This document shows, piece after piece, positions 1-43,174 of a stretch of DNA of 43,174 nucleotides. Each line of letters begins with the position of its first letter. Within the stretch, counting starts at the first letter, position 1. The notes beneath the pieces were generated by a model, which worked only from the letters and a program-made list of their open reading frames with translations, searched no databases and had not been told where the DNA came from. Source of the DNA: Bacteroidales bacterium (GTDB lineage: Bacteria; Bacteroidota; Bacteroidia; Bacteroidales; UBA932); NCBI GenBank assembly GCA_024401865.1, contig JAKSKI010000007.1, forward strand, positions 1 to 43,174. The letters are read 5' to 3'. The position numbers and the translations under genes were made by a program.

Positions 1-49
1 AATAAAAATCCCCGCCACCTGCCTTACAGAGGCCTGTGGAGGGGGTGGA
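1..49 (-). terminator. Possible rho-independent terminator, minus strand
   Basis: Read on the minus strand, a GC-rich stem (CCCC..CCAC pairing with GTGG.GGGG) is followed by ATTTTTATT at the window edge. No minus-strand gene lies directly upstream of it in this window, so it may end an unrecognised small transcript or simply be a structured spacer element. Confidence 0.35.
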
Positions 50-150
50 TTACGCGTTTCGTCAGAAACGGCCTAAAAACGGCCCGAATTGGCACGTTTT
101 AGTGAGCTGCAGATGTCCGATGTCTTTCCGCCCCCATCGCATCATTGGCA

Positions 151-293
151 GCAATTCGTTGTCACAAATCGAAGACCATACAAGCCCTTCTGTGGGGGAG
201 GCCCTGTGACGGTGTGGCATAATTGGCTGGACTGTTACAGACATCCGTCCACAGAACGCACCCCAAGCCATATCTGCTGTGACAACGAATTGC
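151..293. repeat. 15-bp perfect inverted repeat flanking a 113-nt spacer
   Basis: GCAATTCGTTGTCAC at 151-165 is the exact reverse complement of 279-293. The element is 143 nt long and has no coding content that I can support. It could be a MITE-like element, a long-stem RNA or a chance of local rearrangement. No flanking target-site duplication was obvious. Confidence 0.6.
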
Positions 294-373
294 GGGATAA
301 AGATATGGGCAGGCTCTGCATCTAGGCAGCCTCACATCAGTTTGGCGGGAATGCGATATATGCTAAAAAATAT

Positions 374-381
374 TATCTTTG
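374..381 (+). promoter_or_regulatory. Bacteroidota -7 promoter element for the corrinoid operon
   Basis: TATCTTTG matches the TAnnTTTG consensus of the Bacteroidota primary sigma factor and ends 22 nt before the ATG at 404. A good -33 TTTG at the expected 19-21 nt spacing is not seen; the nearest TTTG, at 341, is too far upstream. Confidence 0.6.
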
Positions 382-403
382 TAAGAATAATACTAAGCAG
401 CAT

Positions 404-1663
404 ATGACAGGAAAAGAAAGGCTCCAAGCCGTACTGAATCACAGGAACGCGGACAAGATTGCCCTGGATTTCGGATCCACCAACGTTACCGGCATGCACT
501 GCCGCGTGATGGAGGCCCTCAGAAAACATTATGGTCTTGACGACCATCCCGTATATGTCTACGAACCGGGACAGATGCTGGGTCTTATGGAAGATGACCT
601 GGCCCAGGCCCTCGGCATCGACACCAAGGGATGCTTCTCACGCGAGAACAACTTCGGCATCGCCAATGAGGACTGGAAGCCCTTCAAGATGCCCTGGGGA
701 CAGACCATTATGTTCCCGGCCAGACTTGCCGACACCATCTCGGAGAAGGACGGAGCCCTCTACGGCTATCCTCAGGGAGACAACAGCCTCCCCCCTTCGG
801 CCAAGATGCCTCAGACCTGCTATTTCTTCGACTGTATCGAGCGCCAGCAGGGCGAAATCGACGATGAGAAGCTCAACGTCGAGGACAATCTCGAAGAATA
901 CGGCGAAATAAGCGACGCAGGAGTAGAATACTGGAAGAAGACCGTCGATGCGGCATCCAGGAGCGGGAGAGCCGTCGTGGCAAGCTTCGGAGGAATGGCC
1001 CTCGGAGACGTAGCCCGTATCATCACCCCGGCCCTCAAGCATCCCAAAGGCATACGCAGCGTGGCCGAATGGTATATGTCCACAGTCATCAGACAGGACT
1101 ACATACACGAGATGTTCGACCGTCAGTCAGAACTCGCCGTCAGGAATCTGGAGAAGATATACGCAGCTGTCGGCGACCAGGTGGACGTCGTATATGTATG
1201 CGGTACCGATTTCGGCACACAGATAAGCCAGTTCTGCTCTGTCGACACGTACCGCGAACTCTATATGCCGTACTACAGGCGTATGAATGACTGGATTCAC
1301 GAGCACACCTCCTGGAAGACGTTCAAGCACTCCTGCGGAGCCGTCTATCCTCTGATGGAGAGTTTCATCGATTCCGGATTCGACATCATCAATCCTGTCC
1401 AGATTGCCGCTGCCGAGATGGATCCGCGCCGGCTCAAGGAGCAGTTCGGCGACAGGGTCACGTTCTGGGGCGGCGGTGTAAACACCCAGACCACACTCCC
1501 GTTCGGCACCCCCGAAGACGTGCACAGGGAAGTCAGCGAACTCTGCGAAATATTCGGCAGGGACGGAGGATTCGTGTTCAACACCATCCACAACATACAG
1601 GCCAACGTCCCCATCGACAATGTGGTGGCTATGGTCGAAACATTAAAGCAAATCAGAGCATAA
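404..1663 (+). CDS. UroD-fold (MtaA/CmuA-like) corrinoid methyltransferase, probable substrate-side enzyme
   Basis: The 419-residue protein belongs to the uroporphyrinogen decarboxylase superfamily (COG0407-like), whose non-haem members move methyl groups to or from corrinoid proteins. The C-terminal half shows the family's HxC motif (His309, Cys311), a GGGVNTQ segment and a proline-containing loop (FNTIHNIQANVP). Where MtaA/MtbA-type enzymes carry the third zinc ligand Cys, this protein has His396, so its metal site differs from the second family member at 2931. It starts the operon and lies 4 nt before the corrinoid protein, which implies that they work together. I infer that it demethylates the substrate and methylates the corrinoid (MT1 role). 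A true heme-pathway UroD is unlikely given the context and length. Confidence 0.8.
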   Translation: MTGKERLQAVLNHRNADKIALDFGSTNVTGMHCRVMEALRKHYGLDDHPVYVYEPGQMLGLMEDDLAQALGIDTKGCFSRENNFGIANEDWKPFKMPWGQTIMFPARLADTISEKDGALYGYPQGDNSLPPSAKMPQTCYFFDCIERQQGEIDDEKLNVEDNLEEYGEISDAGVEYWKKTVDAASRSGRAVVASFGGMALGDVARIITPALKHPKGIRSVAEWYMSTVIRQDYIHEMFDRQSELAVRNLEKIYAAVGDQVDVVYVCGTDFGTQISQFCSVDTYRELYMPYYRRMNDWIHEHTSWKTFKHSCGAVYPLMESFIDSGFDIINPVQIAAAEMDPRRLKEQFGDRVTFWGGGVNTQTTLPFGTPEDVHREVSELCEIFGRDGGFVFNTIHNIQANVPIDNVVAMVETLKQIRA

Positions 1664-1667
1664 CGAT

Positions 1668-2285
1668 ATGTCAGCACTTTTTGACGCAATTTTCAAAGGC
1701 CTTCTGCCGGCAGCAAAGACCGCTGTCCAGGAAGCGCTGGATGCAGGCCAGAGCCCCCAGGAGATCATCAACGACAATATGGTTCCCGCTATGGAAGCCA
1801 TCGGCAAGGAATTCGCCGAAGGCCGTGTATTCGTGCCCAACCTTCTTCTCAGCGCCCGTGCAATGAAGGGTGCCCTTGAGATTCTCAAGCCCCTTATGCA
1901 GGCGGAGAACACCACCACCGCAGGCACAGTAGTCATAGGCACCGTCAAGGGTGACCTTCACGACATAGGCAAGAACCTGGTGGCATCAATGCTCGAAGGA
2001 CGGGGATTCAAGGTCATCAACCTCGGAGCCGACGTGTCCAAGGAACGGTTTATCGAAGCGGCCAGGGACAACGACGCAGACATCATCTGCCTGTCCGCCC
2101 TTCTCACCACCACAATGGGATATATGAAGGAAATCGTCGATGCGGTCAGGGAGTCCGGCATCAAAGTCAGGATTATGGTCGGCGGCGCCCCTCTCAATGC
2201 CGAATTCGCCAGGAGCATAGGCGCCGACGGTTACAGTTCGAATGCCAATGATGCCGTAGACCTGGCCAAGAGTCTGGTCGCCTGA
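1668..2285 (+). CDS. Corrinoid (cobalamin-binding) methyl-carrier protein, MtaC/MetH-like
   Basis: This is a 205-residue methyl carrier of the B12-binding superfamily. Residues 1-85 resemble the four-helix cap (B12-binding-2), and residues 88-205 the Rossmann-like B12 domain. The base-off/His-on motif DxHxxG is present (Asp96, His98 in GDLHDIGKN), with the later SAL and VGGAPL segments that line the nucleotide tail of cobalamin. The size is normal for stand-alone carriers such as MtaC, MttC or MtbC. It sits between two UroD-type methyltransferases and a reactivation-domain protein, which is the arrangement of a complete corrinoid methyl shuttle. Its partner substrate cannot be read from this protein. 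Confidence 0.92.
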   Translation: MSALFDAIFKGLLPAAKTAVQEALDAGQSPQEIINDNMVPAMEAIGKEFAEGRVFVPNLLLSARAMKGALEILKPLMQAENTTTAGTVVIGTVKGDLHDIGKNLVASMLEGRGFKVINLGADVSKERFIEAARDNDADIICLSALLTTTMGYMKEIVDAVRESGIKVRIMVGGAPLNAEFARSIGADGYSSNANDAVDLAKSLVA

Positions 2286-2307
2286 CAACACATCCGAATC
2301 CGGCCGT

Positions 2308-2970
2308 ATGAAAGAAGTCGAATTCACCATTGCTCCGGAAGAGCTTTCGAGGCAGAGCGTCTGGTTCGCCATGGGCTACAGGGGCTCGACCCCCGAGCAG
2401 CGCATCTGCGATATGGCGGAGGAAGTCATCGACGCCCTCCTGCCTGCAGCAGTGGTGAAATATATGTACCGACTGGTGCCCGCATCCAAGATCTCCCCCA
2501 CCGCCATCACTCTTGGCGGCACGGTGTTCAATCCCGGGGGCATCATAGGCTCGTATCTCGACGGAATGACGGATGCCTGCATATTCATCGGGACGGCAGG
2601 CCGCGAATTCGATGCCAAGCTCAAGGAAATCAATTCCGAAGGCGACATCGTGACCGACTTCATCGCCGATTCGATAGGCACGGTCCTGGCCGAACTTGCC
2701 GTAGACAGGCTGGAGCGGGACCTCCGCCCGGGCCTCAACCTCTCTATGCCCTACAGCCCCGGCTACTGCGGCTGGGACATCAGGGAGCAGCAGTCTTTCT
2801 TCCCCCTCTTCCCTCCCGAACCCTGCGGCGTCACCCTTACCGCGTCGTCGCTGATGCAGCCCGAGAAATCCGTCAGCGGATTCTTCGCAATGGGAGAGAA
2901 ACTCATCAGACAGCCCTATCATTGTGAAATATGCAAGAACAGCAAATGCTACAAAAGACGAAAAGGATAG
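2308..2970 (+). CDS. Stand-alone methionine-synthase activation-domain protein (putative corrinoid reactivator)
   Basis: The 220-residue protein resembles the C-terminal SAM-binding activation domain of MetH as found in free-standing proteins. The central segment RPGLNLSMPYSPGY, the following WDIREQQ and the GVTLTASSLMQPEKSVSG block (about residues 139-195) are characteristic. In MetH this domain helps to re-reduce inactive cob(II)alamin, so it probably repairs the corrinoid protein encoded just upstream, replacing the RACE proteins used by other systems. After the domain comes a tail with Cys-x2-Cys-x4-Cys and basic residues (CEICKNSKCYKRRKG), which could hold a metal or iron-sulfur cluster. 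Its 3' end overlaps the next gene by about 40 nt. Confidence 0.8.
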   Translation: MKEVEFTIAPEELSRQSVWFAMGYRGSTPEQRICDMAEEVIDALLPAAVVKYMYRLVPASKISPTAITLGGTVFNPGGIIGSYLDGMTDACIFIGTAGREFDAKLKEINSEGDIVTDFIADSIGTVLAELAVDRLERDLRPGLNLSMPYSPGYCGWDIREQQSFFPLFPPEPCGVTLTASSLMQPEKSVSGFFAMGEKLIRQPYHCEICKNSKCYKRRKG

Positions 2971-3920
2971 CCATCCCGATAATGACCCACCCCGGCATTG
3001 AACTTGTCGGATGCACGGTAAGGCAGGCCGTCACAGACGGCAAGACCCACGCGGATGCCATCTGCGCGCTCAACGGGCGCTTCCCGGCCGCCGCAGTCAC
3101 CGCCATTATGGACCTCACCGTGGAAGCCGAAGCATTCGGGGCGGAAGTAGTGTTCACCGAAGACGAAATCCCCAACGTCGTGGGGCGTCTGGTATCCGAC
3201 TACGATTCCGTTGCCTCGCTTGAGGTCCCCGGCCTGGACAAGGGCAGGGTGCAGCAGTTCCTTCTTGCCAACAGACTTACCGCCGAGCGCATCAAGGACA
3301 AGCCCATCTACGGAGGATGCATAGGCCCCTTCTCCCTTGCGGGCAGGCTCTTTGACCTGTCCGAACTTATGATGGCCATCTATATCGAGCCTCAGACCGT
3401 ATCCCTTCTTCTGGACAAATGCACCGAGTTCATCATATCCTACCTCAAGGCGATGAAGGGAACGGGCATAAACGGCGTGGTGCTCGCCGAACCTGCCGCC
3501 GGACTGATTTCCAACGATGACTGCAACGCCTACTCCACGGCCTACGTCCGTAAAATCGTGGAAGCCGTCCAGGATGACAATTTCATCATAATACTCCACA
3601 ACTGCGGCAACACCGGCCACTGCACCGACGCAATGGTCAGGAGCGGGGCTGCAGCTCTCCATTTCGGCAACCGCGCCGATATGGTGCAGGCCCTGAAGGA
3701 CTGTCCCGCGGACATTCCCGTGATGGGCAACATAGACCCGGTCGGGGTACTCGGACAAGGCACACCCGAATCTGTCAGGGAAGCCACCACGGCGCTGCTC
3801 GAAGCCACGGCGGGCTGGGACAATTTCGTGCTCTCCACGGGCTGCGACGTGCCGCCTCACATCCCGTTAGACAACATTGCGGCATTCTATGAAGCATTGG
3901 ACAACTTTAACAACAGATAA
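2931..3920 (+). CDS. UroD-fold methyltransferase with intact zinc motif (MtaA/MtbA-like, MT2-type)
   Basis: This 329-residue protein is the second UroD-superfamily methyltransferase of the operon. It carries the full zinc-site signature of MtaA/MtbA enzymes: His223 and Cys225 (HNCG) and Cys305 (STGC). Those enzymes pass methyl from a corrinoid protein to a zinc-bound thiol. The same role is inferred here, but coenzyme M is not expected in Bacteroidales, so the acceptor is unknown (homocysteine, tetrahydrofolate through another enzyme, or another thiol). The start at 2931 lies inside the 3' end of the activation-domain gene; an alternative ATG at 2946 would shorten it by five residues. Either way the genes overlap, which suggests translational coupling. 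Confidence 0.8.
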   Translation: MQEQQMLQKTKRIAIPIMTHPGIELVGCTVRQAVTDGKTHADAICALNGRFPAAAVTAIMDLTVEAEAFGAEVVFTEDEIPNVVGRLVSDYDSVASLEVPGLDKGRVQQFLLANRLTAERIKDKPIYGGCIGPFSLAGRLFDLSELMMAIYIEPQTVSLLLDKCTEFIISYLKAMKGTGINGVVLAEPAAGLISNDDCNAYSTAYVRKIVEAVQDDNFIIILHNCGNTGHCTDAMVRSGAAALHFGNRADMVQALKDCPADIPVMGNIDPVGVLGQGTPESVREATTALLEATAGWDNFVLSTGCDVPPHIPLDNIAAFYEALDNFNNR

Positions 3921-3922
3921 TT

Positions 3923-4777
3923 ATGGAACCTACACTCATTGACATCAATGACTGGAAAATGACCGGAGGAGGAGCGCAGGGAGACAGTTACATCGACAAA
4001 GCCACCGGCAACTACCTTCTCAAAATGTTTCACGCCAATCAGGCGAGATATTCCATCGAGGACGAAGTGACAAGGTCACTCAATGTATATGAGGCCGGCA
4101 TCCCTTCACCGGAGCCCGGACGGTTCGTGACTGACGGAGAGCACTTCGGAGCCATATTCAAACTCATCAAGAACAAGAATTCCTTCTGCACTGCCATCAG
4201 CAAGAATCCCGACTGTCTGGAAGATATCGCCACACGATTCGCCAAAATGACCAGGGACCTCCACTCGGCCAAGGTCAACAGGGACAAATTCGAACCCGCC
4301 ACCGTAATGTACCGCAATCTGCTCAATTCCAACACCACTATGGATGCCGATATGAAGGCGGTCTGCGACAGGATATTGACCGGGATGGAAGGCAGCAAGG
4401 CGGAACCCAGCTATGTCCACGGCGACCTCCATTTCGGCAACGTGATAACCGACGGAGTCAAGGACTATTTCATCGACCTGGGACAATTCTCATACGGAGA
4501 CCCCCTCATCGACGACTCGATGAACTATTTTACCTGCAAGCTCACCCAGGAGCATATGATACAATACCTGTATCACGTGGATTGCGCCACGGGACATAAG
4601 TTCTGGGATGTGTTTGAGAAGAGCTACTTCGACAAGCCCCTCGCAAACGACGACGCCTATATGGATCTGTACGCACCCTATCTGCTGCTCAGGACACTCT
4701 TCTTCGAGCACGTGGTGGGCAACGACGAGTACAACAAGGCCTACAGGAAGATGTTCATGGACAGGATTGCCAAGTAA
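3923..4777 (+). CDS. Aminoglycoside-phosphotransferase-fold kinase, TIGR02172-like
   Basis: This is a 284-residue kinase of the APH/choline-kinase fold. The catalytic loop HGDLHFGNV begins at His166 (Asp168 as probable base), and the metal-binding IDLGQFSYGDPLID follows about 15 residues later. The N-terminal region lacks a signal peptide, so it is cytoplasmic. The pattern resembles the TIGR02172 family, first defined in Fibrobacter and of unknown substrate. It starts 2 nt after the second methyltransferase and precedes the transporter, so it may phosphorylate an imported sugar or alcohol. That role is inference from position only; antibiotic resistance is not implied. Confidence 0.7.
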   Translation: MEPTLIDINDWKMTGGGAQGDSYIDKATGNYLLKMFHANQARYSIEDEVTRSLNVYEAGIPSPEPGRFVTDGEHFGAIFKLIKNKNSFCTAISKNPDCLEDIATRFAKMTRDLHSAKVNRDKFEPATVMYRNLLNSNTTMDADMKAVCDRILTGMEGSKAEPSYVHGDLHFGNVITDGVKDYFIDLGQFSYGDPLIDDSMNYFTCKLTQEHMIQYLYHVDCATGHKFWDVFEKSYFDKPLANDDAYMDLYAPYLLLRTLFFEHVVGNDEYNKAYRKMFMDRIAK

Positions 4778-4786
4778 GTTCAAGCG

Positions 4787-6205
4787 ATGAAGACCAGGAC
4801 AGACAATATTATGACCAACTGGCGGTGGTGGATTTGTTCGCTGCTGTTCTTTGCGACAACCATCAACTATATGGACCGTCAGGTGCTCTCCCTCACCTAT
4901 GAGGAATTCATCAAGCCCGAGTTTCACTGGACCGATGCCGAATACGGTACGGTGACCAGTTTCTTCTCCATCTTCTACGCGATTGCCTGCCTCTTCGCCG
5001 GCAAGTTCATAGACTGGATGGGCACCAAGAAGGGCTACATCATTTCGATATGCGTGTGGTCGCTGGGTGCCGTGATGCACGCGTTCTGCGGACAGGCCAC
5101 GAGCCTCATAACGGCTTCCAACGTCGCACTTGCAGTATCGACGACGTCGGTCTACCTCTTCCTTGTCTGCCGGGGCGTGCTCGCTCTCGGAGAATCGGGC
5201 AACTTCCCCGCCGCCATCAAGGTGACGGCCGAGTATTTCCCCAAGAAGGACCGGGCGTTCTCCACCTCCATATTCAATGCCGGGGCATCGGTGGGAGCCC
5301 TTGTGGCACCGCTGTGCATACCGCCCCTTGCCAAGCATCTCGGATGGGAGATGGCCTTCATCATCATCGGCGGTCTCGGATTCATCTGGGTGTTCTTCTG
5401 GGCCTTCATGTATGACAAGCCGGAGAAGAGCAGCAGGGTCAATCCTGCGGAACTGGCATACATACACACGGATGATGCCGAAGAGGCCGCGCAGAAGAGC
5501 GCGCTCGCCGAGGAGAAGAGCATTCCCATTCTCAAATGTTTCAAATACAGGCAGGCCTGGGCCGTAATCCTCGCCAAAGTCATAACCGACGGCGTATGGT
5601 GGTTCTTCCTGTTCTGGGCCCCTTCATATTTCGACAACCAGTTCGGAGCCAAGGCAACAACGACCCTAGGGCAGTTGTTGCTGATAGTGCTGTACACCAT
5701 AAGTTCGGTGCTATCCATATTCGGCGGATACCTCCCCAAATTCTATGTGGAGAAGAAGGGTATGCATCCCTTCGACGCGCGCATACGCTCAATGCTCATT
5801 TTTGCATTCTTCCCCCTGTGCGCACTGCTTGCCCAACCTATGGGAATGCACTTCGACAGTCCCTGGTGGCCGGCCATAATGATAGGCCTCGCCTGCGCGG
5901 GACACCAGGCCTGGAGCGCCAACGAATACAGCCTGGTGAGCGATATGTTCCCCAAGGGATCCATTGCAACTCTCACAGGACTGTGCTCCCTGCTTGGAGG
6001 CATAGGTACGATGGCTGTCCAGAAGATTGCGGGCAACCTGTTCGCCTTTGCCGAGAAGGCCGGAAGCGGATTCACCTTCCTCGGCTTCGAGGGCAAGCCT
6101 GCGGGGTATTTCATCATCTTCTGCTACTGCGGCCTGGCATATGTGGTGGCCTGGGTTGTAATGAGGATATGCATACCCAGATATATGCCTGTCAAATCAG
6201 AATAA
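4787..6205 (+). CDS. MFS transporter, anion:cation symporter (ExuT/hexuronate-like) family
   Basis: The 472-residue protein has about 12 hydrophobic segments. It carries the INYMDRQVLS motif in TM1 and the RGVLALGESGNFPAAIK segment of the first half, both typical of the anion:cation symporter family that imports hexuronates, sugar acids and some aromatic acids. A charged cytoplasmic loop (about residues 210-245) separates the two six-helix bundles. It probably imports an organic anion with a proton or sodium ion. The second ATG at 4811 (MTNWRW) is an alternative start. It lies between the kinase and the rhamnosidase in one operon, so its cargo is probably a product of rhamnosidase action or the methylated substrate itself. 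Confidence 0.85.
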   Translation: MKTRTDNIMTNWRWWICSLLFFATTINYMDRQVLSLTYEEFIKPEFHWTDAEYGTVTSFFSIFYAIACLFAGKFIDWMGTKKGYIISICVWSLGAVMHAFCGQATSLITASNVALAVSTTSVYLFLVCRGVLALGESGNFPAAIKVTAEYFPKKDRAFSTSIFNAGASVGALVAPLCIPPLAKHLGWEMAFIIIGGLGFIWVFFWAFMYDKPEKSSRVNPAELAYIHTDDAEEAAQKSALAEEKSIPILKCFKYRQAWAVILAKVITDGVWWFFLFWAPSYFDNQFGAKATTTLGQLLLIVLYTISSVLSIFGGYLPKFYVEKKGMHPFDARIRSMLIFAFFPLCALLAQPMGMHFDSPWWPAIMIGLACAGHQAWSANEYSLVSDMFPKGSIATLTGLCSLLGGIGTMAVQKIAGNLFAFAEKAGSGFTFLGFEGKPAGYFIIFCYCGLAYVVAWVVMRICIPRYMPVKSE

Positions 6206-6215
6206 CACCAATACT

Positions 6216-8804
6216 ATGAAACCGATACACCTCCTTACTCTCGCCGTTCTCCTTGCAGCAACGGCCTGCGGCAATGCCGACATCACTGCCGGCAAGCGCA
6301 CCGAAGCCCTCGACTCTTCACTTTGGGACCAGTCGTCCTGGATTTCGGCCAGGGACGCCGAAGTCGTGACCGGCCCCGTCAAGAATGATGAGAACCACCT
6401 TGCCGCAGATGGAGCGAGCTGGTTCCTGTCAACCGTTGCCAACGACAGCAAAGTCGTCTCCGCAAAATGGATGACGGCCGGTCTCGGCATATATGACATC
6501 TACGTCAACGGGAAGCTCATAGGAAACGAGATTCTCAAGCCCGGATTCACACACCCGTTCAAAACCAAACTCTCATTCACCTATGACATCACCGATGCTG
6601 TCCGCACCGGCAAGGGAGAGGAGAACGTGTTTGCCGCACAGGTTACACCCGGATGGTGGGCTGACAAGATAGTGACGCCCGGAGATACCGAGGGAATGAG
6701 AGGTCACAAGTGTGCCTTCCGCTCGGTGCTCGAGTTCGAATATGCTGACGGCTCCGTCAGGACTTTCGGCACCGACACCCTCAACTGGAAGGCCGGAACA
6801 GCCGGTCCCGTCAAGCACGCCGGAATTTTTGACGGAGAGCGTTATGACGCCCGCGAGACTATGGGATTCGACTGTCCGGATGCCCTCGGGACTCCTGAGA
6901 TCAACGACGAGTTCCAGGGAGAGATATTGCCTTCCAAGGGTGCAGAAGTGTATTATCGTGAAGACCTGGCCCTCAATCCGGTCAAGGCTTATATATGGAA
7001 CGGCATAGAAGGAGAGGGTGAAGAGGAATACGGCAAAGTGACAATCAAATGCGAGTTCGCCGAAGGAGAGACCATTACTCTCAACGAAGGAGAGACTCTG
7101 GTCGTAGACTTCGGACAGAACTGCGCCGGAGTGCCGGAATTCACGTTCGAAGCCGCCGGAGGCACTGTCCTGACCTGTCTCCCCGCAGAGATGCTCAATG
7201 ACGGCAACGGAGCGCACATACGCGGAATGGACGGCCCTGAAGGCAGCGTCTACCGCAAGAATCTCCGCTTCGCTGACGGCATATCGCTGACTTACACCTT
7301 CGCAGGCAAAGGCAGGAAGGAGCATTTCCGCCCGCGTTGCACCTTCTTCGGTTACAGATACATCTCCGTTACCGCCACTGACAAGGTGGTCATCAGATCC
7401 GTCAGATCCATACCTGTCACGTCCATAGCACAAAGTCTTGAGACAGGAGTGCTCACTACCGGTGACAAAGATATCAACAGGCTGATTTCGAACTCAGTAT
7501 GGGGCCAGAGGTCCAACTATCTCTCCGTGCCTACCGACTGTCCCCAGCGCAACGAGCGTCTGGGATGGACAGCGGATACCCAGGTGTTCGCCGAGACAGG
7601 CACCTTCTTCGCCAACACTGACAGGTTCTTCCACAAATGGATGAGGGATATGAGGGACAGCCGCAACGAAGCCGGCAGCTTCCCCGGCGTGGCCCCCACA
7701 GCACAGTACGGCAGGGAAATGTCCCGTCTCGGATGGGCGGATGCGGGTATCATTGTCCCCTGGACCATCTGGAAGCAGTTCGGAGACAGGGAGATTGTAG
7801 ATGAGAACTGGGAAGCTATGGACAAGTTTCTGGGCTATCTCACCGCCAACAAATATGACCACAACGCACTCATAGCGGACAACGGCAACTACCAGTGGGC
7901 CGACTGGCTGAGCTACGAGCCTCTCGAAGCGCAGACCGGAAGGGCATTCTACAGACTTCCCAACGGCAAGAGGGCGCCTCTGCCCGAGGCAGTCGAGTAC
8001 TGGAATTTCCTGAGCGCCTCCTATTGGGCATCGGATGCGACAATGATGGCTCAAATGGCTGCCTCCACAGGTCGTGATGCAGCACGCTATGAAGCCATAG
8101 CCGGGCAGGCGAAGGATTACATCAGGGAGACCTTCTTCAATTCCGACGGCTCATTCAAGGTCGACATTCTCAATACGATGCAGACTCCGGCCCTGTTCAC
8201 TCTGAGCAACGGCATCTTCGAAGGAGAGGCCAGAGAGGCTGTCATAGCCAGGCTGAAGGACAACTTCGCCGCCCACAACGGCCTGCTCCAGACAGGATTC
8301 CTCGGCACTTCGATAATTATGAAGACCCTGACGGACAACGGAATGGTCGACATTGCGTACGACCTCCTGTTCCAACACGGCAATCCAAGCTGGCTCTACT
8401 CCGTGGACAACGGAGCCACCACAATGTGGGAGAGATGGAACAGTTACACCCGCGAGGAGGGAATGGGTCCCAAGGGTATGAACAGCTTCAACCACTATGC
8501 CTACGGTTGCGTATGCGCCTGGCTGTGGGAGACCGCTGCCGGCATCAACGCCGACGTGAAAGCACCCGGATTCAGCCACATCATACTGAAGCCCGTACCA
8601 GATCGCAGACTCGGCTGGCTCAAGTCGGAGTTCAAGTCGGCGTCGGGACTTATCCGCAGCGAATGGAAATATGAGGGCGACAGCTGGACCTGGGAATTCA
8701 GCATACCTGAAGGAACTATAGCCAACGTTATCCTTCCCGACGGTTCAGCCCCTGCCGAATATGAGGCCGGAGACTACAAGCTCACTCTCGACAACGTAAG
8801 ATAG
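6216..8804 (+). CDS. Secreted alpha-L-rhamnosidase, GH78 (lipoprotein)
   Basis: The 862-residue enzyme hydrolyses terminal alpha-L-rhamnose from polysaccharides or plant glycosides. A lipoprotein signal (MKPIHLLTLAVLLAATAC, Cys18) predicts membrane anchoring. The N-terminal half is beta-rich, as in GH78. The catalytic (alpha/alpha)6 barrel begins near residue 410. The conserved acidic cluster DCPQRNERLGWTAD holds Asp441, Glu447 and Asp454, and the late MWERWNSY motif holds Glu739. A C-terminal beta domain closes the protein. It is the last gene of the corrinoid operon, 10 nt after the transporter, and is the best clue that the pathway's substrate is rhamnosylated. Its stop codon lies 3 nt from that of the convergent permease gene. 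Confidence 0.92.
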   Translation: MKPIHLLTLAVLLAATACGNADITAGKRTEALDSSLWDQSSWISARDAEVVTGPVKNDENHLAADGASWFLSTVANDSKVVSAKWMTAGLGIYDIYVNGKLIGNEILKPGFTHPFKTKLSFTYDITDAVRTGKGEENVFAAQVTPGWWADKIVTPGDTEGMRGHKCAFRSVLEFEYADGSVRTFGTDTLNWKAGTAGPVKHAGIFDGERYDARETMGFDCPDALGTPEINDEFQGEILPSKGAEVYYREDLALNPVKAYIWNGIEGEGEEEYGKVTIKCEFAEGETITLNEGETLVVDFGQNCAGVPEFTFEAAGGTVLTCLPAEMLNDGNGAHIRGMDGPEGSVYRKNLRFADGISLTYTFAGKGRKEHFRPRCTFFGYRYISVTATDKVVIRSVRSIPVTSIAQSLETGVLTTGDKDINRLISNSVWGQRSNYLSVPTDCPQRNERLGWTADTQVFAETGTFFANTDRFFHKWMRDMRDSRNEAGSFPGVAPTAQYGREMSRLGWADAGIIVPWTIWKQFGDREIVDENWEAMDKFLGYLTANKYDHNALIADNGNYQWADWLSYEPLEAQTGRAFYRLPNGKRAPLPEAVEYWNFLSASYWASDATMMAQMAASTGRDAARYEAIAGQAKDYIRETFFNSDGSFKVDILNTMQTPALFTLSNGIFEGEAREAVIARLKDNFAAHNGLLQTGFLGTSIIMKTLTDNGMVDIAYDLLFQHGNPSWLYSVDNGATTMWERWNSYTREEGMGPKGMNSFNHYAYGCVCAWLWETAAGINADVKAPGFSHIILKPVPDRRLGWLKSEFKSASGLIRSEWKYEGDSWTWEFSIPEGTIANVILPDGSAPAEYEAGDYKLTLDNVR

Positions 8805-8807
8805 TCT

Positions 8808-9602
8808 TCAGACGGAACTGCCTTTGCGGAAGAGTATTACCATCAACGGCAGCGCTATGATGCTCATCGTGGCGCTGACCGGCAGGTATATGCCGAAATT
8901 ACAGTAACTTACTATCACATAAGTGAGCAGCAGCAGAGCCACGCTCATTGCCGAACTCAGTGCATACTGTACACGTATATCCCCCGGCCTGACTATCACG
9001 CGGGCAAGATTGGGGATGGCCAGGCTCACAAACCCTATAGTCCCGCAGATGCTCACCACGCTTGTCACAAGCATACTTACCATAAAGAGTATCAGTGCTT
9101 TGCGCCAGTTAGGAAGCTCTATTTCGCCTTTATAATGCCGAGTCAGCGGACGGGCGGAAATAAGGGCCGAAGCGATGCCTGCCGCAAATAGAACCGCGCT
9201 CAACGCCACATCGGCACCGCTCACGCCTTCCATCCTGAAATTGGCAGCTCCCCACAGATAATACTGCTTGAGCAGATCTCCCGTCGGGGCATTGGTCACC
9301 ACTATGGTCCCGAGGGAACCGACGAATGTCCCGAAGAGGATGCCGAAGGTTATGAGACGGCTGGTGCTGATGCAGAGGGCCACGAGGCTGACTATCACAG
9401 CGCAGGCTATCTGGCATACAAAAGCTCCCGAGGTCAGTGAGCACCACCCCGTCATAGTAGCCACAGCGGCGCCCAGACAGGCGGCGGAGCCGAGACCCAG
9501 CGAATAGATATCCCCCAGTTGATTACGCCACAGGTACTGCATCTGCACTCCTCCCACCGGGAGTGCGATGCCACATAGTATTACATAAAGAATATTCAGC
9601 AT
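8808..9602 (-). CDS. FecCD/BtuC-like ABC transporter permease, N-terminally short
   Basis: The 264-residue membrane protein aligns with BtuC/FecCD permeases from the GxxMQxLxRNxLxDxYxLGxxSGA-type motif onward (here GGVQMQYLWRNQLGDIYSLG). Family members are about 325-340 residues and have some 60-65 residues before this point, including the first transmembrane helix. An in-frame stop at 9615-9617 rules out a longer upstream start. The downstream cytoplasmic-loop region that contacts the ATPase (GTIGFVSLAIPNLAR) is intact. It starts 4 nt after the BtuB-like receptor gene, so it is cotranscribed under the cobalamin riboswitch. No BtuD ATPase or BtuF binding protein is adjacent. It may be a working short form or a decaying remnant. 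Confidence 0.75.
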   Translation of the reverse strand: MLNILYVILCGIALPVGGVQMQYLWRNQLGDIYSLGLGSAACLGAAVATMTGWCSLTSGAFVCQIACAVIVSLVALCISTSRLITFGILFGTFVGSLGTIVVTNAPTGDLLKQYYLWGAANFRMEGVSGADVALSAVLFAAGIASALISARPLTRHYKGEIELPNWRKALILFMVSMLVTSVVSICGTIGFVSLAIPNLARVIVRPGDIRVQYALSSAMSVALLLLTYVIVSYCNFGIYLPVSATMSIIALPLMVILFRKGSSV

Positions 9603-9606
9603 AGTA

Positions 9607-11412
9607 TCAGAATTTCAGTCCAAGTTCGCCGCAGAACGACCTTCCGGGCATAGGGAATCCGGATGAGAGTTCATAACGGCAGTCCGTCAGGTTGCGGGCG
9701 GTGATGCCGGCAGTTACAATCAGTCTGCCGGGCAGTTTGAAGTCTTTGTCAAGTATGATGTCCAGAGTGTTCCAGGATGGCATTGCGCCCGTCCCGTCAT
9801 ATCTGCCGTCCCTGAGGTTCCATACCGCCGAAGCCTTCCACCCGCGGAAGGAACCGTCAGCGGACAAGGTCAGGGAGTGTCTGGCTATGAACGGAATCTG
9901 ACTGCCGTACGTCGCGCTGTCAGGAGTCTTGTCCAAGGCATCCTGCAGAGAATACGCCGCCATTATCCCGGCTGTCCATTCCCTGCCGCTGAATTCCATT
10001 CCCGACCTGACATCGAGCCCGCTTATCCGCACGACTCCTATATTGTATGGCAGCCAGATGCCGGGATCATAAGGAGTCGGAGAGGATATTATCTTATTGT
10101 TCAAATAGTTGTAGAACCCGTCCAGCTTGACGTTGAAGCGCCACCCGGGCCGGAAGGAGCAATGGTATTCCACTCCGGCATCAGTAAGCCAGGCATCCTC
10201 CGGCTTCAGCTCGGGATTACCGAAACCCGGATAATAGAGTTCATTGAACTGAGGTGTCCTGTATGCCCTGCGCCCGAATGCCACTATGTCGAGGCCCTCC
10301 GTCAGCATCCATCGCAAATCCACAGACGGGGAGAGTGTATTGTGACATTTTGTCCTGTCGAACACTCCGTCATACATCAGCGCTACGTCCGCCTTGAAAC
10401 GGCTGAACCGCAGCGTTGCCGACATCGCGGCCGCAGTCGAGAATCTGGATGCTTCGAACAGATTGGAGCGGAGATTGTCCCAAACCACATTCGCAGTCAC
10501 GGAAGCGTTCAGCCATTCATTCAGCCGGAAGCGGTGGGATGAATTGAGCTGGAATTCCGACTGCCCATAATCGTCATTGCCCCATTCGCTCAGATAGGCC
10601 ATCTTGTCATAGGAGGCCTTGGCGCTCATATCCAGGGTGTAAAGTCCGGAGAATCTGTTGTTCAGCACTCCCTGGACCAGGGCGTTCCGGTCCTTCTGCC
10701 TGTCGGTCGAAGGCCAGTCCGTAGATCCGGGCACTCCCCTGTCGGAGTCGTTGTAATATGCCTTGACGTGCCATCGGCCGGCATTGAGACGGCCCCAGAC
10801 ATCTACTCCGCCGCGTAAATGTCTTATGTCATTGTTGGCACGCCGGAGATTGTCTGCATAAGGGAAATCGCCCCTGCTGATAACGCCTGAGCCGGATGCC
10901 GTGAGGCTCACCTTGTCAGAAAGCCGGAAGTCCATACGGGCTGAAGGTTCCCAGGTGGAGAAAGATCCGGCCCTGAACTTGAATTTGCCGACCACAGGCC
11001 CGCCGTCAAACACGGGGCGTGCCGACGTGAACGACAGACTGTTCTGGGCATAGTCCACGACAACCGTCTCAAGATTGCCGATATCCAGCATTCCCAGGTC
11101 ATTCTGTCCGGTCTGCACATTGCCCACCCTGACACCATCCAGATAAATAGCAGTATGACTGCTCCCGAATCCGCGAAGGCTCACGGACTTGAGCCCGGCG
11201 GACGCACCGCAGTCATTCACAAATAGACCGGGCAGTTTCTGCAGCGCATCGGTGATTTCGATGGTTCCCGCAAGGTTAACCGTATCGGTCTTGGACACAA
11301 CAACACCCCTGTCGGCCACGACAGTAACCGCCTGTAAGGTGTCAAAATCGGATTTGTAATCCGGGGTGACTTCCGCGATGGCGCAGAAGGCCACGAGTAA
11401 TGAAGAAAACAT
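9607..11412 (-). CDS. btuB: TonB-dependent receptor, probable cobalamin receptor
   Basis: This 601-residue outer-membrane receptor has a short signal sequence and a TonB-box-like stretch (LQAVTVVADR). The plug domain follows (about residues 40-150; LQKLPGLFV, SLRGFGSSHTAIYLDGVRV), then a 22-strand-type barrel with internal TonB-receptor motifs (RTPQFNELYYPGFGNPELKPE). It ends in an aromatic residue (ELGLKF). The size fits BtuB rather than the roughly 1000-residue SusC family. The assignment to cobalamin rests mainly on the B12 riboswitch in its leader and the adjacent BtuC-like permease. It probably supplies the corrinoid needed by the methyltransferase operon across the gap at 8.8 kb. Confidence 0.85.
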   Translation of the reverse strand: MFSSLLVAFCAIAEVTPDYKSDFDTLQAVTVVADRGVVVSKTDTVNLAGTIEITDALQKLPGLFVNDCGASAGLKSVSLRGFGSSHTAIYLDGVRVGNVQTGQNDLGMLDIGNLETVVVDYAQNSLSFTSARPVFDGGPVVGKFKFRAGSFSTWEPSARMDFRLSDKVSLTASGSGVISRGDFPYADNLRRANNDIRHLRGGVDVWGRLNAGRWHVKAYYNDSDRGVPGSTDWPSTDRQKDRNALVQGVLNNRFSGLYTLDMSAKASYDKMAYLSEWGNDDYGQSEFQLNSSHRFRLNEWLNASVTANVVWDNLRSNLFEASRFSTAAAMSATLRFSRFKADVALMYDGVFDRTKCHNTLSPSVDLRWMLTEGLDIVAFGRRAYRTPQFNELYYPGFGNPELKPEDAWLTDAGVEYHCSFRPGWRFNVKLDGFYNYLNNKIISSPTPYDPGIWLPYNIGVVRISGLDVRSGMEFSGREWTAGIMAAYSLQDALDKTPDSATYGSQIPFIARHSLTLSADGSFRGWKASAVWNLRDGRYDGTGAMPSWNTLDIILDKDFKLPGRLIVTAGITARNLTDCRYELSSGFPMPGRSFCGELGLKF

Positions 11413-11462
11413 TTTTTGCCGTATTAACAGAGACTTGTCCCCGAGTCCTGGATGTTAAACTT

Positions 11463-11609
11463 GAATACGGCAGGTCTTCGGACTCGTCCGTGTCGTGAGC
11501 CTTCCCATCCCTCACAGGGACAGTGGCGCAGAAATCACGACAGCACTGATGGATTCACCGCTGCGGGCACAGTTCAGGATTCAAACCTGATTCCCTTTGC
11601 ACCTTATTC
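11463..11609 (-). promoter_or_regulatory. Cobalamin (AdoCbl-type) riboswitch
   Basis: Read on the minus strand, the leader contains the hallmarks of the B12 riboswitch in order: GGTGCAAAGGGAATCAGG, GTGCCCGCAGCGGTGA, GCCACTGTCCCT, GGGATGGGAAGGC and a B12-box-like GAGTCCGAAGACCTGCC. A closing P1 stem forms between GAATA.GG (11609-11602) and CC.TATTC (11470-11463). Downstream, a hairpin pairing TTAACA with TGTTAA around an inner GACT/AGTC stem lies before the ATG at 11412 and may be the expression platform. It should shut down receptor and permease synthesis when cobalamin is plentiful. Confidence 0.93.
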
Positions 11610-11614
11610 CGATG

Positions 11615-11622
11615 CAAAGATA
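11615..11622 (-). promoter_or_regulatory. -7 promoter element for the riboswitch transcript
   Basis: TATCTTTG on the minus strand matches TAnnTTTG and lies 5 nt before the P1 stem of the riboswitch, so transcription would begin right at the aptamer. A clear -33 element is not seen. Confidence 0.6.
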
Positions 11623-11797
11623 GCAATTCCGCGTTAACTTTCTTAACAATTCAGCAAAAAGAATCTGTCAACCGGTTATGGGGCAGCCCGGAGGACACTC
11701 CAGCCGAAGGTTCCCGGACTCGCGCAGCGTAGATGCCGTCACGCAACGGCGTATGTCGACGACCGTTACGCGCACAGCGTAAAAGGGAGGAGTCAGC

Positions 11798-11841
11798 CGT
11801 CGAGGCATCGCAGCAAGCAGGTCCCTTCGGCGCAGTCGTGC
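11798..11841 (-). repeat. Dispersed 44-nt repeat, copy 1
   Basis: On the minus strand this segment matches 43131-43174 at 38 of 44 positions by direct comparison. The first 21 positions are identical, covering the core GCACGACTGCGCCGAAGGGA. The two copies are 31 kb apart in inverted orientation, both in non-coding sequence. The second is cut by the window end, so the full unit is probably longer. Confidence 0.75.
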
Positions 11842-11909
11842 CCTCCGGACAGCCATACAACCGGGAGGTCGGAGCATATTGTGATGGCCTGCCCGGCTCA
11901 AATGCAGAG

Positions 11910-11980
11910 TTTGCCTGATGCCGGGAGGTACGAACGGCACTTTTTGGCGTGTTGTGAGGACCTGCCCGGCATCAGGCAAA
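11910..11980. repeat. Long hairpin: 16-bp perfect inverted repeat
   Basis: TTTGCCTGATGCCGGG at 11910-11925 is exactly complementary to 11965-11980, with a 39-nt loop containing TTTTT. It begins 5 nt beyond the stop codon of the fucosidase gene, so it may protect or end that transcript. It lacks a proper T-tract on the minus strand after the stem, which argues against a classical intrinsic terminator. Confidence 0.65.
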
Positions 11981-11985
11981 TAATA

Positions 11986-13320
11986 CTACAGCGGCTTCTT
12001 GAAAGAGAGCTTCAGCACATAATCGGGGCTGTCAGCAGCAACAGAAGGGACCTCGACCTCGATACCGCTCTTCTTGCTCTGCTTGAACTTGACAGGAGTC
12101 CCGTCAGAGAGTGACACAACGCTCACAAGCTTGTTGTCCACATAGGGAATCACAACCTTGGACACAGGTTTGAGGATATGCAGGTACAGATTGTTGCCGT
12201 TCTGCGTACTTACACCCCATTCGGACTCGGGCACGCAGCCTGCGACCGTACCATAGATGGATTCTCCGTTGACCTTGAGCCAGGCACCCATCTGACGGAG
12301 GAGAGCGGCGCTCTGGTCGGGAATGCTTCCGTCGGGACGGGGACCCACGTTGAGGAGCAGATTGGCTCCCTTGCTGGCCGTGCGGGCGAGAAGGGTGATG
12401 AGTTCCTTGATAGTCTTGTAGGGAGAGCCCACAATCTTGTAACCCCAATCCTTATTGATGGTCTGGCAGGTCTCGAGAGGCAGCGAAGACACCTTGGTTC
12501 CTGTCAGGTAGCCACTTGTGTTCTCACCGGGCACATCCCTCTCAAAAGGCTGGATATCCTCTCCCGGATAAGGTGCGACGTGGTGATTGTTGGCTACGAG
12601 GCAGGAAGGCTGAAGCCTGTGGATGAGCTCATATTCCTCCTTCATATCCCAGACCTTGTAAAGCTCCGCATACGAGTAATCATTCTTCTTGTCCCAGTAT
12701 CCGTCAAACCATATGGCACCGATGGGGCCGTAATTGGTAAGCAGCTCCGTCAACTGGGTACGCATAAACGCAAGATAGTCCTTCCAGTCATCGGGTTTGC
12801 CCTCCGGGCGTCCTACTCCGTGTCCTTCGCGTCCGAGAGGCCAGTAGTCGAGTCTGTGCCAGTCCAGATGCGAATAGTAGAAGTGGAGCTTGATGTTCTG
12901 CTTGCCGAGGGCATCGGCGAGTTCCTTGACGACATCCCTGCCGTAAGGAGTTCCGTCGACGATATTGAAGTCACTCGTCGCTGTCTTGAACATTGAGAAT
13001 CCGTCGTGATGGCGGCTGGTGAATGTCACATATTTGGCGCCGGCTTCCTTGAAGAGAGCGGCCCACTCCTCGGCATTGAACCTGGAGGGGTAGAATCCGT
13101 TGGCGAGCAGGGCATACTCTTCATAATTGATGTTCTTGCGGTTCTGGATCCATTCTCCGTCGGCCAGCATCGAATAGATGCCCCAATGGATGAATATGCC
13201 GAAACGCTCCTGATTGAATTCGCGACGGGCCTGCATACAGGCCTCTGTAGGCACATACGACTGCGCCGAAACGTTTGACGCAAGTACCAGGGTTGCAAGG
13301 ATGAAAAGAATCTTCTTCAT
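11986..13320 (-). CDS. Secreted alpha-L-fucosidase, GH29
   Basis: This exo-glycosidase releases alpha-linked L-fucose from glycans such as mucin or xyloglucan side chains. From the chosen ATG at 13320 the protein is 444 residues, with a signal peptide (MKKILFILATLVLASNVSAQ) and no lipobox. The GH29 domain shows RFGIFIHWGIYSM near residue 40, TSRHHDGFSMF near residue 100 and the nucleophile motif AIWFDGYW (Asp206). A small C-terminal beta domain follows. The frame is open for 22 more codons upstream, but that extension destroys the signal peptide and overlaps the preceding gene. It lies 19 nt after the ArsP_2-type membrane protein gene and is probably cotranscribed with it. Confidence 0.92.
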   Translation of the reverse strand: MKKILFILATLVLASNVSAQSYVPTEACMQARREFNQERFGIFIHWGIYSMLADGEWIQNRKNINYEEYALLANGFYPSRFNAEEWAALFKEAGAKYVTFTSRHHDGFSMFKTATSDFNIVDGTPYGRDVVKELADALGKQNIKLHFYYSHLDWHRLDYWPLGREGHGVGRPEGKPDDWKDYLAFMRTQLTELLTNYGPIGAIWFDGYWDKKNDYSYAELYKVWDMKEEYELIHRLQPSCLVANNHHVAPYPGEDIQPFERDVPGENTSGYLTGTKVSSLPLETCQTINKDWGYKIVGSPYKTIKELITLLARTASKGANLLLNVGPRPDGSIPDQSAALLRQMGAWLKVNGESIYGTVAGCVPESEWGVSTQNGNNLYLHILKPVSKVVIPYVDNKLVSVVSLSDGTPVKFKQSKKSGIEVEVPSVAADSPDYVLKLSFKKPL

Positions 13321-13339
13321 ATCGGTTAAAAGTTTGATG

Positions 13340-14338
13340 TCATACAAACAGCATTGCCGCAAAACCCACGACGAGCGCGGCGGCACAATTGATGAGTTTG
13401 GCCTTGAGGAAACTCCGCTTGCTCTCGGCTATCAGAGGAAGCGAAGCGTGTCCGTCCTGGCTGATGCAACTGGCCAGAAGCACGGGCAGAGGCACGATAC
13501 CGGAAGCATACAGCGTCACGAACACAAGGTGGGGTCCGGACTCGGGGATAATACCTATCACAGTAGCCAGCAATATCATAAGCACCGTATTGCCGCTTAT
13601 CCAGGACTGAATGTCGAAATACTGCATCAGAAGCCCCAGTACGGCCAGCACGCCGAAAGTCCAGCAGAATATGCCGGGAAGGTGCTTGACTATGACGTGA
13701 TGCCACAGATGCTCTTCAATAAAATGGTTGGAGCCAAACAGAATCACGCCCAGCACCACAGTGCAGAGCACGGCAAACGCGATATGCATCCACCTCTCGT
13801 CTGGCTCGTCATTATCCAGGACCAACAGGGCTATGAACCCAACCGTGGCTGCGGCGAGCACGGCCCTCTTCCAGCTCAGGCGCCATTTGTCGCGGTGAAT
13901 CTCGACCCTGTCCTCTTCGTGCACCTCATAATTCTCGGTGCAGTGCATCTTCTCATCCTTCTTCACAAAGACATCGGTCAGCAGGCCCGTCACCACGGCT
14001 ATGCCGAACAGCAGGCAGAATATCCAAAGAGCGTCCCCGGGTATCATAGCCATCATCACGAAGGCCTCATCTCCGCAGGAAGCTATCATCATAGCCACAA
14101 GAGCGCCGAAAGACAGCATCCTGTGGGTGTACAGGGACACTGTGGCAAAACCGCCCATACAACCGGGAATCACGCCCAGAGCGGCGCCGACTATCACTCC
14201 ACCCACACGGCCCTTGCCCAGATTGGAGAAGAACCATCCCTTCGACTCGATGTTAAGCGACTCAATCATCATCATCATCATCACCACAAGTCCGGTGATG
14301 AAGATGCTCTGATGCAACGCTTCGCTCAAAAATTCCAT
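13340..14338 (-). CDS. ArsP_2 / putative manganese transporter family membrane protein
   Basis: The 332-residue polytopic membrane protein has about 9-10 helices in two halves. Each half ends in a similar glycine/proline-rich motif: GVIPGCMGGFATVSLY in the first and GIIPESGPHLVFVTLY in the second. This is the internal repeat of the PF11449 family (called putative heavy-metal or arsenic exporter, or putative manganese transporter). A His/Glu-rich cytoplasmic loop (about residues 128-150) sits between the halves. The transported ion is not established, and neighbours give no metal-related context: the next gene downstream is an alpha-L-fucosidase. Its ATG follows a good -7 promoter box by only 7 nt. 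Confidence 0.75.
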   Translation of the reverse strand: MEFLSEALHQSIFITGLVVMMMMMIESLNIESKGWFFSNLGKGRVGGVIVGAALGVIPGCMGGFATVSLYTHRMLSFGALVAMMIASCGDEAFVMMAMIPGDALWIFCLLFGIAVVTGLLTDVFVKKDEKMHCTENYEVHEEDRVEIHRDKWRLSWKRAVLAAATVGFIALLVLDNDEPDERWMHIAFAVLCTVVLGVILFGSNHFIEEHLWHHVIVKHLPGIFCWTFGVLAVLGLLMQYFDIQSWISGNTVLMILLATVIGIIPESGPHLVFVTLYASGIVPLPVLLASCISQDGHASLPLIAESKRSFLKAKLINCAAALVVGFAAMLFV

Positions 14339-14345
14339 ACTTTCA

Positions 14346-14353
14346 CAAAAATA
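14346..14353 (-). promoter_or_regulatory. -7 promoter element close to the start codon of the ArsP_2-type gene
   Basis: TATTTTTG on the minus strand fits TAnnTTTG and ends 7 nt before the ATG at 14338. Transcription would start at or within a few bases of the start codon. The -33 element is weak. Confidence 0.5.
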
Positions 14354-14464
14354 ACCATTTCCCGATGCAACATTAAGGTCAGTAGCTGCATCTTCTCACA
14401 AAACCTATCGAAATGAGTGCCATCAAACTATTCTTCCGCAGCCTCTCCTTCAGGAGCAGGAAAT

Positions 14465-14483
14465 CCGTTCACGGCATGAACGG
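14465..14483 (-). terminator. Hairpin after the MalY/PatB gene
   Basis: A 7-bp perfect stem (CCGTTCA and TGAACGG) with a 5-nt loop lies 10 nt beyond the aminotransferase stop codon, and a second small stem lies at 14445-14456. Neither is followed by a T-run on the minus strand, so termination is uncertain. Confidence 0.3.
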
Positions 14484-14492
14484 CATGTTCCA

Positions 14493-15677
14493 TTAGAGCA
14501 CTCGCTTCATTCCTCTGACTATCCTGTCCAGACCCTGTTCCAGCACGGAACGGGGGCACGCGATGTTGATCCGGACAAACCTGTCGTCTCCGTACATTCC
14601 TCCCGCATTCACCCAAACCTTCTCATCGCGGATAAGTGACTGCTCCAGGTCCTTCGTGGATACGGACAGGGCACTGCAGTCCACCCACACCAGATAGGTC
14701 GCCTCCAGGTCCGATACAGGGCACTGGGGGACTTCCCTCTCAAGACGCTCGCGCAGATAAAGGAAATTGTCGTGGATATAGGCATTCAGCCCGTCCAGCC
14801 AGGCCTCTCCTTCTGCGGAGAATGCTGCGGGAAGTGCCGCAACCCCGAACTGGTTGAGCCCTCCGTGTTCCCAACGGCTCACAACGCCGTCAATGGCTTC
14901 AAGGAATGAAGGGTTGGATGACACCATATTGGATACCAGCAGGCCTGCTATGTTGAAACACTTGGTGGGCGAATTGAAACTCACGCAATTGGCGGAGAAC
15001 TCCTGGCTGATGGACGCAAACGGCACATAGCTGCTGCCCGGAGGCACGATATCGCAGTGAATCTCATCGCTGATGACCTTCACGCCATACTTCAGGCAGA
15101 TGTCTCCGAGACGGACGAGTTCTTCCCTGGTCCATAGTCTTCCGGTGGGATTGTGAGGATTGCACAGCAAAAAGGCCTTGGCTGTCGCGCACCTTCTCTC
15201 GAAGTCCTCGAAATCGATTACATAATGCCCATCCTTATAAATAAGGGCATTCCCGCTGATACGGCGTCCTGTATTCAACACATTGTTGAAGAAGCAGTTA
15301 TATGCCGGGGTCTGGATAATGACCTCATCCCCCGGTTCGGTCAGGGCAGCTATCGCCACTGATGCAGCAGGCACAAGGCCGCCGATAGGCCTTATCCACT
15401 GACGCTCTATCTTCCATCCGTGCCGTCTGGCGAACCAGTCGATTTCGGCCCGGAAATACTCCTGAGGCACTTCAGTGTATCCGAACACACTCTGTGCAAG
15501 TTTGTCGCCGAGAGCCTCCAGGATGCACGGTGCAGCCTTGAAATCCATATCCGCCACCCACATCGGGATGACATCCTTCATATCTTCGGGAGTGAATCCC
15601 TGAGGTATTCTGTCCCACTTGACGGAGCCCGTGCCCCTTCTGGGCACAATCTCATCAAAAATACAAGCTTCAGACAT
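14493..15677 (-). CDS. MalY/PatB-family PLP-dependent C-S lyase (cystathionine beta-lyase type)
   Basis: This 394-residue fold-type I aminotransferase belongs to the MalY/PatB group, whose members cleave cystathionine or cysteine to a thiol, pyruvate and ammonia. The N-terminal RGTGSVKWD and PMWVADMDF segments are group signatures. CNPHNPTGRLW is the PLP-phosphate/ring region, and the Schiff-base lysine is Lys239 in SFNSPTKCFN. Length is normal. Its start overlaps the stop of the beta-galactosidase gene by one base (TGATG), so it is the last gene of the glutamine synthetase-GH3-GH2 operon. Why a sulfur amino-acid lyase sits there is unclear; it may generate methionine precursors. Confidence 0.87.
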   Translation of the reverse strand: MSEACIFDEIVPRRGTGSVKWDRIPQGFTPEDMKDVIPMWVADMDFKAAPCILEALGDKLAQSVFGYTEVPQEYFRAEIDWFARRHGWKIERQWIRPIGGLVPAASVAIAALTEPGDEVIIQTPAYNCFFNNVLNTGRRISGNALIYKDGHYVIDFEDFERRCATAKAFLLCNPHNPTGRLWTREELVRLGDICLKYGVKVISDEIHCDIVPPGSSYVPFASISQEFSANCVSFNSPTKCFNIAGLLVSNMVSSNPSFLEAIDGVVSRWEHGGLNQFGVAALPAAFSAEGEAWLDGLNAYIHDNFLYLRERLEREVPQCPVSDLEATYLVWVDCSALSVSTKDLEQSLIRDEKVWVNAGGMYGDDRFVRINIACPRSVLEQGLDRIVRGMKRVL

Positions 15678-18600
15678 CAGTCAGCGCAAAAAGATTCGAT
15701 TGTGATATCCCAATTCTCCTGACGGATAGGGAAAATGTACTTGTCCAGGGGCTTGGGTCCGCAAGACCTGCCTCCGATACCCAGTTGACGGATGTCCAGA
15801 TTGAGACAGACTTCACTGCGGGGTGACGGGATATTGACTATCCTCTTCTGCCCGTTGCGGTGTCTGGCGAACTCCAGATCCTCCCAGTCGTAATGCAGGG
15901 CCTGTACATACAGAGGCTGCGAAGCGGAGAAGCGGACACCCCTGCCTTCGGCATCATAGAGGGCGAACCAGCGCACATCGGACTTGTATCCGTTGAACTG
16001 AGGCCTCACATACTCTTCATACTGCTCCGTGACCGTGGAAGCATAGCGTCCCACAAAACTGCCCGTCTTACGGTCCACGTAATTCTCCCAGGGGCCGCGT
16101 CCGTACCATTCGACCTTCTCGAAATCGCTTCCCAGCACCATCGAAAGACCCAGCCTGGGCAGAGCCTCGGGCATATGTCCGTATGGCGTCACACTGTTGT
16201 GGAGGACAATCCTTCCGTCAGTGGTGAATTCCCACACGGCGGAATGCTCGAATCCGGCCGACTTGGCACCCGTGACATCAGTTGTCACGCGCACCTCCAC
16301 CGAGCCGTCCTCCTTCTCCTGAAGTTCAGGACGGCCTGAATGATACCTCAACTGGGTAAGACCATAATCGTAAATGTTGCCTATCCAGTTGTCATTGTCG
16401 CCCAGAGCCCTCATACAACTCAGACGAGGTCCGGCCGAAGCATCGGAACGGATATCAAGCAACTCCTTCCCTCCCGATTTGAGAGATACCAGAGCGCCCG
16501 TCCTGTTGCAGAACACGGCCTCCAGGGATCCGGCAGACACGGTTAGAGTCTTCTCACCCCTGACCGCCACCGGCTTCACCACTGCGGAAGCGGCGGGAAC
16601 AGCTTCGGTGTCATTGTTCCACACGAGCTGCTCGGAAGATACCGTATGACCTTTGTCCGCCCATAGAGCCGGCTTCCTGAGCTTGAAATATACATTGAGG
16701 AAATACTCCCTGCCGGGCTTGACCGCATAAGAAGGACGGGGCAGCGTCACCTCGACCTTGGCAAGAGGTGCCACGGAAGGCACTTTCCAGTCACCGCTTT
16801 CAACAACCCTGCCGTCCTCGAGAAGAGTCCAGCAGGCATCGAATTCGGATGCGTCGGTAAAGGAGAACCTGTTCCACAGTTCGCCCCTGCCGGTAGAAGC
16901 GTCCTCGGATGTAAGGACCAGCTGGCGATACACGTGAGCCACCTCGACGAGTTTGGCAGTCACCTTGCGGTCAGGGCGTACAAGACCGTTGCAGCAGAAC
17001 GGGCCGTCATTGGGCACCTCGTCATAATCTCCGCCGTATGCCAGTACCGTAATGGGGTTGCCGGACTTGTCATAGCGTCCGGTCTCCTTCACCAGAGCCT
17101 GGTCAACCCAGTCCCAGATGCATCCTCCTGACAGGACGTCGCTCGAATAGAACACATCCCAATATTCCTGAAGGTTGCCCACGGCATTACCCATCGCGTG
17201 GGCGTATTCGCACACGAAGAACGGCTTGTCGCCGTCCGCTTTAGAGGCCAGATTCTCAAGGGTCGGATACATATTGGAAGCCACGTCGGCGATTTCGTTG
17301 CCGCGCTCCCAATGCACGGGACGCGTGGGGTCCAGCTCCTTGACCGCATCGCGGGCCTGCTCGAAGCAGACACCGGTGCCGGTCTCGTTGCCCAGAGACC
17401 ATATTGTGACGCAGGGATGGTTTCGGTAATTCCCGACGTGGTTGGCATTTCTCTCCACTATGCTCTTCGCCCATCTGGGGTCACGACCGAGGCCTTCCTC
17501 CTTGTAACCCATTCCGTGGCCTTCCACATTGGCTTCGGCCACCACATAAAGACCATACTTGTCGCAGAGGTCATACCAGCTGTGATGATCGGGATAGTGG
17601 CAGGTGCGCACGGTATTGATATTGTGGCGCTTCATCAGCAGAATGTCCTGTTCCATCTCCTCAAGACTCACGGTACGGCCGTTGACCGCCGAGTGCTCGT
17701 GACGGTTGACGCCCTTGAACTTGACCTTCCTGCCGTTGACCAGCAGCACATTTCCCTTTATCTCCACTTGCTTGAGGCCCACTTTGACCGAACGGATGTC
17801 TTCGCCGGAACGTATCACCAATGTATACAGATAGGGATCCTCGGCACTCCACAGATGCGCATTCCTGACCGTCAGACTGCTCTCGGGGCCCTTGAACGTA
17901 CCCACTTTCCTGAATTGGGCGTCATACAGCTCGGCCCTGACCGAAGGAGCGGTGCTCCTGACAGTCAGTGACACTCTTGCATCCCTGTACGAATTGGTCA
18001 GCACGGTCCTCACAAAGAAATCCTCTATGCGCTCGCGGGGCATTGCCACCAGAGTCACGTCACGGAATATACCGGAGAATCTGAACATATCCTGATCCTC
18101 CAGATAAGAGCCGTCACACCAACGGTACACCTCCACTTCAAGGAGATTGGTACCCGGTTTGAGATATTTGGTGACGTTGAATTCGGACGGGAGTTTCGAA
18201 TCCTCCGCATAACCGGCCTGACAGCCGTTGACCTTCACGAAATATGCAGAATATACACCGTCGAAACGGAGAATCACATCCCTCCCGGCCCAGGTCTCGG
18301 GCACGGTGAACTCTGTCCTGTAAGAAGACACGGGATTGTAATCCTCAGTCCCCAGCACATAGTCCCTGATGAAGGGAGGCTCGTGCTTGTAGGGATACCT
18401 GACATTGGTGTAGCCCGGCACTCCGAAGCCCCTGGTCTCCACGCAGGAGGGCACGTCGATGGTCTGCCACACATCCGACCTCCTCGAGGGGTCTCCGCTC
18501 CAGGAGATTTCCCACACACCGTTGAGAGACTTGACCCAGGGTGTCACGGGCTCGAGTTCATCATTGAGTGCAGCGGCAACGCCTGCAAGAGGCATTGAAT

Positions 18601-18703
18601 ATGCGCGTGCACTCTCACGGTCAATGCTGTTGACCTGGGGGTCGGTAATCTCGCTAGGCAGATTGACCGAGATGGCAAGAAGGGCCAGTAGCAGAATCTT
18701 CAT
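15677..18703 (-). CDS. Beta-galactosidase, GH2 (LacZ type), secreted
   Basis: This 1008-residue glycosidase has the full LacZ layout. A signal peptide (MKILLLALLAISVNLPSE) is followed by a jelly-roll sugar-binding domain (about 55-215), immunoglobulin-like domain, TIM barrel (about 310-600), a second immunoglobulin-like domain and the beta-galactosidase small-chain domain at the C-terminus. The catalytic acid/base is Glu440 (WSLGNETG) and the nucleophile is Glu499 (VCEYAHAMGN). In Bacteroidota such enzymes act on plant or host beta-galactosides in the periplasm. It starts 4 nt after the GH3 gene and runs by one base into the aminotransferase gene. No SusC/SusD pair accompanies it. Confidence 0.93.
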   Translation of the reverse strand: MKILLLALLAISVNLPSEITDPQVNSIDRESARAYSMPLAGVAAALNDELEPVTPWVKSLNGVWEISWSGDPSRRSDVWQTIDVPSCVETRGFGVPGYTNVRYPYKHEPPFIRDYVLGTEDYNPVSSYRTEFTVPETWAGRDVILRFDGVYSAYFVKVNGCQAGYAEDSKLPSEFNVTKYLKPGTNLLEVEVYRWCDGSYLEDQDMFRFSGIFRDVTLVAMPRERIEDFFVRTVLTNSYRDARVSLTVRSTAPSVRAELYDAQFRKVGTFKGPESSLTVRNAHLWSAEDPYLYTLVIRSGEDIRSVKVGLKQVEIKGNVLLVNGRKVKFKGVNRHEHSAVNGRTVSLEEMEQDILLMKRHNINTVRTCHYPDHHSWYDLCDKYGLYVVAEANVEGHGMGYKEEGLGRDPRWAKSIVERNANHVGNYRNHPCVTIWSLGNETGTGVCFEQARDAVKELDPTRPVHWERGNEIADVASNMYPTLENLASKADGDKPFFVCEYAHAMGNAVGNLQEYWDVFYSSDVLSGGCIWDWVDQALVKETGRYDKSGNPITVLAYGGDYDEVPNDGPFCCNGLVRPDRKVTAKLVEVAHVYRQLVLTSEDASTGRGELWNRFSFTDASEFDACWTLLEDGRVVESGDWKVPSVAPLAKVEVTLPRPSYAVKPGREYFLNVYFKLRKPALWADKGHTVSSEQLVWNNDTEAVPAASAVVKPVAVRGEKTLTVSAGSLEAVFCNRTGALVSLKSGGKELLDIRSDASAGPRLSCMRALGDNDNWIGNIYDYGLTQLRYHSGRPELQEKEDGSVEVRVTTDVTGAKSAGFEHSAVWEFTTDGRIVLHNSVTPYGHMPEALPRLGLSMVLGSDFEKVEWYGRGPWENYVDRKTGSFVGRYASTVTEQYEEYVRPQFNGYKSDVRWFALYDAEGRGVRFSASQPLYVQALHYDWEDLEFARHRNGQKRIVNIPSPRSEVCLNLDIRQLGIGGRSCGPKPLDKYIFPIRQENWDITIESFCAD

Positions 18704-18707
18704 TGTG

Positions 18708-20762
18708 TTATTTGCTTATTGTGGTTTCCAGTCTGATATCCGATGATGAGGCTCCGACACGGATAATATATGCTCCGCTGTCGGACTTCCAGCTGTGGGA
18801 GGCCGTGTCATAATGCTCGAATGCATCCTTCCCGAGGTGCAGGGTGACACTGCCCGACTTGCCCGGAGCCAGCTCGATCTTGTCGAAGCCCTTGAGTTCA
18901 CGCTCCGGCCTGGGGAGTGACGGTGACACGGGAGAGACATACAGTTGCGCCGTCTCCTGTGCCGTGCAGGAGCCCGTGTTGGTGATACGGAAACTTACGT
19001 CGAGTCCGTCAGGAACTGCGCTGACACTCAAGTCTGAATATTCGAATTGCGCGTACGAAAGGCCGTATCCGAAGGGGTATTCCGGCTCGACGCCGAATTC
19101 CCTTACGCCGCGATATCCCACAAAAACGCCCTCCTGATATGCCGTGTAGCGGAAATCCCTCCATCTCTTGGGGCTGTCATAGGGCTGGCAGGGATAATAG
19201 AATGCGCTGGAGGGGTTCTTGTCCAGAGCGCCCCACCAGGTAAAAGGCAGTTTGCCTGAAGGAGACACCTGACCCGATATTATGGATGCAAGAGCCCTTC
19301 CCGTCTCCTGCCCGCCGTACCACGCCAGCAGAATGGCGCGTACGCTGTCCTTCCAGGGACAGATATCGAACTCGCCTCCGGAATTGGCCACCACTATCAC
19401 GTTGGGATTGACGGCGGCGATCTTCGCAATAGCCTCGTTCTGCCCCTCAGGAAGGTCATATGTCCGGTCCGAACCCTCCCTCTCGCAGTCGTGGTTGAAG
19501 CCTGCGGCGAATATTATAGCGCTGGCCCGGGCGAGGGCATCGAAATCGGGATTCTTCCAATCGGTCAGGCTGACCTGGTAGCCCCTGCCCAGCCGCTGGA
19601 GCCCTCCATAGAGGGTCGTAACCCTTTCGGGGAACGGGAACATCTCTCCGCTGCCGCCGCCGAAGGGAATCAGGTCGGCATTGGGTCCGAGGACAACAAT
19701 ATCGTTGCGTCGTGAAGCCCTTATGGGCAGAATGCCGTCATTCTTGAGAAGCACGGGACCCTCCAGAGCAGCCTCGTATGCGTAACGGCGGGAGAGGTCG
19801 CAGTCCTCCGGAATGCTCTCATCCTTGACAGGGTAGTCCAGGAAGCCGAAATGAATGAATGTCGCAAGGATGTTGCGGCACTTCTCGTCCAGAAGGGACT
19901 CCGACACCACACCCCTGTCGATTAGAGGCTTGATGTAGCCGTAATTGAGCACTACACCCTCCGGCATTTCCAGGTCCAGACCGCCCTCCATACAACCCAG
20001 GGTCGTGTAGGTGGAGGACCAGTCCGACATCACTATGCCTTCGTGACCCCACGCGCGCAGATTGTCCCTGATGAGCCAGGGATTCTCGGCAGCGTGAACG
20101 TGGTTGACGGGATTGTAGCTTGTCATCACCGCACCGACGTGAGCCACTTCGACCGCCTTCCTGAACGCCGGGAAATATATCTCGTTGATGGTGCGCTCGT
20201 CGGCGTCGGAACTCACTTCGTAGCGGTGATACTCCTGATTGTTGAGCGCGAAATGCTTGATGGTGGAGATGACTCCCCTGCTCTGTATGCCTTCGATATA
20301 GGAGACGGCAATCTCAGAAGCCAGATACGGATCCTCGCCGTAATATTCGAAATTGCGTCCGCACAGGGCCGAGCGGTATATGTTCACACCCGGACAGAGC
20401 ATCACCCCGACTCCCCTCGCACGGGCGTCGGTGCCTATCCCGACACCCACATTGGCCGCGACTTCCCTGTTCCACGAAGATGCTATTGACATCCCGCAGG
20501 GATAATACGTGCTCCGGGTGTCATTGCGCACCCCCTGGGGGCCGTCGGCCATCCTTACGGAAGGCACTCCCAGCCTGGCGATTGCCTGTGTATGGAAACC
20601 GTCCTCGTGACCGGCCACCAGAAGGCACTTCTCCTCGAGTGTCATTGCGGCCACAATGTCCGCCGCCCTGTCCTTGTCGGCACGGGCGACAGCAGCCCCC
20701 GCGGCGGACGGCGCCGGGGTGACGGCGAGCGCGACTGCTGCTGCAAGTGTGGTTAATATCAT
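18708..20762 (-). CDS. Beta-glucosidase-type glycoside hydrolase, GH3, secreted
   Basis: This 684-residue GH3 enzyme has a signal peptide (residues 1-22), an N-terminal TIM barrel with KHFALNNQEYHRYEVSSDAD and nucleophile Asp247 in IVMSDWSSTY, then the alpha/beta sandwich domain (about 330-540; AGFNHDCEREGSDRTYDLP) and a fibronectin-III-like C-terminal domain (from about 590). Such enzymes remove terminal beta-glucose or beta-xylose; the exact sugar cannot be read from sequence alone. It begins 2 nt after the glutamine synthetase-like gene and ends 4 nt before the GH2 gene, so all share one transcript. It could act together with the rhamnosidase at 6.2-8.8 kb on plant glycosides, but that link is only an inference. 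Confidence 0.92.
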   Translation of the reverse strand: MILTTLAAAVALAVTPAPSAAGAAVARADKDRAADIVAAMTLEEKCLLVAGHEDGFHTQAIARLGVPSVRMADGPQGVRNDTRSTYYPCGMSIASSWNREVAANVGVGIGTDARARGVGVMLCPGVNIYRSALCGRNFEYYGEDPYLASEIAVSYIEGIQSRGVISTIKHFALNNQEYHRYEVSSDADERTINEIYFPAFRKAVEVAHVGAVMTSYNPVNHVHAAENPWLIRDNLRAWGHEGIVMSDWSSTYTTLGCMEGGLDLEMPEGVVLNYGYIKPLIDRGVVSESLLDEKCRNILATFIHFGFLDYPVKDESIPEDCDLSRRYAYEAALEGPVLLKNDGILPIRASRRNDIVVLGPNADLIPFGGGSGEMFPFPERVTTLYGGLQRLGRGYQVSLTDWKNPDFDALARASAIIFAAGFNHDCEREGSDRTYDLPEGQNEAIAKIAAVNPNVIVVANSGGEFDICPWKDSVRAILLAWYGGQETGRALASIISGQVSPSGKLPFTWWGALDKNPSSAFYYPCQPYDSPKRWRDFRYTAYQEGVFVGYRGVREFGVEPEYPFGYGLSYAQFEYSDLSVSAVPDGLDVSFRITNTGSCTAQETAQLYVSPVSPSLPRPERELKGFDKIELAPGKSGSVTLHLGKDAFEHYDTASHSWKSDSGAYIIRVGASSSDIRLETTISK

Positions 20763-20764
20763 TG

Positions 20765-22135
20765 CTAAAGCTTCCTAAGGTAATCCTCGAGATAATCCAC
20801 AACTGCATCGGAGAACACGCCCGAGGCAGTATAGATGGCACGGTCCTTCTCCAGTTCGTCAGCCGCTTCGGAGCAGTTGGCGGGAAGTTGCTCGAGCCTG
20901 TCGAGAACTGCCTTGTTGGCAGCATCGTGAATGTTGACTCCAAGTCCGACATAGGTCTTCTCGGCCACTGCGAGGGCGTCAGGCATATTGATGCCGTAAC
21001 GGGCCGCGGAGCAGAGAGCAGCCATCAGCATATAGATATCGGCGGTGGCATCGGATGCGCGCCACTCGAAGGTCTGCTTGTCGGAGAAATCCTTGTTGGA
21101 AGGTTTCTCTCCGGGATTGCACTTGGCTGCCATATCCACTGTGGACGTCCATCCGAGAGGCACTCTCACGAGCGCGCTTCTGTTGGAATATGACCAGCAC
21201 AGGGAAGTGGGAGCTTCCTGATGGGGCACGAGCCTCTTGAAAGACACCTTGCTGGGATTGCCGAATGCAGGCAGCGACGTACCCGCCTCCATAAATCCGG
21301 CTATGGCCTTCTTGCAGATGTCGGTCACCTCACCGTTCCTGACCATCACGCTCTTACCGTCCCTGGTGAACTTGCAGTGCACGTGAAGTCCCGATCCGGC
21401 CTTGCCTTCGGTAATCTTGGGAGCGAAAGTGAGTTCCACGCCGTATTCGTATGCCAGCTGATACATAATCCACTTGGCGATGACGAGCTCGTCGGCGGCC
21501 TGCTCGATGTCCACGGGGGTGAATTCTATCTCGTTCTGCTCATAGTTCCTGCCGTTCTCGGTGAAGTTGCCCACCTCGGAATGGCCGTACTTGATATGTC
21601 CGCCGGCAGCGGTGATGAGGCGCATCGCCTCGACGCGGTAGTCGGTGAACTTGTTGAAGGGAGCGCTCTCGTGGTAGCCCTTCTGGTCGGGCACCTGATA
21701 GAGGTCCTCGGCGTCAGACACTATATAATACTCAAGCTCGCCCATTGTCTGCATCTCGAGACCAGTCTCCTTCTTGAGGGCCTCGTGAGCCTTGTGGAGA
21801 ATGTACTGGGGAGAACTCTCGAATGGCTCGCCGTCCCTGTTGAAGAACGCGCACAGCACATCCACGGTGGGCACCTCCTCGAAGGGATTGCGGAACGCGG
21901 TCCTGTACCGGGGAATCACGTAAAGGTCGGACTTGCCCGCTTCGATGAAGGGGAAGAGGCTGGATCCGTCCACCCGCTCCCCCGCCTCGAGCACATTCTC
22001 GAGATGGGCCTTGTCCCGGATTACGAAATTGAGGGTCTTGAACTTGCCGTCCCAACCGCAATAATGGAAATTTATCACCTCGACGTTATTGGCCAGGCAA
22101 TAATCGATGAGTTCTGCTTTGTTGTTAGCTATCAT
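20765..22135 (-). CDS. Glutamine synthetase family protein (type I-like)
   Basis: The 456-residue protein has the glutamine synthetase beta-grasp domain (about 15-100) followed by the catalytic domain. Visible motifs are MGELEYYIV (metal/glutamate site), NGRNYEQNEIEFTP, AGSGLHVHCKF and NRSALVRVPLG (active-site arginine). It is slightly shorter than canonical bacterial GlnA. The canonical ExRxPDxxxNPY segment is changed to EWRASDATADIYM, so it may be a specialised family member acting on another amine or acid. The frame is open upstream to 22768, but the start at 22135 is fixed by the promoter at 22157-22187. It heads an operon with GH3, GH2 and MalY/PatB genes. Confidence 0.85.
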   Translation of the reverse strand: MIANNKAELIDYCLANNVEVINFHYCGWDGKFKTLNFVIRDKAHLENVLEAGERVDGSSLFPFIEAGKSDLYVIPRYRTAFRNPFEEVPTVDVLCAFFNRDGEPFESSPQYILHKAHEALKKETGLEMQTMGELEYYIVSDAEDLYQVPDQKGYHESAPFNKFTDYRVEAMRLITAAGGHIKYGHSEVGNFTENGRNYEQNEIEFTPVDIEQAADELVIAKWIMYQLAYEYGVELTFAPKITEGKAGSGLHVHCKFTRDGKSVMVRNGEVTDICKKAIAGFMEAGTSLPAFGNPSKVSFKRLVPHQEAPTSLCWSYSNRSALVRVPLGWTSTVDMAAKCNPGEKPSNKDFSDKQTFEWRASDATADIYMLMAALCSAARYGINMPDALAVAEKTYVGLGVNIHDAANKAVLDRLEQLPANCSEAADELEKDRAIYTASGVFSDAVVDYLEDYLRKL

Positions 22136-22156
22136 AAGTCTGAAAATATTGATTTT

Positions 22157-22187
22157 CAAATTTACTCCATTTTTCGAAACATTCAAA
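22157..22187 (-). promoter_or_regulatory. Consensus Bacteroidota promoter for the glutamine synthetase-GH operon
   Basis: On the minus strand, TTTG (22187-22184) and TAAATTTG (22164-22157) are separated by exactly 19 nt, matching the -33/-7 consensus closely. It gives a leader of roughly 15-20 nt before the ATG at 22135 and excludes the longer upstream reading frame. Confidence 0.8.
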
Positions 22188-22218
22188 GAGGCCGGGTCAG
22201 ATATTGAGCAATTATGAT

Positions 22219-22226
22219 TATATTTG
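22219..22226 (+). promoter_or_regulatory. -7 promoter element for rnhA
   Basis: TATATTTG matches TAnnTTTG. It covers the upstream ATG at 22214's reading frame and ends 5 nt before the ATG at 22232, so the shorter rnhA start is favoured and the transcript may be leaderless. It is divergent from the glutamine synthetase promoter. Confidence 0.6.
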
Positions 22227-22231
22227 CGAGA

Positions 22232-22708
22232 ATGGAAGCGAATGCGCCCGCGAGGCCCCCGATTTACCTGTACACTGACGGCGCCGCCAGCGGCAACCCC
22301 GGCCCGGGCGGCTACGGGGTGGTGCTCGAGTGCGGCAGCGCCCGCAAGGAGATGTCGGGGGGATTCGCCCTCACAACCAACAACAGGATGGAGCTGATGG
22401 CCGTAATCAAGGGGCTGGAGGCCATAAGATGGGAGAATGCCGTGGTAGAGGTGTGGTCGGACAGCCAGTATGTGGTCAAGGCCATTACCGAGGGCTGGCT
22501 GGAGGGATGGATACTCAGGGACTGGAAGAAGGTCAGGAATCCGGACCTCTGGCAACGTTTCGTGCCTCTGTACCGGGCCCACAGGGTGACTTTCCACTGG
22601 CTCAAGGGGCACGCGGGACATCCCGAGAACGAACGTTGCGACTCCCTCGCCGTAGCCGCATACTCGCAGCCGGACCTTCCTCAGGACACAGGATACACAA
22701 CACAGTAA
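22232..22708 (+). CDS. rnhA: Ribonuclease HI
   Basis: This 158-residue enzyme cleaves the RNA strand of RNA-DNA hybrids at primers and R-loops. The catalytic residues are in place: Asp16 ([14 protein letters not shown]), Glu54 (TNNRMEL), Asp77 (WSDSQYV), the flexible-loop His (GHAGHPENE) and the final Asp in RCDSLA. The length is normal for RNase HI without an added hybrid-binding domain. An ATG 18 nt upstream (22214) is in frame but lies 5' of and within the promoter, so 22232 is chosen. It is the first gene of a plus-strand operon continuing into pdxA 7 nt downstream. Confidence 0.95.
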
Positions 22709-22715
22709 CAGATAT

Positions 22716-23807
22716 ATGCAAAACAGGAAACTCATAGTAGGCATAACCCAGGGAGACTCCAACGGCATCGGCTACGAAGTCATCATCAAGGCGCTCTCCG
22801 ACACAAGGATACTCGACCAGTTCACCCCTGTGGTGTACGGCTCGTCCAAGATATTCAGTTTCTACCGCAAGACCATTCCCGAAATCGAAGACATCCCCAC
22901 CAATGCGGTGAACAAGGCTTCGGACGCTCACGAGAAGAGGGTCAACATAGTCAACTGTCTGCCCGAGAGCAGTTACGCCGAGCCCGGACACGCCACGGCA
23001 GACTCCTCCAAGGCCGCCATAGCCTGCCTTGAAGCGGCCGTCCGCGACCTCAAGGCCGGAGACATCGACGTCCTGGTCACCGGACCTATCAACAAGAAGG
23101 CCATGTCGGGTCAGGGATTCGGTTTCCCGGGACACACCGAGTACATCCAGAACGAATTCGGAGTTGGGGATGTACTTATGTTCATGGTCAGCAGCAGTCT
23201 GAGAATAGGCGTCGTGACAGGCCACATTCCCCTGAAAGAAGTGCCGTCCCACATCACTGAAGACGCCATTCTCGGCAAATTGAGGCTTATGCACAAGTCC
23301 CTCAGGGAGGACTTCTGCATCGACCAGCCCCGCATAGGTGTCCTGAGCCTCAACCCCCACAGCGGGGACGGAGGACTTCTCGGCACAGAAGAGCAGGACA
23401 TCATCATTCCCGCCATCAGAAAGGCTACCGAAGAGGGCATACTCGCTTTCGGCCCCTTCTCTCCGGACGGATTCTTCGGACTCGGTCATTATGACCAGTT
23501 CGACGCCACTCTGGCGATGTACCACGACCAGGGGCTTGCCCCCTTCAAGGCCATTTCCTTCGAGGACGGGGTCAACTTCACGGCGGGACTGCCCGTAGTC
23601 AGGACCTCTCCCGACCACGGCACCGCCTTCGAGATGGCGGGTCGCGATGAAGCGGACCCCCTTTCGATGAGAGCCGCCATATTCGCCGCCATCGACATCT
23701 ACCGCAACCGCAGGAGGTGGAAGGGGCTCCAGGAAGGTAGAATCTCCGACGACCTTCTCGGCAGTCAGGACCGCAGGGAGAGGAACGGCAAGCCCCAGAT
23801 AGCGTAG
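22716..23807 (+). CDS. pdxA: 4-hydroxythreonine-4-phosphate dehydrogenase
   Basis: This 363-residue enzyme oxidises 4-phosphohydroxy-L-threonine with NAD, giving the precursor that PdxJ condenses to pyridoxine phosphate. The N-terminus GITQGDSNGIGYEVIIKAL is typical, as are VTGPINKKAM, the metal-binding histidines in GHTEYIQ and YHDQGLAPFKA, and the SPDHGTAFEMAG loop near the C-terminus. The length fits Bacteroidota PdxA, which is longer than the E. coli protein. It lies in an operon with rnhA and a PAP2 phosphatase. The PLP made would serve, among others, the MalY/PatB enzyme nearby, but this is no more than general coupling. Confidence 0.95.
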   Translation: MQNRKLIVGITQGDSNGIGYEVIIKALSDTRILDQFTPVVYGSSKIFSFYRKTIPEIEDIPTNAVNKASDAHEKRVNIVNCLPESSYAEPGHATADSSKAAIACLEAAVRDLKAGDIDVLVTGPINKKAMSGQGFGFPGHTEYIQNEFGVGDVLMFMVSSSLRIGVVTGHIPLKEVPSHITEDAILGKLRLMHKSLREDFCIDQPRIGVLSLNPHSGDGGLLGTEEQDIIIPAIRKATEEGILAFGPFSPDGFFGLGHYDQFDATLAMYHDQGLAPFKAISFEDGVNFTAGLPVVRTSPDHGTAFEMAGRDEADPLSMRAAIFAAIDIYRNRRRWKGLQEGRISDDLLGSQDRRERNGKPQIA

Positions 23808-23814
23808 ATTCCTG

Positions 23815-24564
23815 ATGGACAGACTGAAAGCCGCACTGCTTCTGATTGCGTTGTGTCTGGCCTCTCCCCGGGCCGGAGCGCAGCGCATCGAAGCTTCCGA
23901 CAGCCTTCAGGCTTTTGATCCGGCCCAGCTTATTGCCCCCTGCCTCCTCATAGGTACGGGCACTGCCATCCATTATATGGCACACAACACTTTAGACGTC
24001 GCAGTGCAGCGTCAGATGCAGGAATGGCACGCCGGCAAGCCCGACGTCCCGTTCGACGACTACATCCAGTACGCTCCACTGATAATGGACCTGGGACTCG
24101 GTTTCACCGGGGTCAAGGCCCGCAACTGCTTCATCGACCGCACCATCGAGGCGGCCATCGCCTATGCTTCCGCAGGCATACTGGGAGCATCCACCAAGCA
24201 GATTTTCCACACACTGAGGCCCAACGAGACCAACTACCTGTCCTTCCCTTCCGGCCATACGATATTCGCTTTTACGGGAGCGGAACTTGTCCGCAGGGAA
24301 TTCGGATGGGGATGGGGCGCGGGCGCCTATGGCATAGCCACCACGGTAGCCGTAATGCGGGTGTACCGCAACTGGCACTGGGTCAGCGACGTGCTGGCCG
24401 GAGCGGGCATAGGGATACTTTGCGCCAACATAGGATGCTGGCTCCTTGAGCCCACCAAATCCCTTTTCGGCATCGAATTGCCGGACAGTATGACATTTGC
24501 CGTTGTCCCGGGAGTGGATCCCGTCAGCGGGACGGTGTGCGCTTCACTTGCTATGAGATTCTGA
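23815..24564 (+). CDS. PAP2-family acid phosphatase, membrane/periplasmic
   Basis: This is a 249-residue PAP2 phosphatase. A signal peptide or TM helix covers residues 1-22. The three catalytic motifs are visible: KQIFHTLRP (K-x6-RP), PSGHT, and the YRNWHWVSD block corresponding to SR-x5-H-x3-D. Members dephosphorylate undecaprenyl pyrophosphate, lipid A, phosphatidic acid or small substrates; the choice cannot be made here. The usual SR of motif 3 is YR, a mild deviation. It lies 7 nt after pdxA and 3 nt before the DAHP synthase gene, within the same operon. Confidence 0.88.
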   Translation: MDRLKAALLLIALCLASPRAGAQRIEASDSLQAFDPAQLIAPCLLIGTGTAIHYMAHNTLDVAVQRQMQEWHAGKPDVPFDDYIQYAPLIMDLGLGFTGVKARNCFIDRTIEAAIAYASAGILGASTKQIFHTLRPNETNYLSFPSGHTIFAFTGAELVRREFGWGWGAGAYGIATTVAVMRVYRNWHWVSDVLAGAGIGILCANIGCWLLEPTKSLFGIELPDSMTFAVVPGVDPVSGTVCASLAMRF

Positions 24565-24567
24565 CAG

Positions 24568-25590
24568 ATGGATAGAATATTCACCATAGCCGGGCCTTGC
24601 AGCGCCGAATCCGAATCCCAATTGCTTCGGACTGCCGAGGCGTTGAGGGACAGCCGCCCGGATTATTTCCGTGCGGGTCTCTGGAAACCGCGCACCAAAC
24701 CCGGATGTTTCGAGGGAATGGGAGAGAAGGCCATTCCCTGGATGCAGAGAGTCCGGGAGGTCACCGGACTGCGCATCTGCACTGAAGTGGCGTGCCGCGA
24801 GCACGTCGAAGCCTGTCTGAATGCCGGGTTCGACCTGCTGTGGATCGGCGCACGCACCACAACCAACCCCTTCCTTGTCGAAGAGATTGCGACGGCCCTG
24901 GAAGGCAGTTCCATACCTGTTTTCGTCAAGAACCCCGCCAGCCGCGACATTGTGCTCTGGGAGGGCGCCGTCGAGAGACTGATGGCCCACGGCATCAAGG
25001 ATATCGGCTTGGTTCACAGAGGTTTCCCTTCTTTCGGGGAGACACTCTACCGCAATGCTCCCGAGTGGCAGGCCGCTGCAAGGATGCGGAGCGCATTCCC
25101 CGGACTGCGTATGATATGCGACCCGAGCCACATCGCCGGCGACAGCAGGATCGTGCCCGAAATAGCGCAGCAATCCCTTGACCTTGGTCTGGACGGCCTT
25201 ATGGTTGAATGTCACGTCAATCCCGGTGAGGCGCTCAGCGACACCGCCCAGCAACTCACCCCCGAGGCATACAAGGCTATGCTGGCCGGTCTCAATGTCC
25301 GTCGCAGCGATGCCGACGAAGACGACTACCGCAACCGCCTGTCAGAACTCCGCTCGCGCATAGACGTATATGACGACGCCATCCTGGATGCCCTTGCCCG
25401 GAGAATGGAAATCAGCCGGGAGATAGGACGCATCAAGAAGGAGCACAACGTCTCCATACTCCAGCTCTCCAGGTGGGACGAGATTATGGAGAGAGCTCTG
25501 CGTGCAGGACGGACCAAGGGTCTGAGCGAGGAGTTCGTAAGGTCACTGTTCGAAGAGATACACAAGGCCTCGGCAGCATCACAGAAATAA
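24568..25590 (+). CDS. Bifunctional DAHP synthase / chorismate mutase
   Basis: The 340-residue fusion covers two steps of aromatic amino-acid synthesis. Residues 1-245 are a DAHP synthase of the AroA(beta)/KDO8P-synthase-like type (AGPCSAES, FRAGLWKPRTKPGCFEG, FVKNPASRD, CDPSHIAG, VECHVNPG). Residues 255-335 are an AroQ-type chorismate mutase (LRSRIDVYDDAILDALARRMEISREIGRIKKEH). The order, synthase first, is that found in Bacteroidota, where the mutase domain can also mediate feedback. It is cotranscribed with the PAP2 gene and followed 13 nt later by a sugar kinase gene. Confidence 0.94.
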   Translation: MDRIFTIAGPCSAESESQLLRTAEALRDSRPDYFRAGLWKPRTKPGCFEGMGEKAIPWMQRVREVTGLRICTEVACREHVEACLNAGFDLLWIGARTTTNPFLVEEIATALEGSSIPVFVKNPASRDIVLWEGAVERLMAHGIKDIGLVHRGFPSFGETLYRNAPEWQAAARMRSAFPGLRMICDPSHIAGDSRIVPEIAQQSLDLGLDGLMVECHVNPGEALSDTAQQLTPEAYKAMLAGLNVRRSDADEDDYRNRLSELRSRIDVYDDAILDALARRMEISREIGRIKKEHNVSILQLSRWDEIMERALRAGRTKGLSEEFVRSLFEEIHKASAASQK

Positions 25591-25603
25591 CAACCACATC
25601 AAT

Positions 25604-26677
25604 ATGCAAGACCTCAAAACCATCGCCGGACAGTTTGCGCTCAAAGGAGCGGCCGGCACCATCAAGCCTCTCGGAGAAGGCTTCATCAATGACACTTATC
25701 TCATCTGTCTCGAGGGCGAATCGGAGCCTTCCTACATCCTTCAGCGCAAGAACCACATAGTCTTCCCCGATGTCCCCTCGATGATGGACAACATCAAGAG
25801 GGTCACCGAGCACATCAAGACCAAGGTGTCGGATCCCCTCAGGGGCACCCTGACAGTGATTCCCGCCAGGGACGGCAAGCTGTACTACAAGGACGGGGAC
25901 GGCAATTATTGGGCCGTGTGCCTTTTCATCAAAGGTTCCAGGAGTTATGACAGGGCTGACACGCCGGAGCTCGCCTATCAGGGAGGACTGGGCCTGGGAT
26001 GCTTCCACAAGCAGGTCAGCGACTTCAAGGAGCCCCTGTCGGAGACCATCAAGGGCTTCCACAACATCAGATGGCGCTTCCAGCAGTGGGACGAAGCCAT
26101 CGAGCGTGATGCTGCAGGACGGGTGGCCGGTCTGAGCGAGGAGATAGGGTGGATAGAGAGCCGCAGGAGCAATATGATGGCTTTCTGGGAGAAATTCGAG
26201 AACGGAATCATCCCCACGCGCGTTACCCACAACGATACCAAGATCAGCAATTTCCTCTTCGATGCCGCGGACGGCAGCCTGCTCTGTGCCATCGACCTCG
26301 ATACGATGATGTCTTCGACTATGCTCAATGACACCGGTGACGCACTGCGTTCATATACCAACACGGGAGCCGAGGATGACAAGGACCTCGACAAGGTCGG
26401 GATGAGTATGGATATGTTCAAGGCATATATGAAGGGTTACCTGTCCGTGATGAAGGACGAGCTCTCCCCCGTGGAGATGGAGTATCTGGCGTTCAGCGGC
26501 CTGTACATCACATATGAGCAGGTACTGAGGTTCCTGATGGACTACATAGACGGAGATACCTACTACAAGACAAAGTATCCCGAGCACAATCTGGTCCGCA
26601 CTCACGCCCAGTATAAGCTTCTCACCAGTATGGAAGCCCGGCTGGACGAGATGAACGCATTCATCAAGTCCCTGTAA
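25604..26677 (+). CDS. NahK-like N-acetylhexosamine 1-kinase (APH fold)
   Basis: The 357-residue cytoplasmic kinase resembles Bifidobacterium N-acetylhexosamine 1-kinase along its whole length: GEGFINDTYLI near residue 28, YILQRKNHIVFPDV, the catalytic RVTHNDTKISNFLFDA, the metal site AIDLDTMM, and the C-terminal YYKTKYPEHNLVRTHAQYKLL. NahK phosphorylates GlcNAc or GalNAc at C1, so this protein probably acts in amino-sugar salvage. The gene follows the DAHP synthase gene by 13 nt and precedes, with its own promoter, the NagB/PIG-L fusion, which supports an amino-sugar theme. Exact specificity remains unproven. Confidence 0.82.
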   Translation: MQDLKTIAGQFALKGAAGTIKPLGEGFINDTYLICLEGESEPSYILQRKNHIVFPDVPSMMDNIKRVTEHIKTKVSDPLRGTLTVIPARDGKLYYKDGDGNYWAVCLFIKGSRSYDRADTPELAYQGGLGLGCFHKQVSDFKEPLSETIKGFHNIRWRFQQWDEAIERDAAGRVAGLSEEIGWIESRRSNMMAFWEKFENGIIPTRVTHNDTKISNFLFDAADGSLLCAIDLDTMMSSTMLNDTGDALRSYTNTGAEDDKDLDKVGMSMDMFKAYMKGYLSVMKDELSPVEMEYLAFSGLYITYEQVLRFLMDYIDGDTYYKTKYPEHNLVRTHAQYKLLTSMEARLDEMNAFIKSL

Positions 26678-26763
26678 AGACCTTAATGGAACGGTATCCT
26701 GAAATCCCGCAACAAAATACATTCTGTATTCCAACAGACGGCTGTTAACAACTCCACATTTGT

Positions 26764-26771
26764 TATTTTTG
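26764..26771 (+). promoter_or_regulatory. -7 promoter element for the NagB/PIG-L gene
   Basis: TATTTTTG fits TAnnTTTG and ends 20 nt before the ATG at 26792. The -33 region is not a close match. Confidence 0.55.
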
Positions 26772-26791
26772 CTGATAACGACACATTTCAT

Positions 26792-28729
26792 ATGAAGCAT
26801 TTCTCACTACCCAAAGACGGAGGCATCCGTATCAGCGATGTACCGACAGATATACTCCACGCGTGCGACAAAATGTACACAAAGGTATATACTACCCCTG
26901 AGGAAGCGTCCGCCAGAATCGTTGACAAGATAGTCAAGAGCATAAACGAGTTCAGAAGCACCAATCCCGGAAGGCATTTCAAGTTGGGATTCTCCACGGG
27001 TTCAAGCCCTATCCCGCTGTTTGACCGTCTTGCTGAGGCCTGCAATTCGGGCCGTCTGTCTATGGACGCCGTGGATGTATACTCGACGGATGAGTTCTAC
27101 CAGAAAGGGCTCAAACCTCATCAGAAGAGGACTTTTGCCCTGTGCGAACATTTCCTGTACAGGATTGACATCCCGGAGAGCAACATACATCTGCTCGATG
27201 GAGAGAGGCCATACGACACTATGTCGGATTATTGTGCTGAATTCGATGAGGCAGCAAGAGATCTGGACCTGCTCGTGATGGGCTTCGGGGAGAATGGCCA
27301 GGTGGGATTCAACGAAGTGGGTGCGGAGAAGTATTCACGCACTCGCTGCGTGATGTTGTCCTACAATTCGCGCAAGCGCCAGGCCAGGAATTTCGGCCGT
27401 GAAGTCAAGGACACTCCCAAGATGGCCCTTACTATGGGCCTGAGCACTATGCTGTCAGCCAAGAAAATATATCTGATGGCCTGGGGCGAAGGCAAGGCCG
27501 GGCTTGTACGCAAAGTGGTGGAGGAGCCCTGGGATACTGACTGCCCCATTTCGCTGTTCCAAACCCACGACAATGTGAGAATGTATGTTGACGAGACGGC
27601 GGGTAGCCTGCTCACAAGAGAAGTTGCACCGTGGACGCTCGGCCCTTGCGAATGGACACGCAAGTTCCGCCGCAAGGCCGTTATCTGGCTGAGCCAGAAG
27701 GTGGGCAAACCTGTCCTTATGCTTACCCAGGAGGACTATCTCAAGAACAACCTGGACGAACTGCTGGAAAAGCACGGCCCTTATGATAAGCTCAACGTCG
27801 AGATATTCAACGATCTGCAGCATACCATCACAGGATGGCCGGGCGGGAAGCCCAATGCGGATGACAGCACGCGCCCGGTCCCTTCAGCACCGTTCCCCAA
27901 GACCGTTCTGATATTCTCCCCTCACCCTGATGACGATGTCATCTCGATGGGAGGCACCTTTATCCGCCTGGTCCATCAGGGACATAATGTTCACGTCGCC
28001 TATGAGACCTCAGGCAATGTCGCCGTCCACGATGACGTGGTCCTCCAGCATATGGATGCCGCATCCCAGTTGGGATTCGGGGACAGGTTCGACGAGGTCA
28101 AGGCTCTTATCGACTCCAAGCGCCCCGGTCAGCCCGAACCCCGCGCCCTGCTTGACATCAAGGCAGCCATCCGCCGTTCGGAAGCAAGGGGAGCAGACCG
28201 CTCATTCGGCCTGGACAGCTCTCACGTGCACTTCCTCAACCTTCCGTTCTACGAGTCGGGCGGCATTGAGAAACTTCCCCGTTCCCAGACTGACGTGGAT
28301 ATCATCAAGAAGATAATGTCCGATCTCAAACCGGACCAGATATATATGGCGGGCGACCTCGCCGATCCTCACGGCACCCACCGCGTATGTACCGAATGCG
28401 CTATGGAAGCTCTAAGTCAGCTCAAGGAAGAGGGTGCGGAATGGACCCGCAACTGCGTGGTATGGCTGTACCGAGGCGCGTGGATGGAATGGGATCTCGG
28501 CAGCGTGGATATGGCAGTGCCCATCAGCCCCGCCGACGTGATTGAGAAACGCCACGCCATCTATCATCACCTGTCCCAGAAGGATATAGTTCCGTTCCCC
28601 GGAGAAGATCCGAGAGAATTCTGGCAGAGGGCCGAGGACCGCACGCAGAACACTGCACGACTATATTCCGAACTTGGGATGGCACAGTATTCCGCAATCG
28701 AAGTATTTGTCAAATGCGGATCCATATAA
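26792..28729 (+). CDS. nagB: Glucosamine-6-phosphate deaminase-like / PIG-L (LmbE) deacetylase-like fusion
   Basis: The 645-residue protein joins a NagB-like domain (about 25-270) to a LmbE/PIG-L domain (about 365-600). The NagB half keeps GFSTGSSPIPLF and Asp100 (STDEF), but the catalytic relay differs: where E. coli NagB has Asp141 and His143, this protein has Asn168 and Gln170 (GENGQVGFNE), keeping Glu175. The PIG-L half has HPDDDVISMGG (His378, Asp380, Asp381) and DPHGTHRVC, a complete zinc site for N-deacetylation. The fusion is widespread in Bacteroidota and usually annotated as GlcN6P deaminase, but the substitutions make that activity doubtful. It has its own promoter and terminator, next to a NahK-like kinase. 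Confidence 0.85.
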   Translation: MKHFSLPKDGGIRISDVPTDILHACDKMYTKVYTTPEEASARIVDKIVKSINEFRSTNPGRHFKLGFSTGSSPIPLFDRLAEACNSGRLSMDAVDVYSTDEFYQKGLKPHQKRTFALCEHFLYRIDIPESNIHLLDGERPYDTMSDYCAEFDEAARDLDLLVMGFGENGQVGFNEVGAEKYSRTRCVMLSYNSRKRQARNFGREVKDTPKMALTMGLSTMLSAKKIYLMAWGEGKAGLVRKVVEEPWDTDCPISLFQTHDNVRMYVDETAGSLLTREVAPWTLGPCEWTRKFRRKAVIWLSQKVGKPVLMLTQEDYLKNNLDELLEKHGPYDKLNVEIFNDLQHTITGWPGGKPNADDSTRPVPSAPFPKTVLIFSPHPDDDVISMGGTFIRLVHQGHNVHVAYETSGNVAVHDDVVLQHMDAASQLGFGDRFDEVKALIDSKRPGQPEPRALLDIKAAIRRSEARGADRSFGLDSSHVHFLNLPFYESGGIEKLPRSQTDVDIIKKIMSDLKPDQIYMAGDLADPHGTHRVCTECAMEALSQLKEEGAEWTRNCVVWLYRGAWMEWDLGSVDMAVPISPADVIEKRHAIYHHLSQKDIVPFPGEDPREFWQRAEDRTQNTARLYSELGMAQYSAIEVFVKCGSI

Positions 28730-28748
28730 ATATTCCGTATCAGTTTAC

Positions 28749-28785
28749 AAAAAAGGCCTTCCGATTGAGTCAGGAGGCCTTTTTA
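28749..28785 (+). terminator. Rho-independent terminator after the NagB/PIG-L gene
   Basis: AAAAGGCCT (28751-28759) pairs with AGGCCTTTT (28775-28783), followed by a short T/A tract. It lies 20 nt past the stop codon. Confidence 0.85.
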
Positions 28786-28829
28786 TATAGATAAACGTTT
28801 ATTTTGCCCGCAAACGGAAAGCATCTTCA

Positions 28830-28837
28830 TAAATTTG
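28830..28837 (+). promoter_or_regulatory. -7 promoter element for the metalloprotease-like lipoprotein gene
   Basis: TAAATTTG matches TAnnTTTG and ends 21 nt before the ATG at 28859. A TTTG at 28803-28806 is 23 nt upstream, slightly beyond the usual spacing. The box overlaps the upstream ATG at 28835, excluding it as the start. Confidence 0.6.
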
Positions 28838-28858
28838 CACAAGTCAAAAGTCGAGTTT

Positions 28859-30433
28859 ATGAGGAAACTGTTGAGTTTGTTGTTGGCACCGGCCCTGGTC
28901 CTGTCCTGCGAGAGTCTGGACCCCGGGGTGAGGGATGAAGTGTTTTACGATGTGGAAGGGACCGAGGTCGGTCACGAAATGATTGTGCTGGGGGACAAGC
29001 TCGAAGACCCGTATACGGTGGAGAATATGACCAGGGCACTGGCCTCGGTCTATCCCACCAAAGCGGGGGACATCATCCTCTCCCCTACTGACATATATGT
29101 CCGGTTCCTTCCCCGCAACCAGGATGAATACGAGTTGCTTGCCACTTTATGCCCCGACCTGCTGGACCACCCGGTGGATTATGCAATCCGACGCGACGGA
29201 GACTATTATCAGGACCCCGATATTCCGGAAGATGAAATCACCTGGCAGTATGCCGTGGTTGATAAGAATTTTGTGTTCCCTGACGGGATCCTATATGAGA
29301 TATTGGACCATTGTTTCATTGCCGACCACGATATAATCACGAGGGCGGGAGGCACGGAGATAAATTGGGAGGAAGTGGAGAGAGAGTCCTTCCGCCTGAC
29401 CGGCAATGAATCTTATCTGGCCCCCAAGACCAGATCATCCATCCACCCCAGCGGACGCATCACCATTGTAGACGACCTCTATGACCCTGAGCCGATAGGG
29501 GTCAAAGGGGTCACTGTGTCCTGCAACATCTTCGTCAAATTCGCCCACGCCTTCACCGATGATGAAGGATACTACGAGATGTCCAAGACCTTCACGGGCA
29601 ATCCGCGTTACCGGCTGCTCTACAAGAACGTGAAGGGGTTCGGAATCGGCCTCAACCTCATACTTGTGCCTGCCTCTTTCTCCACTCTGGGCAAGAATTC
29701 CCCGGAAGGTGTGGACTGCTGCATCGACAAGCATTCCAACAGGTCGCTGTTCTGCCGGTCAGTAGTCAACAACGCCGCATATGACTACTTCGAGAGCTGC
29801 AAGGATGACAAAGCGCAGATGAAGGCGCCGCCGTCCAACCTGAGGCTCTGGCTGTTCCAGCTGACGGACAAGAGCAGCTCCGTAATGCTCCAACAGGGTG
29901 CAGTTGTGGACGGAAGTATTCTCGAGAGCTTTCTAGGGGAATATATGATATTGCTCAAGATGTTCCTGCCTGACATTACTCTGGGGCTCAAAGGCGCTGA
30001 CAACTATGCCGAGATCTACGGACGTGCAATCCACGAACTCGCCCACGCAAGCCACTATATGGCGGTCGGAAACCCATACTGGAACCGTCTCATCAAATAC
30101 GTGCTGGTGTCGTTCGTAACCTCCGGTTGGGTTGTCTACGGAGTTGGCACGGAGGAAGACCACGGCTATTGTGAGGTCGCCGAGACCTGGGCCTACTATA
30201 TGCAGACGAAGGTTTACCGGGACCGGTACCCCGAGCAGGCCAGGTCCTTCGGCACCAACTACTGGTTCAGCCCACAGATCTTCACCTACCTGGACGAAAG
30301 GGGCATCAACAAGTACAAGTTGTTCGCCTCCCTCTCCCCCGATGTCACGGATAGAGACATACTTCAGGCCCGGCTGCTTAGCCTTTATCCCGAGTGCAAG
30401 ACCATAATCAACCAGGCTTTTGACAGATATTGA
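28859..30433 (+). CDS. Lipoprotein with zinc-metallopeptidase motif, function unknown
   Basis: I do not recognise this as a named family. From the chosen start it is 524 residues with a lipoprotein signal (LLAPALVLSC, Cys17). Residues about 190-250 look like a carboxypeptidase-regulatory/Ig-like domain (GVKGVTVSCN and DDEGYYEMSKTF). Further on comes an HExxH zinc motif, IHELAHASHYM, with His392, Glu393 and His396. About 43-46 residues later comes GYCEVAETWAYY, where Glu439 or Glu442 could be the third ligand, as in gluzincins. The layout suggests a surface or periplasmic peptidase. It stands alone between a terminator on each side, with its own promoter. No neighbour hints at its substrate. 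Confidence 0.7.
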   Translation: MRKLLSLLLAPALVLSCESLDPGVRDEVFYDVEGTEVGHEMIVLGDKLEDPYTVENMTRALASVYPTKAGDIILSPTDIYVRFLPRNQDEYELLATLCPDLLDHPVDYAIRRDGDYYQDPDIPEDEITWQYAVVDKNFVFPDGILYEILDHCFIADHDIITRAGGTEINWEEVERESFRLTGNESYLAPKTRSSIHPSGRITIVDDLYDPEPIGVKGVTVSCNIFVKFAHAFTDDEGYYEMSKTFTGNPRYRLLYKNVKGFGIGLNLILVPASFSTLGKNSPEGVDCCIDKHSNRSLFCRSVVNNAAYDYFESCKDDKAQMKAPPSNLRLWLFQLTDKSSSVMLQQGAVVDGSILESFLGEYMILLKMFLPDITLGLKGADNYAEIYGRAIHELAHASHYMAVGNPYWNRLIKYVLVSFVTSGWVVYGVGTEEDHGYCEVAETWAYYMQTKVYRDRYPEQARSFGTNYWFSPQIFTYLDERGINKYKLFASLSPDVTDRDILQARLLSLYPECKTIINQAFDRY

Positions 30434-30473
30434 TCAAGTTGACGTAAATTTTCTTTCGCTTGCTTATCTCTTC

Positions 30474-30492
30474 CCCGCAATTCTAATGCGGG
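30474..30492 (+). other. Small hairpin downstream of the lipoprotein gene
   Basis: CCCGCA and TGCGGG form a 6-bp stem with a 7-nt loop about 40 nt past the stop codon. It has no T-tract, so it is probably a 3'-UTR structure and not the terminator, which lies just beyond it. Confidence 0.4.
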
Positions 30493-30512
30493 ACTCAAAT
30501 CGTCAACTGTCA

Positions 30513-30576
30513 GTCCGGAATCCCTTGTGCGGTATGCTCGTTCTGGAGAAAGAGGGGTTCCGGACATTTTTATTAT
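30513..30576 (+). terminator. Rho-independent terminator after the lipoprotein gene
   Basis: GTCCGGAA plus CCC (30513-30524) pairs with GGG plus TTCCGGAC (30554-30565), followed by ATTTTTATTATTT. The stem has one wobble and a large loop. Confidence 0.75.
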
Positions 30577-30590
30577 TTACAATTTTTGTA

Positions 30591-30598
30591 TATATTTG
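30591..30598 (+). promoter_or_regulatory. -7 promoter element for tRNA-Leu
   Basis: TATATTTG fits TAnnTTTG and ends 12 nt before the first base of the tRNA at 30611. Confidence 0.6.
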
Positions 30599-30610
30599 CA
30601 TTCCAATTCT

Positions 30611-30693
30611 GCGCGGGTGGCGAAATGGTAGACGCGCTAGTTTCAGGAGCTAGTGGGGTAAAACCTGTGTGAGTTCGAGTCTCATCTCGCGCA
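30611..30693 (+). tRNA. tRNA-Leu (anticodon CAG)
   Basis: An 83-nt type II tRNA can be folded. The acceptor arm GCGCGGG pairs with CTCGCGC (one G-U), the D-arm contains GGTAGACGC, and the anticodon stem CTAGT/GCTAG encloses loop TTCAGGA with anticodon CAG. A long variable arm follows, and the T-arm contains GTTCGAGT. The discriminator is A. CCA is not encoded. It reads CUG leucine codons. Confidence 0.95.
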
Positions 30694-30699
30694 CGAAAC

Positions 30700-30738
30700 A
30701 AAATCCCAAATGTTTGAAAATCAAGCATTTGGGATTTT
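30700..30738. terminator. Bidirectional terminator between tRNA-Leu and the GNAT gene
   Basis: AAAATCCCAAATG (30700-30712) and CATTTGGGATTTT (30726-30738) form a perfect 13-bp stem with A-runs on one side and T-runs on the other, usable from both strands. It serves the tRNA on the plus strand and overlaps the stop codon of the GNAT gene on the minus strand. Confidence 0.8.
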
Positions 30739-31274
30739 CAGATTGCATAATCAAGTCTCGTCACTCTTACCGGCTTGTCACCACCGATTTCCAGACCGGG
30801 GCAGAGCGTTTCCTTGCCTGTATCGACGAACCCGCATTTCTCCATCACGCGGCCGGAAGCGGGATTATCAGGGAAATAATCACTCCAGAGAACGGAGAAA
30901 CCCTTTACGTTGAAGCAATAGTCGATGACAGCCTCAAGCGCTTCGGTACAAAGGCCTTGATTCCAATACGGCTTGGCAATCCAGTAGCCGATCTCGCACT
31001 GGTCGTCTTCTATATCAAGGTTTGACGCTGATGCCGGCAGATACCCGATGCTGCCAATCACCTCCGAAGTCTCCTTTAGCACGACAGCCCACATACCTTC
31101 GCCGCTGAAGACGGTCCGTATGATTTCAAGGCTTTCCTCCACCGATTTATGCGGAGGCCATCCTGCGCGCGGCCCCACATCGGGGTCGGACGCATATTTG
31201 AACAGGACTTCTGCATCTGATTCACGCCAGGGCCTGAGATTCAGTCTTTTTGTATCCAATATCTGCATACTCAT
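30738..31274 (-). CDS. GNAT-family N-acetyltransferase (RimJ/RimL-like)
   Basis: This acetyl-CoA-dependent acyltransferase is 178 residues from the ATG at 31274. It opens with the typical TKRLNLRPWRESDAEVLFKYASDPDV of the RimJ/RimL-type GNAT_3 group. Then come IGSIGYL (motif A strand), the IGYWIAKPYWNQGLCTEALEAVIDY acetyl-CoA-binding region and the conserved NPASGRVMEKCGF motif near the C-terminus. The substrate may be a ribosomal protein N-terminus or a small molecule. A second ATG at 31268 is equally possible, and an ORF extension to 31325 adds residues with no family match. It stands alone after deoC. Confidence 0.87.
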   Translation of the reverse strand: MSMQILDTKRLNLRPWRESDAEVLFKYASDPDVGPRAGWPPHKSVEESLEIIRTVFSGEGMWAVVLKETSEVIGSIGYLPASASNLDIEDDQCEIGYWIAKPYWNQGLCTEALEAVIDYCFNVKGFSVLWSDYFPDNPASGRVMEKCGFVDTGKETLCPGLEIGGDKPVRVTRLDYAI

Positions 31275-31352
31275 TTCGTTGAATTTTATAGCTGTTGTGA
31301 CAGATGCTTCCCGCCAGTCCTTCATCGCTTGGAAACAGCGGCAAGAGAATCC

Positions 31353-32246
31353 CTAGAAATATGTCACCGTCTTTTGCTCGATGGTGCTCATAAGGCTGTT
31401 GCCGAGGCGGCTGACGCCGAAACGGAAGAGATCCTTGCACATCCACTCCTGACCCAGTACGGACAATCCTATCAGATAATATGACAGGGCATCTTCGGCG
31501 TTGGAGATTCCGCCTGCCGCCTTGAAGCCCACGCGGCGTCCGGTCTGAGTGTGATACTTGCGGATGCACTCGCACATAACGTATGCCGCTACTGGCGTGG
31601 CATTCACATCCACCTTGCCTGTGGATGTCTTGATGAAATCCGCGCCGGACTCCATTGCCAGAAACGAAGCAGCGGCAATATTCTCTACTGTGCCAAGGAC
31701 GCCCGTCTCGAGTATCACCTTGAGGGTGATTTTGCGCCCAAGGGAAGCGCCGACCCTGTCTACAGCCTCGCGTATGGCTATTATTTCCCTGGAGGCCGCA
31801 TCATAATCCCCCGCCAGGAATGCGTTGAGCGCAAGTACGATATCAATCTCGTCAGCACCTGCCTCAACCGCCATTTCGCTCTCCTTCACCTTGACCTCCA
31901 CAAAACTCTGGGATGCCGGGAAACATCCTGACACAGCTGTGACGTGAACGTCCGGATCCATACGCTGTCCGCATACCGCAGAGGCGAAATTAGGGAAAAC
32001 GCATATTGAAGCCGGATTGGGATAGTCGGGAAATTCATTGCGGAGAGAATTGACCTTCCCCACAAGTTTTGATACCGACTCCGCAGTATCGGAAGACTTC
32101 AACGTTGTAAGATCCATCATAGAGAAGCATTTCTTGAGCACCACCGGGGTCCTGTTGGTGTCGATGCTTCCCACAATTGTCTGCAGATTGGAATTGATTG
32201 CTCCCATTTCAGGAGAATAACCGTATTTTGACAGATAGTCCATCAT
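31353..32246 (-). CDS. deoC: Deoxyribose-phosphate aldolase
   Basis: This 297-residue class I aldolase converts 2-deoxyribose 5-phosphate to glyceraldehyde 3-phosphate and acetaldehyde in nucleoside salvage. The TIM-barrel motifs are present: CVFPNFASAV, EIDIVLALNAFLAGD, LKVILETGVLG, and the Schiff-base Lys206 in DFIKTSTGK, followed by FKAAGGISNAEDAL with the second conserved lysine. It is longer than E. coli DeoC (about 259) because of an N-terminal extension. Its start overlaps the end of the radical SAM gene by 4 nt, so the two are translationally coupled at the end of the ftsY-pheT operon. Confidence 0.95.
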   Translation of the reverse strand: MMDYLSKYGYSPEMGAINSNLQTIVGSIDTNRTPVVLKKCFSMMDLTTLKSSDTAESVSKLVGKVNSLRNEFPDYPNPASICVFPNFASAVCGQRMDPDVHVTAVSGCFPASQSFVEVKVKESEMAVEAGADEIDIVLALNAFLAGDYDAASREIIAIREAVDRVGASLGRKITLKVILETGVLGTVENIAAASFLAMESGADFIKTSTGKVDVNATPVAAYVMCECIRKYHTQTGRRVGFKAAGGISNAEDALSYYLIGLSVLGQEWMCKDLFRFGVSRLGNSLMSTIEQKTVTYF

Positions 32247-32998
32247 CCTTTGATTTGTATTTTGAAACCTTCATCCAGGAGAGGTTTGACCAGATCCCGC
32301 ATTTCCACTTCGCTCAATTTCTCAAGTCCCTGCATAGGAGTGGGTCTGTCCAGAGTATAGACCATCACCTCACGTGGCCTTAGCCTGCGTACGATGTCAA
32401 TCCAGGGACCAATAACCTCGGGCGCGGCGCTGTCGAAACCTCCTCCTCTCAGGAACATGGTCTGCAGTATGAAATCTCCCTCAAAAGCCTCCAGATTTGT
32501 GACAACCTCCTGCACATCGTACTTACCGCAAGGCCTGTTGACCAGAGCCGCAAGCTCATTGGAAGGCGCATCTATCTTCATTATCGGGTTGTCGACCTTG
32601 CGCAACGCTTCGAACACTTCCCTGCGGCCCGCCGTGGTGGCGTTGGACAGCACGGTCACCCCGGCATCGGGATAGTATGCGTCACGCAGTCTGAGGGTAT
32701 CGTCCACTATGGCGGCGAATTCGGGATTAAGCGTAGGTTCTCCGTCACCGGCAAAGGTTATCGAATCAATGGGAACGCCCTCCAGCATACAAGACGAGAG
32801 TTTGTCCTCCAAGGCCGAGCGAACCATCTCCGCGGTGGGGAGTGTCCTGTCGTCCCTGCCGTCCGCATTCCATCCGCATTCACAATAGATGCAGTCGAAA
32901 TTGCAGAGCTTGCCTCTACTCGGCAACAGATTCAGCCCCAGCGAATTGCCCAATCTTCTTGAGCGAATCGGCCCGAACACGGTTTCTTCTCTTAACAT
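32243..32998 (-). CDS. Radical SAM protein
   Basis: The 251-residue radical SAM enzyme has the 4Fe-4S motif CNFDCIYC (Cys32, Cys36, Cys39) and the conserved leader FGPIRSRRLGNSLGLNLLP. This leader marks the COG0731-like group also called wybutosine-like or glycyl-radical-activase-like in annotations. ITFAGDGEPTLNPEF is the GGEP-type SAM-binding motif. No auxiliary cluster cysteines are evident at the C-terminus. The substrate is unknown. The start codon lies 83 nt inside the 3' end of the DUF4296 gene in another frame, and it cannot be moved downstream without losing the conserved leader. Confidence 0.87.
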   Translation of the reverse strand: MLREETVFGPIRSRRLGNSLGLNLLPSRGKLCNFDCIYCECGWNADGRDDRTLPTAEMVRSALEDKLSSCMLEGVPIDSITFAGDGEPTLNPEFAAIVDDTLRLRDAYYPDAGVTVLSNATTAGRREVFEALRKVDNPIMKIDAPSNELAALVNRPCGKYDVQEVVTNLEAFEGDFILQTMFLRGGGFDSAAPEVIGPWIDIVRRLRPREVMVYTLDRPTPMQGLEKLSEVEMRDLVKPLLDEGFKIQIKG

Positions 32999-33371
32999 TT
33001 TGATTTTGTGACTTTATCGCTGCGGAATCAGCCTTTTCCTTCTCAAGCCGCTTCTGCTCGCGCTCCAGAGACTTGCGCGCGTCGATGATCAGAGTCGCAA
33101 ACTTGTCCGGATTCTTGAGATAATGGTTCAAGCTGGCATCATAATCTCTTGAGGAATATCCGTATTTCTCGAAAATCGGTTCGTAGAAGAAGGTCGTGTC
33201 TGCCGTCTTGCGTGCCTCGGGATGGTCGACGAGCCATTGGTCCGCCAACAGCATATCGGCATAGATGTCAGCCATCTTCTCCCTGGGAATGATTCTGCCG
33301 CGCCTGTTGCAGGACACCAGTGAGAGCGTCAGCAACAAAGCGGCCAGCATATATGACAGGCACCTTCGCAT
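32916..33371 (-). CDS. DUF4296-like lipoprotein
   Basis: The 151-residue lipoprotein has a lipobox near LSLVSC (Cys21), then IIPREKMADIYADMLLADQWL, the pattern of the Bacteroidota-specific DUF4296 family. The middle contains FFYEPIFEKYGYSSRDYDASLNHYLKNPDKF. The C-terminal third (about 110-151) is rich in Lys, Arg, Glu and Ala and probably helical or coiled-coil. The function is unknown; it is anchored to a membrane. It starts 1 nt after pheT stops (TAA, then ATG) and its last 28 codons overlap the radical SAM gene. The open frame extends further upstream into pheT, which I discard. Confidence 0.82.
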   Translation of the reverse strand: MRRCLSYMLAALLLTLSLVSCNRRGRIIPREKMADIYADMLLADQWLVDHPEARKTADTTFFYEPIFEKYGYSSRDYDASLNHYLKNPDKFATLIIDARKSLEREQKRLEKEKADSAAIKSQNQNVKRRNRVRADSLKKIGQFAGAESVAE

Positions 33372-33372
33372 C

Positions 33373-35832
33373 TTACCTGAGTATGGCTCCGAACTGATTC
33401 TTGAAGGTCTCCAGGATTTTGTCCATCGTACGCTCCACATCCTGGTCGGTGAGGGTCTTCTCGAGATCCTGGAGGGTGAAGCTGAGGGCATACTGTTTCT
33501 TGCCTTCGGGAATCTTGTCTCCTCTGTACACATCGAACAGGCTGACGTTCTTGAGGAGCTTGCGGGTCTGCTTGATGGCAGCCACACGGAGATCCGCATA
33601 GCTGACATTCTCCTCAAGCAGCAGAGCGAGGTCGCGGCGCACTTCCGGGAATTTGGGCAATTCCCTGAATGTCACCTTGTCACGCTTGACGAGTTCGAAC
33701 AGGACCTGCCAGTTGATTTCGGCCGCAACGACCTGCTGCTTGACGCCGAAACGCTTGGCGAATGCAGGATTGATCACACCGACGGTGGCAACGACCTTGC
33801 CCTGACCGGGCAGTTTGTAGGTTACGCCTTCGGAATATATATCGGAAGGAGCGGCGTCAGTCCACATCTGGTAAATATCGGTGCCGTAACGTTTGAACAG
33901 GAGTTCCACATAGCCCTTGAGCTGGAAATAGTCGCTCTTGCGGGAGGGTGTCTTCCAGGACTTCTCCGAGCTTCCGGACAGGAAGAGCGCGAAGCATTGG
34001 TGCTCCTCGTACCCCTCGAGTGTCTCAGGACCCTTCTCGGGGATTCTTCTGTATACTGAGCCGTACTCGAACATCTTCAGGGATGACACCTGACGGTTGG
34101 TATTGTATGCGACCACCTCCAAACCACCGGGAATGAGGGATTGCCTCATCACATTGAGGTCCTGACTGAGGGGGTTGACAATCCTTACGCAACATTGGGC
34201 AGGGAAGGAGACAAGTTTGTCATAATACTCCCCCTTGGTGAGGGAATTGTTCATTATCTCAGCGAACCCGTTGGCTGCCAGGAAGTTGGAAATATGGTTC
34301 CGTATAGCTTCAGGCTCGGGAGAAGGAGTCGCGTTGACGCTCATCTTCATATGTTTGGGCAGAGCGATGTTGTCATATCCGTAGATGCGGAGTATCTCCT
34401 CGACCACATCACACTCGCGATAGACATCCACCATATAGGTCGGAACGGCGACCTTCGCACCGCTGACGGTCTTCTCCAGGAATTCGTATTTCAACGCAGT
34501 CAATATCTTCTCTATTGTCCGGGCTCCGATTTTCTGACCGACAAACTGCTCGATGCGGTCGTAATCGAGGTCAATGACCTTGGGTTCTATCTTTTCGGGA
34601 TAAATCTCGACAACCGGACCCGCTACCTTGCCTCCCGCACATTCGAGAATCAGATTGATGGCACGGCGCAGGGCATACGGCAGGATATCTGGGTCGCAAC
34701 CGCGCTCATAACGGAAGGAGGCATCGGTCTGAAGGCCCTGGCTCTTGGAAGTCTTACGAATGAATGCAGGGTCGAAATAGGCACACTCGACGAACACATC
34801 CACGGTGGAATCTGTCACGCCCGACTCTTCCCCGCCGAACACACCGGCAATGCACATCGGCCCTTCGGCATCGGCAATCACCATATCGGAGGCTGCAAGC
34901 TTGCGGTCGACTCCGTCAAGAGTGCGGATGGCTTCACCTTCTGCCGCGCGTCTCACGATGACCTTCCCTCCCCTGACTTTGGCTGCATCGAAAGTATGCA
35001 GCGGCTGGCCAAGCTCGAAAAGCACGAAATTGGAGATATCCACTATATTGTTGATAGGCTTCAAGCCTATGCTCATAAGCTTCTTCTGGAGCCATTCAGG
35101 GCTGGGTGCAGTCCTGACGCCCCTTATTGTAACTCCGCTGTAACGGGGCGCTCCCTTACTGTCGAGCACCTCAACTCCCAATCCGTTGTCACCCTTTGCC
35201 CCGCAGGTCAAGGACGACAATTCGTCAGATGCCCAGGGTTCGACCAGAGAACAGGGTATGTCGTTAAGCACCAGATAAGCGTACAGGTCCCTGGCCACGC
35301 CCCAAACGGATGCGGCGTCAACACGGTTGGCGGTAATCTCGTACTCTATGACGGCCGAGGTCTCAAGTTTGAGATATTCCTTGGCCGGAGTACCGACAAC
35401 AGCATCGGACGGGAGCACCATAATGCCCTCGTGGCTGGCGCCTATGCCAAGTTCATCCTCAGCGCATATCATTCCGAAACTCTCCACGCCGCGGATCTTG
35501 GACTTTTTGATCTTGAAGTCTCCCAGCAGCACTGCTCCTAGCTGGGCGAACAGGACCTTCTGCCCGGCAGCCACGTTGGGAGCTCCGCAGACGACCTGCA
35601 CGGGTTCCGCACCGCCGTCATTGACTGTAGTCACGTGGAGATGGTCCGAATCGGGATGAGGCCCGCAGGTAAGGACTTCCGCCACCACCACGTTGGCAAG
35701 ACCGCCTTCCACGGCTTCCTGCTCCTCCACTCCGTCCACCTCGATGCCTATGGATGTCATCGCCTCGGCAATCTGCTGAGGGTTGAGATCGCACTTCAAA
35801 TAGTCTTTTAGCCAGTTGTAACTGATTTTCAT
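33373..35832 (-). CDS. pheT: Phenylalanyl-tRNA synthetase beta subunit
   Basis: This 819-residue subunit joins PheS to charge tRNA-Phe. Domains in order are an OB-fold tRNA-binding region (about 40-155; VVVAEVLTCGPHPDSDHLHV), the B3/4 editing region (about 210-390), B5 (about 405-480), the catalytic-like core (about 500-690) and an FDX-ACB anticodon-binding domain at the end (FPEVRRDLALLLEENVSYADL). Length is normal. It lies 8 nt after ftsY, and 1 nt before the DUF4296 gene. The alpha subunit pheS is not in this window. Confidence 0.97.
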   Translation of the reverse strand: MKISYNWLKDYLKCDLNPQQIAEAMTSIGIEVDGVEEQEAVEGGLANVVVAEVLTCGPHPDSDHLHVTTVNDGGAEPVQVVCGAPNVAAGQKVLFAQLGAVLLGDFKIKKSKIRGVESFGMICAEDELGIGASHEGIMVLPSDAVVGTPAKEYLKLETSAVIEYEITANRVDAASVWGVARDLYAYLVLNDIPCSLVEPWASDELSSLTCGAKGDNGLGVEVLDSKGAPRYSGVTIRGVRTAPSPEWLQKKLMSIGLKPINNIVDISNFVLFELGQPLHTFDAAKVRGGKVIVRRAAEGEAIRTLDGVDRKLAASDMVIADAEGPMCIAGVFGGEESGVTDSTVDVFVECAYFDPAFIRKTSKSQGLQTDASFRYERGCDPDILPYALRRAINLILECAGGKVAGPVVEIYPEKIEPKVIDLDYDRIEQFVGQKIGARTIEKILTALKYEFLEKTVSGAKVAVPTYMVDVYRECDVVEEILRIYGYDNIALPKHMKMSVNATPSPEPEAIRNHISNFLAANGFAEIMNNSLTKGEYYDKLVSFPAQCCVRIVNPLSQDLNVMRQSLIPGGLEVVAYNTNRQVSSLKMFEYGSVYRRIPEKGPETLEGYEEHQCFALFLSGSSEKSWKTPSRKSDYFQLKGYVELLFKRYGTDIYQMWTDAAPSDIYSEGVTYKLPGQGKVVATVGVINPAFAKRFGVKQQVVAAEINWQVLFELVKRDKVTFRELPKFPEVRRDLALLLEENVSYADLRVAAIKQTRKLLKNVSLFDVYRGDKIPEGKKQYALSFTLQDLEKTLTDQDVERTMDKILETFKNQFGAILR

Positions 35833-35840
35833 AGTATGTA

Positions 35841-36728
35841 TTATTTTATATTATCAGGTGAGAACAGCGATTCGACAAAACCCGCCTTGTCGAACGGCTT
35901 GATGTCATCCATCCCTTCGCCGGTACCAATGAACCGGACCGGAATGCCATACTGGTCGCTTACGCCGACCACGACGCCACCCTTGGCCGTGCCGTCCAGT
36001 TTGGTGACCACAAGTGAACTGATGTCGGTGGCACGGGAGAACTCCCGGGCCTGGGAGAAGGCATTCTGCCCGGTACTGCCGTCAAGCACGAGCATCACTT
36101 CATCGGGTGCATCAGGAACGACCTTGCGCACAGAGTTGCGGATCTTCGTGAGTTCGTTCATCAGGTCCACTCTGTTGTGGAGACGGCCCGCCGTATCGAT
36201 GAGCACCACGTCAGCGCCCTTGGCAACCGCGGATTTGACCGTATCATAGGCCACTGCCGCAGGGTCGGAACCCATATTCTGCTTGACGATATCTACCCCT
36301 GCGCGCTCCGACCAGATGACTATCTGGTCCACGGCGGCGGCTCTGAACGTGTCAGCGGCACCGAGAACCACCTTTTTGCCCTGCTTCCTGTACCAGTTGG
36401 CCAGTTTGCCTATGGTGGTGGTCTTACCCACCCCGTTCACGCCTACGACAAGGATGATGTAGGGCTTGCGGCCTTTGTCTTCGATGGATGATACGGTATC
36501 AGGAATCAGGCCGGCTATCTCCTCCCTGAGGATGTCCAGCAATTCGTCCCGGGACATATATTTGTCCCTTTCGACACGTTCCTCAAGGGCGTCAATCACC
36601 TTGAGCGTGGTATCGACTCCCATATCACTCTCCACGAGGGCATCCTCGATGGCGTCCAGAGTGTCGTCATCCACCCTGCTTCTGCCTACGACGGCCCTTG
36701 AAATCTTCTGGAAGAAACTGATTGCCAT
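35841..36728 (-). CDS. ftsY: Signal recognition particle receptor FtsY (NG domain only)
   Basis: This 295-residue SRP receptor GTPase directs nascent membrane proteins to the translocon. The N domain (about 1-90) is followed by the G domain with P-loop [22 protein letters not shown] and [10 protein letters not shown]. The acidic A domain of E. coli FtsY is absent, which is usual in Bacteroidota. The frame is open upstream to 36911 but that part crosses a terminator and the DUF4295 gene, so the ATG at 36728 is used. It starts the ftsY-pheT-DUF4296-radical SAM-deoC operon, from a -7 box just upstream. Confidence 0.97.
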
Positions 36729-36734
36729 ATCCTG

Positions 36735-36742
36735 CAAATATA
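36735..36742 (-). promoter_or_regulatory. -7 promoter element for ftsY
   Basis: TATATTTG on the minus strand fits TAnnTTTG and ends 6 nt before the ftsY ATG. It is fused to the end of the upstream terminator, so terminator and promoter overlap. The transcript would be nearly leaderless. Confidence 0.5.
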
Positions 36743-36770
36743 CAAAAAAGGCCGCGATTTTCGCGGCCTT
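36743..36770 (-). terminator. Rho-independent terminator after the DUF4295 gene
   Basis: A 10-bp GC-rich perfect stem (AAGGCCGCGA with TCGCGGCCTT, 3-nt loop) is followed on the minus strand by a T-run. It ends the thrS-to-DUF4295 ribosomal operon just before ftsY. Confidence 0.88.
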
Positions 36771-36792
36771 TAATATCATTTTTAGCTGGGAA

Positions 36793-36951
36793 CTACTTCT
36801 TGTTGAAGAAATCCTTTGCCTTCTCGCTCTCCACAAGCTGCTCTGTGAAAACATAAGCGCCTGTCTTGGGAGACTTCTCCATACGGATGCACTTGACCAT
36901 GCTCTTAGCACCGGCCTTGGCTGCGAATGTTGCGACGGCTTTCTTTGCCAT
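36793..36951 (-). CDS. DUF4295 family small protein
   Basis: This 52-residue gene is too short for many ORF finders. The protein begins MAKKAVATFAAKAGAKS, with VKCIRMEKSPKTGAYVF in the middle and a basic C-terminus KDFFNKK. This is the DUF4295 family, found in Bacteroidota next to rpmG and rpmB. It is highly basic and probably ribosome-associated, but its role is unknown. It lies 18 nt after rpmG and just before the terminator ending the operon. Confidence 0.88.
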   Translation of the reverse strand: MAKKAVATFAAKAGAKSMVKCIRMEKSPKTGAYVFTEQLVESEKAKDFFNKK

Positions 36952-36969
36952 ATCTCAATCTCCTATAAA

Positions 36970-37158
36970 TTATTTGATTTCACGATGAACGGTGACTTTC
37001 TTGAGGAAAGGATTATACTTCCTTCTCTCGAGACGGTCGGGAGTGTTCTTCTTGTTCTTGGTGGTAATGTAACGAGACATTCCGGGTACACCGCTCTCTT
37101 TCTGCTCAGTGCACTCAAGGATGACCTGCACCCTGTTTCCTTTTGCTTTCTTTGCCAT
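36970..37158 (-). CDS. rpmG: 50S ribosomal protein L33
   Basis: The 62-residue protein has the L33 pattern: [18 protein letters not shown], then a [24 protein letters not shown] block that contacts 23S rRNA. It lacks the zinc-binding CxxC pairs (only one Cys), so this is the zinc-independent form. It lies 11 nt after rpmB and is followed by DUF4295, the usual Bacteroidota order. Confidence 0.96.
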
Positions 37159-37169
37159 AATGTTAAAAT

Positions 37170-37412
37170 TTAAACAAGGTTAACCAATCCTTTCTTCTGG
37201 GCATCGCGAAGAGTGGCGGCAAGGCCGTTCTTCTCAATGATTCTCATACCCTTGCAAGAGACCTTGAGGGTGATGTATCTCTGCTCTTCCTCACTCCAGA
37301 AACGCTTGTTCTTGAGGTTGAGAGAGAAGTCGCGCTTTGTGCGCAGTTTGGAATGGGCAACATTGTTGCCTTTCATTCTCTTTCTTCCGGTTACTTGACA
37401 AACCTTTGCCAT
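37170..37412 (-). CDS. rpmB: 50S ribosomal protein L28
   Basis: The 80-residue protein shows the L28 signature [30 protein letters not shown] and a C-terminal [15 protein letters not shown]. It keeps only one cysteine pair member, so it is probably of the zinc-free type. It starts 12 nt after lepB stops, within the ribosomal operon. Confidence 0.96.
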
Positions 37413-37424
37413 AATATTGTTCTT

Positions 37425-38513
37425 TTATTTGTTAAAATTCATTTTGAGGAATCTGTTCCACCTGATATTGGAGGGGAAAGATTTCTCCCTGTCGGTTGAG
37501 AGCCAGACAACGACCGGACGGCCCACGATGTGGTCTTCGGGAACGAAGCCCCAGTATCTGGAATCGAGCGAATTGTGCCTGTTGTCTCCCATCATGAAGT
37601 AGTAGTCCTGTTTGAATGTGTAGCATCCGTTCTTGAGTGCCTCCTGAACGCTGCCACCCTCATAGTCACGTATTATGCGCTCGTACAGGGGAAGGCTGGC
37701 GCTGTCTATCGCCACGGTCGCGCCCTTCTCGGGTATCCAGAGCGGTCCGAAGAAATCCCTGGTCCAACCGGAATTTTCGGTGAACGGGAAGATCTCGAAA
37801 CTGACCGCCGACGGAATGGTGTCCAGCAGAGGCTTGACATCCACGACATTGGATGAATTCCTGACCTTGGAGAGTTTGTCCGCCGTAAGCAGGTCGACAT
37901 AGGTGCGGGCCTTGGTAGTGATGAGGTATGAGAGCTGGACTCCGGGGTATACTTCCTGTTTCTGTCCGTTAACCCACACATAACCGTCCTTCACTTCCAG
38001 AGTGTCGCCGTGAACTGCCACGCATCTCTTGACATAATGGTCCTTCTTGTCCATCGGGCGCACCTTGACGGGACCGAAGGACTTGACGCCTTCTTCTCCG
38101 AACATGCGCAACTGGGCGTGATAGTCGGCCATAGGATTGTTCACGAACACGGTGTCTCCATTGGGGAAGTTGAACACGACAACGTCGCCCTTGCGGACTG
38201 AGCGGAATCCGGGAAGTCTCCTGTATTGCCACTGCACCGAAGTCGAATACGACTCCTTTCCGAAGATGGTGTTGTGTGTGAACGGTATTGTCAGAGGTGT
38301 CTGGGGCATCCTCGCGCCATAGGTGAGTTTGCTCACGAAGAGATGGTCTCCCGTATAGAGGGAGTTCTCCATTGAGGATGAAGGTATCTTGAACGCCTGG
38401 AACCAGAAGATATTGATAAGAGTAACCACCACAACCGCGAACAGGATGGCGTCGAGCCAGTCCAGTACCCAGTTGAGGAATTTACTCTTGGTGCGTATCT
38501 TCCTGCGTCCCAT
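37425..38513 (-). CDS. lepB: Signal peptidase I
   Basis: This 362-residue membrane protease removes signal peptides from exported proteins. One TM helix lies at about 12-35. The S26 motifs follow: catalytic serine in IPSSSMENSLYTGD, the general-base lysine in HYVKRCVAVHGD, and the GDNRHNSLDSRYWGFVPEDHIVGRP block. A roughly 90-residue insertion (about 190-290) separates the last two boxes, as is usual in Bacteroidota enzymes. It sits between rplT (7 nt) and rpmB (12 nt), so protein export is tied to ribosomal gene expression here. Confidence 0.95.
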   Translation of the reverse strand: MGRRKIRTKSKFLNWVLDWLDAILFAVVVVTLINIFWFQAFKIPSSSMENSLYTGDHLFVSKLTYGARMPQTPLTIPFTHNTIFGKESYSTSVQWQYRRLPGFRSVRKGDVVVFNFPNGDTVFVNNPMADYHAQLRMFGEEGVKSFGPVKVRPMDKKDHYVKRCVAVHGDTLEVKDGYVWVNGQKQEVYPGVQLSYLITTKARTYVDLLTADKLSKVRNSSNVVDVKPLLDTIPSAVSFEIFPFTENSGWTRDFFGPLWIPEKGATVAIDSASLPLYERIIRDYEGGSVQEALKNGCYTFKQDYYFMMGDNRHNSLDSRYWGFVPEDHIVGRPVVVWLSTDREKSFPSNIRWNRFLKMNFNK

Positions 38514-38520
38514 CAGAGTG

Positions 38521-38865
38521 CTACTTTACAGACTTGATTATTGCTTCAAATGCCTTGGGGTTGTTCATTGCGAGGTCGGCGAGGACCTTGCGGTTGAGCC
38601 CTATGTTCTTGGCGTTGAGTTTGCCCATGAACTGAGAGTAGGACATTCCATACTGACGTGCAGCGGCGTTGATACGCTGGATCCAGAGGGCGCGGAAGTT
38701 GCGCTTCTTGTTTCTGCGGTCACGATAAGCGTAGGTAAGACCCTTCTCATAGGTGTTTTTGGCTACGGTCCAGACATTCTTTCTGGAGAGGAAGTTACCG
38801 CGGGTTCTCTTGAGAATCTTCTTGCGGCGAGCCCTTGAGGCTACAGAGTTTACTGATCTAGGCAT
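38521..38865 (-). CDS. rplT: 50S ribosomal protein L20
   Basis: This 114-residue early-assembly 23S rRNA-binding protein has the standard [18 protein letters not shown] start, [41 protein letters not shown] and C-terminal globular KVLADLAM. It lies 12 nt after rpmI in the conserved infC-rpmI-rplT cluster. In other bacteria L20 represses this operon; I see no known L20 operator here. Confidence 0.97.
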
Positions 38866-38877
38866 AATTTTGAACTT

Positions 38878-39072
38878 TTAGAGAACCAACATTTCTTTTA
38901 CTCTTGCCACGTCGACCTTCTCCACGAGAGCGAAGTGATCGAGGTTGCGTTTCTGTTTTTTGGTCTTCTTGGTGAGGATGTGGCTGTGGTAAGCGTGTTT
39001 CCTCTTGATTTTACCGGATCCGGTAAGCGCGAAACGCTTTTTGGCACCGGAATTCGTCTTAAGCTTTGCCAT
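38878..39072 (-). CDS. rpmI: 50S ribosomal protein L35
   Basis: The 64-residue basic protein has the L35 pattern [24 protein letters not shown], followed by [18 protein letters not shown]. It lies 46 nt after infC and 12 nt before rplT. Confidence 0.97.
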
Positions 39073-39103
39073 TGTTTTGTTAGTTATGTTAATTATTTGT
39101 ATA

Positions 39104-39119
39104 ACCGTATCCCTACGGC
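39104..39119 (-). other. Hairpin in the infC-rpmI gap
   Basis: A 6-bp stem (GCCGTA/TACGGT with a GGGA tetraloop on the minus strand) abuts the infC stop codon. The following bases are A/T-rich but not a T-run. It may adjust expression between infC and rpmI or be a processing site. Confidence 0.4.
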
Positions 39120-39709
39120 TATTTTTTCTTGTTTGGCGCTATGATGATGGACATTCTCTTGCCCTCCAGCGTGGGCAGGTTCTCGGCGCGTCCGAACTCC
39201 TCGAGCTCCACAGCAAAGCGGAGCAGCTGTTTCTCTCCCTGATCCTTGAACATGATCGAACGTCCGCGGAAGAAGATGGTGGCCTTTACCTTGCTGCCCT
39301 CCTGAAGGAACTCCTCAGCGTGCTTCTTCTTGAACTGGAAGTCGTGCTCGTCGGTATTGGGGCCGAAACGGATTTCCTTGATGACAACTTTGGCGGCATT
39401 GGACTTCATCTCCTTTGCCTTCTTGCGCTGCTGGTAGAGATACTTCTGATAATCCAGTATCTTGCAGACGGGGGGATCGGCCTTGGCGCTGATTTCGACA
39501 AGGTCAAGCTCCAACTCATCGGCAAGAGCCAGAGCCTTTGCAAGGGGATATACTCCCTGCTCGGGGATGTTATCTCCTACAAGACGAACCTGGGGAGCGG
39601 TAATCTCCTCATTGATATTGAGTTCGTTCTCGTCTTTCTTGAGCTGACGCGGGTCGGGTCTGCGACCTCCCTTCTTAATCGTCGGCTTCGGTCTGTAAGG
39701 TCCTGCCAT
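39119..39709 (-). CDS. infC: Translation initiation factor IF-3
   Basis: This 196-residue factor binds the 30S subunit and checks the start codon. The N-domain contains [34 protein letters not shown] and the linker [15 protein letters not shown]. The C-domain has [16 protein letters not shown] and [12 protein letters not shown]. The ATG at 39709 (MAGPYRPKP) is used; the base-sharing TGATG with the thrS stop supports it. This is an ATG start, not the AUU start of enteric infC, so the classical start-codon autoregulation is not evident. Confidence 0.97.
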
Positions 39710-41493
39710 CAAGCCAATTCTTCAGCAACCGCTGAGTTAATGTATTCAACAAATTTATCTATTGTCATGGATCCCTGGTCGACGCCTTCCCTGCGAACGG
39801 AGACAGTGCCGTCAGCGACCTCTTTCTCACCGACTATCACAAGTACGGGGACACGGAGAGCGGCGACGTCGCGGATTCTCTTGCCCAGCGTTTCATTGCG
39901 GGAGTCGATAGAAGCGCGAATTTCGGAATTTTTCAGCAATCCGCAAACTTTTTCGGCATAATCTGCATATTTCTCGCTGACTGGCAGTATTTTAACCTGA
40001 TCAGGAGAGAGCCACAGAGGCAGATGACCGGCGGTGTGCTCGAGCACGACTGCGGTAAATCTCTCGATTGAACCGAAGGGAGCGCGGTGTATCATTACGG
40101 GGCGCTGCTTGCTGCCGTCGACATCGGTGAATTCGAGCTGGAACCTCTCGGGGAGGTTGTAATCCACCTGGATTGTACCGAGCTGCCACTGACGGCCGAG
40201 CGCATCCTTTACCATAAAGTCAAGTTTGGGTCCATAGAAAGCGGCCTCTCCGGTCTCCACCACAGTCTTGAGGCCCTTGTTGCGGGCGGCTACTATGATG
40301 GCGTTCTCTGCCTTGGCCCAGTTCTCGTCGGAACCGATGTATTTGGTCTTGTTCTCAGGGTCGCGAAGAGATACCTGAGCCATATATTCGGTCATCTTCA
40401 GAGTCTTGAACACATAGAGGATGAGGTCGATGACCTTCTCGAATTCTTCCTGAAGCTGGTCGGGACGGCAGAACAGGTGTGCGTCATCCTGGGTGAAGCC
40501 ACGCACTCGGGTGAGTCCGTGAAGCTCACCGCTCTGTTCGTAACGGTATACGGTACCGAACTCGGCATAACGGAGGGGAAGATCGCGGTAAGACCTGGGA
40601 GCGCTGCGGAATATCTCGCAGTGGTGAGGGCAGTTCATTGGTTTGAGCATATATTCCTCACCTTCCTGAGGTGTATGTATGGGCTGGAACGAATCCTTGC
40701 CGTACTTGGCATAATGTCCCGAGGTTACATAGAGGTCCTTGGCTCCGATGTGTGGAGTGACGACCTGGAGGTAACCGAGCTCCTGCTGCTTCTTGCGGAG
40801 GAACTGTTCGAGGGTGTAACGCATCTGAGCGCCACGGGGCAGCCACAGAGGCAGTCCGAGACCGACTCTGGACGAGAAAGTGAAGAGTTCCATCTCCTTG
40901 CCCAGCTTGCGGTGGTCGCGCTTCTTGGCCTCTTCGAGTACCTGTAGATACTCGTCAAGCATAGACTTCTTGGGGAAGGTTATGCCGTAGATACGGGTGA
41001 GCTGCTTTAGATTCTGGTCGCCCTTCCAGTATGCACCGGCTATCGAGAGCAGCTTGATGGCCTTGATGTCATCGGCGTGCTTCACGTGAGGACCCCGGCA
41101 CAGGTCAGTGAAATTACCGTTCTGATAGAACGATATGGTACCGTCATCGAGCCTGCTTATGAGGTCGCACTTGTATTCGTCGCCCTTGTCCGTAAAGTAC
41201 TTGAGGGCATCCTGCTTGGACACTTCCTTGCGCTCGAACGTCTCCTTGGAGCGTGCGAGCTCTGTCATCTTATCCTCTATCTTCTTGAAATCGTCCTCCG
41301 AAATCTGCTGGTCTCCGAGGTCGACATCATAGTAGAATCCGTTATCGAGAGCCGGTCCGACCCAGAATTTGACGCCGGGATACAACGCCTCGAGCGCCTC
41401 TGCCATAAGGTGGGCCGAGGAATGCCAGAAAATCTTTTTCGCCTCTGCATCTTCCCAATCGAGGATGCGTCCGTCGGTAAATGCTATCGTCAT
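39709..41493 (-). CDS. thrS: Threonyl-tRNA synthetase lacking the TGS domain
   Basis: This 594-residue enzyme charges tRNA-Thr. It starts almost directly at the N2 editing domain (His24 and His28 in [20 protein letters not shown]), followed by the class II catalytic core (about 205-490; [41 protein letters not shown]) and the anticodon-binding domain (about 500-594). The usual ~60-residue N-terminal TGS domain is reduced to about 12 residues ([12 protein letters not shown]). The open frame extends 12 codons upstream, but the promoter lies there, so no TGS can be recovered. It heads the infC-rpmI-rplT-lepB operon. Confidence 0.95.
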
Positions 41494-41517
41494 ATTGTCA
41501 AAAATGTTATTAGCCCG

Positions 41518-41548
41518 CAAATATAACAAATTCCGTTGATATCTCCAA
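41518..41548 (-). promoter_or_regulatory. Consensus Bacteroidota promoter for thrS
   Basis: On the minus strand, TTGG (41548-41545) and TATATTTG (41525-41518) are 19 nt apart, close to the -33 TTTG/-7 TAnnTTTG consensus. It sits 24 nt before the ATG at 41493, fixing that start and giving a leader of about 17 nt. Confidence 0.7.
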
Positions 41549-42511
41549 TCAGAATTCTTCCCTCACATTGTAGTCATTGCGCTGGCTGCTGCTGCGGGAT
41601 ATCATCTCGCAGATAAAACCCGCAAGGAACAGCATCACGCCCAGGATTACGGCCAGAAGCGCGAGATAGAAGAGCGGCTGATCCGTCACAGCCCTGTAGT
41701 GTATGCCCTGTGACTGGTGAATGAGTTTGGCTGCGATTATCCACACCGTCATCACGAAGCCCACGAGGAACATCAGCAGTCCGGTGTAACCGAAGAAATG
41801 CATCGGTTTCTTGCCGAAAGTGCTGAGGAACCACAGGGACTGGAGGTCCAGGAATCCGTTGATGAAGCGCTCCATTCCGAATTTGCTCTTGCCGTACTTG
41901 CGTTTCTCGTGATGGACAGGCTTCTCGGTGATTTTGGTGTAACCGGCATTCTTGGCGAGATAGGGTATGTATCTGTGCATCTCTCCGTACACTTCGATAT
42001 CCTTCACCACGTCTGACCTGTATGCCTTGAGACCGCAGTTCATATCGTGCAGCTTGATGCCGGTAATCATCCTAGCCGTTGCATTGTAGAGCTTGCTGGG
42101 AAGATTCTTGGTAATGGCGTTGTCCTTGCGATGCTGCTTCCAGCCGCTCACTACGTCATAACCGTCCTTTGCCACCATATCGTAGAGTTCGGGGATTTCC
42201 TCCGGAGAATCCTGCAAGTCCGCATCCATTGTAATCACGACGTCTCCGGCAGCTTTGTCGAAACCGCAGTAGAGCGCGGCGGACTTGCCGTAATTGCGCC
42301 TGAAACGTATGCCGTGAACGGAGGTGTTGGAGGATGCGAGTTGCTTCACCACGTCCCAGGAGCCATCAGTACTGCCGTCATCCACGATAATTAGCTCGTA
42401 CGAAAATCCGTGGTCGTGCATAACCTTGTCCACACGGGAGCAAAGTTCGGGAATTGACTCTCTCTCATTGAATGAGGGTACAATTACGCTGATATCGAGT
42501 GTGGATTTCAT
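41549..42511 (-). CDS. Glycosyltransferase family 2, polyprenyl-phosphate sugar synthase-like
   Basis: The 320-residue enzyme has a GT-A domain (about 1-230) with [14 protein letters not shown], the nucleotide-binding [10 protein letters not shown], and the DxD-like [14 protein letters not shown]-terminal pair of transmembrane helices (about 235-310) follows. This layout is that of dolichol/undecaprenyl-phosphate sugar synthases (DPM1-, ArnC- or GtrB-like), which load a sugar on a lipid carrier at the inner membrane. The sugar cannot be read from the sequence. It overlaps the DUF4199 gene by 4 nt (ATGA), forming a two-gene operon common in Bacteroidota. Confidence 0.9.
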
Positions 42512-43026
42512 TTGCTGTCTTCTTTAAAGGGGTTTTCGGAAGGAACTGATCTGGAAATTACCGCCGACACGACGGCTCCATAAAAGGCGCACCACAGGAA
42601 ATTGGTGAAAAACCCGATGGTGGGCAGCTTGGGCATCATATTCTCAATCATTTCAGTCGAATTGGAATCGAGCATAGAGCCATAGGCCTGCATTGCTGAA
42701 TTCATTGCATCGCTCAGGAAGTCAGGGCAGATATATTGCAGGAATATGAAATATCCGGCCGAGTATATGAATGCTGAGAGTACCGATACCGCAACGCCGA
42801 AACGGAAACTGTCGGAATTGCTTGCTTCTTGAGGATGGATCGACACAAACTTCCTGATGAACAGATACATTATGAAGATGCATCCGAACAGTTTGGCAAC
42901 CCAGAGAATGGCAGTGAGCAAGGGAAGTTGAAGCAGGGAAGTGACTGCGAAATATGCAATGCAGAGAATACCGAGCACCAACCCGGGGAGACCTGCTTCC
43001 GACCAGATAATTTTACGTTCAATCAT
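42508..43026 (-). CDS. DUF4199 family membrane protein
   Basis: The 172-residue protein has four predicted transmembrane helices (about 10-30, 35-57, 75-100, 140-160) and a loop with SNSTEMIENMMPKLPT. It matches the DUF4199 pattern seen beside GT2 genes in Bacteroidota, with no known function; it may be a partner of the glycosyltransferase. The ATG at 43026 (MIERKIIWSE) is chosen; an upstream TTG at 43035 lies in the promoter. Confidence 0.85.
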   Translation of the reverse strand: MIERKIIWSEAGLPGLVLGILCIAYFAVTSLLQLPLLTAILWVAKLFGCIFIMYLFIRKFVSIHPQEASNSDSFRFGVAVSVLSAFIYSAGYFIFLQYICPDFLSDAMNSAMQAYGSMLDSNSTEMIENMMPKLPTIGFFTNFLWCAFYGAVVSAVISRSVPSENPFKEDSK

Positions 43027-43032
43027 AATTTT

Positions 43033-43040
43033 CAAAGTTA
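43033..43040 (-). promoter_or_regulatory. -7 promoter element for the DUF4199-GT2 operon
   Basis: TAACTTTG on the minus strand fits TAnnTTTG and ends 6 nt before the ATG at 43026, giving an almost leaderless transcript. No clear -33 element is seen. Confidence 0.5.
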
Positions 43041-43130
43041 TGAATAATTTCGCTAATATCCGCAGAATGTATGTACCCGATTTGGAGACAAACCTATTTG
43101 TTGTGCCTTGAATGACAGAAGACCCTCAGA

Positions 43131-43174
43131 GCACGACTGCGCCGAAGGGACTTGCTTGCTCTGTGTCCTCGACG
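43131..43174 (+). repeat. Dispersed 44-nt repeat, copy 2 (cut by window end)
   Basis: It matches the reverse complement of 11798-11841 at 38 of 44 positions, including an unbroken 21-base core. It lies in non-coding sequence beyond the DUF4199 promoter and runs off the window, so its true extent and neighbours are unknown. Confidence 0.75.

Follow-up and report, generated by a model that had tools for sequence, protein, structure and literature searches.

The methoxyaromatic O-demethylase systems Mtv, Odm and Mto use activators of the RACo/Ram kind, and MtvB has the UroD fold. MtgBCDE of Ruegeria pomeroyi is described, in the sections of PMC12478193 drawn on here, as a dual methionine synthase and glycine betaine methyltransferase. 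The type 1 mlp clusters were linked to methyl-sulfur metabolism by their authors, Kountz and Balskus, and the cited part of the same source holds the rule that UroD methyltransferases with a His-Cys-Cys site are S-type and those with a His-Cys-His site O-type (PMC10418091). Here, a Bacteroidales operon resembling these systems in part is described, and it may feed methionine. This apparent link to methionine synthesis was missed by the first-pass annotation and is new here.

The operon occupies 404-8804 on the plus strand of the window, the term used for the whole analysed stretch of 43,174 nucleotides, and all the genes named in the first-pass annotation were found in their places (Table 1). 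The spacings are 4 nt between mtB and cor and 22 nt between cor and act; act overlaps the open reading frame of mtA (2931-3920), which is followed after 2 nt by kin, after a further 9 nt by mfs and after 10 nt by the GH78 gene. Gene calls, Pfam and Rfam agree with the earlier description of seven genes at gaps of at most 22 nt, near riboswitch-linked BtuB and FecCD genes. Congeners have five of the seven genes in synteny, so more than chance lies behind the arrangement. The start of mtA is probably the MLQK inside the longer frame, judging from the congener orthologues, which share MLQK. The upstream box TATCTTTG is a weak candidate for a Bacteroidota −7 box (TAnnTTTG). The act protein was matched to 1j6r (E=3.3e-7, phmmer) and is presumed to be the corrinoid reactivator, and no PDB homologue of kin was found at E<=0.01. 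Bac_rhamnosid N, concanavalin-like, 6-hairpin and C-terminal domains were all present in the GH78 protein (Pfam).

Table 1. Features of the operon and of the neighbouring B12 uptake unit, with positions in the window.
Feature	Position	Strand	Evidence and remarks
Candidate −7 box TATCTTTG	374..381	+	By eye; weak; 22 nt upstream of first start codon
mtB, UroD-fold methyltransferase, 419 aa	404..1663	+	Pfam URO-D E=1.4e-14; predicted O-type methyl donor enzyme
cor, corrinoid carrier protein, 205 aa	1668..2285	+	Pfam B12-binding 1.1e-30 and 2.8e-20; motif GDLHDIGKN
act, MetH-activation-domain-like, 220 aa	2308..2970	+	PF02965 Met_synt_B12 7.6e-8, C-terminal part only
mtA, second UroD-fold methyltransferase, MtaA/CmuA-like	2946..3920	+	URO-D E=3.9e-57; predicted S-type
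kin, APH-like small-molecule kinase	3923..4777	+	Pfam APH 2.7e-11; nearest TIGR02172, below cut-off
mfs, ACS-type MFS carrier	4787..6205	+	MFS_1 3.2e-50; TIGR00893 below cut-off
GH78 alpha-L-rhamnosidase	6216..8804	+	Four GH78 Pfam domains, best 8.8e-94; lipoprotein-like signal by eye
FecCD/BtuC-type permease	8808..9602	-	Pfam FecCD 7.8e-28; convergent B12 uptake unit
BtuB-like TonB-dependent receptor	9607..11412	-	TonB receptor 2.2e-30; TIGR01779 76 bits, below cut-off
Cobalamin riboswitch	11452..11642	-	RF00174, 85 vs gathering 31.5 bits, complete

The two methyltransferases differ in site type, His-Cys-His in mtB and His-Cys-Cys in mtA. The putative zinc site of mtB is H309-x-C311 ... H396, with H309 and C311 present in 115/115 rows and H396 in 114/115 rows of an alignment in which the window's sequence occurs twice. 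Its AlphaFold model (pLDDT 94.5) had 4ay7, MtaA, as the best fold match and also matched UroD; the best PDB match by sequence reached E=0.045. The site of mtA is H223-x-C225 ... C305, numbered from 2931. This protein was matched to 4ay7 by sequence (E=9.2e-19, phmmer) and resembles MtaA, scoring 150 bits against NF004889, which is below the cut-off. The donor candidates in the operon matched URO-D alone in Pfam and no MttB-type family, and cor stands alone with both B12-binding Pfam domains and a UroD-type methyltransferase beside it, which fits a corrinoid methyltransferase system. At the level of sequence, corrinoid methyl transfer by the operon's proteins is supported, as had been proposed.

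The core mtB-cor-act-mtA-mfs is kept in six congeners, in one of them split across two contigs, at 58-81% identity for each protein where measured (75-81% in six for cor), and the mtB proteins of the window and the six congeners form a single clade (support 100/99). The MFS carrier, earlier assigned to the unit, indeed belongs to it, being present in 6/6 congeners with one copy on the second contig. The operon and the BtuB unit run towards each other, with 3 nt between the end of the GH78 gene and that of the FecCD gene, and the riboswitch-BtuB-FecCD unit adjoins the operon in two of seven genus loci, the window and congener locus L163, in keeping with the suggested link to B12 uptake. Regulation of the methyl operon by the cobalamin riboswitch was considered and rejected: a scan of the window and six congener loci at the gathering threshold placed it only before BtuB genes, those of L163 and the window.

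The genes of methionine synthesis divide the genus. MTHFR/MetF, MetE and full-length MetH were not found in any of the six operon congeners, and five of these keep a MetH remnant, in which an intact homocysteine domain is joined to an eroded half folate barrel and B12 and activation domains were not found. In the sixth, G746, whose genome is 88% complete, the homocysteine domain was not detected. Four of the five remnants terminate at a stop codon within the contig, and the G763 remnant is cut by a contig end in one copy and reads into a fucosidase in another. None of the five genomes has the remnant gene next to the operon. Of the operon-free congeners, 20 were checked: MetH and MetF occur together in 14, both are missing in six, and none has a homocysteine domain without MetF; this contrast with the operon congeners gave a Fisher P value of 9e-5, uncorrected for phylogeny, with G494, which encodes a distant mtB-like protein, left out of both groups. 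Homoserine succinyltransferase was tried as a marker of methionine prototrophy and discarded as uninformative, since it was not found in 30/31 genomes. The window genome encodes MetF and a MetH of 1081 aa in which five Pfam domains were matched, the activation domain only partly; its sole PF02574 match lies in this full MetH, and there is no separate homocysteine module. The operon itself has neither the homocysteine nor the folate domain of MetH and is not a one-chain MetH. Because MetH and MetF are present, the operon is not the only methionine route in the window genome. The operon and the worn MetH of its relatives suggest that, in the latter, the methyl group of methionine comes from an imported methylated compound and not from folate.

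Whether the core is a methyl-salvage module that feeds methionine in the congeners through the MetH remnant is, in our judgement, evenly balanced. Counting against it are the MetH and MetF of the window genome, the lack of a detected homocysteine domain in G746, the non-adjacent position of the remnant, the pterin enzymes, MTHFR fusions and corrinoid-free mtB loci of other phyla, and the missing homoserine succinyltransferase. From the observed gene content, conservation, co-occurrence and MetH erosion we infer its chemistry and substrate as follows. The MFS carrier would bring in a methylated small molecule, with an O-methyl sugar or sugar acid the most likely; mtB, by its fold, His-Cys-His motif and partners, would methylate cor at its Co(I) corrinoid, and act, by homology to the MetH activation domain, would re-reduce the corrinoid once oxidised. 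The methyl group would then pass from cor to a thiol, and in five congeners the likely acceptor is homocysteine on the remnant domain, yielding methionine without folate. The His-Cys-Cys enzyme mtA may take methyl groups from S-methyl donors or be another thiol methyltransferase, and kin and GH78 perhaps serve released-sugar handling and substrate exposure. Since the module coexists with MetH and MetF in the window genome, it would be a supplementary methyl source there. A broader proposal, that gut-type Bacteroidota which have lost MetF make methionine free of folate by passing methyl groups from imported glycan methyl ethers, with a His-Cys-His UroD enzyme as demethylase, through a corrinoid protein to homocysteine on a decayed MetH, and that a like circuit from sugar ethers to homocysteine or, in some, folate exists in Verrucomicrobiota, Acidobacteriota and others, is put forward tentatively and is on balance doubtful. 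Candidate glycan-derived ethers are O-methyl sugars or sugar acids, e.g. 4-O-methylglucuronate. No account of corrinoid sugar O-demethylation or of 4-O-methylglucuronate catabolism was recognised among the matches listed from titles and abstract openings of open-licence PMC articles.

Outside the genus, 115 loci with an mtB match of >250 bits were compared, in which the same species may occur twice (two genome collections); of 211 relatives, 80 were retained before counting. Genes in the loci were called by homology and a composition score, and some wrong frames and starts persist. A corrinoid gene lies near mtB in 43/115 loci, with none nearby in 72/115. Homocysteine methyltransferase was found in 19/43 loci with a corrinoid gene vs 3/72 without; 14 of the 19 are from Verrucomicrobiota and so are not independent. 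In other phyla, some of these enzymes near mtB are fused to MTHFR. A pterin-binding methyltransferase occurs in 9/43 corrinoid-bearing loci (two queries plus Pfam), four of which also have a homocysteine methyltransferase, and neither enzyme was found in 19/43. The density of ORF matches within 5 kb of mtB exceeded that at 5-12 kb 15-fold for corrinoid genes, 19-fold for homocysteine methyltransferase and 12-fold for sugar MFS. RACo lies near mtB in 25/115 loci, an ACS-type MFS in 2/115 (L040 and L102) and other sugar porters in 15. The neighbour Pfam tally covers 157 (77+80) of the 253 same-strand neighbours outside the core, leaving aside short ORFs and the loci of the window genus, among others, and its family counts, drawn from the first 25 families of each tally, are lower bounds. 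In other loci, mtB more often has sugar porters, GH2 and Gfo/Idh/MocA genes as its same-strand neighbours. Of the substrates suggested earlier, O-methyl sugars are favoured by the sugar transporters that adjoin mtB in other phyla.

The same neighbourhoods bear on the alternative that the operon demethylates methoxyaromatics in the manner of Mtv, Odm and Mto, with tetrahydrofolate as methyl acceptor and an MFS for aromatic acids, which we regard as unlikely but of some weight. Its broad part list is the same, ACS carriers transport organic anions, and pterin methyltransferases do occur in the nine corrinoid-bearing loci elsewhere; the archaeal mto operon also includes an MFS gene, according to the cited part of PMC8630106. 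However, no pterin-type methyltransferase is among the operon's seven genes, MetF was not found in the six congeners, and the neighbours of mtB elsewhere lean to sugars. The carrier also fits the ACS subfamily (TIGR00893, 188 bits) better than the aromatic acid symporters (55 bits); the former score is below the curated cut-off of 395 bits but is still that of the best-scoring subfamily, and among five E. coli ACS transporters compared mfs was closest to ExuT (134 bits), then DgoT (118).

It is also unlikely that the MetH erosion is incidental, with the congeners being methionine auxotrophs, the remnant serving something else and the operon an unrelated catabolism. MetH, MetF and MetE were all not found in six congeners that lack the operon, which makes auxotrophy probably widespread in the genus, and in G629 and G763 the frame that encodes the remnant also encodes further domains (tRNA_SAD, fucosidase). 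However, the NCS and GGCCG motifs are retained in all five genomes, and the other remnants are 80-85% identical to the G701 copy. At such identity the remnant is confined to operon-bearing genomes: among the matches listed from 398 family genomes, the best five to the G701 remnant (80-100% identity) are the five operon genomes, and the next genome matched at 57% with a frame of 1137 codons. Frames of <1000 codons in G454, G453, G447, G430, G520 and G596 were likewise among the matches listed, at 42-58% identity.

Supply of the methyl group by pectin-derived methanol or a methyl-sulfur compound through mtB or mtA, with methionine still the product, has a low probability. In the related genus g223, the MtaB gene lies immediately upstream of mtB in three loci (L165, L166 and L167), followed in L165 and L166 by cor and act, and the His-Cys-Cys site of mtA would be that of an S-methyltransferase under the rule in the cited part of PMC10418091. 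MtaB, however, was not found in the window operon or near the six congener operons, and methanol needs no MFS carrier. Moreover, g223 carries mtB besides MtaB, and mtB is therefore probably not the methanol enzyme.

Least probable is rhamnoside catabolism, in which a methylated flavonoid glycoside or polysaccharide is cut by GH78 to give rhamnose, what is left enters through the MFS and its demethylation by the methyltransferases supports growth: GH78 and kin are co-directional with the operon at gaps of 2 to 10 nt and the best PDB match of GH78 is a putative rhamnosidase (3w5m, E=6.2e-103, phmmer), but neither gene was found in the six congener operons, GH78 was near 0/115 related mtB loci (one phmmer query, E<=1e-10), and GH78 genes are common in the window genome, as four more PF17389 matches outside the operon indicate. 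GH78 was rejected as a part of the system on co-occurrence, and the first-pass annotation's rhamnoside reading is not supported; of the two genes it expected to accompany the methyltransferases in relatives, the MFS does so within the genus and GH78 does not. Its methylated-flavonoid substrate found no support. From these distributions, GH78 is probably a lineage-specific addition, and kin and GH78 would have joined the operon later and locally.

If methyl salvage into methionine is correct, it would offer an answer to how bacteria deal with the methyl ether groups on glycans from plants and algae when oxygen is absent, and would link B12 and glycan chemistry to how gut bacteria obtain methionine. 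A function open to testing would be assigned to the widespread 'uroporphyrinogen decarboxylase-like' family, whose members are frequently encoded close to sugar transporters. Close genomes with MetH and MetF, with neither, or with a one-domain MetH and the operon form a natural experiment, and these three genome types make the methyl donor directly testable by complementation of an E. coli methionine auxotroph.

Compared with known systems, the operon recalls methanol MtaABC in that mtA resembles MtaA and the g223 loci pair MtaB with mtB, whereas MtaB was not found in the genus operons and no CoM metabolism is known here. Its activator is MetH-type (PF02965), unlike the RACo/Ram kind of Mtv, Odm and Mto. 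Like the operon, those systems place an MFS gene and an activator alongside a UroD-fold donor enzyme, a corrinoid protein and a second methyltransferase, but their acceptor is H4F or H4MPT, whereas the operon has no pterin enzyme (PMC8630106, cited part). The type 1 mlp clusters, as presented in the cited part of PMC10418091, similarly combine an MtaA/MtbA-like UroD protein with a corrinoid protein and no H4folate methyltransferase, but need at least Mlp2 and Mlp3, whereas the operon has one His-Cys-Cys UroD protein, judged by motif, plus an O-type one; their activator is Ram/RACE, whereas that of the operon is MetH-like. The core methionine synthases MesA-D likewise need no methyl-folate to make methionine and probably draw on corrinoid proteins, but are MetE relatives (PMC7857596, cited part), and PF01717 (MetE-type) had no match in the operon or in 28 genus genomes. 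MtgBCDE differs in its MttB-type donor (pfam06253), that of the operon being UroD-type; its pterin module MtgD is essential (PMC12478193, cited part), and no pterin enzyme was found among the operon's own genes, nor MetF in the congeners. As in MtgBCDE, a stand-alone corrinoid protein would serve a homocysteine module as well as a substrate demethylase, with no intact MetH; unlike in MtgBCDE, that module would be encoded away from the operon by the MetH remnant, and in congeners alone (5/6).

The seven-gene operon reported by the first-pass annotation was confirmed, with no gap larger than 22 nt. It encodes two UroD-fold methyltransferases (mtB, 419 aa, and mtA), a corrinoid protein (cor), a MetH-activation-like protein (act), a kinase, an MFS carrier (mfs) and a GH78 protein whose signal appeared lipoprotein-like when judged by eye. 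The window begins at the contig end of a 1.56-Mb draft genome (83% complete); a promoter-like box lies directly 5′ of mtB, and the operon is therefore probably complete at its 5′ end. The neighbouring unit converges on the operon and comprises genes for a FecCD permease and a BtuB-like receptor, preceded by a cobalamin riboswitch of full length (85 bits). At L163, a locus of the same genus, the operon and a riboswitch-BtuB-FecCD unit point away from each other; thus, B12 uptake genes adjoin the operon in two of seven loci of the genus, in differing orientations. Downstream of the riboswitch, the minus strand of the window carries three glycoside hydrolase genes (table), among which lie genes for an ArsP_2-type permease and an aminotransferase.

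Coordinates of the operon and other features in the window and in loci (L) around homologues
Locus	Position	Strand	Feature
Window	404-8804	+	mtB, cor, act, mtA, APH-like kinase, MFS carrier, GH78
Window	11986-13386	-	GH29 alpha-L-fucosidase
Window	15677-18703	-	GH2 beta-galactosidase-like
Window	18708-20762	-	GH3
Window	25604-26677	+	Second APH-family protein, 357 aa, after DAHP synthase/chorismate mutase fusion gene
L159	14800-18657		purL directly upstream of mtB
L160	1417-5259		purL directly upstream of mtB
L162	13982-17833		purL directly upstream of mtB
L164; L189	14390-14492; 376-411	-; -	Rfam matches, RT-5 RNA and DUF805b RNA
L165	3900-7961		MtaB directly before mtB orthologue (genus g223)
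L166	2094-6092		MtaB directly before mtB orthologue (g223)
L167	6645-9338		MtaB directly before mtB orthologue (g223)
L168	7076-15598		mtB-like UroD, carrier, aldo/keto reductase (G494)
L187	8768-10705		MetH remnant with upstream tRNA_SAD domain (G629)
L189	4391-8336		mtA-act-cor-RACo cluster without mtB (G494)
L194	2-2023		Second MetH remnant copy joined to alpha-L-fucosidase (G763)

A search with mtB matched 35 of 393 genomes at the level of the order, the window's included (E ≤ 1e-30), and 11 of 398 within the family, again counting the window's own (E ≤ 1e-25). Six congeners carry orthologues with 69-71% identity, each within an mtB-cor-act-mtA-mfs core of unchanged order. Identity to the window was 75-81% for cor (n = 6), 58-61% for act (n = 4 measured), 70-73% for mtA and 71-75% for mfs (n = 5 measured each). 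The core is split over two contigs in G763, with mtA-mfs on the second; at L162 the gene caller used misplaced the act ORF, and the PF02965 match there (20.8 bits) is below the family cut-off, and the L163 mfs ORF (429 aa) is short at its start. Neighbourhood comparison revealed neither kinase nor GH78 in the six congener operons, so both look like additions in the window's lineage, and a single phmmer query for each (E ≤ 1e-10) detected neither in the 115 further mtB loci. In three congeners, Pfam-confirmed purL directly precedes mtB in the same orientation, and in two of them the genes overlap by 4 nt, an arrangement that looks biosynthetic rather than catabolic. Congener loci also contain two Rfam matches.

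An unexpected finding was that in five congeners the operon coincides with an eroded MetH. The activation (PF02965) and corrinoid (PF02607) domains were searched in 20 genomes, and PF02574, MTHFR and MetE in 31. The operon's own protein was the sole match to PF02965 and to PF02607 in all six operon-bearing congeners, indicating that full-length MetH is absent from them, and neither MTHFR nor MetE was detected. Five of the six nevertheless encode a PF02574 protein (open frame of 499-656 codons); the search found no match in G746 (88% complete). Among 20 congeners without the operon, namely those that happened to be listed in the family-wide mtB search, 14 have MetH (frames of 1156-1431 codons) with MTHFR, six have neither, and none has a homocysteine domain without MTHFR (Fisher p = 9e-5, kinship not corrected for). 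In six congeners (G471, G544, G552, G558, G582 and G588) the searches recovered neither a MetH homocysteine domain nor MetF or MetE, so that these appear to be methionine auxotrophs; 30 of the 31 genomes searched lack homoserine succinyltransferase, which thus cannot serve to judge prototrophy. G494 holds a separate mtA-act-cor-RACo cluster together with full MetH and MetF.

The PF02574 proteins of the five congeners are MetH remnants. The homocysteine domain (271-282 bits), with the cysteine motifs NCS and GGCCG intact in 5/5, is followed by half a folate barrel, for which Pfam gave a weak match (best E = 2e-7) or none, and in which NIGERTNV is changed to NVGKSPDF or similar; B12 and activation domains are absent from all five. 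The gene terminates at a stop codon within the contig in G701, G726, G740 and G629, the last including an alanyl/threonyl-tRNA editing domain in its frame. One G763 copy runs off the contig end; a second, incomplete copy on another contig has the same end point for its folate part and continues in frame, with no stop, into an alpha-L-fucosidase with a lipoprotein-like start. When the G701 remnant was searched against the 398 family genomes, the five best matches were the five remnant genomes (80-100% identity), and the next genome among the matches listed had a 1137-codon frame at 57%; some shorter frames at 42-58% also matched. Since reduction of MetH to its homocysteine domain and loss of the methyl-folate enzyme coincide with an operon equipped with a corrinoid protein and an activator of its own, the simplest interpretation is that methionine's methyl group would in these congeners come from the operon in place of methyl-folate. 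The window genome retains a 1081-aa MetH (matches to five Pfam domains, partial for the activation domain) and, together with it on contig 11, MetF, so that in this genome the operon is at most an additional methyl source.

mtB is widespread and strikingly uniform in sequence: GTDB genomes yielded 211 confirmed stretches, the best 80 being 48-57% identical to the window protein. Within 12 kb of mtB, 43 of 115 loci have a corrinoid gene, 25 a RACo activator, 22 a homocysteine methyltransferase, in some cases fused to MTHFR, and 15 a sugar-porter MFS. The 43 corrinoid-bearing loci contain a homocysteine methyltransferase (19), a pterin-binding methyltransferase (9), both (4) or neither (19); both acceptors thus occur, homocysteine oftener than pterin. 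Homocysteine methyltransferase was present in 19/43 loci with a corrinoid gene versus 3/72 without (p = 2e-7), the 19 belonging, by record title, to Verrucomicrobiota (14), Acidobacteriota (2), Bacteroidota (1) and Deltaproteobacteria (1), with one unassigned. In Verrucomicrobial L062, L072 and L079, several very divergent UroD-like ORFs stand in a row beside a single corrinoid gene; of three such ORFs scanned at L062, two lacked a Pfam match.

In the putative mtB site, H309 and C311 are conserved in 115/115 aligned rows and H396 in 114/115 (window sequence counted twice). The aligned site reads His-Cys-His in mtB and His-Cys-Cys in mtA; among 13 hand-picked rows, HCH occurred in 5/6 mtB-type and HCC in 7/7 mtA-type sequences, the sixth mtB-type row, a distant UroD (L170), having HDH. 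Kountz and Balskus (PMC10418091) assign His-Cys-Cys to UroD-superfamily S-methyltransferases and replacement of one or both cysteines to O-methyltransferases. By that rule, an O-methyl group is the predicted target of mtB, and sulfur that of mtA. Structural comparison of the mtB model (pLDDT 94.5) gave MtaA and UroD as the best matches.

Our first choice of substrate would be an O-methyl sugar or sugar acid. ORF-match density within 5 kb of mtB exceeded that at 5-12 kb 15-fold for corrinoid genes, 19-fold for homocysteine methyltransferase and 12-fold for sugar MFS, versus only 3-fold for GH29 and 2-fold for GH2. Among 157 same-strand neighbours, Pfam matches included at least 14 Sugar_tr, 8 GH2, 8 homocysteine methyltransferase, 6 Gfo/Idh/MocA, 4 sugar-type binding (PF13407), 2 alpha-L-fucosidase and 2 sulfatase proteins. 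Together, these loci of other phyla point to sugars, but the 72/115 loci without a nearby corrinoid gene count against this. The window carrier is ACS-like, scores far below the ACS family cut-off, and is nearest to ExuT of five E. coli relatives. A 42% identical carrier and an aldo/keto reductase adjoin an mtB-like UroD in G494, so carrier and UroD occur together there also; a rhamnose-mutarotase family protein and an alginate-lyase-like protein lie a few genes off. In arabinogalactan side chains, a rhamnosidase could expose 4-O-methylglucuronate residues, and we conjecture that these would suit a uronate-type carrier. Methoxyaromatics are an alternative candidate, aromatic O-demethylase operons having an MFS carrier too. 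Methanol or methylthiols are another: the methanol enzyme MtaB directly precedes mtB in three loci of the related genus g223, with cor and act next after mtB in L165 and L166, and these bacteria possibly use methanol. The first-pass proposal that the operon cuts a rhamnoside, imports the product and removes a methyl group stands in part: methyl-ether demethylation is plausible, and the rhamnoside interpretation is not supported, GH78 having been found neither in the six congener operons nor, with one phmmer query at E ≤ 1e-10, near the 115 other mtB loci.

A literature search, mostly at title level, found no paper on this combination of parts. MtgBCDE of Ruegeria pomeroyi, which serves both as methionine synthase and as glycine betaine methyltransferase, relies on an MttB-type donor and cannot do without its pterin module (PMC12478193), whereas the operon described here has a UroD-type donor and encodes no pterin enzyme. 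Operons for aromatic O-demethylation have the same list of parts, MFS included, but hand the methyl group to pterin (PMC8630106). Type 1 mlp clusters and the core methionine synthases MesA-D (PMC7857596) have the folate-free idea in common with the window operon and realize it with other proteins.
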